Assembly: GCA_963681505.1 (NCBI GenBank)
Contig: OY811971.1
Location: 8,303,991-8,367,990, forward strand
Source: Eunapius fragilis
Taxonomy: Eukaryota > Porifera > Demospongiae > Spongillida > Spongillidae
Length of the DNA stretch: 64,000 nucleotides
Reading direction: 5' to 3'
The translations under genes were made by a program, and so were the position numbers. The notes under the pieces were generated by a model. That model worked only from the letters and a program-made list of their open reading frames with translations. It was not told the DNA's origin and made no database searches. Shown here in pieces: positions 1-64,000 of the stretch (positions within the stretch are counted from its first letter, which is position 1; each line of letters opens with the position of its first letter).

Positions 1-179
1 TGGAAATATTAAAAGGAGTTGTGTTGTCCTCAATTCATGTGGTAACTTGCTGTAAATCAGGATCAGACTGCTGTTTTTAGTCAAAACTTGTAGCACGGAT
101 GACCCTACTACTCTGCGCTGTATCAACATTATGTTCCTCTTTGTCCATATCTGAATGAACCGCTGTTGCATCTAAATCA

Positions 180-1130
180 TGATGGCCACATTGCTTGCAG
201 GGTAATCGTGACAATGCATCAGTGTTACTGTGCTTCAGCCCAGGCCAATTCAGAATAGTGAAGTCATATTCTACGAGAACTTGTAGTCAATGAGCGATCT
301 GGCACTGGGGATCCTTGAAATTATACAGCCAGCCAAGAAAATTGCGATCAGTTCGAATAATTAAACTGCCACCCCCAAAGGTAGGAATAGAAATATTTGA
401 CTGCCCACACTACTGCCAGCATTTCACATCTACATGTAGTAGCACAATATTGCTTTCCAAAATATTGTCAACACCCAGCTAGCTCGTGTCTGTGCACCAA
501 GATGGCACTAATACTGGCATGAGTGTCAATAACAAATTTTCAGTCAAACTGTGGAAATGACAAGTTAGGAAATGATAATCCTTTCAGCTGGAAAAGGCTG
601 CATCACACGTATCCCGGATACTGAACTCTTGTTGTCACTTACGTGGTTTTAACTTCCAGCCAGTTTCCTTCAGTCACTTGAGATCTGCTGCCAAGTCAAT
701 CAAATTGTTCCTCCATTTCTTTGACTGAGGATGTTTATATCATCTAGGTATACCGAACAAGTAGTCCAACATAATCCAGCCAATGCCAAGCCCATCAACC
801 CCTGAAAGGTGCTAGGGGCATTGGTTAACTCAATGGCATTATGCAGAACTGGTGGAGACCAAATGGAGTTGCAACATGGTCTTCTCTTTATCAAGAGGAT
901 CCATTTCTCCTGGCAGTATCCACTGGCTAGGTCAATTATTGAGCACCACTTTGCTCGTGCCAAGGGTGTCCAATTCTCATCTATTCTGGGTGTGGGGGGA
1001 ACATTTTAAAAAAAGTTATCTATGCGACGATATTTTACACAATTCCTAAACAAACCTCATTGCCAAAAATTAAGTGATGACCATGATCTGTCAGCTGGTT
1101 GAATAATTCCTCCGTCCAACCTTCCCCTAA
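180..1130 (-). mobile_element. Ty3/Gypsy retroelement fossil (RT and RNase H part)
   Basis: On the minus strand the translation shows reverse-transcriptase landmarks of the Ty3/Gypsy family: a LDLASGY-like block, an APSTFQGLM-like block and YLDDI. Lower coordinates give an RNase H tail ending in the typical TDALSRL block. Only part of pol is present. No gag, integrase or long terminal repeats were recognised. The element is broken with several interruptions and looks old. Confidence 0.85.
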
Positions 1131-1146
1131 TGTCTCATTGATGGAA

Positions 1147-1182
1147 GTGTGTGTGTGTGTGTGTGTGTGTGGGGGGGGGGGG
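1147..1182. repeat. (GT)n microsatellite running into a G12 tract
   Basis: About twelve GT dinucleotides are followed directly by twelve G, close to the upstream edge of the Ty3/Gypsy fossil. It is one of many long G or C tracts in this window. Confidence 0.95.
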
Positions 1183-1415
1183 TTAATGTAATGATAATTA
1201 GTTCAAAAACTACACCATTATGTTGGATATCATTATGTATGGTAGAAGGATCCCTGCCGTACATGTATGTCAGGGCCTTCACAGCTTGGAGAGCGATCTT
1301 TTCATAGTTGTATCCGAGAACACCTTAATTAAAACTTAATACAATATTAAATGAGGCAGCACCTTAAAACTAATGTCATTATTGTACGCATTTAATGTTC
1401 TTATTGCAAATTTAC

Positions 1416-2295
1416 CTCTGCAAGTCTTTGCTTCTTCGCCTGGATTGTTAGGTTGATCGTATCCAACCCTGCCAGCAACTCGGTATGAAGCTTTAGGGTC
1501 TGAGCCCGAAGCTTTTTGGCTTCGGCCTTCATCTGAGCCTGAAGCTGTTCAGTCTCGGCCTGAAGCTTTAGGGTCTGATCCTGAAGCTCTTCATTCTCGG
1601 TCTGAAGCTTTCGGCCTTGGCCTTCATCTGAGCCTGAAGCTTTTCAGTCTTGGCCTGAAGCTTTTCAGTCTCGGCCTGAAGCTTTTCAGTCTTGGCCTGA
1701 AGCTTTAGGGTCTGATCCCGAAGCTCTTCATTCTCGGTCTGAAGCTTTTCAGCCTCGGCCTTCATCTGAGCATGAAGCTTTTTAGTCTTCTGAAGCTTTT
1801 CGGCCTCAGCCTTCATCTGGGCCTGAAGCTTTTCAGTCTGGGCCTTCAACTTGGTCTGATTAGTTTACGGCGTAAGACTTTATAATGGCCAGCTTGTATA
1901 GTGGTTTCTTAGCATACTGTCGCTAACAAATCGTTCGTAAGAAGCGTTGCTATGAAAACCCTCTGAAGCTTTTTTGGGAATCCAGTTGCAGTATACATAT
2001 GTACGTCTATTCTTTGCAATAATTCTTGTTTGAAACATACTTGTAGTGAGTGAAGAAAAAATCTGGTGCAGATTGTATAATCAGTATATCGGTGCTTTTC
2101 ATGCAAACCCCCATGAGTGTTACAACATTTGGTTACCTTAATGTTCTGAAAATGTAGATTTATAATAGGAATCTGTAGACGTGAATCACAAGCATACTTT
2201 AGGATTTCAACTTCCTTCAGGGCTTTAACCTTCACTTCTTCGCTGAACACATGTAAGGACATATCTGGTACCTGCACCGCTGTTTTCTTCATCAC
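1416..2295 (-). CDS. Partial unrecognised coiled-coil protein gene (two exons visible)
   Basis: Two minus-strand exons fit together. The first, 2295-2137, starts MMKKTAVQVPDMS and ends FQNIK before a GTAACC donor. The second, 1855-1416, follows an acceptor ending ATCAG and runs to CTTGCAGAG before a GTAAAT donor, so more exons should lie to the left. Both junctions are phase 0. The second exon is almost pure coiled coil made of seven-residue units such as AKTEKLQ, AETEKLQ and AQMKAEAEKLQ, encoded by 21-bp DNA repeats. One base appears to be missing near 1610, within a GAAAAGCTT-type unit; adding it restores the frame to the donor and makes the exon length a multiple of three. This could be a real indel or a sequencing or collapse error in the repeat. 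The family is not recognised. The start codon is the first Met of the open frame and could be internal. Confidence 0.55.
1480..1855 (-). repeat. 21-bp minisatellite encoding heptads
   Basis: Units of the type GCCTGAAGCTTTTCAGTCT recur many times with variants. Because 21 bp equals seven codons, the array encodes perfect coiled-coil heptads in the minus-strand gene. Copy-number change in such an array alters coiled-coil length without breaking the frame. Confidence 0.85.
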
Positions 2296-3495
2296 TTAAC
2301 TCATCCTGTATTTGACGATAACCAACTCACTTATTGCACCATGGATCTCTTGTTCCTTTAAACGTTTTACACCACCATTGCGTTCAAATCCTATATACCA
2401 CCACCATCATATATTGTATATTCTGTAGTTAGAAATCCAAGCTGCTGTTTCATTTCATCCAGCTAAGGTTGAGTGGTAAAGGCTTTTTAAAAATCCATTC
2501 AGATATTGTCTAAGATAGATATAGTTCTGAACTTTGGATCAATATTGTTTTCATGGTTTAAGCACCCGGCCTATCGGAGGCGCAACGCCAGAATTAGAAT
2601 TTGGAATGATTTTGAACCTTGTGGAATTTATATCAATGTATATTGCATCCGATCGATATATTCTGCGCTGTTAGCGCTATAAAGATAGCCACACGTGAGG
2701 GTGCACAAACTGTGCAATCGAATGTACAGTGGTGGGCCCTCCTGTGTGGCCATCTTTATATATTATACAAAAGTATTGCATGTCCAGAGTAGGTCGATGT
2801 TTTTAATACCAGGTCATCATATTTACTCGCCACAGAATTCATCCTATTTGTCATCAAATTTCATGTTTATTTTTCAATTTTTCACGCTTATTTTTTCATT
2901 GTGCCGAAGGAATAAGGTCTATTGGTTTTCTATTATCAACACTTTATAATACCACATTACATTTTTGGTGACCTGCACATAAGATTGCTAGGCAGTGCTG
3001 GACAAGTGGACAGTTAAATACGTTGCTGCTATACAGCTGGACAAAGGTCCGTGTTCTTAAATGCATGTGATGTTGTGTTGTAATTATTTACATTACAAGA
3101 TATAAATATTGACATTCAAAGAGAAAGTTATGCGTGCCCTACATGCATTACTTTTGGTTTGAGGTACACTCCAAGAGTGCACCGCTTAGATCAACCCATT
3201 TCATTCAGATAGCCACCCAGAGTCCACGACTCACCATTTTGCAGTGGTACGTCGACTACGTGGCCAGAAGCTATAACCAAATAAGGCTTGTTGAAGCCAA
3301 CACTTTTTGTCAACAGTGGTACTGCAGCTTTTTGTACAGTGGTGTGATAACTGTCACTTGCTTTGAATCCAGATATGTGAAAGCTGTCTCCATTGTGTTT
3401 GTAGCCATCTCCTTAGTGTTTTCTAATTCTGCTGCATGCGCATTTTGAAAACATGTGTTATAACTATGGAAACAAAAGTATATCTGTATCACAAT

Positions 3496-3938
3496 CATAG
3501 GCGGCCCCAGCGCTTACCGAAGGGAGGGGTCAACCCCTCGAAGGGCGCCAAAAGGGGAGGGGCCAACCCACAAAGGGCGCCAAAGGGGGAGGGGCATTAT
3601 CGATTTTGCAATCTTAAGGCGTTTCTTCACTAGCAAAGGCAAACCGGATCGATCCGCATTGTGGCCAATGAATTTAATCAGTGAGTACATTGATCCATAT
3701 ACACTGATTAAATTCATTGACCACAATGCGGATCGATCCGGTTTGCCTTTGCTAGTGAAGAAACGCCTTTAGTCATTTGTTAATCGCTATTTGTACGCTC
3801 AGATGCGTGTTAGTAGCTATTTTACACATAGTTACATGTAGTAATCATATTGCAACGCTACAGTAAAATTCTTATAGGGGCTGGGGGGCGCCATAACCAG
3901 GGGAGGGGGGGTGCCATGGCCCCCTGGGGCCGCCTATG
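3496..3938. mobile_element. MITE with 15-bp terminal inverted repeats and a nested palindrome
   Basis: The ends are exact inverted repeats, CATAGGCGGCCCCAG at the left and CTGGGGCCGCCTATG at the right. They are flanked by a direct ACAAT pentamer (3,491-3,495 and 3,939-3,943) that looks like a target-site duplication. Inside is a 154-bp near-perfect palindrome (3,616-3,769) with arms of about 68 bp and a short loop. There is no coding capacity. The superfamily is not certain. Confidence 0.85.
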
Positions 3939-5059
3939 ACAATGACGATGAACGCCCTAGTGTGTGCCCCATCAAGTACATGTACTTTTACCAGAGGGAA
4001 CATTATCACTGCTTGCACGCTAATGCTTCTTTCAAAACAATCAAGAATGGATTACGCTATGTAAAACATTCAAACTACAAGTATACCGGTCATGATATGT
4101 GCAGCTATGACTCACTCCAAACATTTCTTCTTCAAATCTTGACTTCTTTGGCAATTGTCAGCTTTTAGAAATGTGATCTTTGTACATCTTCGCTAGCTCA
4201 TCTGAATTCTTAATGGCTAGTCCTTGTCCAGAAGATTTAAACTTCTCAACTTTTGTACATGAAGCCCATGAAGTTGATTGTAAATATCTTCGGAATGATG
4301 CATCGCAAACTAAACCATCTTTGGACTTCTATAGGCACAGGACTGCTTTGTAAATATGCAAAATGTAGTTCTACTATATTGCACAATCAAGAAGATACAG
4401 CGTTTTAAAGACCGCGTAATTTGGCTCGTTTATGGCCGTTTTTCACGCACAATTACGCGCGATTATGCCGTTTTTTTTCCACTGGGAACATAAGAACATC
4501 TTGAATATTTAGTGCACCTTAAAGAAATTGAAGCCTTGACCACCAGCTTTCAATACACTGCAAAACAATGTATATCGTGTCCCGTAGCATACATAACCTT
4601 ACACTATTTCTGATAGAGATGCCAAAAATAAAACTTCTAGACCTGCATAGCCGTCTGCATGATGATGTCTTAAAACCATCAGGCATATAGCAATGCTTGT
4701 ATTTTCTGTGCCACAATCACTTCTGACCTGCACAGGACATCCTAAACGTTAATGTAATATACATGTACATGTTAGGTAATGCAAACAAAAATGGTCTGTT
4801 ACTATGAATGTCACTGCACAAAAGAGCAAATTCTAGCACATGTATGCAGCAAAGTTAAACCCCTAACCTTTTAAAAAGAAAATCACGCCTATGCCAACAA
4901 TGTAAAGTGGCCAACAAATACTTGATACTTCTGCTCTTATATGAAGTCGAAGTACTACTCCAACAGAAGCAAATACACTGGTTAACAGTGCATTATATCC
5001 ATTTCAGGTGTGCAGTCAACTAGGCCAGTGACCTTCCTTAATCGGAAGTCTCGGAAGTA

Positions 5060-5519
5060 CCGAAAACACACTGTACATTTTCAAGATTTTGTCCATTCAC
5101 TTGGCTATTCCCGCAACATGCATCTGACAAATACCTATCGTTCATAAGCTTGTAGAGCTAGCAATTTCCAAATCTACAATGTACTTTTTAATATGCTTAG
5201 TGCAAAAGACCTGTTTACTACCCCCTTCATTTAACATGTTGCTCTGATCTTCCCAACATTACTTTTGTAGCACTTGAAGTTGCTTTACGATTTACCGCAA
5301 ATACATCTTTTAGCAATGCAGTATTGATTGTATTTTACAATCTTTGAAGAATTGCAAAGAAAGTAAAAGTATTTTCTGAATTAATAACCATTTATACTGT
5401 ACAATGAGATTTTGGTTTGTTCTTAGATCATATGAGTTTTCTAAAAATAAATTTTAACTTCGCGTCCTACGAGTAGGACGATAATCCTATGCATAGGACG
5501 ATGGGAAATTAAAGGTTAA
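5060..5519. mobile_element. Dispersed TTAA-type repeat, copy 1
   Basis: This stretch is about 90% alike, by eye, to 17,223-17,681. Its right end carries two neighbouring palindromes, GTCCTACGAGTAGGAC and TCCTATGCATAGGA, then GGGAAATTAAAGG and a TTAA. The left part of the longer copy is not present here, so this copy is truncated or only partly homologous. Confidence 0.75.
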
Positions 5520-5784
5520 GGATCATTTGATAGAAGCTCTTTGGAGTTCATGGAAAATCAAACCATTTGAAAACATGAAAAACTACCAGAAGGGTGGTGT
5601 TGCTAGACACTGTCTCATTTATCGTTGTTCGTCATACCCCACTATGTTTAATTGAGACCCATGAAACCTATGCTGGCAGAGCTTACAATTACTGAATGCA
5701 TGGCAGAATTTTGTAATTACATTAACATGCATACTTGCTGTTATGTTAAAACGTGTCTAAGTGATTCTTTGTTCATACATGTAG

Positions 5785-8700
5785 GAAATTGTCCCAGAGT
5801 TAAAAGCATTTCAGAATGACCAAGGCCCAGCTCGAGGTGTATTGGCCATAGCTACAACTCGATTGGAGGATTTATCGTGGATCCAAACTTTGAATAATCA
5901 TCAGATATTTTGTTGGGGGATTGTGGCTACTTGCTGTTCAAAGACCTCTGCTAGTATTTCAACTGACACTTTTGATTGGATCTACTCCAATGACTATGTC
6001 ATACTCCAGCTTGGTAAAATCTATGCCAGCTATTATAAGTGCCTTCAACCAGGCGAGCGGGAGAAGATTATGGATAGCATTCTTCCCACTGGCATAGTTC
6101 ATCTCCCTAGTGATGATATCCACATATTTTTTGAATGGGTCAGGAAGCTCCAAATGGTTCTGCTTAACTGGCAGAAGAAGGTAACTGAGGGTGATGTCAA
6201 TTATGATGACATTCTGCAATATGCCAATAGCCAAGCCAAACTGCTCCACTTCGAAAATCTGGTCTGCCCAGGACATGCAGAAATAGATTCCCAAGATATT
6301 AAATCAAGATTTCTAGATCATTTTGAAAAAGTCAATGCTCACTTGATTAAATATATGCCTGGAAATGTAGAAGCGAATTATTGTATTTTGCCCCAAGTTC
6401 TTCATGGATATGGTGTTCTATTGCCTTCCAATTTTACAAAGCATTTGATTTTTCCAGGACAAAAGCTACCTCTATCAGGAGAACAACGTTTAGTCCATTC
6501 TATTAATCCATGTAGAACTGGCTTATTTCAGCCCCCAGTTAAAGTGTCCCTTGAAGCAACAAAGGCTCTCACATTGAACATGCTTTGTGAAATGGCTAAA
6601 CAGCTCGACCAGTATATAAAACCTCTACTGGAGCACATGGAGATGTTGGTGTTCTTCAACCTTCATCATAGTCAGATATTCAATAACTGTGTCCTCCATC
6701 AACTGAGGGAAGTGGTGTCAGCAAAAAAGGCAGCCTCTTCTGCCCACCCCTCAATGATATCCTGTCTTGTAATCCCATCTCCTCAGAAGATGAGCAAGGG
6801 TAAAGAGGATGGTGTGTCCATTCAAAACCTGGCAAATGCTCTGAATGCTACTAGGTCCTATCTTGTCAAACTGATACTAGGGACAGCAACATACTCTGAG
6901 ATCATTGCTGAAGGCGGGGAACTAAAGTTGGAGACCATCAATATTGAGGCGGAGTCCAATACCCTTACAACCTTCTTTGCCACCCTAGAGATTGCTTCCC
7001 ACGTCAAGAGCCATGAGGGACTGAAGGGTATTTTATGTATGCTGGAATTATTCAAGTACACCTCTGTACATATTCCAACGATTCATAATGTTTGTAAGCA
7101 GTATAGATTGGATGGTTGTTTAATGGATCCCAACTTGAGCAGACTGGTGAAGTTAGCTGCAGATGTGGAGGGAAGTAGGGAAAACTTGAGACCTGTTGAG
7201 GCAATGGAAAAAATAACTGTTGTCAGGGCCTCTTTGTGTCTTAACAAACCTGGGTCACATGTCAACAGCCTTGACCTATTTGATGCCATAGCCAACAGTG
7301 CTGCATTCTTTCAATTTGTCAGGGACGAAAGGTTTGATGAGGTAAATGGCCAGGCAGTGTTTGATCAGCAGTACCAACTCATCACAGCTCAGCTACAGCA
7401 TGAGGAGTACAATGAAAATGTCCTAAACCATCTCGTTGCAGCCTACAAGTTCATCTTACCATTCATGGATAGCAAACAGAACTTTGAGAAGCTGATGAGC
7501 AAGGTAACCAGTCTTGATGTCTCCGGTGGGTTAAAGCAGCTGGAGACTGTCAACTCTAACATCACCCTCATTCGTCTGTGGTTCTCTAGAGCTGAGGTTA
7601 GAGTCCAAACCATACGTACATTATGTATGTAGTACTGCATGTGCTGTATTCTACTAGTACGGGTACGCATTTTTTCACTTTTTTCTGATTACAGGGCGAT
7701 ACCTTGCAGAACATGGCAAATGATTTAGACTGCATCATTCAAACTGGCAACTACCTGATTGAGTTTACCTCCAGTGAAGGCATTGTGATGAGTTTACATT
7801 ACTGCCCAGCATATCATTCTCAGCTTGATCAACCACCAAGCCAGGAGGATGTATCTTCCCAAATCTCTCAACCTGTACAATCATATCAGAAAGAAAGCTC
7901 AGCAGGTAAGGAGAGATGGTCAAAAGAACAAATTGGTGATTTTGTAAGGAAGCTGGGATTCTTGGATGCTGAAAAGGAAGGAGGTGACAAGATTAGGCGC
8001 TTTCTACATTTGAATGAGGTGTGTGTATATATTTTATATGTTTATTGTGCAGGGACATGCTCAGTATTTGCTTCTTGCATGTAGGTTACTACAAAAATGT
8101 TGCAACTGTACAATCAATTGAGTTATCTAGGATGTCTTGACTTCAACAAAGATGCAAGGAAGAATACCATTCCATGCAACATAGAAAATCCTGATATATT
8201 GGTACTAAAATTAGAGGCATGCAGAATGGACTAGTTTTTAATTTTTCTTTGCCCAGGTTCAAGAACTTGAAGGGCAACTGTCACAATGGAAGCAGGAATT
8301 GTCTAAGCTTTGTGCTCATAATAACTGGATGCTATTCTTTCGTGAACCTAAACGTCTTCTCCTGATTAAAGAACTGAATGACTGGATGTCACTATCATGC
8401 CTGCAAGATATAAAAGATGTGCAAGGTTTGAAAGAGAAAATGCATATCATGAGCCAAAGCATGAAAAATGAAGCAATTCTATCAGCATTAGAATGCGAAA
8501 TTCGAGCACTTTCAGTGCTAAAAGTCAGTAGTGGCAATTCATTCTTGCCAAACGTGATGTGGGTATGTAAAGGGCTAAGTGAACAAGTAGTGATAAACAT
8601 TGTGAGAGAAATAAGCTTCTTGTGTATCAATAATCCTGTTGTGTTTGATGATATGAAGAATAATGTAAAGGTAGGTTATATGGTGTGTCATTGTTAGCTA

Positions 8701-9109
8701 ATCAATGCATGTGTTTTTTCAGGCAATACTTAACAAGCAGCAACATGACATCACAATCCCCTCCCCTATGCATGCTGTCAGCATGTTTCTTTCGGCACTG
8801 CTGCAAAATCACACACTCCCAATGCGCAACAGTGCTGTTGTTGATCATGAAGAGTCCCAGAGTATCCCTAGAATGTCTTTTGCTCCAGTACCTTCTCATG
8901 TATTGCATTCGTGCCCAGATTTCACCCAGAAGGAGCTGGTTGCTCTAATCTTGAATATTTTTGGTGGTGTCCCTGAAGCATTTCAAATCTTCCATTGCCA
9001 GGCCTCCGCTACTCTGGAAGAACTGGATTTATTTCTGCAGAGAACTATGAAATTTCCGATTAAACACCTGATTCTTGAAGTCAGCGAGCTGCCTTTTCAT
9101 CTTCAGGAG
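5785..9109 (+). CDS. RNF213-like gene, exons 1-4: stalk region
   Basis: These four exons give residues 1-979 of the visible protein. The first exon is unusually long (1,812 nt) and opens directly behind an acceptor, EIVPELKAFQ, with no Met, so coding continues upstream of it. The content is helical with no catalytic motif, as expected for the long stalk arm that precedes the AAA ring in RNF213. Blocks such as TLIRLWFSRAE and GDFVRKLGFLD fit that part of the family, as judged from memory. The donor of exon 1 (GAG then GTTAGA) is weak, but it is the one that keeps the frame into GDTLQNMANDLD. Introns 2 and 3 are 238 and 52 bp. Confidence 0.8.
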
Positions 9110-12100
9110 GTGAGTTTGTGGGCACAAATTTAGTGTCATTTCACATTATGTAAACACTCTGATCAGCATCTAATGCAATTTTACTTGGAAATGGAACATC
9201 GTCACTCGGGGCAAACATATTGTTTGCACTATATTGAAAAAAAGCCGTCGCATCTACGGGATATGCCTTGGATCACCTTAATTGAACACAAAGTTAGTTT
9301 CTTTTTTACTTGATTACTTGCATGAATGATTTAATCAGCAGATTCAAATTTGATGCTGTAGTAATTGTTCTCACATGAGAGTGCTTAGTACATTGTAATT
9401 ATACCATAACAGAAGTGATTTTTAAAAACTTCTGTTCCTTACCCATTAATATCTTTAGGTTCTGTTTAAGAGTAAACAGTGTTTAACGGCATGACAGTTG
9501 GTTTTGTGGGCTTATCAGGGGGCGCCTCCTGGGTTGGGGCTCGTGCATTCTAGAACAGCCTTTGTTCAGGGAGGCCTTCAAACCAATTGGTTAGATTCTG
9601 GGCAGCTACCATATAAGCCCCTCCTTCCTTGTGCCATATTGCACACATTTGGCATTGGGAAGGAGAGTGCTTTCCCACCCTCCCACACCCCATGTTTCCT
9701 ATTTGTACAGTGTCTTTTGATATTATATGGTCGGCAGGCGGAGTCCTACGGGCTTTCCCTTAAATCTGGATATCTGGACCAGCGTCCAGATCTGGGATAC
9801 AGCTTCCAGCTCGTGGCCTGCATCACACTGGACCTGTTTAGCCCGGGATCCCCTTGCATATGGCTAGCCCAGTCTGGACAAGCGTCTGGTTCTGGGACAC
9901 TAGTTCCAGCTTGTGGCACGCATCACACTGGTCCTGGCTAGCCTTGGGGGTAGGGTGCAACCCCTATTCGCCCGTGGGATACTCCTGCCTGGCCCCCTGT
10001 TGTGGCAATCAGTCAAAAATAACCACAGCGCTTGCTGGGTTGGGGCTGTGGTTAATTTATATTTGTGCCTCTTAGGCTAAAACCAACTGCAAGAGATAGT
10101 TACACAAAGGTTAATATTGATTGATTGAGCTGTGAACATGAAATAGTTCGCAATTTTTTCACTCTGTAATACAGGTGGAACTTGTAAATTGGAACGTCTT
10201 TCAAGATATGCTTACTCAGCCATTTGTACAGCTTGTGTATGGAAATGCAGGTATGTGGTCATATATTCCTGGCAGGTACAATTTTTATGTACACCCAGGT
10301 TGAATTTGGGCATATGTGAGCTGTACAAATCTAAATTATTTCTGTATTGTTGTGCGACCCTCAAGTACCCCAATTACATGCAGTTAATGGTTTTTGTTGC
10401 TAGGGTCATGCTTAGTTTCAGTATTCTATTGCGTATTCATGTTATTGTGGGTAATGGAAATACACATTATTCATGTTATTTTACATGGCAGGTGATGGGA
10501 AGACACATTACATAAAAGGACAGCTCAGTCGGAGTCCATTATGCTGTATAATTGCTGTAAATGAAGCCTTCACCCCTCTTAGTGCCATTAGAAAGCTGAG
10601 GCATCTACCTTCTGAACAGCCAGATTGTGCGATATTCTTTAACTTTACGCTACTTCTCTCTGGTGGGGAAAGTAGCTCTAAAATCGTAAAGGTGAGTTTA
10701 GACATATATGAACGACTGAATTGTGTCCCTTGCCATTATGGAATAGCAAACTACTGTATAATAAGCATGAAATGGAATCAGTGAATATATAAATAGAAGA
10801 TACAAATCTGTGTACTTGATGCGCTACTGTAAAATCCCAAATAAACCCGGCGGCATCTATTTGTGACTACAATCATGAATCCCTCCCCCACCCCCAATTA
10901 AAAACAGCACTGCTGTGACGACAAACCCAGGCTTCGCCAGGTTTTTGGATTGCATTCATGGATTGTCTATGCATGTGTCAATACTATTGAGGTCGAAATG
11001 TCATGGCTAGTTGGAACAGATGTACATGTAGGTTCTTTTGCATCATGAACTTCATCAGGTTCACCCAAAACATCTATGTGAGAGAAACTGTCAATCCATT
11101 CATGGTGTGGTCCCATAAATTCGACTGTTTCTTACCATATCAATATAAACCAGGAAAGTATGCTATCACTGCATCAAAATCCAAAAAGCCCTTCTCTTCA
11201 ATTAAACACACAATTTATGCCCTAAGTATATGTAGTGCATGCACTCAAATTACACATTGCGTAAGTCCAAACATGTTGCTCTTGATGACGGCATCCATCA
11301 TACTTCATTCCTCTTCGTTTGCAGTAAATACCTTGTTGCCCTAGACAATGCATCTGCATTATTATTATTATGGTCACCGGATCTGTAGATAGCTGTATAT
11401 TGGTATGGCTCAAGTATTGAGCTCCACCTACATGACCAAGGTTATTATCCTTCAACTTATTGAGCCACTCAAGCGATTTGTGATAGATCTGAATAACAAA
11501 AGTCCATCCCAGCAGATGAACCCTGAAAGCTGGTTAGTACAGCCTCAGAGCACATTAGATTCTTCAGCTTTTCAAATGTTTTCTTTGTTTTATCCTTCAG
11601 TTTGATTGAATTAGGAAGCACCTTCTTGATTAGATTGGATAAGGAGTCGCATAGTCAGGTACGAACTTCCTGTAATATCCGGTAAGTCCCACAAATGTCC
11701 TGATCTCTCTCTTTGTCTCGGCAATGGAAATTTCTCAATAGCCTCCACCTTATTCATCTCGGACTTCACTACAGTATGTTGTTCCTAACAATGTGCCTGA
11801 GATAGATGCATTGACTCCTCGCAAACTAACATTTCCCTAGTTTCAGCCTTCCTTATTCGCTCTAGTATGTTTGTCAAGTGCTCCAAATGCTCCTCCCAGG
11901 TTTCACTGTTAATGAAGACGTTGTCAATGTAAGCATCTGAATACTCTCGTGATTCTTGTAGAATTCTGTGCATTAACCTTTGGAATGATGCTGGTGCCAC
12001 TCAATCCAAACGGCATGACTTTAAATTCATGAAGACCCCAGGGAGTGATAAACGCTGTTTTATATTGATCTTTCTCTGCTACAAGAAACTGCCAGTAGCC

Positions 12101-15100
12101 TCTAGTCATGTATTTTGCCCTTCCCAACTGATCTGTGAGTTCATTCACATGGGGCGTTGGGTATGCTTCCACCCTCATGACTGAATTCAGTTGCAGTAAA
12201 TTCTCATTGACTTTTCCTCCTTTCTGATAAGAACTATAGGTGATTGGTGAGCCACTATTGGATGGTTCGACTAATCCATCCTTATCCATTTCTTGCAACT
12301 CTCTCCAAACTATCTCTGCATGCATGAGGCTCTTGATATGGAGGCAGCTTCACTGGATAGGCATCACCAGTCTCAATGTGATGCTCAGCCACGGCGGTTC
12401 TTCCTGGACTATTGCTGAACAGATTAGATTTTTTTTCAGTAACATTCGTAGCTCATCCTGGAGTGCATCCGAGAGATGCCTTGCTGTTTTTGGATCTCCC
12501 TTGACCATGTCATTCCAAAACTGTACCTCTTTCTCCTCCTCCTCCTCGAGACTTTTCTCATCCATAAAGCAGTTAGTGTGAGTTGGCCACCTTTAGCATA
12601 AATTCTGCAAATGACTTAAATATTGAAAACAGTGCTATAACGACATTTATGATTTAACCCTTTCACCTTCATGAACACATATTATAACCGGGTGGTACAC
12701 TAAGAGTGCATTAATGTGATGCCAAATATAACCATACATGTTCTGTGAGAAGGGAGTTATGCCTCATCAAAGTTGAAAGTAATTAATTATTCATGGCTTG
12801 TGCATTTCATAAACCATTCACGTTATTAAAAGGTTTTTTGGGCCAAACTAACTATCATACTAGGTCATAAAAAATGAGTATTTGCAACAAAATCTAAAAT
12901 AGGGTATGGAATGACCCTGTAGCTTCTTCAATTCGTAATGTCCAGAAACTCTGGGTTTCCTCCCTCATATCACTTTCCAGTCTCCATAGCTTTTTTTCTG
13001 AGCTCTCTTCTTTGCCCTTAGTCAGTTTCTTTGAAGCTTATGGGTGTTCCGGTGATTCAGCTTCACTCTCTGACCTAGAATGAACAACATCAAAACGTGC
13101 ATCTGGTATATTTGCATGATCTAACATATTAGGCTGCGCACCAAACAAAGTTCTTTTTCCCGAGCTCTTATTCTGGATGCTGCTTGGCCTTGGCTATTGT
13201 ACACCACCATCACTTGCTCTTGGCCTACCAAGTAGATGCCATCTCTTGAGCACTTTGGTGAGTAACTGAACTTACAGTCTATATGATGTAACAGGTAGTG
13301 AATGAAGAATGTCATGCATGTCGACCCGATAATTCACGTGCCATTGTGAGGTTAAGATACTGTGCACAAGCTAAGAGGAATACAATAGCTCATACAAATT
13401 ATGCCCTACAAAACTACGCAAGATTATACCAGACGACAGCGTAAACTCAATTAGCACCCATAATGTATGCATTTACTTCAGAAACGGTTAGGTACATAGA
13501 GGGTCACATGGCTTGTCCAGACTTGGAGAGAACACCTAAAGGGTATAAATCAGATAGAAAGATTGCAGTTAATATGTAGAACTTACTTTTAATGTTATGT
13601 GTGTATATGTATATTAAGTCATTGTCAATTTATTTTTCAAGCTTCTGTTAATGTTTACTGCTATTATTGCCTATAACCACTTTCAATTTTTTACCTACTT
13701 TGCCATATAGAATTTTTATACTAAATAGAGAAAGTCATGGCTATTGATTAAAATAAAATCAGCCAGTACAATAAAAAATAAAACCCTCTGTAATAATGCT
13801 TAGACTGATCCTCTAAATATAAAAGATCACAAAAGTATTTTTTTGGTTCACTGTACAGATTAGCTTTGATTTAGTAATTGATTCTCACGGATTTAAATGT
13901 TGTATTACATTCATTATGTACATTTATCGTGTAGATTATTAAAAGCTCTAGTATACTCCACAGGGGCAGACATACATTGTATGAAGGGGGCATGGCAGAG
14001 GAAGACGAGGGGGGCGGGTGATAATGGTTTATTCGCAACTATCAATGCAGATTGCCTAATTTTCTGCTATGAAGATATTATCGAAGGGTTGGGAGTTGGG
14101 TTTAAACTCCCAAATTTCCCCCCCCCCCCACCCCCCCCCCCCCTTTAGATCCGCTACTGCTCCATACCAGTGTAAAATAGAATTTAATGTTTACATGATA
14201 TGTTATATTCACATGACACCATTTGGGCAATCTAGTATTAACATTACGTGGTCCCATGCCCCGTTGGGTTCATAACTGCCTCATCTTCAGGTAGGAGGTT
14301 CAGATAACTTCTAATGCCCAAATCTGTGCCGTTAGTCGAGCAGGAAGCCATGCATGCACTTGGCACAGCTATACCTTCGTAGTGTATAAAGTAAAAAACA
14401 ATGAACGTTCAAATCAATAATGACATGACCCTTCTACAATTTCAAGCGATTTAAATTCTCCCACCTGAAGTTTGGACCCGTGGGATCTCTGACCTCATAA
14501 TGTTGGTACAGTGGCACCCCAGTTATGCATAATTTCACACTCTCTTAAGCGCAAAATAACAAATATTCATCTGTACTACACAAACTTGACGCTCCCATAA
14601 TGAATATAGTTAAGGGTCTACCCAACAGTTTGTTTAGCTTCCCCTAACAAGTTTGTGTAGTACGGATGAATATTCGTTATTTTCTGCTTAAGGGAGGTGT
14701 GAAATTCTGCATAACTGGGGTGCCACTGTATCCCACATGAGAGGCACCAAAATGTATTTTAGTGGTATGCTGTATTTTATATAGAAAGTTGATTGCATTA
14801 GTTAGAGTTATTCTGGATGCTATGTATTATTTTCACAAGGGTTTAAAAATCTTGCAGAATGTTGCATATGCACATGTGGGCATACATATTAAATGAGTAT
14901 AAATTGCAACCACATTAATGCAAGCCATGTTTGTGCACTTGATAAAGAATGTTCGTGCACAGCTGTTTTTTCGTATTGGATACTGTAAAAATTAATGAAC
15001 AGAACAACTGAAGTGTGACGTAACATATGTGTTCAATGATTTGAACTTCCCCAAAAAAGATTGGTGGCTTTTACCCTGAGGTATTGGACCTTGTATACAT

Positions 15101-18100
15101 GGAATTAATAATTGTACTATAATGTAATTAAAAGGTGGAAGAGGAATTATAGTCAATACCATTTGTGTTCGGAAGATATAGCACATCAATTGCACAAGAA
15201 TTCTTTAAGTCATATTTATGTATCCATTGATTCCATTTACATGGAAACTGTCCCAATTATATATAGGTGAATGTGGCATAATGAGTTTGATGGAGTACTC
15301 ATTTCTCTTTAGTGTGCATAAACAAACACTGGAATCACTGCCTGTGGTTTTCAAGATGACATTCTTAACATTCTTAATCTAATCAATGTTGCATTATTTA
15401 ATTTTGTTTTTATATTCAAGGAACCTGATGACGATGACAAACCAAGTGCTGGGAATGAATTTTGTAATATGTTTATAGAGATCATTGGATGGTTTTTCTT
15501 TAACCTCCTCATCTTGGGGTATGTGGAAGACAAAGACACTGGATTGTCCTTTCGTCTTCCAGGTGGGCGTGGGTGGCGTGTTTACATTGAAGTGCCTTCT
15601 CGAAACATCAATATGACCCCCGATGATGCACTGGAACATTTTCGTAGTGAAATCCCCACATTTAACCTGCTTGGATCGACATATCTGGTACCCAACGAGA
15701 CCCCATTTATCATTAACAGTGAGGTGCAGCTTGTATGCAAGTATCTTAAGGCCTTCAAGACGAAGAGGATTGATCGACTTTACAAAAAAAGTTAGCAAAG
15801 TTGTTTATTTTCATGTAGTAGTCATATCGTGATCACACCCACTATTAATGTACCGCTGCTATTTTTTCAATCATATTAGCCTTAGTTAATTGTTTAGTTT
15901 TACAGGGGGATCCACTACAGTAGAAAATAACAACTCACTACAGTGGAAAATAAAGAATTGAATTCGTCGGTCACCTTAATGGATTTGAATGTATTTATTG
16001 ACAAATGTTTACTGAAAACCTAATTGCAGGGAATAACGAATCCAATTCATTGTTTTTATTTTCCGCTGTAGCAAGGTGTTATTTTCCACTGTAGCAGGTC
16101 CCCCTGTTATACTCGTTACCAGGGTCACACAACTAATCACACTTCATGTAGTATCAAGATGAGAAACTATTAATGTGGTCAATACTGTTTAACTCTTTGG
16201 GCACCAAGTGCATGTATACATGCCATAATTGCCACTCATGTTCACCGCCAAGTGCATGTATACTTGCACACATATTACAAAAACCAATCTTTGTTGCATG
16301 GTTATTCACTTCGTGCACAAAAGAATCCTATTAGCTAAAGCTATGACTGGAGTGTTGGTATTAATTGCAAAGAAAGCGAGAACTAACAACTGCAGGTGTA
16401 TGCGTAATGGCGTCTCTATCGTCTCCAATAACTTAGAATAAAGCACCCACTTGTTTTATTAAGAACCTACATGTTGAAAATAATACCCAGAGATAAAACT
16501 ATTGTATTTTTCATCATCTGTTTCATAGTATACTGGATGTACTGCTTCGAATCTGAGACAATTTTGCTCCATCTATGCATTTTGGCAACCATTCTTTTTC
16601 AAGTTAATATATCAAAACAAATATAATAAAATCGTTTTTATATCATAGTTAATATCATACCACACGATTCTTCAAGATTGATGACTACTAAGCAACAGGT
16701 AGCCATATTTTAAAACATTTGTGGCAATTAATCAATTAACTATGTCATCGCAAAGAGTTCAATCGTATATAGCCGCATGTACATGTATGATTTACAGCAT
16801 ACATGAAGAATGGATATATTATGTAAATACCAAATATTATTCGTCATCATCATCACTCCACCTTTTTACTTTTCACAAGCCAATGTCTCTAACCTTAATT
16901 CTCCAGGTACAAGTCCTATGCGTAGGACCAATAATTGAAAATTTATTATAAATAGAAATGCAGTTTTTTGGCATCCATTTCTCTACTGCTGTTTGATGTG
17001 TCTATCGTGCTAAAATTATCAGTCTATTTTTTAAATCCACCCTTGGTTACACGATGCTAATAAACAGATACAGTTCTTAATTATGTAGAGAATTTATTTG
17101 TCACAGAAAAAAATACGACAAGTATAACTTTTTTTGAATGTTTTTTGAAGCATGATGTGTGTGCTACTATACTATATACATTCTATGGCAGTGTTTTTAC
17201 TCTAATTGGTTTTGCCATTTTTACCGAAAACGCACTGTACATTTTCAAGATTTTGTCCATTCACTTGGCTATTCTCGCATCATGCGTCTGACAAATACCT
17301 ATCGTTCATAAGCTTGTGGAGCTAGCAATTTCCAAATCTACAATGTACTTTTTTATGTGCTTATTGCAAAAGACCTGTCTTACTACCCCATTCTATTATC
17401 ATGTTGCTCTGGTCTTCCCAACATTACTTTTGAGTACTTTAAGTTGCTTTGCGATTTACCGCAAATACATCTTTTAGCAATGCAGTATTGATTGCATTTG
17501 ACAATCTTTGAAGAATTGCAAGAAAGTAAAAATATTTTCTGAATTAATAACCATTTCTACTGTACAATGAAACGTTGGTTTGTTCTTAGATCATATGAGT
17601 TTGCTAAAAATAAATTTTAACTTGCGTCTTACGTGTAGGACAATAATCCTACACGTAGGATGACGGGAGATTAAACGTTAAGTCAAGTGATGTAATTGAG
17701 CTTTCCCACCAAGTAAGGGCTATGTTTAAAATGTAAGCCTGGGTTTCAAGGCATCGTATAAGTGCTTGATAACACAATCTGATAATGGGTGTGAATACTT
17801 TACAACAATACTTTCAGTACATTGGCACAGTGTAAAAAGGCATTAATATATGAATTGCATCATAATGATGAACGAAAATCTAATTTGCATTCACATGGAA
17901 TTCTATGATCAGACCAATTTTCGTACAATACAAACATCAGGTACTGCATGGTACAACATTACTCCTGTGTTTTTATTGTCACATTTTAGTTGCTCCCAAG
18001 CTGTATGCAATATGTATAATATAGTATGTATGCAAATATAGAGGATCAAATTTTATTCTGCCATTGACTCCAAAAACTAGGCTTATAAAAGTCGCAGTTC

Positions 18101-21100
18101 ATGGCTAACTCTCGGGTTCTCAGAACTTTGTTTTTTTTTGGGCGTAATATAAAAACTGTTACAACACATGTGCAAGCTGGCATGTATGTGTGTATATCAT
18201 TGTCTTTATGCACTTGCAGATATTGTGAAGTTCAGCACTGACCCGAATGTTGCTGAAGATGAGTGCCACAGCCTGCTCAATGAGTACATGGCTAAACACA
18301 TCAGCGCCAGGAAAATCACACAACGTTTGTTCATCAAGCAAGTGTTCTAGTGATATAATATTATTATATATATGGAACGTACTAAGAGAAAATGGGCCTT
18401 GTGGATTTGTATGCATCAATTCAAATCGATATATCGTTCGAACTATTAACGCTATTGCCTTCCTATTTATAATGCAGCATACCACACCATTACTATATAT
18501 TTGAATACATAGTGGTGCTGCCTTAGTCATATAGGGTACTAACGTTACGATGTCCTATACAATATAAGTTTCAAAATCACCATATTTCTGGTAGGAGTGT
18601 ACAAATTGCACTGTGCGTAGAGGTGTCTTGTCGCTATTGAAGTCTTCTGTTTGTTAATTTTGATATGGAGATTTAGTTGTGCTATGGTTCCCACTTGATT
18701 TGTGCCAATAATTTAGGCACCCGCCTCCCATTCATTGAATGGCTAAATCACTGACACGAATTTAGCTGGAAACTGCACGCACTTTGCATAGCTATATCTC
18801 CATTACGGATATGGTGAAAATTAACGAACTGAACAAATTAATAGCAACAGGACCCTTCTACACGTTTACCATATTCAATGCGATTTGAATCTCCTATGTA
18901 GTTGTTAGAAACCCAAAGGGGTATCAGACCCCCTTGGCACTTTAACCTTATGAGAATGTCAATAGTAACGATAAAGTATCAATGTTGCTAAGAAATTACA
19001 AAATATACACTGACTTACATAAAAATAATTGACCTTTAGCATCTCTTTCCATGCTTGGAAGTATTACTTTATGGAAGAAAGTGTTATGGTTTGTTTGACC
19101 CAATATTTAGGATAATAGTGTGTTATGCATGCAGTTGTAAACGTAATATCCATTCATCACTTGTGGATTAATATAAATCTCTCATCCTCTAGATACATGA
19201 GCAACCGATGTCATTTTCTTGACCATTTTCCAGCTTTCAACTACAATAGTGGTGTGGGAGAATATAAAAGAAATAGTAAGGGAGAACAGGTACTCACTAA
19301 TACCAGAGAATTGGGATCTTCACTCATGGAAACCATGTTGAAGGAAGTTAGTGACTTTTGTGATCCAGCGATTAAAGAGAATTGGTCCCTCGTCCCTCAC
19401 CAGCAGGTTATGAGGTAGTATGCATGCTGTTCTGATATTCACTGCCATTCATCTCTTCCAGTTGATCTATGACGTCAAAGATGGGGGCGCCAGCCTTGAT
19501 CTTATCACTCTTCATGCAGACAGGATGTCACAGACTGAAAAGGCCAAATTTTCTAAGATGGGAGTGAATGTCCCATCAATGATGTTAGATTGTTTCGTAA
19601 TGTGCAATTTTTTGTAGTAACCTTTAATCATTGGCAGGGAGATGCATTCCAGGGAACTACTTGACAAATACCTATCTAGAGCTCTCAATATTGAGTTGAA
19701 TAATGGCCGTCTAAAACCTATTGATGATGCTGGCTATGTTCTCACCTTGGACTACACTCTGAAGATGCTCAACATCCATGAGCGTTACAGAAGTGGGATG
19801 CCAGTGATAATTGAAGGGGAGACTGGTGTGGGCAAGACAGCACTCGTGCAGATGTTGTCAGTCCTCTGGAATCATTCCCTATTCAGCAACTGGAACAAAG
19901 AGAAGGGCCAAATGCTAGATATTATTAGACAGAGGATAGGTGCTCTCTCGGCAGACTCTTATGACGGCTATGGGGTAAGTGTTGTGTTGCTATGATCATT
20001 ATACTGTTAATACTAGTGCACATGTATCCACCTGGAACAGAGATGTGTGCAGCTGATCAGCCAGCTTACAGAAGAGAAACCTGTCACCTATGAGGACCTG
20101 CTTCTGTTATGTAACTTACCTGGCTCAACGCAGTTCCCACAAATAATGTATGCAGATCTGAAGGGCCACCTTCTTGCAATGAGGCACTTCCCAGTTGTCA
20201 CACTCTTGGCTACTAAGGAGAAGACGGATCTGAATGTGCTGTTCCAAGCAGTTGAAGCCAACAACACAGCAGAGGTGAGTAGCAACTGGCAAAAGTCAGC
20301 TGTGTGCTGGACATAAATTTTTAGGCATACATAATGGAGTTAGTCTGTTACAGTACCTATTTGGGTCATCCCACAGCACTTACTCTTCTCTAGCTAATTT
20401 AAATTTCCAATTCTTCTCATAGATCTATCACTTATGTTTCCCCACATTTCTTCATAAAAGAAAATACGAAACGCTATTGTTTTATTACTCTTGCGGCCTT
20501 TAATCTTTGCATTGAAGTACCTATCTCCCTGGAGAAGCATATATAATTGTTGGATTAACTAAACACTTCTATGAAATTGAAATATAATGTGGAATTTCCA
20601 ATTATTTAGATGGGTTAAAGGGTTGACTATTATTCTTAATATTTATAAGGTACGCGACACTTTGGAACTAATATCAAACAATTATTGAACACACTCCCCA
20701 CCTTGTAGCCAATTAATCAGATTCCAATTCTGAACAGATTACAAAAATCCTTTCGTTGGTGCTCTTTTCTGCTGTTCTCTATGACCAAACTTTGGCAGGC
20801 AGGTGGTGAATTGGCCATTTCCACTTCTTCCACTAATATGTGTGACTGTGGATCATCTTAAATATAATTTATTTCCAATGGATAGAAATGTCAAACAGAA
20901 CATTGTGATGCTCCAGATTTGACCATGTTCTATGCTCCTCAAACATCAACATCTGTACCTTGAATCAATTGCTTGACAATAGCTAGCTTCCAGAAGGTTC
21001 AAGGAATATCTTGATCATACACTAAGACAGAGTCTTCAATTGCTACTTTCATATGAAATCTTCCCGCAATTCAGTTAGGGATTGCCTTCTCCACCTATGA

Positions 21101-24100
21101 GATAGCATGGCATTTCAATATTGGAATCATTGGGGAAGATCGGTGGCTGTCACATTTCCTGTCATAGTTATCATCCCTGCAATAGTTTGGTTCAGGAATG
21201 CTGAATATTTGATGTTCCAAAAGAAGATGGGATGGTGTCAATAGCTCCCCCAAGAAGCGTGAAATTCAAAATTCCTTCACTTCATCAACAACAGCAAGCA
21301 GTTAATCAACTGAAAGCCTTGCTTAAATTATGTCTTTTTAGCCACTGCTTTAAAGACCTTAAGAATCATTTAGTTCAGTAAACAATCTTTTAGCTGTGGC
21401 CTTTTCAACCTTCTTGAAATTCTTCCTTTTGTCTGAGATAACTCTGTTCAGAATGCCTCTTCGTGCAGTGAACCTTTGAAAACTGTGGGATGAATGTATC
21501 TGTGATCACACCTGGGAGGACGTTGAGATGTACCGCTCTTGTGGCACAAAATTATTAGTAAGTAAATTCACACTTTTTCTGAGTTCTTCATGTAAAAGGT
21601 TTAGCAAAATTGAAAGAAATGCTACTAAATGGAAATGCTCTATTTACTCAACATTCAGGCGAGAAAGAGGTAGTGGACAACTATAAGATTTTGCAGTAAA
21701 TCTACTGCAAATATCGGATTTTCCAGTGAACCTACTGCAAATCATGCACTAATGGAGTATATAAGATACTCCCTTAACAATCCAGAAGCATGACCACTAG
21801 CTGTTCAAAGTTGTCCTTCAGTCCACTGTACTGATATCAAACCTTCATGGGCCAGTTTCATAATCCATCTGGTAATGTGGTATTGGGCTCTTAGGAGTAC
21901 ATTTGTCTACCACGGTGTGCTGAAAGCCAGTGTAAAAGCAATGGAGATACAAAGTTATAGTAACCAAGCATAATGTTATTTAGATGCTCTGACTTGGGAT
22001 CTGAGAAACAAAATTATAGCATGGCGATTTCTGGCCAAGCACTAACGGACATGTACAATGAGCACGCACTGTGAAATGTAAAAAGGATGTTACACTGGCA
22101 GGACGTATATTCATATATATTTTCTGTACACAACAGGATACAAAGTGCACACACCTCCAGGGGTGGACAAGCAGAGGAAGAACGAGGATTTTATTACTTT
22201 ATTCACAACTATCAATGCAGATTGCCTAATTGTCTGCCATGAAAATATAATTGAGGGGCTGGGAGGAGGGGGTTTAAACCCCCTCCTTTCTGGCCACCCG
22301 GGTGAAAACTTAAGGTATGAAGTATACAGTTCTAATGCTAATAACAGCCATTGGAAGCTTCCAATGACACTTGGCAGCAGGCTCTAGAGAAAGGGAGGTC
22401 TGAGTTGCGATCTTTGTCTCTTTACTCACTTGTGGATGTCAAGGTCATATATCAGGGCCCTAATAATAGTAATAATAATAATGCCCACGTATGTTTTGTG
22501 CATCTCATTTTGGCTAGACCCTACTGTCTTGCTTCTTGAGTAGGGATCCTCCACCCACCTAGTAAAATAGTCTGAAGCAATTAAATATACAAAGTATTAT
22601 TTCTGGTTAACGCTACTTCTTGGCGAATGCTTGCTGGGACAACCTGCAACCTGAAAATGCTTTGAAAAGCATCCTTGCAAGTTATAGAATTCAACCTGTG
22701 CATTAATCTATGTCTAATCAACACTGACATACCGTGGCAATTTGATTTTGCATTTGGTATAGTTCACTTGACTTCCCGCTCTCTAGCAGGATAGTACATG
22801 TGCATTAATCAAATGTGCTACATACTCTTTTGCATCAGCTAAGTCCCGGTGTCATCTTCGGGCCTACATACTTTAGTAGAGTAGCATAGGATGGGAAGTG
22901 GTCGGCAACCACACTTTCAACCCAACACAGCGCATTCAAAAAGGCATTTCAATAAAAGGGTAAAAGCCACCCTCTGGGTTGTTATAAAGTATAGTTTAAT
23001 GCCACTACTATGTTCCTTTGAAATAATAACACATCAGGTTTCGAACACTACCTACGCTATCACACATGCCAATCACTACCTATGCTAACCCATACACCTA
23101 TTTCCAGACGTTAGTTCACACATGACATCCTGAATATTGTACATGTCTTGATTATTGCATGGCAGCTATGTCATATGAGTAGAGCAGCGTTCCACCAGAT
23201 TTAAAATCCTGGGGGGGGGGGGGGGGGGGGGGGGGGCATGCTGTGCGAACAATGAATTATTTATCATACCAATCAAAAAAACCTAGGTCATCACGCTGGC
23301 AAATTAATAGTGCATTAATTGCTAAAATCGATTTGCTAGGTGCTATAAATCTTAAAAATCAATAACACTTATTTTCAATAATCGACTTTGATTTTTCAAA
23401 AAGTTTACACACCCTGATGGCCAACCCATTTTAAAAATAACTATAAATTTTCAATATCCTTGGAAGTCTTTATTAAAATTCAAAATGATATATGTATCCA
23501 TCAGCTGTTATCTTCTATTCATTTATCTATATCTTTAAAGTGTTACTATGATCAGCACAGCAAAGTCAGCAAAATACATACCAAGTAGTAGACGTAGTAT
23601 TTAGATAAGCATTGCTAAACACACTTTGTTGATTTGCTCAGTGAGTTTGAATATATGCAGGACTTTTTAGTTGCATGACTATTGTGAAACATAGTTACAT
23701 GTATGGATTTATAACCAATTAGACATCTAATATGTCTAAAATCACATGAGCTTTTATGGATTAGACTACAGCAAAACTACTAGAAGGCATATACTTTTCT
23801 CAACTGAAACCAACATTTTACAAAGTCAACATTCATGCAGGTAAGTGTTTACATTTTTTATACAGCCTATATTCTCACATATGTGTACATCTTGCACACA
23901 CTTTTCCATATTCCAGCCCTGACTCCACTTGAAATACAAAAGTTACTAATACCTGCTTTTGACCAGGCCAGAGGACTCCAGTTCCAGGCAAACAGCAAAG
24001 TCATACGTGAGAATATTCCTTTCATTACAGTAAGTCATCATTTCAAATATCCATGATTTGAATTTCATTGAAACTAGGTGTTTCTTGATGAGGTGAACAC

Positions 24101-27100
24101 GTCATCATGCCTTGGACTGCTCAAAGAAGTCATCGTAGATAGAACATTGGATGGAGAGGTTTGCAATTAAGTGTTCTTGGAGATCATTTATGAATGTACC
24201 TGCTCTTCTAGCCCATTCCCCAGAATGTGTTTATAGTGGCAGCCTGCAATCCTCACCGTGGGAACAGCCTAGCATCACATAAGCAGGACAAATGGCTTAG
24301 GGGGTCCTACAATGTTCGTCCCCTGCACCCGACCCTTCAGCTGATAATGTGGGATTATGGTGCCTTGGACAGTGTTCAAGAGAGGGACTATATCAATGCA
24401 AAGATTAAGGTGCTTCACAGATCCATGCCCAGTGTTCAGGTGGCCATGCTCACAACGCTCATTGAAGTTAGTCAGGAGGTGATGAGAGACTATGCAGAAC
24501 AGCAGCTACGATCCAATAATTGTAGCCTACAAGAAGCCAAAGTAGCTTCACGTAGCTGTGTCAGCCAGAGAGACATACAGAGAGTATTTAGCTTACATGA
24601 GTGGTTTATGAATAGGTATGATGAATCCAAACCTTATGGAGATAACACTGACTGTCATGTCAGAGCTTTGCTGGTAGCACTTGGAATAGTGTATTTCATG
24701 CGTCTCAATACAAAGTACCGCAAACTTTACAGTGACAAAATGGATCTAGAAAGCCAGCCTTTTCATAAAGTCATGTTTTCTAAGGCTTTCAAAGATGAGC
24801 TAGACTTTTTCATTAACCAGGTAGACCTACCACAGGGAATTGCCAAAACCCAGGCACTCAAAGAAAACATATTTGCAACCATCATCTGCGCAGTAACACG
24901 CACACCTCTGATCATTGTGGGTGCCCCTGGCTCCTCAAAGACCCTTTCATTCACTGTTACTATCGCTAACCTCAAAGGCCAAGAATCCAAAATGCTATTA
25001 TTCAGACAAACAGACAAGTATCCCTCACTTGACCCCCATTACTACCAATGTTCAAGGCGTACCACATCAAATGAAATTTTGACTGTTTTCTCACGAGCTA
25101 TAAATCGTCAGAGATCACACAGGAAAGGATTTTTGCCTATTAACTGTGTGGTATTCATGGATGAAGCTGGCCTTCCTGAAGAAAGTCATGAATCTTTGAA
25201 AGTTCTCCACTATTTCTTGGACAATCCAGAGGTCTCCTTTGTGGCCATAACAAATCATGTCCTTGATGCAGCCAAAACCAACCGTGCCATTAGTCTCTTC
25301 AGGCCAGAGAGCTTAGGAGATGACCTTGAAACCCTTGCCAAGGGGTGCTTGTGCTCAACGCCAGATGACCCTCCTCCTGAACTTATTAATGATCTTAACA
25401 CAATTACTCTTTTTTGCAAGCCTTACCTGGATTTGATGAAGAGCGGTAAATTTAAACAGTTTTTTGGTCTACGAGATTTTATTCATTTTGTGAACTATTT
25501 GAGAAGGAGACGTCGGGATGCTCTTAATCCACAGGTGGTACTCGAAGCGCTGGAAAGGAATTTCAATGGTTCAGCCGAATTTAAGGTCATTTGCCAACAG
25601 TTTCTAGCAGTGGTAAGTTGCATATATAGGGCGGGGGTTTCCCTTTCTCATTCCATTTTCTAAAATAGCTTGACTTCAAGTTGGAGAGTCTTGCACAAAG
25701 GCCAATCCTTGATATTTTGAGTGACAGCCTTTCTGATCGTCCCAATGATGCCAACCGCACAGAAAATGAAGTTCGGTACAAGTTGATCATTGATCCATCA
25801 GAGGATGATTCATTAGTACGGCTTCTGTTTACCTTTGGCGTCCTAGATAGGCATAATTCACGTGTGTTTGTGTGCAGTGATTTCCCAGGAGACACTCACC
25901 TACAAAAGGTATACCATTGCACATTATTAAGCAACTAGCTTGAGCTGCACCTACTCCCTCCCTCCCACCACTAGATAAATACAATTGCTGCAATTCGTCA
26001 CTCTGCCATTGAGGGACACACAGTCATAATGACTCAGGCAAACGACATTCATGAAAGTTTCTATGACCTGTTCAATCAGAGGTTTCGCAGGATAGATGAT
26101 GTCCGTGGACCGCGTTACTATGCCAACATAGCTATCGGGGCACACTCCAAACCATGCAGGGTGCATCCTCAGTTCCAATGTGTGGTGGTGATAAAGCAGC
26201 CTGAAGTAAAGAACACACCAGCCCCATTTCTGAACCGTTTTGAAAAGTATTGCCTAACCCACCATGCCCTTCTGGAGGCTGCTCTGGGCATGTTGCCTCC
26301 ATGCATGGCTGTTGTGATTAATGCTGTTAGGGAAAAGGTAAGCAGATTATTGGAGGACAAATAATGGCAGTGGTTGGGGATTACCTCAATGTAACCATGG
26401 TACGAAATAAGGGTTCAATACTGTAACTTTCATTCTTTTGTGGTAGACTATTCTATTATAAATGCTGTTGACAAACTAGGAAGTAGTTTATAGCTGCATA
26501 CCAACTGAAGAGAATAATACGTTGTCTAACGTTACCATGAAGATAGAATGGTTAACATGAAATTCAGTTCCATGTTTGGAAACAGTTGACTAATAAATAA
26601 TGGGTGGTGGATAAGCGATACATACTTATAACTTGCAACTGCCAGTGCATTCCAGGTCATACCAGAGTGGTACATTCCAGGTCATACCAGAATATTCACA
26701 TTTGTAATATCAACCTCATTTTTCTTTCATAGCTATAATGCTATATGATTGAAGCTTATATCAGTGCAAATTGTATTGAACGAACAATAAAATTGCGAAA
26801 GTTATATTCCAGCTGCATGGTTAGTTAATGAGTTGTTGGGTGTGACGATCCTCTTATGTGATAATCAATACAAAAGGTGGAGACCTTCCTGTGCACGTTT
26901 GTGCCTTTTAGCAACACTAGTACACAGAGCTCAGAGGTAGTAACTGGCTGTGGGTCCTGCTTGTTTCCAACTACTATTGTTGAGCAAACAACTAATGAAA
27001 TGTGTCACGAATGGGTGGTTACATCACAAAATGGCACCTTTGAAAGGCTAAAACTCAGTGTCGGATTGCCAAGCAGTACCCTGTCTGAGTTACTATGACT

Positions 27101-30100
27101 TCCTTTATACTTTATACCACGTAGGTTTGTTTTGTTCAATGCCATTATGAATAATTATTGGGGCCTGCCCTTAAGTGTGTTAAGTTCCTCCAACTTTATC
27201 ACTTTTAACATACTCTGTACCACGCTTTAATTATATATGATGCAGTTTTGTGTTTAATTCACAAATACACACTTTCCCATTCTAAGTTGCTTATGTCAAC
27301 ATGCGATTGTAAGTTTTACAAACATGTGATTTTAAAACTGCCAATGAATTAATTGAGGTCATAGACCTGTGAAAAGAATAATGAAATACTTCACTTTGAA
27401 GTTGATTTGCAATTTTTAGCTGGCTATTTCCTAATTCGAGGTTCTTGTTCTTACTGATTTTCTGCAAAGGGGGTGGGGAGGGGGGTGATATCAAAAGATG
27501 GAGTTGAAAAGTACAGCCAACGCATAATTTCCACACATCATTTATATACTGAAGTCATGCAGCTCTTTTCTATGTGAAATGTTACTGTATATCATTCTAG
27601 CTGTCTATTTAACCAACTCTTAGGGTTAGTTTTAATAACCTTAATGAATCACCAATACTGCAATCAGTTGAAGACACATAGTACGTGTACCAAATATTTT
27701 GAAACACATGTATGCAAAATTTCATGATACAATGTGGTGATGTGGATTCACTCTGTTTTAGCTAACCCTTATTTACATCTAACATTAACTGCCATTTAGA
27801 CCAATGAGTTTATTAATTCAGTTGGAGGAAAGGAGAGCTTCTATGGAATGAAGGATGAAACCATGGACTCTTTGCTTCTCTCCATACTACCCACTCAGAG
27901 GCATGCTTACCAGGCCCGTGAACCAGAAGATCACCTAAATGTAGACCATAGCATTGAGTTAGTATGTTTGCAACAGCTGGTACATGCTTTTAGAACCAGT
28001 GCAGGATTTTGCATTCCCACGGTAAGCATATCTGATATTTTAAACCTGTTATTGTGGTCTTGTATACATGGGAAATGTACATACAATTATTATATATATA
28101 ACTTTACTTCTCATTTATAATGAAAATGCTCTCTCTTTGAAATACTATAATTTTTAAAAGATTTAAAGTGCTACCAGCTTCCTATTTATGTCATGCCACA
28201 CGATTCATGTATATTTTGTCCTTTAAGTTTCTCTCTCTCTGGGGTTTCAAAATATATTTTTTTCTGTAGGTATTTCCTGATTTTGGTATGTAATGAAATG
28301 CATGAGTCGTTTAACAATTAATTTTTACTGTCCCAATTTCATTTCAATGCATAGCTGTGCAAAGTAATAGCACTTTCATGGCCACTTTGCACCAATCATT
28401 CAAGTGTCCAATGTATGGGTGATGGGTGCCTGATCATTGGCGCAAATCAGGCAGGCCAAATTTCATGCACCTTGCACTGCTGTTTTCAAAAGGGGTTAAG
28501 TGAAAAGCAACAAGGAGTGCAAATCAATATCTGCAGAACTTCTTTACCTTATATACGACTTTGGAAATGATTTGGACACTCCTACAGAAAGATATTTACG
28601 TTTTAAACCTTAAGAATAAAGCCATTGTACCATAGGGAAGAGAATTTAAAGGATGTGTTATAGATTAGTCGTGTGTTATGATGTGTTGGAAATTGAACAT
28701 CAGTAGGATTTAATTAAACATTATAGCAATTCAAACAGAGAGTAATTTGTATACGCAGGGGCAGTATTCTACCTGATACATGTATGGGCATAATTCAAAC
28801 TTCTGTCCTTCAGTTTTCATTGGAAGAACTCGAACTAGATTCACAACATGTCTTTCATTATGTGTGTGCTGATCCCGAGTTCAAGGGACTACTCAAGACA
28901 CTCACCCCTCAGAGGGTGAGGCAAGCCATTGCTGAAGCCATGCAGAAGCTGCTTGTTGTTCCTCCCACTCAAAGTAACAATTCTAATGTAGGGTTGTCCA
29001 CTGAGGGTTGTGCCATGGTAACCATGGCTATCCAATGGTTGATTAGACACATGTGCAAGCGCCTAATGCAACTGATGACTCCTGAGGCCATCACCATTCA
29101 CAGGATGCATATCCACACCTCTTACCTGATCAGTTATCTCAGACGCCATTCCCACTTCTCCCTCAAGGTATTGATCAATGACCACCTCAACACCTTGAAG
29201 CATGCTATGAAAAGGTAAGTGAAATAAAATTCAAGTTCAGTTACCTTAACAATCTCTTACATTCTATTCCAGCTTCAATCCAACAAAGCTAATTTGCTAC
29301 ACCCGAACATCCTCTCTTATGCATAAGCTCCCACCGTCTTATTTGGGTGTGAATGTTTCTACGGTAGGTATTGAGGTAGACAAAGCTATCAAGGACATCG
29401 TGCTTGATGACACAAGTGCTGTTGTGGTCTACAAGCTTTCCAGTAAGCCCCAGAATAGCATTAGAGAGCTCCTCAAGACTTTCACAGCATCTCAAAGTTT
29501 CCAAGTCTTCCTCTTAATTGCCAACATGGGTGAAGTAACAGTGCCAATCATTAACCATCTTCGCATAATGATGGAGGAAGCAGAGAACCTAAGTCAGAGT
29601 CAGTCTTCTATTCCACCTAAGCTTTTTGTTCTTCTCCTGCACTTCCCTCCACAAAACTTCCTAAATCCTTGCTACCCGACACTTTTTCTACCAGGGTGGG
29701 ACCATTACTACCTTGATACCATCGGACAGCATCATGGTAATTGTGTCATTGATGTGGAGAACTGGTTTAGTCATTGCTGCTTTGGTCACAATAAGCACTC
29801 ATATATTAAGGAGGAAGAAGACTCCCTGGTCCAAACAGCATCAGGTCTTCTGGAAGAGATCATTCCTATCTTATCCTCGAAGGTTCCTTTTGGTTCTCAT
29901 TCTGGATTATTTCCATTCAATGGACAGCTAACTATTTCAAAACGTGATGGTCTCCTGTATGAGCTGCTGATCAAAAAGGGTGTTGGTATAGTTTTTTGCA
30001 AGCAATTCAGATCCTACTGGAAGCCAAGTGTAATGTGCAAGTATTTAGAGCAGGCGGCGAGTCGTGCTCTTGAGCAGCAATCGACTCTGAACATCACTGA

Positions 30101-33100
30101 TACCCTCCATGCAGCCTTCAAAGTAATGTTTATGGACTTCATGGTTGTCATGGTATCCAGAGTGAATGAAAACTGTAATTTAGATAGCTTGTTCGTCAAT
30201 GGCGGATCCCCAGCAGTGGATGCCCTCTTTGGAGACTTGTTGGCTGTATACCCATGTCCTTTGTTGGAACAGCTGAAGGTGCTTAGCAACAACCTCCAGG
30301 CCCCAGGTAATCCAGGGTACGTTCCCATTTTTCCATTCTTCCACATGGTGATGAACCACATGGACCAATTGGTCGAGCAGTGCAGAAAAGATTCAAATGT
30401 AAGTGTTGACATCGTTGGGAGTATTGCCAATGCTCCCAGCAGCCAACCTCATGACATGGAGGCAGAAATTCGTAACTTGCATGGAAGAATGTTGTGCTCC
30501 CTCGAGGAGAAGGGAAAGGTGAGAATCAGTGTGTTTGCCTTAATTTTTCCCACTTGTTAATATGCCATTTATCATATTACTTATTATCAGAGTGCCCCTA
30601 AGGATTGTGTCATTGTCTGTATGGAGGCAATATCAAATCATCCTGAGTTGTGGTCAAGATACTTCAGCAACTTCATCATGTCAAGGCTTTGTCTTGTGAG
30701 CCCTGAATCTTCAATTGAAAAGCGGATCATTCAAGAGGTGTTTTACAACCTTGACATGTTCAAAAGTAAAGACAAGATTGTTTACCTTCATGCCTACATG
30801 GCTGTGTACCAACTTGACTTAGCCAAAGTGGCCAATATACTTCGCTCTCTTGCTTTGCTACAAAATGTTCATCCAGATTCTTCTGAGAAACTCTCTCTAC
30901 CATCTCTGTCTTCCCCAGGGAACTCAGCTTATAATCAGTCAGGAAGTGTATTCAATGTCCAGCATTTGAGTACTTTTGTTATCAGTGCATTGTTTAAAGA
31001 CCTCTTTTATTGCATGCATACTGACTTATCTAAGGCTGATGCTCTAAAACAGCTGAAGTTGTGGCAGAGAGCTTACCTAGGCATAATGACTATTCCCTCT
31101 CTTGCTGACAACATCAGTGCTAGTCTGGCCATGTGTAATAATGGAGCTGCAGACATGGAGCTGGTGAAGGCTCAGTCAAACCTGATGAAAGCGGTCTTTG
31201 CAGTCCTCCAGTGCAAGACAGATTGTGACAGCGATACAATCGATTTGGGACAGAAGGTTTTCAATACTCTGTTTACCAGCCACTTCAAGGAAAATGGCGA
31301 GGTATGCAAATGCATGGAAGCATCTGTGTAGGTGGTAAATATATACCATTGTATATCTATTTTCAGCTGAAGGGAATGTGTCCCCATTTAGCAGATATAT
31401 GTCAGGTTGCAGCTCAACTGTGCTTCAAAGCCACCCGCAGAGCTGATGGTCAAATCCACATCCACAGGCTTGTTGAAAGGATATTCAGTCATTTCTTCCC
31501 TGTCAGCAGCATACAATGCTGCCCTGAGGACTGTCATTGGTTTCTATCTTATGCAAATGGTCAGGAAAAATTGCTGTCCCATGCAGCTCTTACAGATACA
31601 GACGACAAGAACCAAGGATTGTCCCAGATTGACAGTGCCAATTTACAGGTATCCAAGCACATCTTCAAGCTCTATCTATCTCGTATGTTGGGCAAGCCAG
31701 AATATGGTGGCAGCCCACTAAATCCACTAGCACTCTTTGAAAGCAAGGTTGGCTCCTTTAATTCTGTGCATATTACTGTGAAGTAAAATTGTTATGCTAT
31801 GATTGCAGACTAGATGTAAATTTGGTCTTTGTACTGATTTTGAAATGGGTACTTTTCAACTGCTGTGTACTTGAATTTAGAATCCATTAATGCACACATT
31901 TTGGTCATGAATCCTAATTCTGTTGTATATTTTTTATTTCCAGCGTCGTGCACTTGTTGGTGAGGTACTGATGTCACAATCTCATCTGGGACCTCCTTCT
32001 CACTATATCCCTATATTCTACAAGCAGAAATTGGAGAAAGATGTTATTGTGAGTGGATACTAATGATGCCTTAATTTCCTAATTGTCGAATTAGTTTCAG
32101 TACTTCTATCGTTACCATATACCACTTCCTCCTATGCATACCACCACTCCTTTTCAATTACCTTGCAATTTATATATCCTTGATCTGATTATAATAGGAC
32201 TATGTTTCTCCACAGAACACACGCATGCATCAGCCACTGGCCCATCTCTATTTCCTGACAGTAATGGAACACCTCTCTGCCAGTCGCCATACACTGCCTG
32301 TTCTAGTCAACACATACAATTCCATAACAGAGGTCAGTTTAGGTGTTGAGTTATAAGCTGTGTTGCTTTTGTATGCATGAACTTGCATGTTACATTGATT
32401 AATTTAGTACTGTGATGATAATTCACATCGACCATACACATAATCCATTTACCATGTGTATATACATGGTTAAAAAATAAACATGTACCTTTTCATCCAC
32501 ATGCCAACACATCAACCAACTGACCACACACATACATGTGCAGTCGTGCACATCAGCCATTACCTGTGATCAAGAGAAGGTACTTCACTTCATTGAGCAG
32601 CAGGCTACAGTGCAGGCCATAATGCGCCAAGTGGCCCTTGATCTTGACCAGTCTGAGCCCAACAAATGTAGACAGCTCTGGGACATCAGACGGGAGCTCA
32701 ATTCTATTCTGGATGACTCTGCAACAGGGGGAAGGGACTTCAAAGGTCATGCCCTTGTTCTAGCATTGCTCGTCATGAAACGTGTAATGAGTTACAGAAA
32801 ATTTGCATATCTTTTGACTGAGCAGTTTGATACCACTTGTCGAGTTATACCATGCCTGGAACAGTTTTGGGTAGAACTGAAGGTTTGTATGAATGTAAAA
32901 CATGTGTATGTGTGATAGGTGTGAGTGCATGAATGTGGGACCACATGTTTTTTTTAAGTATTGTTGTTCAATAACATCATGTCTGTGTGTAGAGCATGGA
33001 AAGGATATTATAGCGTGGGTTTTTAGGTCCCCCTACAATTCCTGGCTATATATATATCTTTTCCATGCTCTAAAATTATAACAGGTGCATTATAACAGAT

Positions 33101-36100
33101 GCATTGATTGTTGGGTATTTAGATAAACACTGAAATGTGATTCCTACAACTCAAGAGACAACAATGGATGCCTTTAGTAAGATGCCAAAAGTGATGATAT
33201 AAAATTGGTCAATGCAGTGAAGAAAACCTCAATCATCACCATTACAACTGTGGTTTTTGAAGCATTAAATTTTTAGTCCATCCTGATATGCCTGTAGGTT
33301 TTTATTCCCCCACACCATTTACGGGCTAATGTGATATTATTACCAATCTACAAATAATGTAATATGTAGGTCATTTTCATTTTGTTTTTTTTTTCAATTA
33401 AAATAAAATAAATCAACACAAGAATTTTAGAACAAGTACTTTAAGTGGACCTTTACCTCTGCACAGGCCAATGGTATAGATTGGAATTCAAAGTGGGAAT
33501 GAAAAGACCTGGTCACTGAGCTGAGTAAGGAAAAAATTTGCATCACAACAAAAAAAGTATGGTAGAATAGAGTTCTTGTCACTTGTCTGCAATTAATGAT
33601 GCAATTCTCTTGTAAACTGTGGTGCTATTGGGCCCATAATGGAAATTGTAATAGTTCACCATGCTTCGTTGTTCAAGCCCTCTTACTACCAGCACGCACG
33701 AACATCGCAACTGACAACCGTTAGCCAATTATTGTATTGAATCATTCACATGACGTCTATATGACGTAATGCATTAAAGGTTTCTAACATTCACCCCCTG
33801 TTGACCAATAGTGAACTCTTGCTGCAGTTGGTTAGCCCACTGTCTGCGCTTCTCTTCACCCTTCTGTGTGACAGTGCACCAAGGACGTGGATATTTTTCA
33901 GACTTATCTTCAACCTTTTGTTACTTGAGGAGTACTCACAGGTTCAAGGGGATGGTGATCTCTAATCGGAAGTTTTGCTAGAAACTTCCTTATAGGACTT
34001 GACCCTGACTATGAACTCATTAAAAATATGTGACCCTTCTCTAACAAGACTCCCGACGATCAGATCATTTAGCTTGTTATAACAATCGACTAGAAGTCAA
34101 AAATGAGCAGTTTCGTCTTTGATTTATGTCACAGAACCGCGTGTGTTGTAGAGAACAAAAAGGTACTGCCCGTCCTCGTACCCAGTCCCGGAACATGGTC
34201 TCCTTCTTCTCCTTCTTGGCAACGCATAATTCAGGATAGGAACACTTTTAAACAATGAAAATTTCACCAATAGCTTCAGAATAGGCTGGAAGAGCCGCTT
34301 TCATATAAAATAGTCGATGTGATGTAATTTTAGATATCTAAAAATGAATGTTTGTATAAATAGCGAACAACTATAGAGTAAACACTTTTGTGCTTCAATT
34401 GTTGATTGGTGTAACCTCGTTTGTTAGCGAAGTTGTTTTTCTCAAAATGCCTTCACGTCAGGAAAAGAAACGAGTGAAATGACATGTGATATACCATCAA
34501 GTTCGATACGATGCTTTAGGATCAGCACGGGCATCCTACAGCGATACATAATATTCACAGTGATTTCAGTGATTTGTGGATGAACAAAAATGAAAGAAAC
34601 AAGTAATTAAAAGCATTCTCTACGAGAAAGTTGGTGGTATATAGGATTTGAAGGCAATTGGTGGTGTAAAAAGATATGAAACAAGGTCTTATCAGAAGGG
34701 AAAATGTAATAGTCCTATATTTAGCACATTTCTAGGGCATGTATTGTTTGTGTGCTAAATATAGGACTATTACATTTTCCCTTCTGATAAGTTTTGCTTT
34801 TTACACCACCAATTGCCTTCAAATTCTACATACCACCAACTTTCTCATAAAGAATATTTTTAATTACTTGTGGATACAACAACTGCAGGGGTTGGTTCAG
34901 GGAAGTGAATCGTTAATTCTTGCCAGAAACTTAACTGTAGCTCCCCTGGTTTTTCCATTTCTGCCCATCATGAGATTCTGGATTCAAAAAACCTCTAGGC
35001 TCTCATCATGCACCACCACTATGTTGCCTACTGAGACTTGACTTTCTCCATGAGATTTCTTGAAAAGTAGTCTGTGGCTTTCTCTCAGCTCTGCCAAGTA
35101 CTCGGTTCTCAATCTCTTCCAAAAGTGGTTAAGGGTGCTGCTAAGATGCTTCAACCACCTTGTCAGTTGAGTTGAATCCACATCAAAATCATTGACTCCT
35201 GGGTTACACAAGTGACTAAGGTAATCAGGAAGATTAATCACTCTACAGCCTATCAACAAATAAAATAGTGTGAAGGGGCTCTTCAGTGTCTCCTGCTGAG
35301 ATATATGATAGTGGGTGAGAATTGATAATGGATTCAATTTCTGTGACTGCAGTTAAGAGTTCATCATGGGTGAGACTAGCTTAACCAACCATCTTCTTTA
35401 GACACCGCTTGGTAGAATGCACCATTCATTCAGAAGCTCCACCTCACCATGGGGCTCCTTCCACATTACATGTCCACTTACATACTCTCTCTGCCAGGTA
35501 GTTGCTTACATCATTGTCCTTAAACACTGTTTTAAGAATCTTGCAGCTGCCTTAAATGTTTTGCCATTATACTGTACAGGTAATCCCTTTCGATCTTCAA
35601 ACACCTAATGAAGGCTCTGTGGACATGTCAAGGGCAATGTCTAGGTGTACTGTTCTTGTCACGAAACAAGTGAACAAACAATATCCAGGCTTTTACAGAC
35701 TTGTTACAACCGTCAGTACAAATCATCAAGGGGCCAGCAAAGTCAACACCTGTAAATCTGAATGCTGGTTCCTCTTTCACTTTGCTTATTGGCAATGGAG
35801 GTGGTGGAGATGCCAAAAATGGAGTTCCTTCGAACCTGTGACATGTAACACATCGGTGTATTTTTAGCTGGACCAGGCTTTATCCCTTGACAATCCAAAA
35901 ATATTCTTCTAATCTCTGTCAAGGTGTCTCATACCCCATTATGTAGTACATGTCTATGTGCAACATTGATGACAAGGGGTGTCATAGGGTGGTTTCAAGA
36001 TAGCAGAAGAGGATACTTCATAGAATATGGAATGTCGGCCATTGGCCAGCCTTCCACCACATCGCCATAGACCTTTCTGATCCAGAAATGAGTTGAATTC

Positions 36101-39100
36101 AAGTTTCAGTGTCTTTAACACATCTTCATGCTCTAGATCCCTTTGGGAGTCTACAATCCATTTGCATTCAGCATCAACCAGCTCATCCGTGTAGAGTAAA
36201 CTGCTGCCCTGGCTTGAATTTTTGCCTTTGAATACTTCCAAGGACCTCATGACACAAGCAGTGTCTCTAACCAGTTTCCTGGAGCTGCTGAATCATCTGC
36301 AGTCTACGAGATCCGCAATAGTAAATTTGACTTCAATAACAACCAGATTGTGGGTTTTAGTCTTCAACTCATTAGAGCATTTTTCTGGCATTTCAATGTG
36401 TTCATCACAATCCCTTAAGGCTAGACTATTCTTTAACCAGTCTGGTACATGCCGCCACAACAAGCTCACTTGTAACCCTGACATCGTCTTTCCTCTTGAT
36501 GGGATATCGGGAGGATTGATAGCTCCTGGACAGTGATACCTCAGGTTTAGGGGCATTTTCTGATGAATTACACAGTTTTGTACAAATTGCTTCCACTCTT
36601 TGTTGATCCCTTTCGAATCGTTTCTGGAGTTTTCGCCACGAGATACACTACAGCTGCATAAGCAGTGGATGATGCATCGCAAAATCCACATACTGTCAAA
36701 ACTCGATATAAACACCACGTTTGTTCCCGTGCTTATAACGAATTTGTGCTTATATCAAATGTGGTTTGGAGGGATAATTATCATCATAGGAATTACATTA
36801 CATGTATGTGCACTTGAACTACTAAACAAACTGGATCCTTGACATTTTTTCCTGTAAACAAATCAGCAACCTGTAGTCTTCCTCTGAGTCCATGTGGAGG
36901 CCAATGTTATCTCCTATGAACTGTAATAGGGTAGAGATACTCTGCTTAGCCTGATCTAATGTCACGCACTGTGGCTCCAAATTGTTTGCATCTTGTAAGC
37001 CATGTTCAGTTTCCTCTTCAATTCTAGCATCATCTTGGCCCATTAGTCGAGCAGCAATATCAGCAATGGACTCCACCTCTTCAATTTCTGTCTCACCAGG
37101 ATCCATCACCCATTCTAATGCAGTAGGCGGTCCATCATCTTGTGTAACAGATAGCCTTGTAATTGCAGTTGCAATTTCCCTCATCTGAGCAGTTTCACCA
37201 GCCTCTGCTGCCAACACTGCTGCCCCATCTCAGTTGATTGCTCCATTCTTTAGGCAGAACTCCTGCCTTACACCAGCAATTGACAATTGTAGTGTTGGAT
37301 ATATCCCTCCAGGCAACTAGGAGCCAATCAATAGCCTAAGAGTTTTAAGATTAGAAAACATTCAACACAATATTTTCAAGTATGGGAAGTGCCCACCTGC
37401 TTTACATTGAATTTTAGTATAGATCTTGATGGGGATCAAGATCATACTGTTGAACCATGAAGTGAGCCAACTTGCTTTTGTATCGAGCCTTAAAAGATAC
37501 AATAATGCCCATGTCCAATGGCAGCACAACTGATGTGCAGTTAGGTGGAAGAAAAATGAGCAAAAGATTGCTCAACCTAAAGGCATTAAAACTGCCCATT
37601 TTAATGAGCTGAATATCTGCTGCACTATGTGAACTGGCATTATCCAGGAGCATTAGGCAGCTATGCTGTTGGTTCTTAAACTCCTCATTAATACGCTGTG
37701 ACCAATCAGTGAAAACCTGGAATGATTTTAGTATATATGCAATTAAACAGTATTATATGCATGTACCTCACTACGCATCCAGGCCTTTTTGTTGCTGTAG
37801 TAGGACACTACACTGCCAGGATTGAAAGTTTTCCCAAAGCAGCAAGGTCGTTTAGATTTATGAATTACAATAGGCTTGAGGCGTTCTCCTCCCGTGCTGT
37901 TCACTGCTAGACCCACAGTTTTGCGGTCCTTGGCTTTCTTAAAGCCTCTCACATCTATGGTTGTTGAAAGAGTACGATCTGGCTGCATGAAGGTAAATTT
38001 TGTTTCTGGTATACAGTGTGTGGATGTTGCTATAAGGTAAGCATTAACATGCACAACAATTTGTTAATATACAATATTAGAACCTGCACTTACTGCCTGC
38101 CTGTAATATAGACCTGTCTCATCATAGTTAAATGCCTGAAGTTGTTTAAGATACTAGGTAGCTTCCTCTGGGCTCTGGCTACACCTTCCTGATCAGCACT
38201 ACCAGCCTCGCCATGAAGGTGCACACTAAAAACACCATGACACCTTTTCCAATTACAAAGCCACCCATAGCTTCGAATCAGCACTCCATCAGTGGTGCAC
38301 TCTTTATCTTGATCTGGCTGACCTGTGTGAGGCATAGCTGTAGGAGGTGTGACTAGAGGAAATGTAGCTGAAGGAGGTGTAGCTGAAGGAGGTGGTGTGA
38401 CTGGAGGAAATGTAGCTGAAGGAGATCTAGCTGTAGAAGGTGTAACTGTAGAAGGTGTAGCTGTAGGAGGTGTAGCTGACAGGTAAAGCTTCGTCATTTC
38501 TCTTTGTGGATTCCATTACTCTAGCAGCCTTGGAAATCTCCGATACACACAAGCTCAGCTTATATTCTTGTGTATCCCAACATACCCCAAGCACCTTCAT
38601 GATAGGTGATCCAAGGTAATGTGGTTCTACTAAAGTGCCATGATTGTATGTCTCCTCAAAGCTTGACATCGGGTATACACTGTGGATTCTCAGAGAGGTT
38701 TTTAGCTGTGTTGATTCTTGACTAAAGTGGTTGAGAGTTGGTCCTAACCTTCCTGAGGTGAAATGCACCATCTTTGAGCATTGCTTTTGAATCTGTGAAC
38801 AGTTGGAAAGCTTCTTCCTCTGTGGAGGCACCTGTCACGTCATCGACATAAAATGAGTCAGTTTCTGAACTAGTGCTGGATGTGAACTCTGATACTGTTC
38901 AAGATGGATTGTTGAATTATACAGGAATGGACTTGGAACAAATCCCAACGATGACTCCTGTAAACCGCAGTGGTGGGATCTTGATTTCTACATCGTCACT
39001 GTTGTCCACCCATAGGAAGTGAAGAACATCTTGATCTCTCTCCTCAATAGATATCTTCATAAAAGCCTTGTCAATATCAGCCATCAGTGCTATCTGATAT

Positions 39101-42100
39101 GAGCGAAACCTCAATAAAATGTCAAGAATATTCTGATCAAAATTTGGTCCAATAAATAGGCAGTCATTCAGGGATGGTTTACCCTCTACCTTTGCTGAAG
39201 CTTCATAGACTACGCACATCTTGGTAGTGTCCTTGTCACTTCGGATTACCGCATGGTGTGGCAAATAGTGGATTTGAGTTGAGTTTCCTTCAACGTTGGG
39301 GGCATCTTTCACAATTCCTTTCTCAATCTGCTCTTGGATTATGTGGTTGTAGTCTTGTAGAAGAACGGGATCTTGTTACTGGGACAATATCAAACGCTGC
39401 CAAGGGTCCAACAGCGATTCATACCAAGTTGGGATCGGTGTTATCTGGTCCAATCGCAGTTAGAGGTCCAAAACAGCAAATCTAGTCACCACTCATGTGC
39501 TCAGAGTTGACACTGAACCTGACTCTCTGAATGACCAGCTGAAATCGTTTTGGGAACTTGAAGCATTGGGAATACAGCCAAATGAGGAGGCCTGTGAAGA
39601 GACCATTAGCACCATCAGGTTTATGGAAGGGAGGTATGAGGTGTCACTACCCTGGAAGCAGTTCCATCAGCTACTACTTGATAACTATTGCGTGAGCCAA
39701 TAGAGACTTAAGGGACTTCTGAGGCATTTATGACAGAATTGCGCAATAATGATCCGATCCTATGAGGACATCCACTTCTAATGTGGATCCTTGGTCTGCC
39801 CAATCAGCAAGCTCTAAATTATTAAAATGTGGATTCTGCTTGACACACACATCTATGGGTTGACCAATTATAGGAGCAACAAATAAGGTCACATACATGC
39901 TGGGACATCCTTTCAATAGGATCTTCACATTGAGAATGGGACATTCCTTGAAATCACCTCTGGAGCAACCAAAAGCAGCTATCGAGAGTTGCTGTTCACC
40001 CTTGGGGTCCAACGTCAGTGCTCTAGCTCGCTCAGACAAATAGGATTGTTGGCTGCCTCCGTCAAGCAGTATTCATAGTTCCACTGGGCAATCAGGAGTC
40101 TTGGGGTTGCAGATCAGAGCTTGGGTTGTCTGCAGTAGAACACACTTTCTACTAGTTGGGCTATGTACATTGATGGCTGGGGTCAATAAAGGTGAAGCAT
40201 CTGGGTTTATAGTAGAGACAACCATGTTGGTAGAGCTTGAACTCTTCTGGTGGACTGCTGAAGTTTGGTCACATATGCTTGGATGGTGGTTCCTGTTGCA
40301 AGTTTGACATTGAGGTGATGAGCGACATTTTCTCCCAACGTGACCCTTTATAAGACAGTTGAAGCATCTCCCAGAGGTCTTAAGGATCTGTCGACGATCA
40401 TCAGGACTTGTCACGTGTGGCAATTGACAGAGGAGTGTTGCTGTTGGCAGTAGCAGAATCCGTTTAGTGCCTTTGTAGACTCAGTTGTCCCAGAGAAAAG
40501 TGTTGTGGCTGTGGGTGATGAACGAGGTTTGTCCTGCCTGTCTTGAGGGTGACGGTTAATCCTGTCTGGATCACAAGAACGCTCTCTGCTATGAATTCTT
40601 CCTCCCAAACCTTCAGTAATGTCTCAAGGTCTATATCTTCACTTGGTGACTTTCTGGTCATAATCAATCTGATCTCAGGAGGCAGCTTCGTCAATAACAC
40701 TGATGTTAGCATTGTTCCATAGGATTCCTGTTCCTCTCCAAGAGCCTTCAGACTTCTGACACTAGTCTCCACCTCATCAAACAATCAACTCAGTCCCCTC
40801 ATGCCATGTTAACCTGTAACTGCATTCAGGTTGAGTAAGGTTTCCATAAGCCTTGATATGATTGTCTGCCAGTTCCAAAATCATTTTTTCAAGATGTCTA
40901 TTGCTGCACGATAGTTGGCTGATGATAGGATCAGTCCCGCTATAGCTTCATAGGCTGTCTTCTCCAACAATGACCACAAGTAGTTAAACTTGTCGACGTC
41001 AGAAAGAGAGCCATTGAGGTGGACTGCGGACTCAAAATGCTGTCAAATAAGTTTTGGTTTTGCGAATCTGCCCAAGCATCTTGTGTATTTTTTCCGCGCA
41101 TTCATCAGCTCTCCCGGCCCTATCTCATCTTCAAGCTCATCTGCTGGGACAGTTCCACTAACTCCTTATCCAAGGCTTCCAGCATGGTGAGCTTGGCTGA
41201 GAGATTGGTCTGCAGTAGTGCCAATGCATTAACATATATTCTGGAATCTCCTAATGCAGACTCCGCTTGGCTCAGAAGTCTAGAAGCCGACGCTCTGTGT
41301 GCGGTGCGTACTTTCTTCTTACGTGCAAGTGTTTCTTCACTTGCCATCGTTCAAGTTGTTGGTGGGCTTCAATTAATGCGTTAAAGGTTCCTAACAGAAA
41401 TGAACCATGTTCAATCTCTCTCATTTGTTCTTCGTATTCCATCTTCCTACCACCCTAAATAACTTACCTTGTACTATTGAGATACCATTATCATATATAT
41501 TCTCCCAATTGTAATACACATATTTGTATACCCTATGTTTTTCCATTTATAAAATACGGCCACTCACATAATTAATTATTTTTGCACCTCTGTGAGTTTG
41601 AGAGCAATGCTTGATTTAAAGGACAGCTTTAATAACCTTATGCTTTTTTTCCTTATTTTAACTGTTTGTGAAGATGGTTCCTTGAAATGGGTACCTGTAT
41701 GAAGGCTAGCAGCCATTTTGGTTGCCTCCCTAAACGGTGTTCATTGAAGTCCTTATAAGGTGTTAATGAACACAATGCAATGCAGCTATCATATTGCTGA
41801 ATTGCATGTGTGCATTCACTAAGACCTAACAAGGACTACATGACAGAACAACATTTTAGGGAGGCATTGATAATGGTGCTAATGTTCAAAGTGGTACTCA
41901 GTCCAATGAAACATTTTCCCAAACAGTTTTAAAAAAGAAAAAGGATAAGGTTATTGAAGCTGTCCTTTTAAAAAATTTGTGTGATTTACAACTATGTTAT
42001 TTTGTTACTCATTAAAAATCATGTCATACTTTAACCCCTTAAGCACACATCCATGATGATAACATCTGATAAGTAGGTACATCCTTATAATGCTCATTGT

Positions 42101-45100
42101 TTGGTACAAAAAAAATTGGACCCATGTATAACCACATGCAAGCAATGCTCTTTCTAACTCACAAAGGTGATTGCAATAATTAATGATGCGAGTGGCCATT
42201 TCATAAACGGAACTTCATACAATATACAAATTTTGTGTATTAAAAATGGGAGAATATTTATGGGAAATGGTATCTCAATATGAGAAGGTAATGTATTTAG
42301 GTGGTACAATTTACCATGAAATAACCCATGTATGAGAAGAAATGTGACTAAAAATAAAAATATATAAATAAATCCCACTACTTTAAATGGAGCAAGTGTG
42401 ATGGCTGGATCTGCTGTGTCAGCTGCTGAAGCCCGCAAACATGCCACTAATGATGCAAAATGCAACCGTTTGTTCTGGGTTTGCATCCCTTTAGCCATGG
42501 AGACTTCCGGTTGTTGGGGAGTCGAAGCCATTAAATGTCCCGACAGACTCGCTGCACGTATTGCTACTCGCACAGCCCGCCCAAAGTCTTCGGCTGTGTC
42601 AGTAGGTCTTCAGTTTATTGACGTCTTTTGTCTTAATCTAATTTCATGTATAAATTGATTAAATCAAAAAATTAAAAAAATCAAAAATTTAAAAAATCAC
42701 TTATTACCAATAGAATAACAAATCTCTCATATTGCTAGTATAGATTAAGTGTGTGAACATTATATTCATTCTAATGTGTCATAATCCCCTTGGCTCAATG
42801 CTCAAAATAAGAACTATGTTGTGATAGCCATTCAACTCAGGTTTATTAAGACTGTACTCTTGAAATGTTTAAATAGCTGATTCTTACATGGACGTTGCCA
42901 CAGGATTCATAATGGCCCATGCACTTCTGATTGGTAACACTTTATCATTATATAATGTCGTTTCTATGACCGGTTATGCGCAGTGAAATAATTGAATTGA
43001 ATATTGGAATTGAAACCTGGATAATAAAATATCGTTTTCGTTATGTTTCTACAGTTCTTCTATTTCCAAAATACCCATACATAATCACTATAGTAGGCAA
43101 AATGCATAGAGTGCTTGCATAAAACTGTGAAAAATTAAGGAAAAAATTGATCATTTCAAATGCGCAACTTACGTATACGATGTTTTAAGTTTCATTATGC
43201 CTTCTGACATTAGTTAGACCTGTACATGTAGCAAATAGATAATATACAACAGTTTTAGTCCATACGAATGATATTTAATCATCCAGGTGTTACAAAAATG
43301 TTTAGAAACGCCCCCACATTACAGAGCGCAATGCAATAAATGGCAGTGATTGCTATGACAACTATCAATTAAATTAATTGGGGGGGGGGGGGATCATTGT
43401 ATAAACATTTTTTACAAAGAAAATAGCTACAACAAGCATCCTTAAGGAAATGTGGCATCTACGAATGGCTGAAATTGCTGATATATTGCTCATTCCAAAT
43501 AGGTGTATCCAGTCTTAAAATACCGGAGTGGGGCAGGCAAATGTTAAATATATGTTCGCACACACATTTATATTTGAATAGAACAAGCATGTTAATCTAG
43601 ATGCAGAAAAGTTCGTTCGTACAGTGCTGGTCCAAGATCAGTAGATACATGTATGCATCTGTTCCACAATACTGAGTACTCCATAAATGATCATAATGTA
43701 AACATGTTAGTTTTGTGCCACTAAGAAATGGATTAAAGTGTTTGCATAGTTCTCTTAATGTGGAACAGATTTATGCTGCAGATTGGTTTGTGTCTTTGAG
43801 AGACACAGTAGTCACTGTATCTTCTGTATCTTCTTCATTGTCCAAAAATGTTGTCACGGTTAGCTGCTAGATGTTATCACAATCCTTATCATAACTAGTT
43901 AATACTCTTAACAAAACAACTGCTGAATTTTATATCTGTACTGCTGCATGTACGCGCACGCAATGGTTGGAAAAAATGACCAGCAATAGTACAAGTTGCT
44001 TAGTCATACGTGCATTTTGATCGATGTCTGCCCATTATTTTGAGCACTGATGGTTGATTATTATTTTTATTTTCATGTTTACACGTTTGAAGATGGAAAT
44101 CATCTATTGGTAATCAGCAAAACCTGTTTCACGTGTTTATTGCATTTTTGTTTACAGGAGCAGGCAGAACCAAAGCCACACCTATTTCCTTTTTTGGTAG
44201 ACAATTCTAAATCACTTTTAGGCACCATGTATCGTCAGGTCCACACCACCATGATTAAGTTACATGCTGGCAAGGGCAGTATTGAGGATTTGGTCAAAAT
44301 CGCCAGTGGAAGGTAAATGGGAGTGAGTTCACATGCTTGTAATACATATACTGTAGCATTAACTATCAAAACGAATGCATGGATTTGTATTGTGTATGTG
44401 TGTCTGATAATGTACATGTTCCAAAACTTTTTCTGTCACGTTCTAATGGTTCCGATTGTCATTTAATAGCAGCTTCAAGTCAATGAGGATGACAAAGAAA
44501 AAGCAAGGCATAGATATAACCGGTGCATTCAGGATGGCTGTGTGGTTAACTACGTACTATGATTTCTTTGATAAAAATGTAAGGTACCTCCCCAGTTGAT
44601 GTCACTTAATTTTACTCTTCACACCTTGTTATTAGATAAAGTCAGAGCGGCTATGCAGTGCCATTTGTGGAGAACAAATTGCTCACTTGTTTGAAGAAGG
44701 ACACATAGCCATCATCCAGCGGTTTCTTAACCCAGCCTTGATGTTGGTAATGCCACAGCAGCAGAGTGGCCAGGCTGTTGATCCTCTTTTAGAACTCTTC
44801 AGACCTTCAGAGTCCAAACCTTTAGGTAATTAGTTTTAATTAATTTATATGATCTCTTACACCCTATTTACCCATCCCATAACAGATCAATCAGATTCTG
44901 ATCTTCGTCATGCTTTGGCTAACATGGTTGCTGTGGTGATAGGATCTCCCAAGGCCAGCAATCATTTATGGTATCACATATTTGCACCAGGTGACCTTGC
45001 TGATACATATATGACCGGATTCATGGTAACATTTGTAGCAATCTGGTACTGTCTATTGGTTTATGCACCTCCCTATGCAGTATGACACCAAAGTTAACTC

Positions 45101-48100
45101 GAGTGGTCTGCATTATGACTGTGGAGTAGAATTATCCCCTGATGGTCTGTATGGTTGTCAGGACTACCTGAAGCATGCATGCAGGGGTACCTACACCATC
45201 CATTCTCTCTATCTTCTCTTATGGGCCAATTTCGGGGCCTTCTGTGTTGCCCTTCTCACACAACCCACTGCTGAAAAAAATCTTCATGAAACGGTTATCT
45301 CCAACAAATTGTCAATTCGACATTACTGTCTATCCCAGCTTAGGAAAATTTGGTTGTTCATGAAAAGCAACTTCAACATCTCTGATGAAGAAAGGTCATT
45401 TTTTATCATGAAGTGCATGATGAGATTATTTGAGGTAAGTAACTTGTTTGTAAACTAATACTCTCCTTGTATTAAAGAATCAGGATTGTATAGTTTAAAG
45501 TGTTTGCACATTATCATATGCATTGCGTATTCTGTGATATGTACATTCATATAATTATCATCCAACAACCATAAGACTTATTACTCAACAATTGTTATAG
45601 CTTCAGTTTATTTTTTGCATGCACCTAATTTCCACTATAGTTGGGCAAAATTCCTGCCACAGCTGCCATTTTGCAACTAGGTCGGTTCCTATCCAGGGAG
45701 CAGCTGGATAAATATGAGAAGATGTGGCACACAGACATCTACCAGCCATCATGGTCTGAGATAAAGGAAGCAGTACGTACATTGTCTATTTGTAGAATCT
45801 GTATTGGAAATAGAATAGATGTTGTGACACTGACAGAACCTGTTTTGTTTTGATAAGGGGAGGTCCATCTCCCATAATATGTTTATATGCTAGCTTCTTC
45901 TTCAGTCAGATGTAGATTTAGGGGTCACAAATTGGCTTCTTGTACGTTCTCACTGATTTGGACCGTTTCTGAATAACTTAAAGTTATAATGTGCGCAATG
46001 TTTAGTCCCATGACCCCCCAGACTACAATCATGAATTCCCATTTCTCACTCTGCTTATTTCATACATGCATGTAAGTGTACTATTTATCTTTTTTATATG
46101 ATTTACCTTACACAGTACTCACTCCAGTGGTATAATCCTTTCTTCCAAAATATGAGGTAATGTTTACTCCATAAACTACTCAATTGGAGTGTATGACTGT
46201 ATGCATGGTGTATATTTGGAGCAAAATTAACTGATGGCAGCAACACTTTATTACTGTGGTAATGGGACTCAGTGATATCATAGCATTTTGAACAAAACTA
46301 ATTTATGACTTCTGAAATTATTGCCGTATACATGTGCTATGCTAAAGTGCATGCCAACTAATTTGATTTGTCCATTATATTTAAAACACAAGCACATGCA
46401 TATGTAATGCAGCACTAATAAGATTGCTAACATCTGTCTGTGTTGCATTGGATCATATAACAAATTTATGGCTTTATGCCACATGTTGCACTCACATTAT
46501 AACATTACCGTATGCAGTAATTCTTCGTGCAAACAGTAGGCACTGGAAACTTTCAATCTTTAACTTAAATTCTTCTCCCTACACTATGCTCAATGCGGAT
46601 AGAGAATTCATTAGTTCAAATCCTGCAGGAGGAAAATATGTGTACACACTCTAATTGGAGACTATAGGCATGTTCAATTATTGCTATAATGTTGCTGTCA
46701 AGCATCCCACCAATGAAATTCAAGTGTTAGCAATCTCATGAACATTAAATTTGGCCCAAAAAAAATACATATTACATATGATACTATCCATACCTTTGCA
46801 TTGCTTCGAGCCAGGAGTTCATATCACGAGACGACTCATACGATTTATTCCAGTTAACGCGCATATCGAACGCCACGTGGAAACAGAATGTCCGAAACAG
46901 AACAACTGGTGAGAAAGAAGAAGGTTCGTGCTGGGCATCGCGCCTCACTTACCCGAATCCTGGGGGAAATATGCAAATCCGTTTCTGCTACGCCCCGAGA
47001 TAATTTCAAGATATCCCAATTGAAGCGAAGCCTGGAAGAGACGCTGCAAACGCTAACTAAGTGCGATGAAGAAATTCTGCCACTGGTTCTGGAAGGCGAC
47101 ATCGAAGAAGAGATAGTTCGGGCGGACGAAATCAAGGAACGACTGTACAACACCTTATCCTTGTTAGAATCCTCTTCACTAACGGCTTCTTCTCCTACCA
47201 ACGCTAGTCCAGTCGCTATAGAACCGTCAATTGCAACAGATTCACCTGATGTGGATCCAGGATCATCTCGAGGAGCCAAGGTGCGACTACCCAAAATCTC
47301 TTTGCCTCGGTTCAGCGGTGACCCATTAAAGTGGACTACATTCTGGGACTCTTATCAGTCTGCAATTCATTTGAACCCTGACATTAGCAAAGTCGACAAG
47401 TTCAACTACCTGCGGTCTTTACTCGATCACACAGCTCTTGACTCTATCGATGGACTGACACTCTCTTAAGCCATCTACCAACAGGCCATAGACATCCTTT
47501 CTAAACGATTTGGCAACAAGCAGTTGATCATTTCAAAGCACATGGATACTTTGTTGAACATTGATGCTATATCCTCCGACCGAAACTTCAAGGATTTGCG
47601 TCGACTGTATGACCACACTGAATCTCATGTCCGCAGTTTGAAGTCTTTGGGGATTGAATCTGCTTCTTATGGAGCTCTCCTTGCACCCGTCTTATTGTCC
47701 AAGTTGCCACCAGAACTGAGACTCATTGTGAGCAGAAAAGTATCAGACTCTAATCTGGACATGGATGCATTGCTAGTAACATTTGAGGAAGAATTGACTG
47801 CTAGGGAGAGAGCAAATTCTCAATCCTCACAACATGGTCAAGAAAGGGTACAGCCTACAGTCTCTACTCTGTTCTCTGGTTCCCAGAACGCGAAGTCTAA
47901 TCCACAGTGTTGCTACTGCCTGCAGAGTCATCATCCACAAGCTGCACATCTGTGACATCTCCTGCTGATCGCAAGCAAATCCTTAAGACCAATGGACAGT
48001 GTTTCAACTGCCTACGCCAGAAGCATGTATCTCGTGATTGCAAGAGCACCTCTAGATGTCAGAAGTGCAAGAGGAAGCACCACACATCCATCTGTGATGC

Positions 48101-51100
48101 CAATCTAAGCCGACCATCCAGCTCATCTCACTCTGTCCATTGCAACTCAAACAACGAGCACACTCTGTTCTCACAATCAACAGGTCGTACTCCTGCAGAC
48201 AGCCAAGGCAGTTGTTCACCAACCACATGACCCGCATGTCTCATATGAAGTGCGTTTGATTCTTGATGGAGGCAGCCAAAGATTGTACATCACTGAACGA
48301 ACCCAATGTCTACTGAACCTAAAGGCTTCCAGGGAGCAGTCGCTCTCTATAGCAACGTTCGGGTCAAACGAGGGCAGTACGAGGGTATGCCCTGTTGTTG
48401 ACATTAGCCTGTGTCTGAGAGGTTACCCGTCTATGCTGCTCTCAGTCTATGTGGTGCCCACCATTTGTGAACCCTTGGTTAGGCAGTCGGTATCTGCGTG
48501 TGCCAATCAGTTTCTGCACCTTCTTGGACTGGAATTGGCTGATGTCCAGAGCACTGGGTTGAGCATGTCTGTGGATATGCTAGTGGGATCTGACTACTAT
48601 TGGGAGTTGGTGATGGGGAGCATCTGCAGAGAAGTCAGCGGTCCAGTAGCAATACACACGAAACTTGGTTGGGTGTTGTCTGGTCCATCCTCTCACGAAG
48701 ATCCTGGACAGTGTGCTATGAACTTGAATTTTACTCATATCCTACATGTTGATTCATGTCCAATGGAGCCTCAAACATTGGAAGATCAACTTCGAGCATT
48801 TTGGGAGCTGGAAGCCCTCGGAATACAGACAAGGAGAAGACACTCTCCGACACATTCACAAAGGCTGTCAAGTTTGAGAATGGCAGGTACAAGGTTCCGT
48901 TACCTTGGAGGGAGTTCCACGATTCATTGCCAGACAACTATCAACTCAGCTTAAACAGACTTCAAGGCCTACTCCGTCGACTAAAACAAGACCCTGCGGT
49001 TCTCAAGGAATACGATGATATGATAAAGGATCAGTTGAAGAAAGGGATCATTGAAAACGTTCCACCAGATAGACCACCTGAGGGCAAAATACACTACTTG
49101 CCGCACCATGCAGTTGTGCGTCAGGATAAGTCTACGACAAAGGTGCGTATAGCTTATGAGGCTTCAGCCAGGAGTGGTAATGACCCTTCACTTAACGATT
49201 GTCTCATGAAGGGCCCCAAGTTCAACCAACTCATCTTTGAATTATTGGTGCGGTTCCGGTCTTACAGAGTAGCCCTCATAGCAGATCTAGAAAAGACTTT
49301 CTTAATGGTGGCTGTAGATGAAGCAGACCGCGATGTGCTTAGATTCATCTGGGTGGATGATGCCTTCAAGGATTCACCCGATCTGAGGATCTACCGATTC
49401 ACCCGTGTGGTATTTGGTGTTTCTGCGAGCCCATTCCTTTTAAACGCCACTATACAGATGCACCTGGAAAGGTATCTAGACACCAACAAAGACATGGTCC
49501 ACCGCCTGCTGCATTCAACATATGTTGACGACATAATATCTGGTGGACAAACTGAAGAGGAAGCATTTAACCTGTATGTGGTCAAAGAGGGTCTTTGGTG
49601 AAGGAGGATTCAACCTGAGAAAGTTCCTAACAAACTCTAGGAGTTTGCAAGAGCGGATCAACCTACAGGAGACGTTAAGGAATGACAGCTCACTGCAGCC
49701 ACAGCAAGAGGAACCAACGTTCTCAGAAGACACACTGGGAGTTTCCAAGAGTACAATCGTTGGAGAACATAAGGTCCTAGGTGTTACTTGGAATCCTGAG
49801 TCAGATTAACTCATCTTTGATGTTAACAACCTCGCTCAACTTGCTCTTGATCTCCGTCCCACAAAGAGGAACCTGGTGAGTCTCATTGGCAAGTTCTATG
49901 ATCCACTTGGATTTCTGTCACCAGTGATCTTCTGTTTCAAGGTATTTCTCCACAAGCTTTGTCAAGGCAAGACTGACTGGGACAAGATTATTCCAGAGGA
50001 AATGATGGAAGAGTGGAAATTACTGATCTCAGGCATCAGTGTTATCCTATCTGTGTCTATCCCTAGAAGTTATTTCAGCGGCATCACAAGCATTGTGACA
50101 TACTTCACACTTTGTGGCTTCTGGGATGCATCGACAAAAGCGTATGCAGCAGTGATCAACTCTCGACCGCTACCGTACATTTCCTCGACCGATTTAGAAG
50201 AGCCTCTCACCCCATCCCACCTTCTTGTTGGCCAGCAGTTGCTGAATCTGCCTGACTACCTGGGGTATGTGTGTGATCCTGGGGATGAAGATTTTGAGGT
50301 GAACGATAGTCAGCAGCTAAAGAGAATAATGAAGCACCTGGCAAGTGTACTGGGTCATTTCTGGAGGCGATGGAGGACAGAGTACCTGAATGAGCTCAGG
50401 GAGTGCCACCGATACTCAACTGCAAAGAAGGCTCACCTTCACCCTACTGTATCACTTGGGGACATTGTCATAATTCATGATGACACTCTACCTCGTGGGT
50501 TCTGGAAACTTGGCCAAATCCAGGAAATTCATCCTGGACGAGATGGTCTGCCTCGCAGTGCACTTGTAAGGGTGGCTACCCGAGATCGACAATCCACACT
50601 GTTAACAAGGCCATTACAACTTCTCTACCCATTGGAGATAGACACAGAGAAACCTGAAGTTCCCAGTGAAGATGTGCCTGTAGCTCAAGAAGACCAGACG
50701 CCCATTGTCCCTGAGTCCAACAAGCGTGTGGTACGTGCTGCTGCTGCTAAGAAGGCCAGTCAGCGAACTAGGGATCATAACATTGATAATAGAACCTGAG
50801 ACTTTTCAATGACTTAATTAACTGTAAAAATAGGCTGTTACTTGGCTTTCTTTGCGAGCTGTGTAACAAATAATGCAATAGACACTAATCGTGCTTGAAA
50901 TGTTCACTAGGAGGACACTTTCCTTTATGAGTTACTGTATGTCACTGCTCCACATTCTACTCAAGTGCTCAAAATTTTCACTCCAATTGCTAAACTGCTT
51001 GGCAATATGAGCATCAGATGCTCTTAGATTCAGTACCTCTGGATCCAATGAAATGGTAAACAAAGTCTTGTTTTAGGAGAATATCACACCCTCAAGCGAT

Positions 51101-54100
51101 TGGTACACTTGGCATTCTGTACAGCCATTACAATCTCAGGTTAGGCTAGCTCAAGGGTAAAAGAAGGAGATTGCATTCAAATACATTCGCAGCCAGCATT
51201 TCTGTATGTTTAAATTTGTTGACCTTGATCTGCTACGATACCACCACATCACGGTAGGCCTGTCACCTGCTCTGGGTTTCATTATGTCCCCCAAAAATGT
51301 TTTCAGACATACGTGTATTCTAAAATTGCTGTAAGTAAGAGTGTGTTAATGATAGCTATGCAATAATTAATCCCTCAATGCATCACGATAGATATTTAAC
51401 TTTTTGTTGTCCTATGATCTGATTACATAGTGAATATTAAATCCCATTACCTCAGAACCTTGGATGAGCAGTACCCTCAGTTACCTACAGAGAAGGACTT
51501 CATTCACAACCTCCTGAGATCAGGAGGCATATCTCTTCATGTTAAAGGAGGAGGGCTGTTCGTGCTCACACAGTTTGTTTTGGAACGCCACAAACTCCAA
51601 GCAGGAGAGTGTCTCCTTCCGGACCTTGTGGAGTTCTACCTATGGCTACATACTCAACTTGCCTATGTTGTATCATATGACATAGCTAATAAGCTGAAGA
51701 TAGGTCAAGTTATAGAGCGAGCTGTCGAGAGGTATTCCAATGAATTTGGGAAACATGTGAAGGACCTGTATGAAAGAGTCAAAAGTAAGGGCTTTATTAT
51801 TTTATACTTTCTGTTTCATTACTAAATCTTAATCCCCCATTCACACTCCGATCTTTGCATCCCATATATCTTGCCCCTACATTTTTCTTGTTTCTGCCTC
51901 TTTTCTCTCGCTATCATCTCAACATTCTCTTTATACGCATCCAGTCGGCTATAATACCTATGTGAACACCATAGGTCATGGCATAAGTGCAGGGACATGT
52001 GTTGCTGTTCATCATAAGGTCAAAGTATGCACTATAAACGATGACATGCCCCTCCTTCCTTTTCTGTCAGGTTAGCGCTCAACATTAATGTTCATGTACT
52101 CAACAATACCATATACTAGACACCACAGAAGAGGGAGAAGGAAATGATTGGCTCTACACTGTGATGGCAGACATTGTCAACACCCACAACAACTTCATAG
52201 AGGGCTTGTACATGATGACCAGGTCTCAGTCTCTTCCACTGGACCACTTGCTACCATCGGAACCATCTAAGATTTCTTTAACTGAATTTACACCAAGCCA
52301 TTGTATTGTGGGAGGGAAGAACTGGTGTGTGGAGTATTAGCTAGGGGTGGCATGTATTTGGTATATACTGGAGTGGAGGGAGTAGGTCTTCGAGTGTAAT
52401 GAAGGTCACTATGCTCATAGGAAAATATGGAAAGTTTAAGATGGCATGATGACAGTTGAAGTAGGCCACTGTTATAATACTGCAGAGCCCAACTGTGTTA
52501 GATACATCTGTTGCGTGGTGAGTGCATGATGCAAAATGTTACCTACATACTGTGCACAGGATTGTGGACATATTACCGACATGCACTGCACATATCACCA
52601 CATTTTTCTCTGTCCATATGCAGTCACCATGATATGGATGACTTTTTACAACTATTGCACAGTCGATACCTTCCCCAAGAAATAGTTGGTGTGCCAGACT
52701 GTACTTCTAAAGCAGATAAGAATTCAAGTACATGTGTATCAGACAGTGAAATACTGCAAATAGTCTGCCAGTTCAACTTCCCTCTGCTCCTGGAAGACAT
52801 TGTGGCCACTTACTTTACTGGCAAGCCTCTCCTTGAGAGTCCGAGCTCCATCCGTAAACTCTTTAAGTTCAGAAACACTGTAGCCCAGCATTCTTCATTG
52901 CATATGGCAAAGTAAGTGGTTCATTCATTAATGGAGATTGTTGTATGAAAGAATTTATTATACAGTGCTGCCAGTTGTGGTGATGATATTGATATGCTTG
53001 GAGATCAGTTACCTGACTTCTTCAAGGTATTAGTATCTTGGATTGATATTCTGCTGCTACATCAAATATTTGTTAGGTTCCATGTGATGACTCCACTGTA
53101 AGGAAGATGGAGTTTGAGTTTCATTCAGCCAGCTACCAGACACTGCTTGAGGCTGTGCAGGCTATTAGGATTGCCTTGGGTCACCTCATTAACTTCATGA
53201 AGGTTAATTCCCTGATGTATTTAATATACGCATGTCTTATCTTCATATTGGCTGTAGAAGGGTAAAGAACTGCAAAATTCAGCAGACAGCACTCTGACTG
53301 TTCGTCAGTTCATGGCCACATTGGATAACCTAATAGATCAGAATACGCCAGTTTTTGCCAAGGCCTGCATACCAACACTGTGTCCACCACAAGTGCTGTT
53401 TCTGGAGGCTCTGTCAATAGCCATGTTGTTTTCTTCTTTCAAGTTGTTAATCCAGTGGCTAAAGGATGGTGTGTATGACTTCCACACTCTACCTTTCACT
53501 TTGAAGGCCCATCTAACAAAAAATGACCATGAGGCACTGCTGAAAATACCAGCAGAATGGAAAGGAGGTATGTTTTGCGATGTATTCCCAGTGTACATGT
53601 ACTTTATTGTGTTATAAGGGGTATGAACTACTGCTTAGATGTATTTACTATTGCATATATTTATATTATAGTTAAATGTATGTAAGACATTAATGTTTAA
53701 TCTCCAGTGGAAAATCCTTATTTAAGGATGTCATTATCCTTAAATAAGGATCATCTATTTCATTGCTAACCAAGTAAGTAAGATTAAAAAACGGTTATGG
53801 TCAATTGTATATTGATTAGTCTCCATAACAAACTTTAAGTGATCAATGTCCATGTGGTAAAACAGGGAGGAAGTGGCACATCCTTATTTAAGGATTGACA
53901 CCATCCTTAAATAAGGATCACAACAGTAGAAATTATTGACCATAATGGTTAACTCTTGATTTTCTCTGATAGCCAGTTGATCCAGCTATACTCACAACCT
54001 TATTCGTCGAAGAAATAACTTGTTGTTAATAAGTTATGCCATAGTACTACAAATTAATATCAAGCGTTTGTATTATGACGTGTACTTATGTAGATGCGGC

Positions 54101-57076
54101 TCCCTTCTGCTCAAATGCCAGCGTGCAGGACGCACCTTAGGCTCACTGAAACCACGTGCACTGCATGTGGTTGTTCTGCCGCCGCTCCATCGAACAGTGT
54201 GCTTTCTAGTCCTATATCATTGAGTACAGTACTAGTACCATGTAGAATGGTGCATGGGGGGGGGGGGGGCGTTGACAACTGGCATATGATATGTGTTAGA
54301 GCTTAGTGGAGCTTAGCCCCAATTAATTATACTCAAGGAGACTACGCCATTGCCTAGGCCTACTGTTGCTGTCGTTGTCACTGTCATTTGACAAATCATG
54401 CAGTGCTGCCGCTTTGGTCACCTATAGGCCTACATGTATGTCATCCATCCGTACTGAGGAATTACATCCGTCGCTTTCTGTGGCTCTCTCGGTATCTAAG
54501 CAGGGTTGCTTAGCTTGACTCTTTCAAGTGTATGCAATCGCTTCGCTGGACGGTAAGTGAGCGTAGATTGTTGACCCTGTGGATATTGTTCCACAGATCC
54601 ATCTGACAGTGTACATTATAATCCTAGAAACCTGTCCTTCCTTGCCATACGTCGCTTTGAGTTAATTTTGCTCACTACTATATCGCCAGCAGCAAATGGC
54701 GGTTTTGCCGTTTTTACACTGTAATACTAGTGTTTGAGCAAGCCAAACCTGTTTTAATCGCGGCAGTATCGCTGATCTGCATGATCTTGAATCTAGTGAT
54801 ACACCAATGTAAAACAAAGCACCAAGTTTACATCATTCTTTTAGAAAGTGGTCATCATCCTTATTTAAGGATGGCCATCCTTAAAAAAGAATTGCGGGAT
54901 TAAACATTAATGTTACAACGGTGGACAATCTAATTGTAGACGAAATTGGTCAAAATCATCTACCGGTAGACGCAATTTCAGTGCAATGTTTGGATATTAA
55001 TATCCTCCAAAACAATATTCGTTTTCGTACTGAGCCATCTAAACAGGTTAAACAACATGTGGATATAGACACTGCTTCTGTGACAACTTGATTGCTAACT
55101 TTCATGGTAGGTCGCTCCGGTGAGCAGCATGCGTGAAAGTTAGCAATCGAGTTGTCAGAGAAGCAAAGTGTCCCTACCCACGTGTTGTTTAACCTGTTTA
55201 GATGGCTCAGTAAGAAAACAAATATTTAATGGAGGATATTAATGCTTGAAAGTTGCATCTACGAGTAGACGATTTTGACAGATTTTGTCTACGCATAGAC
55301 GGTCTGTCGATTTAACATTAATGAGTTGAGATACAAGCACATCTATGTGTTTGAGATACTTTAAAACTGCAACGTTTACGGCTTGTGTTACAAATCTAAA
55401 TAATGTAATGATGGAATCAACATAGTTGCTCATTGCTAACAAAGTGGTTAAATTTTCACAACTGATAATGTGACCATATCTAACTATATTACTTAGTTTT
55501 TATCATCAAAGCATTATATAAACAAATGTCATTATTCACAGCAGAAAACAATGGAAGGCTAAAAGACTTTGCTGGATATGCCCTGGCAATTTAACTTTAT
55601 ACTTGTTCTCGTAGGAGTATGTAGATAGAAGTAAAATTGATTAGGTCTATTTACACAGATATGAATAATCTGCTTAATGAGCTTAAAGAGTTGACTGACA
55701 GCCTGGTTCACTCTGAGGCCGACTTCACTAAGAATTCCAATGATACAGTGCAGGTAAGTGTAAAATGGATTGTAATGTATGTTATTTTACATCATTTTAA
55801 TTTTTACAGATACCAATAATTCAATATTTGGAAGATTTCCATTTTCTATGCAAAGATGACCTCCTACCCACACTTATTCCTCGTACCATCTGTGTACAGC
55901 ATTATGTAGCCTTCAGAGTTGCACTGAGAGGGTTTGTTTTTTTATTTTTTATTTTGAGTTGGCCCAGGGTGTTCATTTCCGTTGTTCCAAACCCTCCCCC
56001 CAACCCGGTGTTATCTAATTGCAAAATGCTCTCATTTATATTGCAACCATTTCTCTTTTGCTCCAGCCTGGTTGCCAAAGTCCAACTGAGTGTCACAGGT
56101 GATGAGACTCCTGTCAAAGTTATCAAGTGGCAGGAGTTTGTTGGAGATGTTTGGGACAAGAGACTTCTCCACTTCAGAGACTATTCAGGGAATGGAATGA
56201 TGTTGTATGATCACACTACTGGAAAATGTGGGTTTGAAGGATCTGAAGTAGAGGACGAAAGACCATCACTGCATGAAGTGTTGAATACTGATGCTGCTGC
56301 TGCTCAAAGGTCCATGGACTTTGGTGATGCTCAAATGATTGGGAACTCTGTTGATGCTCAATTGTCTGAGAACCCTGCTGGTGTTTTGGATAATGATGAT
56401 GAGGAATATGAAGTAATAAAAAATGAAGCGAAAGATAATGACGAATGGGAAGTAGTCAATTCAGGGGTTGATACAAATACAGCTTCTTCAATTAGTAAGT
56501 TATAGTTTTATGTGATTTGTTTTAAGTCCAGTTTGAGAAAACAAAAAGGTGAAGGGGAGATGCCATGATTAGCTCATGCTATTAAACACGGTATGATTTT
56601 ACAAACTGTTTGTTTCATTTCCCAACAGACATAGAACTCCTGGCAAAGAATTACTCTGTAGACAACGTAGCAGATTTTTGAAAAACATCAGGTTGAACCA
56701 GTACATTGATGTTATCAGATCTGAATCAATTGATGGAGAATTACTTTTGGCAGCTGGGGACAATGAACTAAATGACCTGGGAGTCTCAAATCCTCTCCAT
56801 CGTTTTAAAATTCAGTATCTCTTTAAGCGTGTCCTCCAGAAAACTCCACCCACACATACTTTGGCCACTGTAAATAATTTCTTAGCTGAAAACAAAATGC
56901 ATAAGTATCAGCAGCAATTTGCCAAGGAAGAGGTTGATGGAGATATGCTTTTAGAGATTACTCAACTGGAGTCTACTATTAGTGATCCTATTTTGGAGGC
57001 ACTTGGAATCATGTCATCAATGGATAGACTCAAGTTTAAGAAAAAATTCAAACCATCAGAAGAACCCAAGCAATAG
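5785..57076 (+). CDS. RNF213 (mysterin)-like giant AAA+ protein, 5' incomplete, RING-less, with C-terminal SAM pair
   Basis: Forty-three exons: 5785-7596, 7695-8018, 8257-8670, 8723-9109, 10175-10250, 10492-10691, 15421-15790, 18220-18337, 19193-19406, 19462-19596, 19642-19974, 20041-20274, 23765-23840, 23917-24029, 24078-24158, 24212-25612, 25669-25908, 25975-26337, 27800-28021, 28814-29214, 29273-30518, 30591-31301, 31367-31747, 31944-32048, 32216-32332, 32544-32882, 44158-44312, 44470-44578, 44636-44825, 44886-45025, 45081-45434, 45641-45776, 51431-51784, 51945-52070, 52120-52324, 52624-52911, 52966-53026, 53077-53202, 53258-53567, 55659-55753, 55810-55931, 56067-56494, 56629-57076. All junction phases agree. 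The summed length is one base short of a multiple of three, matching a one-base loss seen in the last exon. About 4,686 residues are visible; human RNF213 has about 5,200. RNF213 is a cytosolic AAA+ mechanoenzyme and ubiquitin ligase acting on lipid droplets and intracellular pathogens. That role is family knowledge, not shown here. Exon edges are my inference. Confidence 0.9.
9110..10174. other. Intron 4, containing a GC-rich inverted-repeat element
   Basis: This 1,065-bp intron separates stalk from AAA core. Most of it (9,495-10,089) is a GC-rich insert with short terminal inverted repeats. The rest is AT-rich with no feature seen. Confidence 0.7.
9495..10089. mobile_element. GC-rich non-autonomous element with 11-bp inverted ends and an internal tandem duplication
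   Basis: It begins CAGTTGGTTTT and ends AAAACCAACTG, an exact 11-bp inverted repeat. The interior is much richer in G+C than the flanks. It contains a diverged two-copy tandem repeat near 9,770-9,945, with shared words such as GCATCACACTGG and TTCCAGCT. An open frame of 147 codons runs through it but is low-complexity and has no recognisable domain. No clear target-site duplication was seen. Confidence 0.5.
10175..15790 (+). CDS. RNF213-like gene, exons 5-7: first AAA unit
   Basis: Residues 980-1194. The Walker A motif GNAGDGKT (about 1002-1009) is split by the intron between 10,250 and 10,492: the codon for the second glycine is G at the end of exon 5 and GT at the start of exon 6. The text after it, HYIKGQL, is typical of the first nucleotide-binding AAA unit of RNF213. 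No Walker B acidic pair was found in the continuation (the corresponding strand reads CAIFFNFT), so this unit probably binds nucleotide without hydrolysing it, as described for one AAA unit of vertebrate RNF213. Exon 7 carries IIGWFFFNLLILGYVED and EVQLVCKYLKAF, both family-like. A 4.7-kb intron loaded with mobile elements separates exons 6 and 7. Confidence 0.85.
11600..12590 (-). mobile_element. Ty3/Gypsy retroelement fossil (RT part)
   Basis: Minus-strand translation shows successive Ty3/Gypsy reverse-transcriptase blocks: GDAYPVKL-like upstream text, EMDKDGLVEPSNSGS, TAFITPWGLHEFKVMPFGL, ASFQRLMHRIL, a YIDNVFINS-like active-site block and GLTGYYRKF downstream. It is a partial pol copy, broken by several interruptions, with no long terminal repeats recognised. 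It is distinct in sequence from the copy at 180-1,130. Confidence 0.9.
13960..14160. repeat. G/C-tract dispersed repeat, copy A
   Basis: The segment shares CTATCAATGCAGATTGCCTA and neighbouring sequence with 22,150-22,300. It ends in two C runs (14,118-14,129 and 14,131-14,143) followed by TTTAGATCCGCTACTG. It is probably a non-autonomous DNA transposon. Exact ends were not fixed. Confidence 0.6.
14509..14728. mobile_element. 220-bp MITE, TA target site
   Basis: It begins CAGTGGCACCCCAGTTATGC and ends with the reverse complement, flanked by TA on both sides. The two arms pair imperfectly over about 80 bp, leaving a short unpaired centre. The TA target and CAGTG ends suggest a Tc1/mariner or pogo-type MITE. 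Confidence 0.85.
15903..16106. mobile_element. 204-bp MITE, TTA target site
   Basis: It starts CAGGGGGATC and ends GGTCCCCCTG with TTA on both sides. The inverted ends extend about 50 bp and contain two copies each of a CTACAGTGGAAAATAA-like word. A 3-bp TTA duplication is typical of PIF/Harbinger-type elements. Confidence 0.8.
16890..17681. mobile_element. Dispersed TTAA-type repeat, copy 2 (longer)
   Basis: The right end carries a diverged palindromic pair (TCTTACGTGTAGGA, CCTACACGTAGG), then GGGAGATTAAACG and TTAA. The left end carries AGTCCTATGCGTAGGACC behind TTAA and TTCTCC, in inverted relation to the right end. Its right 460 bp matches 5,060-5,519. There is no coding capacity. TTAA targets are typical of the piggyBac superfamily. 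The exact left edge is uncertain by several bases. Confidence 0.7.
18220..24158 (+). CDS. RNF213-like gene, exons 8-15: second AAA unit (GETGVGKT)
   Basis: Residues 1194-1629. Walker A GETGVGKT lies at about 1409-1416 (19,816-19,839), preceded by LNIHERYRSGMPVIIE, one of the most conserved stretches of RNF213. Walker B VFLDEVN opens exon 15 (24,078), giving the hydrolytic aspartate-glutamate pair. The text VAACNP follows in the next exon, where the sensor region is expected. Exon 8 needs a GC donor (AA then GCAAGT at 18,338) to keep the frame into YMSNRCHFLDHF; no GT donor fits. Exon 13 (23,765-23,840) is short and was placed by phase and by the family-like text TFYKVNIHA. The start of exon 11 at ATG 19,642 uses a GGGAG acceptor, the less certain of the edges. 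Confidence 0.85.
18338..19192. other. Intron 8, GC-AG type, no gene seen
   Basis: This 855-bp intron begins GCAAGT and ends CTCTAG. A stretch near 18,740-18,900 resembles 14,300-14,470 (shared words such as GACCCTTCTACA and GCGATTT), suggesting a diverged dispersed repeat. Confidence 0.55.
20690..21850 (-). mobile_element. BEL/Pao retroelement fossil, integrase part
   Basis: The minus-strand translation shows TRAVHLNVLPG, as in the integrase core of BEL/Pao elements. Further on come LTPSHLLL, FWKLAIVKQLIQGTD and QHFYPLE, as in the integrase C-terminal domain. It is a fragment with many interruptions, so probably old. No terminal repeats were seen. Confidence 0.75.
22150..22300. repeat. G/C-tract dispersed repeat, copy B
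   Basis: It is homologous to 13,960-14,160 through CTATCAATGCAGATTGCCTA and adjacent bases, and includes the GGCTGGGAGGAGGGGGTTTA block with its inverted CCCCCTCC partner. Confidence 0.6.
24212..26337 (+). CDS. RNF213-like gene, exons 16-18: third AAA unit (GAPGSSKT)
   Basis: Residues 1630-2297. This is the most diagnostic part. Walker A GAPGSSKT is at about 1866-1873 (24,920-24,943) and Walker B VVFMDEAG at about 1942-1949 (25,148-25,171). A sensor-like AITNH follows, then DAAKTNRAISLFRPE, matching the family pattern of an asparagine-rich segment with NR. Exon 18 has NTIAAIRHSAIEGHTVIM and, later, CRVHPQFQCVVVI and APFLNRFEKY, strongly like the vertebrate protein. All catalytic residues expected for ATP hydrolysis are present, so the motor looks functional. 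Exon 16 is 1,401 nt and uninterrupted; the neighbouring introns are only 53-66 bp. Confidence 0.93.
26338..27799. other. Intron 18, nothing recognised
   Basis: This AT-rich 1.46-kb intron has one short direct repeat (CATTCCAGGTCATACCAGA, near 26,646-26,695). No gene or mobile-element signature was seen. Confidence 0.6.
27800..31301 (+). CDS. RNF213-like gene, exons 19-22: degenerate AAA units and hinge
   Basis: Residues 2298-3157. No Walker motifs are present, in line with the last, inactive AAA units of RNF213. Exon 21 (1,246 nt) contains SSKPQNSIRELLKTF and KLFVLLLHFPPQNF, then GWDHYYLDTIG, a pattern I associate with the post-AAA4 region of the family. Exon 22 ends FNTLFTSHFKENGE, which by alignment from memory lies just before the position where the RING finger sits in vertebrate RNF213. 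The next exon begins only 65 bp further on. Exons 20-21 join in phase 2 and the others in phase 0. Confidence 0.8.
28022..28813. other. Intron 19, nothing recognised
   Basis: This is a 792-bp AT-rich intron. No open frame, inverted repeat or element end stood out. Confidence 0.55.
31367..45434 (+). CDS. RNF213-like gene, exons 23-31: shell/core region without RING or recognisable RZ finger
   Basis: Residues 3158-3787. Exon 23 opens LKGMCPHLADICQVAAQLCF, which aligns by eye with the segment that directly follows the RING in the vertebrate protein. No C-x2-C/C-x-H RING pattern precedes it. Exon 30 (SDSDLRHALANMVAVVIGSP, then FAPGDLADTYM) aligns with the conserved stretch just before the RZ-type zinc finger. 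The following exon reads HYDCGVELSPDGLYGCQ, lacking the CxxGHxC and CG.P spacing of that finger. Both known E3 elements thus seem lost while the surrounding helical fold persists. An 11.3-kb intron between exons 26 and 27 (both phase 0) is packed with mobile elements. Nothing RING-like was noticed there, though I could not scan it exhaustively. Confidence 0.75.
32990..33072. repeat. Short palindromic element
   Basis: It starts TAGAGCATGGAAA and ends TTTCCATGCTCTA, an exact 13-bp inverted repeat that continues imperfectly through GATAT/ATATC. It is possibly the shortest MITE in the window or a decayed foldback. Confidence 0.55.
34130..34871. mobile_element. Foldback element with long hairpin, copy 1
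   Basis: The right part, 34,599-34,871, is a near-perfect inverted repeat with arms of roughly 120 bp. The arms contain GTGCTAAATATAGGACTATT and GTTGGTGGTATA, separated by a short loop. The upstream 450 bp resembles the sequence in front of the hairpin at 60,797-61,088 (shared words TCTCCTTC, GGATAGGAA, AGAGAACAAAAA). So the family has a unique body plus a terminal hairpin. No coding was seen. Confidence 0.7.
36690..38345 (-). CDS. Tigger/pogo-type DDE transposase gene, partial, intron-bearing, inserted in the BEL/Pao fossil
   Basis: The minus strand encodes GWLCNWKRCHG and HGEAGSADQE (DNA-binding part), then FNYDETGLYYRQ with the first catalytic Asp near 38,125, LMLLDNASSHS with the second near 37,645, and TSVVLPLDMGI with the third. 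The C-terminal text AIDWLLVAWRDIS follows near 37,300. Two GT-AG introns fit between catalytic blocks: about 38,083-38,006, and 37,766-37,717 joining MRSE to VFTDW in phase 0. The reading frame changes near 38,150 and near 37,220, and the N-terminal helix-turn-helix is missing, so this is a decayed or partial copy. The left edge starts TACTGTCAAAACTCGATATA, like a pogo-type terminal repeat with TA target. A matching right end was not found. Confidence 0.75.
38335..38480 (-). repeat. Pro/Thr/Ser-coding minisatellite
   Basis: Units of about 15-18 bp such as GTAGCTGAAGGAGGT recur about nine times. On the minus strand they read as TPPTATPSTVTPS-like text. The array sits exactly at the junction between the Tigger-type transposase and the BEL/Pao fossil. 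Confidence 0.8.
41619..41967. mobile_element. 349-bp MITE, TTA target site
   Basis: It begins AAGGACAGCTTTAATAACCT and ends with the near-exact inverse, TTATTGAAGCTGTCCTT, flanked by TTA on both sides (41,616-41,618 and 41,968-41,970). The inverted ends extend about 50 bp with small gaps. Non-coding. A TTA duplication suggests PIF/Harbinger; a TTAA reading, as in piggyBac, cannot be excluded. Confidence 0.8.
42371..42640 (+). mobile_element. Probable LINE-type (non-LTR) coding fragment
   Basis: The plus-strand text AEARKHATNDAKCNRLFWVC, followed by IPLAMETSGCWGVEA and RLAARIATRTAR, resembles a C-terminal segment common in invertebrate non-LTR reverse-transcriptase proteins. This is from memory of the pattern. 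The fragment is short, and the match fades after the last Arg-rich block. Confidence 0.45.
45641..53567 (+). CDS. RNF213-like gene, exons 32-39: C-terminal half of core
   Basis: Residues 3788-4322. Exon 36 carries SDSEILQIVCQFNFPLLLED, then YFTGKPLLE, which parallels the LEKIQRQIVSRFLQGKP stretch of the vertebrate protein. Exons 33-35 contain long helices (FVLERHKLQAGECLLPDLVE) and LYTVMADIVNTHNNFIEGLY. Exon 32 ends at a tandem donor GTACGTAC; only the second GT (45,777) gives phase 1 and keeps the frame into NIKSHYLRTLDEQ of exon 33. A 5.65-kb intron holding a BEL/Pao fossil lies between those two exons. Exons 37 and 38 are 61 and 126 nt, separated by 50-55-bp introns. No zinc or catalytic motif is seen in this part. 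Confidence 0.8.
45777..51430. other. Intron 32, mostly a BEL/Pao fossil
   Basis: The fossil (about 46,888-50,799) fills most of it. The 1.1 kb before and 0.6 kb after are AT-rich with no recognised feature, and no clear long terminal repeats were seen flanking the element. Confidence 0.7.
46888..50799 (+). mobile_element. BEL/Pao retroelement fossil, plus strand
   Basis: Parts in order: gag start MSETEQLVRKKKVRAGHRAS; middle gag with RLPKISLPRFSGDPLKWTTF and LLSKLPPELRLIV; zinc knuckles (CFNCLRQKHVSRDC, CQKCKRKHHTSIC); a protease-like region with LILDGGSQ and VDMLVGSDYYW; reverse transcriptase including YLPHHAVVRQDKSTTKVRIA and STYVDDIISG; and an integrase C-terminal domain (PSHLLVGQQLLNLPDYLGY, GDIVIIHDDTLPRGFWKLG). 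It is broken with at least five interruptions, yet long stretches remain open, so it is younger than the other retroelement fossils here. Confidence 0.92.
53694..54906. mobile_element. TTAA-flanked element with paired palindromes at its ends
   Basis: The left end TGTTTAATCTCC and right end GGGATTAAACA are inverted repeats, each bordered by TTAA (53,690-53,693 and 54,907-54,910). Just inside the left end are two palindromes, ATCCTTATTTAAGGAT and ATCCTTAAATAAGGAT, a few bases apart. The right end has the same pair (second copy damaged), and another pair sits at about 53,880-53,925. No transposase is present in the 1.2 kb. A TTAA target suggests a piggyBac-related non-autonomous element. Confidence 0.75.
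54911..55317. mobile_element. TTAA-flanked full-length foldback element with palindromes
   Basis: It is bordered by TTAA at 54,907-54,910 and 55,318-55,321. The two halves are inverted copies of each other over nearly the whole 407 bp (for example GCCATCTAAACAGGTTAAAC against GTTTAACCTGTTTAGATGGC), with a short unpaired centre. Each end carries a CTAC...GTAG palindrome pair (TCTACGAGTAGA, GTCTACGCATAGAC at the right; decayed at the left). Confidence 0.8.
55659..56494 (+). CDS. RNF213-like gene, exons 40-42: C-terminal domain and acidic linker
   Basis: Residues 4322-4537. Exons 40-41 read as helical C-terminal-domain text (LLPTLIPRTICVQHYVAFRV, then LRGLVAKVQL across the splice), comparable to the final domain of RNF213. 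The second half of exon 42 turns into an acidic, low-complexity linker (NDDEEYEVIKNEAKDNDEWE). Intron 41 (55,932-56,066) is read-through open in the same frame, which could mislead gene finders; the splice GG to C (55,931/56,067) gives the more family-like protein. The vertebrate protein ends near here. The linker and the SAM pair behind it are additions. Confidence 0.75.
56629..57076 (+). CDS. RNF213-like gene, exon 43: tandem SAM domains and stop
   Basis: Residues 4538-4686, ending at TAG 57,074-57,076. The first SAM runs from NYSVDNVADF through LNQYIDVIRSESIDGELLL and LGVSNPLHRFKIQYL. The second is TVNNFLAENKMHKYQQQFA, EEVDGDMLLEI and LGIMSSMDRLKFKKKF. Both show the usual five-helix spacing and the late-helix Gly-hydrophobic pattern. 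Between DF and LKN the run of T has five bases where six are needed (near 56,675), so the exon as sequenced carries a one-base shift. The two frames either side match one continuous SAM domain. SAM domains commonly self-associate into dimers or polymers. No AATAAA was seen in the first 100 bases after the stop. Confidence 0.85.
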
Positions 57077-58188
57077 TTGCCGCTGTTATGGCTGTTTGTT
57101 CAGTGACTTATTAGGCATGTAGTTTAAATGATAAAAATTTGCACCTGCATACTTGTACCCAATTGTAGGCAGACTTTACAATGGTGATGCTTGATATTCT
57201 TATTCATTCGCTCGATCAAACCTCTCTGACTTCTTTAGGCTGTGTACGAAAATCTAAGCTGCGCTTCGTCAAAAGACCAGTCAATTGCATCATCAGACTG
57301 GTCGCTTAGATCGGAGACTAGTATGGACAATCCATGCCGGATCCAGTGTTTCAGATGGAGGGGGAGGGGGGGGGGGGAGCACAATGTGTGGGAGGGGTCT
57401 CTACCCAGCTTCGCAATTTAGATGTTTAGGTTTTAATAACTTAATAGCTAACCGCAATTGCACACTATTAATTTCAAGGGGAGGAGGCAGGGACCGGGGC
57501 ATTGTGCAGCTTGTGCCCCCCTCCCCTTTGTGTTATACCCCTTTCCTCCTTTCTTTTTCAGCAGGGTACGTACTTGCATTGCTCCGACCAATCTTTTGAG
57601 ACCATTACCCTTAGATCTAATATGGCCAACAACTGGGCTTCTAATAGCATAGATATTAGAGCAGATGCTAATAGCAACAAATGTCCATCTGTATATTGCA
57701 GCAACAGGCCAGGCCAGGTCTGGCTTGCGAACCTCTGCGCATGCGGACGCCTTACCAATTGTGCTTCCCTCTCAGTGGCGTAGGAACGGTTCAAAAAGCG
57801 GGGGGGGGGGGCTGAAATTATTTATTCATAAGTGGTGTGGGTGTGCTTTGTATTCGTCACCATGCGCCAGGGTGAGGGTGGATACAGGATTTTCCAAAAA
57901 AGGGGGGGTTGAGACCGCGATACGAGAAGCGGGGGGGGGTGTCCGCTTCATGCCCGATACGAAAACGGGGGGGGATGGGGGGGGGGGGGGGGGGGGGTTA
58001 ATATGATTCTACGTCGCAGCTATAAAAAAAGTTCAGATACCGTTACTTTAATGGTTGCAATAAATGGTGAATCGTACTTTCAATTGGTTTGACTACAGCT
58101 GGCATTTTGTACTTAGTGCTATATTTGTCGTAGACACTTTTCTTCCACAGAAATGTGGATGTAATTTAGCCGAAAGCTCTTTTTCGGG

Positions 58189-58388
58189 NNNNNNNNNNNN
58201 NNNNNNNNNNNNNNNNNNNNNNNNNNNNNNNNNNNNNNNNNNNNNNNNNNNNNNNNNNNNNNNNNNNNNNNNNNNNNNNNNNNNNNNNNNNNNNNNNNNN
58301 NNNNNNNNNNNNNNNNNNNNNNNNNNNNNNNNNNNNNNNNNNNNNNNNNNNNNNNNNNNNNNNNNNNNNNNNNNNNNNNNNNNNNNNN
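58189..58388. other. Assembly gap (200 N)
   Basis: Exactly 200 N, likely a placeholder, preceded by a region crowded with G tracts that probably broke the assembly. Confidence 0.99.
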
Positions 58389-60349
58389 TGTGTTTTGCAC
58401 AAAATACATCCAAAATTGGTGGTTTCATAATGAGATTTGTGTACGCCATCTTTAAAACATTGTAAATCATATGGAATATGCTTTCTTACTAAGTGTATTT
58501 GTAGAGTGGGATATACAATAGTGGTAGGTGAAATCATGTTCTGTGTCCATTCTACAATTGTTATACATCAATATGCCCTCCTTACTTCGCTCAGTTACTA
58601 AGGATCAAATGTTCAAGTTTAATCAATGTTGCTTGTTCGAATTGCGCACTACTATGGTAACTGAAGTGTCACGTAGCTAAACTAATCAAAACGTTCTGTT
58701 TGGGATTTGAAGGTGATGGTGGTGTAAATCATAGTAATCTTCCTATGCAAATATGTTCTAGAAATATAAGCCTTTGCATTAAAAAAATGATTTCATAATC
58801 AGGGTCAATAACTCTGTTAGCATTGTTTATAACACAGAATGAAACCTAATTTTTTAGGGACAACAGCGGTCCCTTATTCCAACTTGACGAATGAAATGTT
58901 CCCACAAGAATCTATTTTGTCGTCATAGTCACATATATTATCCTTCAGATAGCTCTACAGTGCAGAGTCGTCAAAAATGGCTGTGGAGCAGGAATACATT
59001 CAGTGAAAGGGATGATGGAGCCGACAATGGAAGAAACAGTCTGTGGCGAAAATCTTCATAAGAAAGATATGTGTTAAAACAACGCACAATAATAATTTTT
59101 CCCACCAGTTATTGAGGGTCAGGGCGGTGTGGCAGGAGGCAAGCGGTGTCAACGAGGAAGGACAATTGCAGGAGGAAATCGGCGAGGGGGGGGGGGGGGG
59201 GGGGGTCCTACATGAATAATTAATGAGAGGGAGGGGCGGAAGCGGTGCCGGAAATGTAATGTGCATGGCCGCAGACAACTCTCAAAGTTGGGGAGGGGGG
59301 CACAAACCCCTCTTGTCTATGGCCTTGACATGCGCATAAGCAGTATTCAAGGTTGAAAGAAATTAAAGCGCTGATGAACTGTGTAAAACTCGAAATATTG
59401 AAACTGGACTAGCACTTCGACATCTTTGACGTCTTTAATCTATGCTTTGACGGACAGCAGGCAAAATGAACTCCAAAAAACGCGCATGCATGCACAATAA
59501 TCAAGAATTGGATACGATGAGGGCGCGGATGTGCAATTTACAATTATGGTTGTTAACATCCATTCAATGATTCATCACCTGTCTGTGAACAGTCGGGCGT
59601 CCGGCCTGGTCGGATTTGCTAAAGAAAACACTTGTTCATGCATAACATAACTACTTTAAGTATAAAAACTTCCGCACCCACCCCCTTCTGGTACTCCCGA
59701 GTTCAGCCACCCTTCCTCCTAAATTCCTGGATCAGCGCCTGCTCTTGCTTCATAGCTTCCTGAACTAGTACTTCTAATGTTTAAATTGGAGTGACATGGA
59801 GATCGCGTTCATAGGGCTAACGTATACGTTGAATAACAATATTGGTGGAAGTAGTGGATCACTCAAGACGCGTGGGAGGGATGTGTGTGGTGTGGTATGG
59901 ATGTGGTGCAGGGAGGGAGGTTGACAACATACATGTATGACATTAATACTTTTCACAACAACCTCCTCCAAGACATCACCCCTCTTTACCAATCTCATTC
60001 ATAGCTTGCTTATGAATGTCTATATAAACTGAAATCATGGTGAGGTAGCATGTGGAATGTATATTGTTTCTAACTCTGACTTATTCCATTGTTAAATACA
60101 ACGTTAACATAACAGGAGGAGGAATTGTGCTCCTAAAAAAAGAAATGTACATGTACAACTTGACAAGTGGAAATATCAGGAACTACGATAGTAGTTCCTA
60201 TATAGGAATTGACCCGGGTCGTGAATATCATTTTTAAAAACGCGATTCGCGTATAACTCGCGTACCGAGAAACGGATAGTGTTGCTCTTTGTTGCTATCG
60301 AACCAAAGGCAAAGACGGTCATTTTAATGTTTTATTCCAGTCTTCAAAC

Positions 60350-61088
60350 TGTTTGCTTTAAGAGAACAAAAAAGTTCGTGTTTTACCTCGTCTCCAGGCC
60401 AAATCTTCTCCTTCGTCAACGTCGTCTTTGTCTTCTTCTCGGGTGAGTATAACTCCGGATAGGAATGGTTTTAAAGAGCGCCAATTATACCAATCGCTTT
60501 AGAATCTCCTGGAAGGACATATTCAAGTATCAGATCTATGAATAAACTGATATACGTAATCATTACGTAATGCCTAGTGTTGAATTGAAGCGTTCCCATG
60601 GCGACATTTACGTATATTTAGAATTGTACAAACAAAAGTGGACGAGTTAGAATTCTCCCGCGTTCCTTACAGTGATCTCAAAAAAAAGCGGGCGTCTGCT
60701 CGTGACGGTAATTGAAGCGGGGGGGGGGGGGGGGGGGGGGGGGGCACTTGTCAGTATTAATAATCGATAAAAAATGATAATGAAAAAATAGAGGAAACAA
60801 GTAAAGAAAAACATTCTCTAACGAATTAGTTGGTGGGATATAGGAATTGGAGGCAAAGGTGGTGTAAAAAGGAAGGGAACAAGGTTTTGGGAAAAGATAA
60901 ATGATACTAAAATCCTATATTTAGCACGTGTTAATGTAACAGAACCAAATGAAGTGCTAAATATAGGATTTTAGTATCATTTATCTTTTCCCAAAACCTT
61001 GTTCCCTTCCTTTTTACATCACCTTAATTTGCCTCCAATTTCTATATCCCACCAACTTTCTCGTTAGAGAATGTTTTTCTTTACTTGT
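60350..61088. mobile_element. Foldback element with long hairpin, copy 2
   Basis: The part 60,797-61,088 is a hairpin of roughly 130-bp arms containing GTGCTAAATATAGGATTTTA and GTTGGTGGGATATAGGAATT, clearly related to the hairpin at 34,599-34,871. The sequence in front of it also resembles that upstream of copy 1. A 26-base G run (60,719-60,744) sits just before the hairpin, and is absent from copy 1. Confidence 0.7.
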
Positions 61089-61334
61089 CTATATAGTTAT
61101 TATAAAAGGCCACTTTATGCCTAAAAAACTGAGATTTTTCATTTTTTACTCTTGTGGTAAGCACTATAATTGCTTTCAGGCATGGGAAGACACTGATTCC
61201 TTGGGGACCAACAGCAGTTGTCATTGAGGAATTGTGAGTATGACTTTGTTTGGAAGTGTAGTGTGGAGGAAGAGGAAACATTGAGAATGGGGGAGGGGGG
61301 AAGTCAGAATGCTCCTCTCCATTCACCCACCCCC

Positions 61335-61726
61335 AGGCATCTTCATTAGATGTACATGTACCTCTGTCCCTGGATGTCTGTCTGTCGGGCTTACATTGCC
61401 CACGCCAAGGTCAACAAGCATTGTACTTTACTCAATGTGGATTATTTCTAACCTCCTCCCAGGTAAAAGAATGTGTGGATTATGTGTGTGTGAGTGCTGA
61501 AATACACACATGCATGCACAATGAACATGCACATATAACTTTACACGTGCACCCTCCTTCCCAGGCTGCTGAACAGAAGGATGAAAAGAGGGAGCAGAAG
61601 AGAGAAAAGCAGAGATGTCCATCCAAAAATTTTGCCAGCCATTTCCCAGTGGAACTAACTCCTCTGGGTACTGCAGGAACCTTGGGGGTCATTGACACAC
61701 CCCCTGGTGTTTCACCACAGATGTAA
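61335..61726 (+). CDS. Possible last two exons of an unrecognised host gene
   Basis: Two open segments join in phase 0. The first, about 61,338-61,461, follows a CCCCCAG acceptor (ASSLDVHVPLSL...LYFTQCGLFLTSSQ) and ends at GTAAAAG. The second, 61,564-61,726, lies behind a CCTTCCCAG acceptor (AAEQKDEKREQKREKQRC, then VELTPLGTAGTLGVIDTPPG) and ends in TAA. A further candidate exon at about 61,182-61,231 (HGKTLIPWGPTAVVIEE, donor GTGAGT) does not match phase. AATAAATAAATAA near 62,395 could serve for polyadenylation. No domain is recognised, and the K/E-rich stretch could occur by chance. Confidence 0.3.
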
Positions 61727-63757
61727 CAAAGCGATGGGACTATTGCAACATTTCAGTGTGGTATTTATTTGGACTATTGCTTTTAAAATCGTTAGTAATC
61801 TTGGTGTATTTGCATTTTGGCGGAAGATCAGGTATCAAGCCTTACCAAGATTTGTACCCATCTGATAGTGTTGTGAGCTACGTGTGATAGCCATACTTGC
61901 TATCAGAGGGACACACAAACCTTGGTATTGGCTTGATACACGACCTGTGAAGGATCTTGCAGTTCATTATATGACAATGTTACAATGTACACATGAGGAC
62001 AGGGAATCACTCCCAACTACTGCACACCAGTTCTATGCTTTGGCAGAGAGGGGAGGAGGTAGATTTTCATCTTTCGCAACTCACATGAACACAGGAGTGC
62101 AACAGTATTCTTAGTCACCAAGCAGTACATGAGTGGTGACAAGGACAATGTTGGTGACAATATGTCTCACTGCATGAACTAGCTATGAAGAAGCCATTCA
62201 TTACCAGGGCATGACCTAGATGACTAGTGAAGTGCGTGGCTCTAATCGAAGTTTGCCCTCTCACCCCCACTGAAATTTTTGCTTCACTAACACACATTCA
62301 TAAACATAAACAACACATTCATAAACAAACACAAAACAACAAAACAGACTATCATTGTAATTGCAATGTGTTATAATATGTTCATTTTGAAATACAATAA
62401 ATAAATAAACAAAACAAAAGTGATCTGTTCAAACAATAGGATAAGAACACTAGGGTGCACTGGGTTCAGGGCGGAACCATCAGATCCTTTTAAGCCCTAT
62501 TTATATGTCAAAGCCATGGAGGTGTGACTGCCACATGGTGTAGTCTTTACTATCTGAGAACTCAATGCTTCTCTTTTTTCTGTAATAGAGGTCCAGGTCG
62601 TTCTTTTTATGCATGTATAAAAATTTGGTATGTTCCTTTTTCGGCTGGTAGGTACATTCATAGAATACACAAAACCACAGACACAATGAATATCTATACA
62701 AATGGTGCACACATAAGGGGTACAATGGTGTAGACATTAGAGGGGTCCCAATGGCAGGAAGGGCAATTGTGATGGGGCAGCGACGGGGACAGTTACTTAT
62801 CACTTGTGATGGGGAACACACATGTAATTATGTATTTATAAATATACATTGCAATAGAGGTTGTTTGCTAAATTTAGGTCTGTAATTCATAATTTGCATA
62901 ATTTCCATAAGCTTACCTAGTTTCCAACTAAATATTAACAAAGGAATTAAAAACAAACTGTCAAACTATCCCCTTTGACACAAGTGACTATCCTCGTAGT
63001 GACCCCGGCCCTTACTAGTGACCTTCCCCATCACAAATGACCTTCCCCATCACAAACAGGTGACCTTCACCATTGCTGCCCCGTCACAAGTAAAAGCAGA
63101 ACTGTCTGACAACCAGAGAGGCACCGACACATCTTTCTAGCCACCCTATCCCTTGCTGTCCTTGGTGAGTTTAACTGATAACATTGAACTAAGTAGGTTC
63201 ATCGCTCATGTGCCCCATTAAGCATTCGTTCTGCAGTTTTAGAAGGTAGGTGGGTGTGGCTATGCGTAATGCCTGCTTGGATGTGAAACAGTTTCTGACA
63301 GTGAGCAATGTAGCAATGTTTTTGGAATAGTGAGCAACCGTTTTAAGTGGCATTTGTATCAAAGCAGAAATTCAGACATCATTCCTTATTCATTGTTACA
63401 GTTGACTTTCTGGGTTCTGTCCTCAACCTGACAGTTTAGTAAAGGCAATGAACAAACTTTACTCATTCATTCAATTATTTATGAACGTGGCCTGCATACT
63501 ATCATTTAATTCACTGCTGATCTACTGCATGATTGTAGAATTAAATTCAAAGACACATGTACCTTTTAATGATGTACATTTTGGAGGGGAGGGAGGGAGA
63601 GTGCATATTAATTTGTGTTGCATGCCAAGCCCACAAGAAGTCTGAGAACCCCTGGGCCAGGCATGGCCAGGGGGCACTATCTGGAACAGTGAAACAGTTC
63701 TCACGTAGCAGTGATGTAATCCATCTGCAGCTGTGAGTGTGGATGTGGGTACTATCC

Positions 63758-63795
<38 letters not shown>

Positions 63796-64000
63796 AGCGC
63801 TGAAAACCTGGATCCGCCGCTGATACCGGTGTGCTGTTAGGCAAATCTGACGTGTCTAAATTGGTTTAATAGACATTAATTGTCACCTTCAGGATCTACG
63901 TGATTTAGAATCTCGCTACCTCTAGTCCTCTAGTGACTATCTAAAATTAGACTTAATTTACAGACAGGCAATATACATAGGTGAGTTACTACATGTAGCA
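61727..64000. other. No gene seen
   Basis: The sequence is AT-rich. GTGAC-type and CCCCATCAC direct repeats lie near 62,770-63,090. A 35-base C run (63,761-63,795) is followed by GGATCCGCCGCTGA, which looks like a MITE end related to other G-tract elements of the window. Confidence 0.55.

Follow-up and report, generated by a model that had tools for sequence, protein, structure and literature searches.

The 64,000-nucleotide stretch of Eunapius fragilis DNA analyzed here (the window) contains an RNF213-like gene that includes an 18-exon chain at 24078-45772 (+), with 6684 coding bases (2228 amino acids), GT-AG ends at every intron and no stop codon. Of the 18 exons, 16 were also predicted exactly by a custom exon finder, which additionally called many false small exons in the long introns and served only to guide the C-terminal model. 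Upstream, a large coding exon (5785-7503, +; 573 amino acids, open frame without CxxC, precise ends uncertain) is probably part of the same gene, judging by its order and strand; Pfam gave no match at E ≤1 over 5785-7632 and 8702-9133. A further coding exon 5' of AAA3 (15420-15793, +) is an open frame that was assigned by eye and has approximate ends. Downstream, the exon structure between 50.9 and 51.43 kb is ambiguous, and it is followed by C-terminal coding pieces with approximate splice sites (51430-51784, 52120-52324, 52624-52911, 52966-53026, 53077-53202, and 53258-53567; all +) and by the final coding pieces, which include an acidic tail and lie 5' of the SAM region (55659-56498, +; boundaries uncertain). 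The terminal exon (56629-57073, +) encodes two SAM stretches (Pfam SAM_1, PF00536, 2.3e-22) and, from its order, strand, and frame, also appears to belong to the RNF213-like gene, which is presumably expressed as modelled.

The motor was compared with proteins of known structure using phmmer. When a 769-amino-acid joined motor piece was searched against the PDB, the best match was RNF213 (E 2.1e-58), as were all nine of the nine sequences at E ≤0.001. The AAA3 Walker A motif, GETGVGKT, lies on an exon at 19642-19974 (+) that matches RNF213 (6tay_A, E 4e-08; 8s24_A 2430-2476, E 3.6e-07, one stretch), and its lysine was placed at human K2426 from matched ranges of equal length rather than from a printed alignment. 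Four midasin sequences rank above RNF213 for this exon, with whole-sequence scores that are summed over weak stretches. Midasin/Rea1 is a six-AAA relative whose chains match this exon, but it differs in that the longer motor piece matches only RNF213 at the threshold above. The AAA3 Walker B motif, VFLDEVNTS, is on a GT-AG, in-frame exon (24078-24158, +) and aligns with human E2488. In the phmmer alignment, the AAA4 exon (24212-25612, +) carries both GAPGSSKT as Walker A, at human K2775, and VVFMDEAGL as Walker B, at human E2845, and a 264-amino-acid AAA4 stretch is 37% identical to human RNF213. The catalytic residues equivalent to human K2426, E2488, K2775, and E2845 are all kept; residue numbers are those of PMC11549300, and PDB chain offsets were derived by hand. 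The RNF213-like exons 25669-25908 and 25975-26337 (+) correspond by position to AAA5, detectable RNF213 similarity stops in the exon at 27800-28021 (+; model residue ~752, human ~3259), and exons 28814-29214 and 29273-30518 (+), both open with GT-AG ends, are AAA6-like by position.

These data indicate, at the sequence level, that the motor is of the RNF213 type, a two-site, dynein-like AAA+ machine with ATPase sites that look intact. The earlier note had reported full Walker A and B motifs in two AAA units, which the alignment to RNF213 confirmed, and the RNF213-type motor that it described is supported by the E value of the joined piece and the identity in AAA4. Vertebrate RNF213, or mysterin (human 8S24 and 9JW1; mouse 6TAX and 7OIK), and the sponge gene are alike in AAA3-AAA4-AAA5 sequence, in both Walker A lysines, in both Walker B glutamates, and in C-terminal length; in contrast to the vertebrate proteins, the sponge gene is without RING and RZ, its E3 part is unrecognisable by sequence, and it has two SAM stretches at its C terminus.

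Exon 22 (30591-31301, +; 237 amino acids) ends in the residues ENGE, followed by a gtatgc donor, and exon 23 (31367-31747, +) opens with LKGMCPHLADICQVAAQLCF after a ttttcag acceptor. The intron between them (31302-31366, +) starts with GT, ends with AG, is in phase 0, and has a length of 65 bp, which is not a multiple of 3; read-through from exon 22 encounters a stop at 31329-31331. Such an intron is ordinary in this gene because 9 of the 17 introns in the 18-exon model measure 53-72 bp. The statement in the earlier note that it is too small to hide a zinc-finger exon holds, with its boundaries and phase confirmed and both flanking exons in frame.

Neither a RING nor an RZ finger was recognisable in the parts of the sequence that were scanned. 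Three RING patterns (full, lax, and half-site) gave 0 matches in six frames of the whole 64-kb window; in human RNF213, the positive control, they matched at 3997, 3997, and 4012, and the RZ pattern matched at 4505 and also within the RING at 4009. The RZ pattern found only two gag-type transposon zinc knuckles in the six frames of the window, at 48009 (+) and 40357 (-). Pfam searches at E ≤1 in all forward frames over 24000-46800 and 50816-57117 detected neither finger, and the control on human 3997-4596 returned RZ (PF20173) at 9e-21 and RING at 4.9e-07. The 2228-residue model contains 59 Cys and zero CxxC, which is not rare alone given that 1.5 are expected by chance; CxxC is also absent from 9 C-terminal pieces, from 7 of 9 upstream pieces (the other two lacked an open frame within the chosen bounds), and from the SAM exon. 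The six-frame patterns, the Pfam forward frames, and the lack of CxxC together support the earlier proposal that the RING is missing from the gene, and the 32.9-44.2 kb intron, which had been named as a place where a RING exon might yet be found, yielded none by either Pfam forward frames or six-frame patterns.

With positive controls for both methods, no counterpart was found in the gene for the human RING finger (3997-4036) or, by pattern or Pfam, for the RZ finger (human C4505, H4509, C4516, C4525, C4528, and H4537), which would be expected in the region of exons 44158-44312, 44473-44578, 44636-44825, 44886-45025, 45081-45434, and 45641-45772 (+). Within the region searched for RZ, positions 45111-45200 encode HYDCGVELSPDGLYGCQDYLKHACRGTY, with three Cys and no CxxC. 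The description of the gene as a motor-competent RNF213 without its namesake ligase domain was therefore sound as regards the RING but incomplete, as the RZ finger was not found either. The RZ absence weighs more for ligase activity because it is the RZ finger that carries out the ligase work of RNF213, according to the accessible part of PMC11549300.

It is quite improbable that a RING or RZ exon is present but was missed because an intron interrupts it, because its sequence has diverged too far, or because it lies in a stretch without a profile scan. The Pfam frame scan was limited to the forward strand and did not extend over 46801-50815 or most of 1-24000, a CLKCSLGG stretch occurs in a stop-broken frame at 50892, and the 5' end of the gene possibly lies beyond the window; however, the six-frame patterns covered the whole window and revealed no RING and no RING half-site, and the sequence is free of N throughout 24078-57073.

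In mouse RNF213, the RING is an insertion that separates the final two helices of the E3 back, as described in the excerpted text of PMC7311170. The location of the equivalent site in the sponge protein was assessed using human comparison letters taken from PDB chains and three scorings per shuffle test. The earlier note had read the end of exon 22 as text that precedes the RING in vertebrates and the start of exon 23 as text that follows it, and neither assignment was confirmed. Exon 23 scored at the level of shuffles against human post-RING 4037-4160 (p 0.62, 0.69, and 0.50) and mouse post-RING sequence (p 0.79, 0.70, and 0.48), as did the end of exon 22 against human pre-RING 3860-3990 (p 0.54, 0.55, and 0.50). 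The end of exon 22 performed better against human 3985-4105 (p 0.054, 0.0045, and 0.0035; mouse, p 0.16, 0.026, and 0.034). When slices were slid along the post-motor protein (n=191), human 4037-4110 scored best with starts at model 1463-1483 in both matrices. In the reverse test with slices around the junction (1456-1516), 4 of 10 had a human window with a start at 3991-4061 as their best of 185, and the other 6 preferred unrelated or later places. An anchored pair-HMM placed human 4070-4100 at model 1523-1553 in two settings (P 0.66-0.87) and lost the diagonal in a third (P ~0.04). Collinear placement was obtained for the human CTD segment 4940-5000 and for none of the RING-only, pre-RING, pre-RZ, and post-RZ segments, and in one matrix the RING plus post-RING segment scored equally well at model 883.

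If the exon 22 alignment is right, the candidate RING-equivalent segment lies at 30966-31091 (+), where L, F, T, K, A, Q, G, and T stand in place of the human RING ligands, none of which is kept; the ligand columns covered in four scorings were 6, 8, 0, and 8 of 8. The RING site would then be within exon 22 and have no zinc ligands. This placement is a lean and no proof because its p value under a whole post-motor-protein shuffle null is 0.07-0.27, because the whole of exon 22 scores at shuffle level against human 3997-5207, and because many comparisons were made. Seven by-eye residue pairings, with scores of -14 to +23, were discarded as evidence.

The version of the original idea in which the 65-bp intron marks a precise excision of only the RING, with the remaining E3 module, RZ included, still active, now appears very improbable. 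The RING was indeed not found in the gene, and a similarity to human MCNSFFVDLVSTICFK is visible by eye in the MC...CFK of exon 23. In addition, an hhalign pairing (P 0.16) between model 1137-1267 and human 3583-3700, when extrapolated, puts human 3997 at model residue ~1564, adjoining the junction at 1555/1556. This positional extrapolation was the one result to favor the junction, however, and no alignment supported it: p values for exon 23 against human or mouse post-RING sequence were 0.48-0.79, human 4037-4110 went best with slices over the end of exon 22 (n=191), and the RZ finger was not found. Erosion of the RING in place, or its loss, within exon 22 would be more likely than a cut-out at the intron.

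Beyond the motor, exons 31367-31747, 31944-32048, 32216-32332, and 32544-32882 (+) are E3-shell-like by order only. Searches of the PDB with exon 22 through exon 26 gave no phmmer match at E ≤10, and comparison of the C-terminal region with human 3997-5207 by BLASTP, hmmsearch, hhalign, and local alignment with shuffles gave nothing significant. When model 753-2066 was aligned globally with human 3260-4490, the score was modestly above full shuffles (z 1.7-2.3; 0-4 of 100 as good, by scoring) and hardly above block shuffles (z 1.0-1.8; 4-15 of 100 as good). Model 1137-1318 paired with human 3560-3780 at p 0.008-0.022, and a 30-residue C-terminal stretch containing GKPLL paired with human 4942-4971 (hhalign P 0.2). 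The length that follows human 3259 is 1948 amino acids in the human protein; here, it is 1476 amino acids in the model plus ~660 amino acids in the C-terminal pieces. We infer an E3 part, rather than observe one, because detectable RNF213 similarity stops near human 3259; from the fit in length and order, the C-terminal region would be a degenerate E3 module. For the E3-back, shell, core, and CTD folds, sequence comparison stayed near the shuffle level, and single-sequence AlphaFold2 predictions for two single exons were of low quality (mean pLDDT 37.5 and 39.2). An NCBIfam search gave nothing useful, and no relatives were found among viral and genome contigs. One C-terminal piece gave only chance phmmer matches, to cytochrome P450.

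An RNF213-type motor could instead be joined to a C-terminal region that is unrelated to the E3 module, in which case the gene has another architecture and no finger was ever lost. This is unlikely, although it would account for the end of phmmer similarity at human ~3259, for the lack of PDB matches to exons 22-26, and for scores against the human E3 module that mostly stay at shuffle level. It sits less well with a length near that of the human module, with three weak pairings in collinear order (human 3560-3780, 4037-4104, and 4942-4971), and with a global alignment that modestly exceeds full shuffles.

The intron after exon 45641-45772 contains the frames of a Pao-type LTR retrotransposon (46858-50799, +; DUF1759, DUF1758, RVT_1, Peptidase_A17 at 2.3e-24, and DUF5641). 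Reading-frame changes are apparent near 51.0 kb and 56.68 kb; at the latter, the first SAM domain starts in one frame (YSVDNVADF) and its remainder (LKNIRLNQYIDVI...) is in another, with the apparent change near 56676. These changes may be assembly errors or decay. A decaying copy, with a complete RNF213 elsewhere in the genome, would fit both the retrotransposon between 45772 and 50911 and the two apparent frame changes, but is quite unlikely given the 18 exons and 6684 coding bases with GT-AG introns throughout and no stop, and given that the frame changes could stem from assembly.

We favor, with a probability of about 50%, a divergent RNF213-family gene that has a two-site motor, an RNF213-like C-terminal length, no recognisable RING or RZ, and two terminal SAM stretches. 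Without the RZ finger, the protein would not be a ubiquitin ligase of the RNF213 kind and, by analogy with RNF213 coats, might act as an ATP-driven assembling scaffold or coat. SAM domains can polymerise, and those at the C terminus could aid polymerisation of the scaffold. A more specific version is possible but doubtful: a natural RNF213 without ligase fingers, whose ATP-driven motor forms coats, whose RING is left as a zinc-less segment of exon 22, whose RZ is gone, and whose SAM domains provide polymerisation, with motor and coat separated from ubiquitin transfer.

Engineered forms of RNF213 offer partial precedents. In the available portions of PMC11549300, Walker residues are required for RNF213 coats on 3 of 3 pathogens studied, and the RZ mutants H4509A and C4516S still coat Toxoplasma vacuoles, 1 of the 3 targets. 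Since these RZ mutants coat the vacuoles and Walker mutants do not, a ligase-independent role is possible in principle. Like the sponge protein, the mutants have a motor without RZ activity and are a guide to its remaining capacity; they differ in being point mutants with an intact RING that, in that source as available, were tested in mouse cells. The RING-deleted mouse protein lacks the RING as the sponge protein does, and its deletion leaves autoubiquitination in the excerpts of PMC7311170, which also state that a larger deletion in another earlier study presumably disrupted the fold. That engineered protein is an active ligase and, judging from later work, retains its RZ, whereas no RZ was found in the sponge gene. 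Ligase loss could also abolish function, because human mysterin lacking the RING failed to rescue zebrafish muscle in the accessible text of PMC4632019. What the RNF213 motor does beyond ubiquitin transfer is an open question that a natural finger-less homologue would allow to be tested directly; a literature search, mainly of open-access text, partly seen, and without bioRxiv preprints, found no report of an RNF213 homologue without both fingers.

The window also contains other possible repeats. Frames at 35954-40784 (-) resemble by eye a second element related to the Pao-type retrotransposon, with a zinc knuckle near 40298-40357; the three frames tested had no Pfam match at 0.001. The window gave no match in tRNA and Rfam searches, and a run of 200 N at 58189-58388 marks an assembly gap 3' of the gene. 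Palindromes of the forms ATCCTTATTTAAGGAT and ATCCTTAAATAAGGAT are repeated at 53706-53920 and 54849-54893, and a 60-nt inverted repeat is present at 55014-55073 and 55167-55226; these are perhaps small non-autonomous elements.
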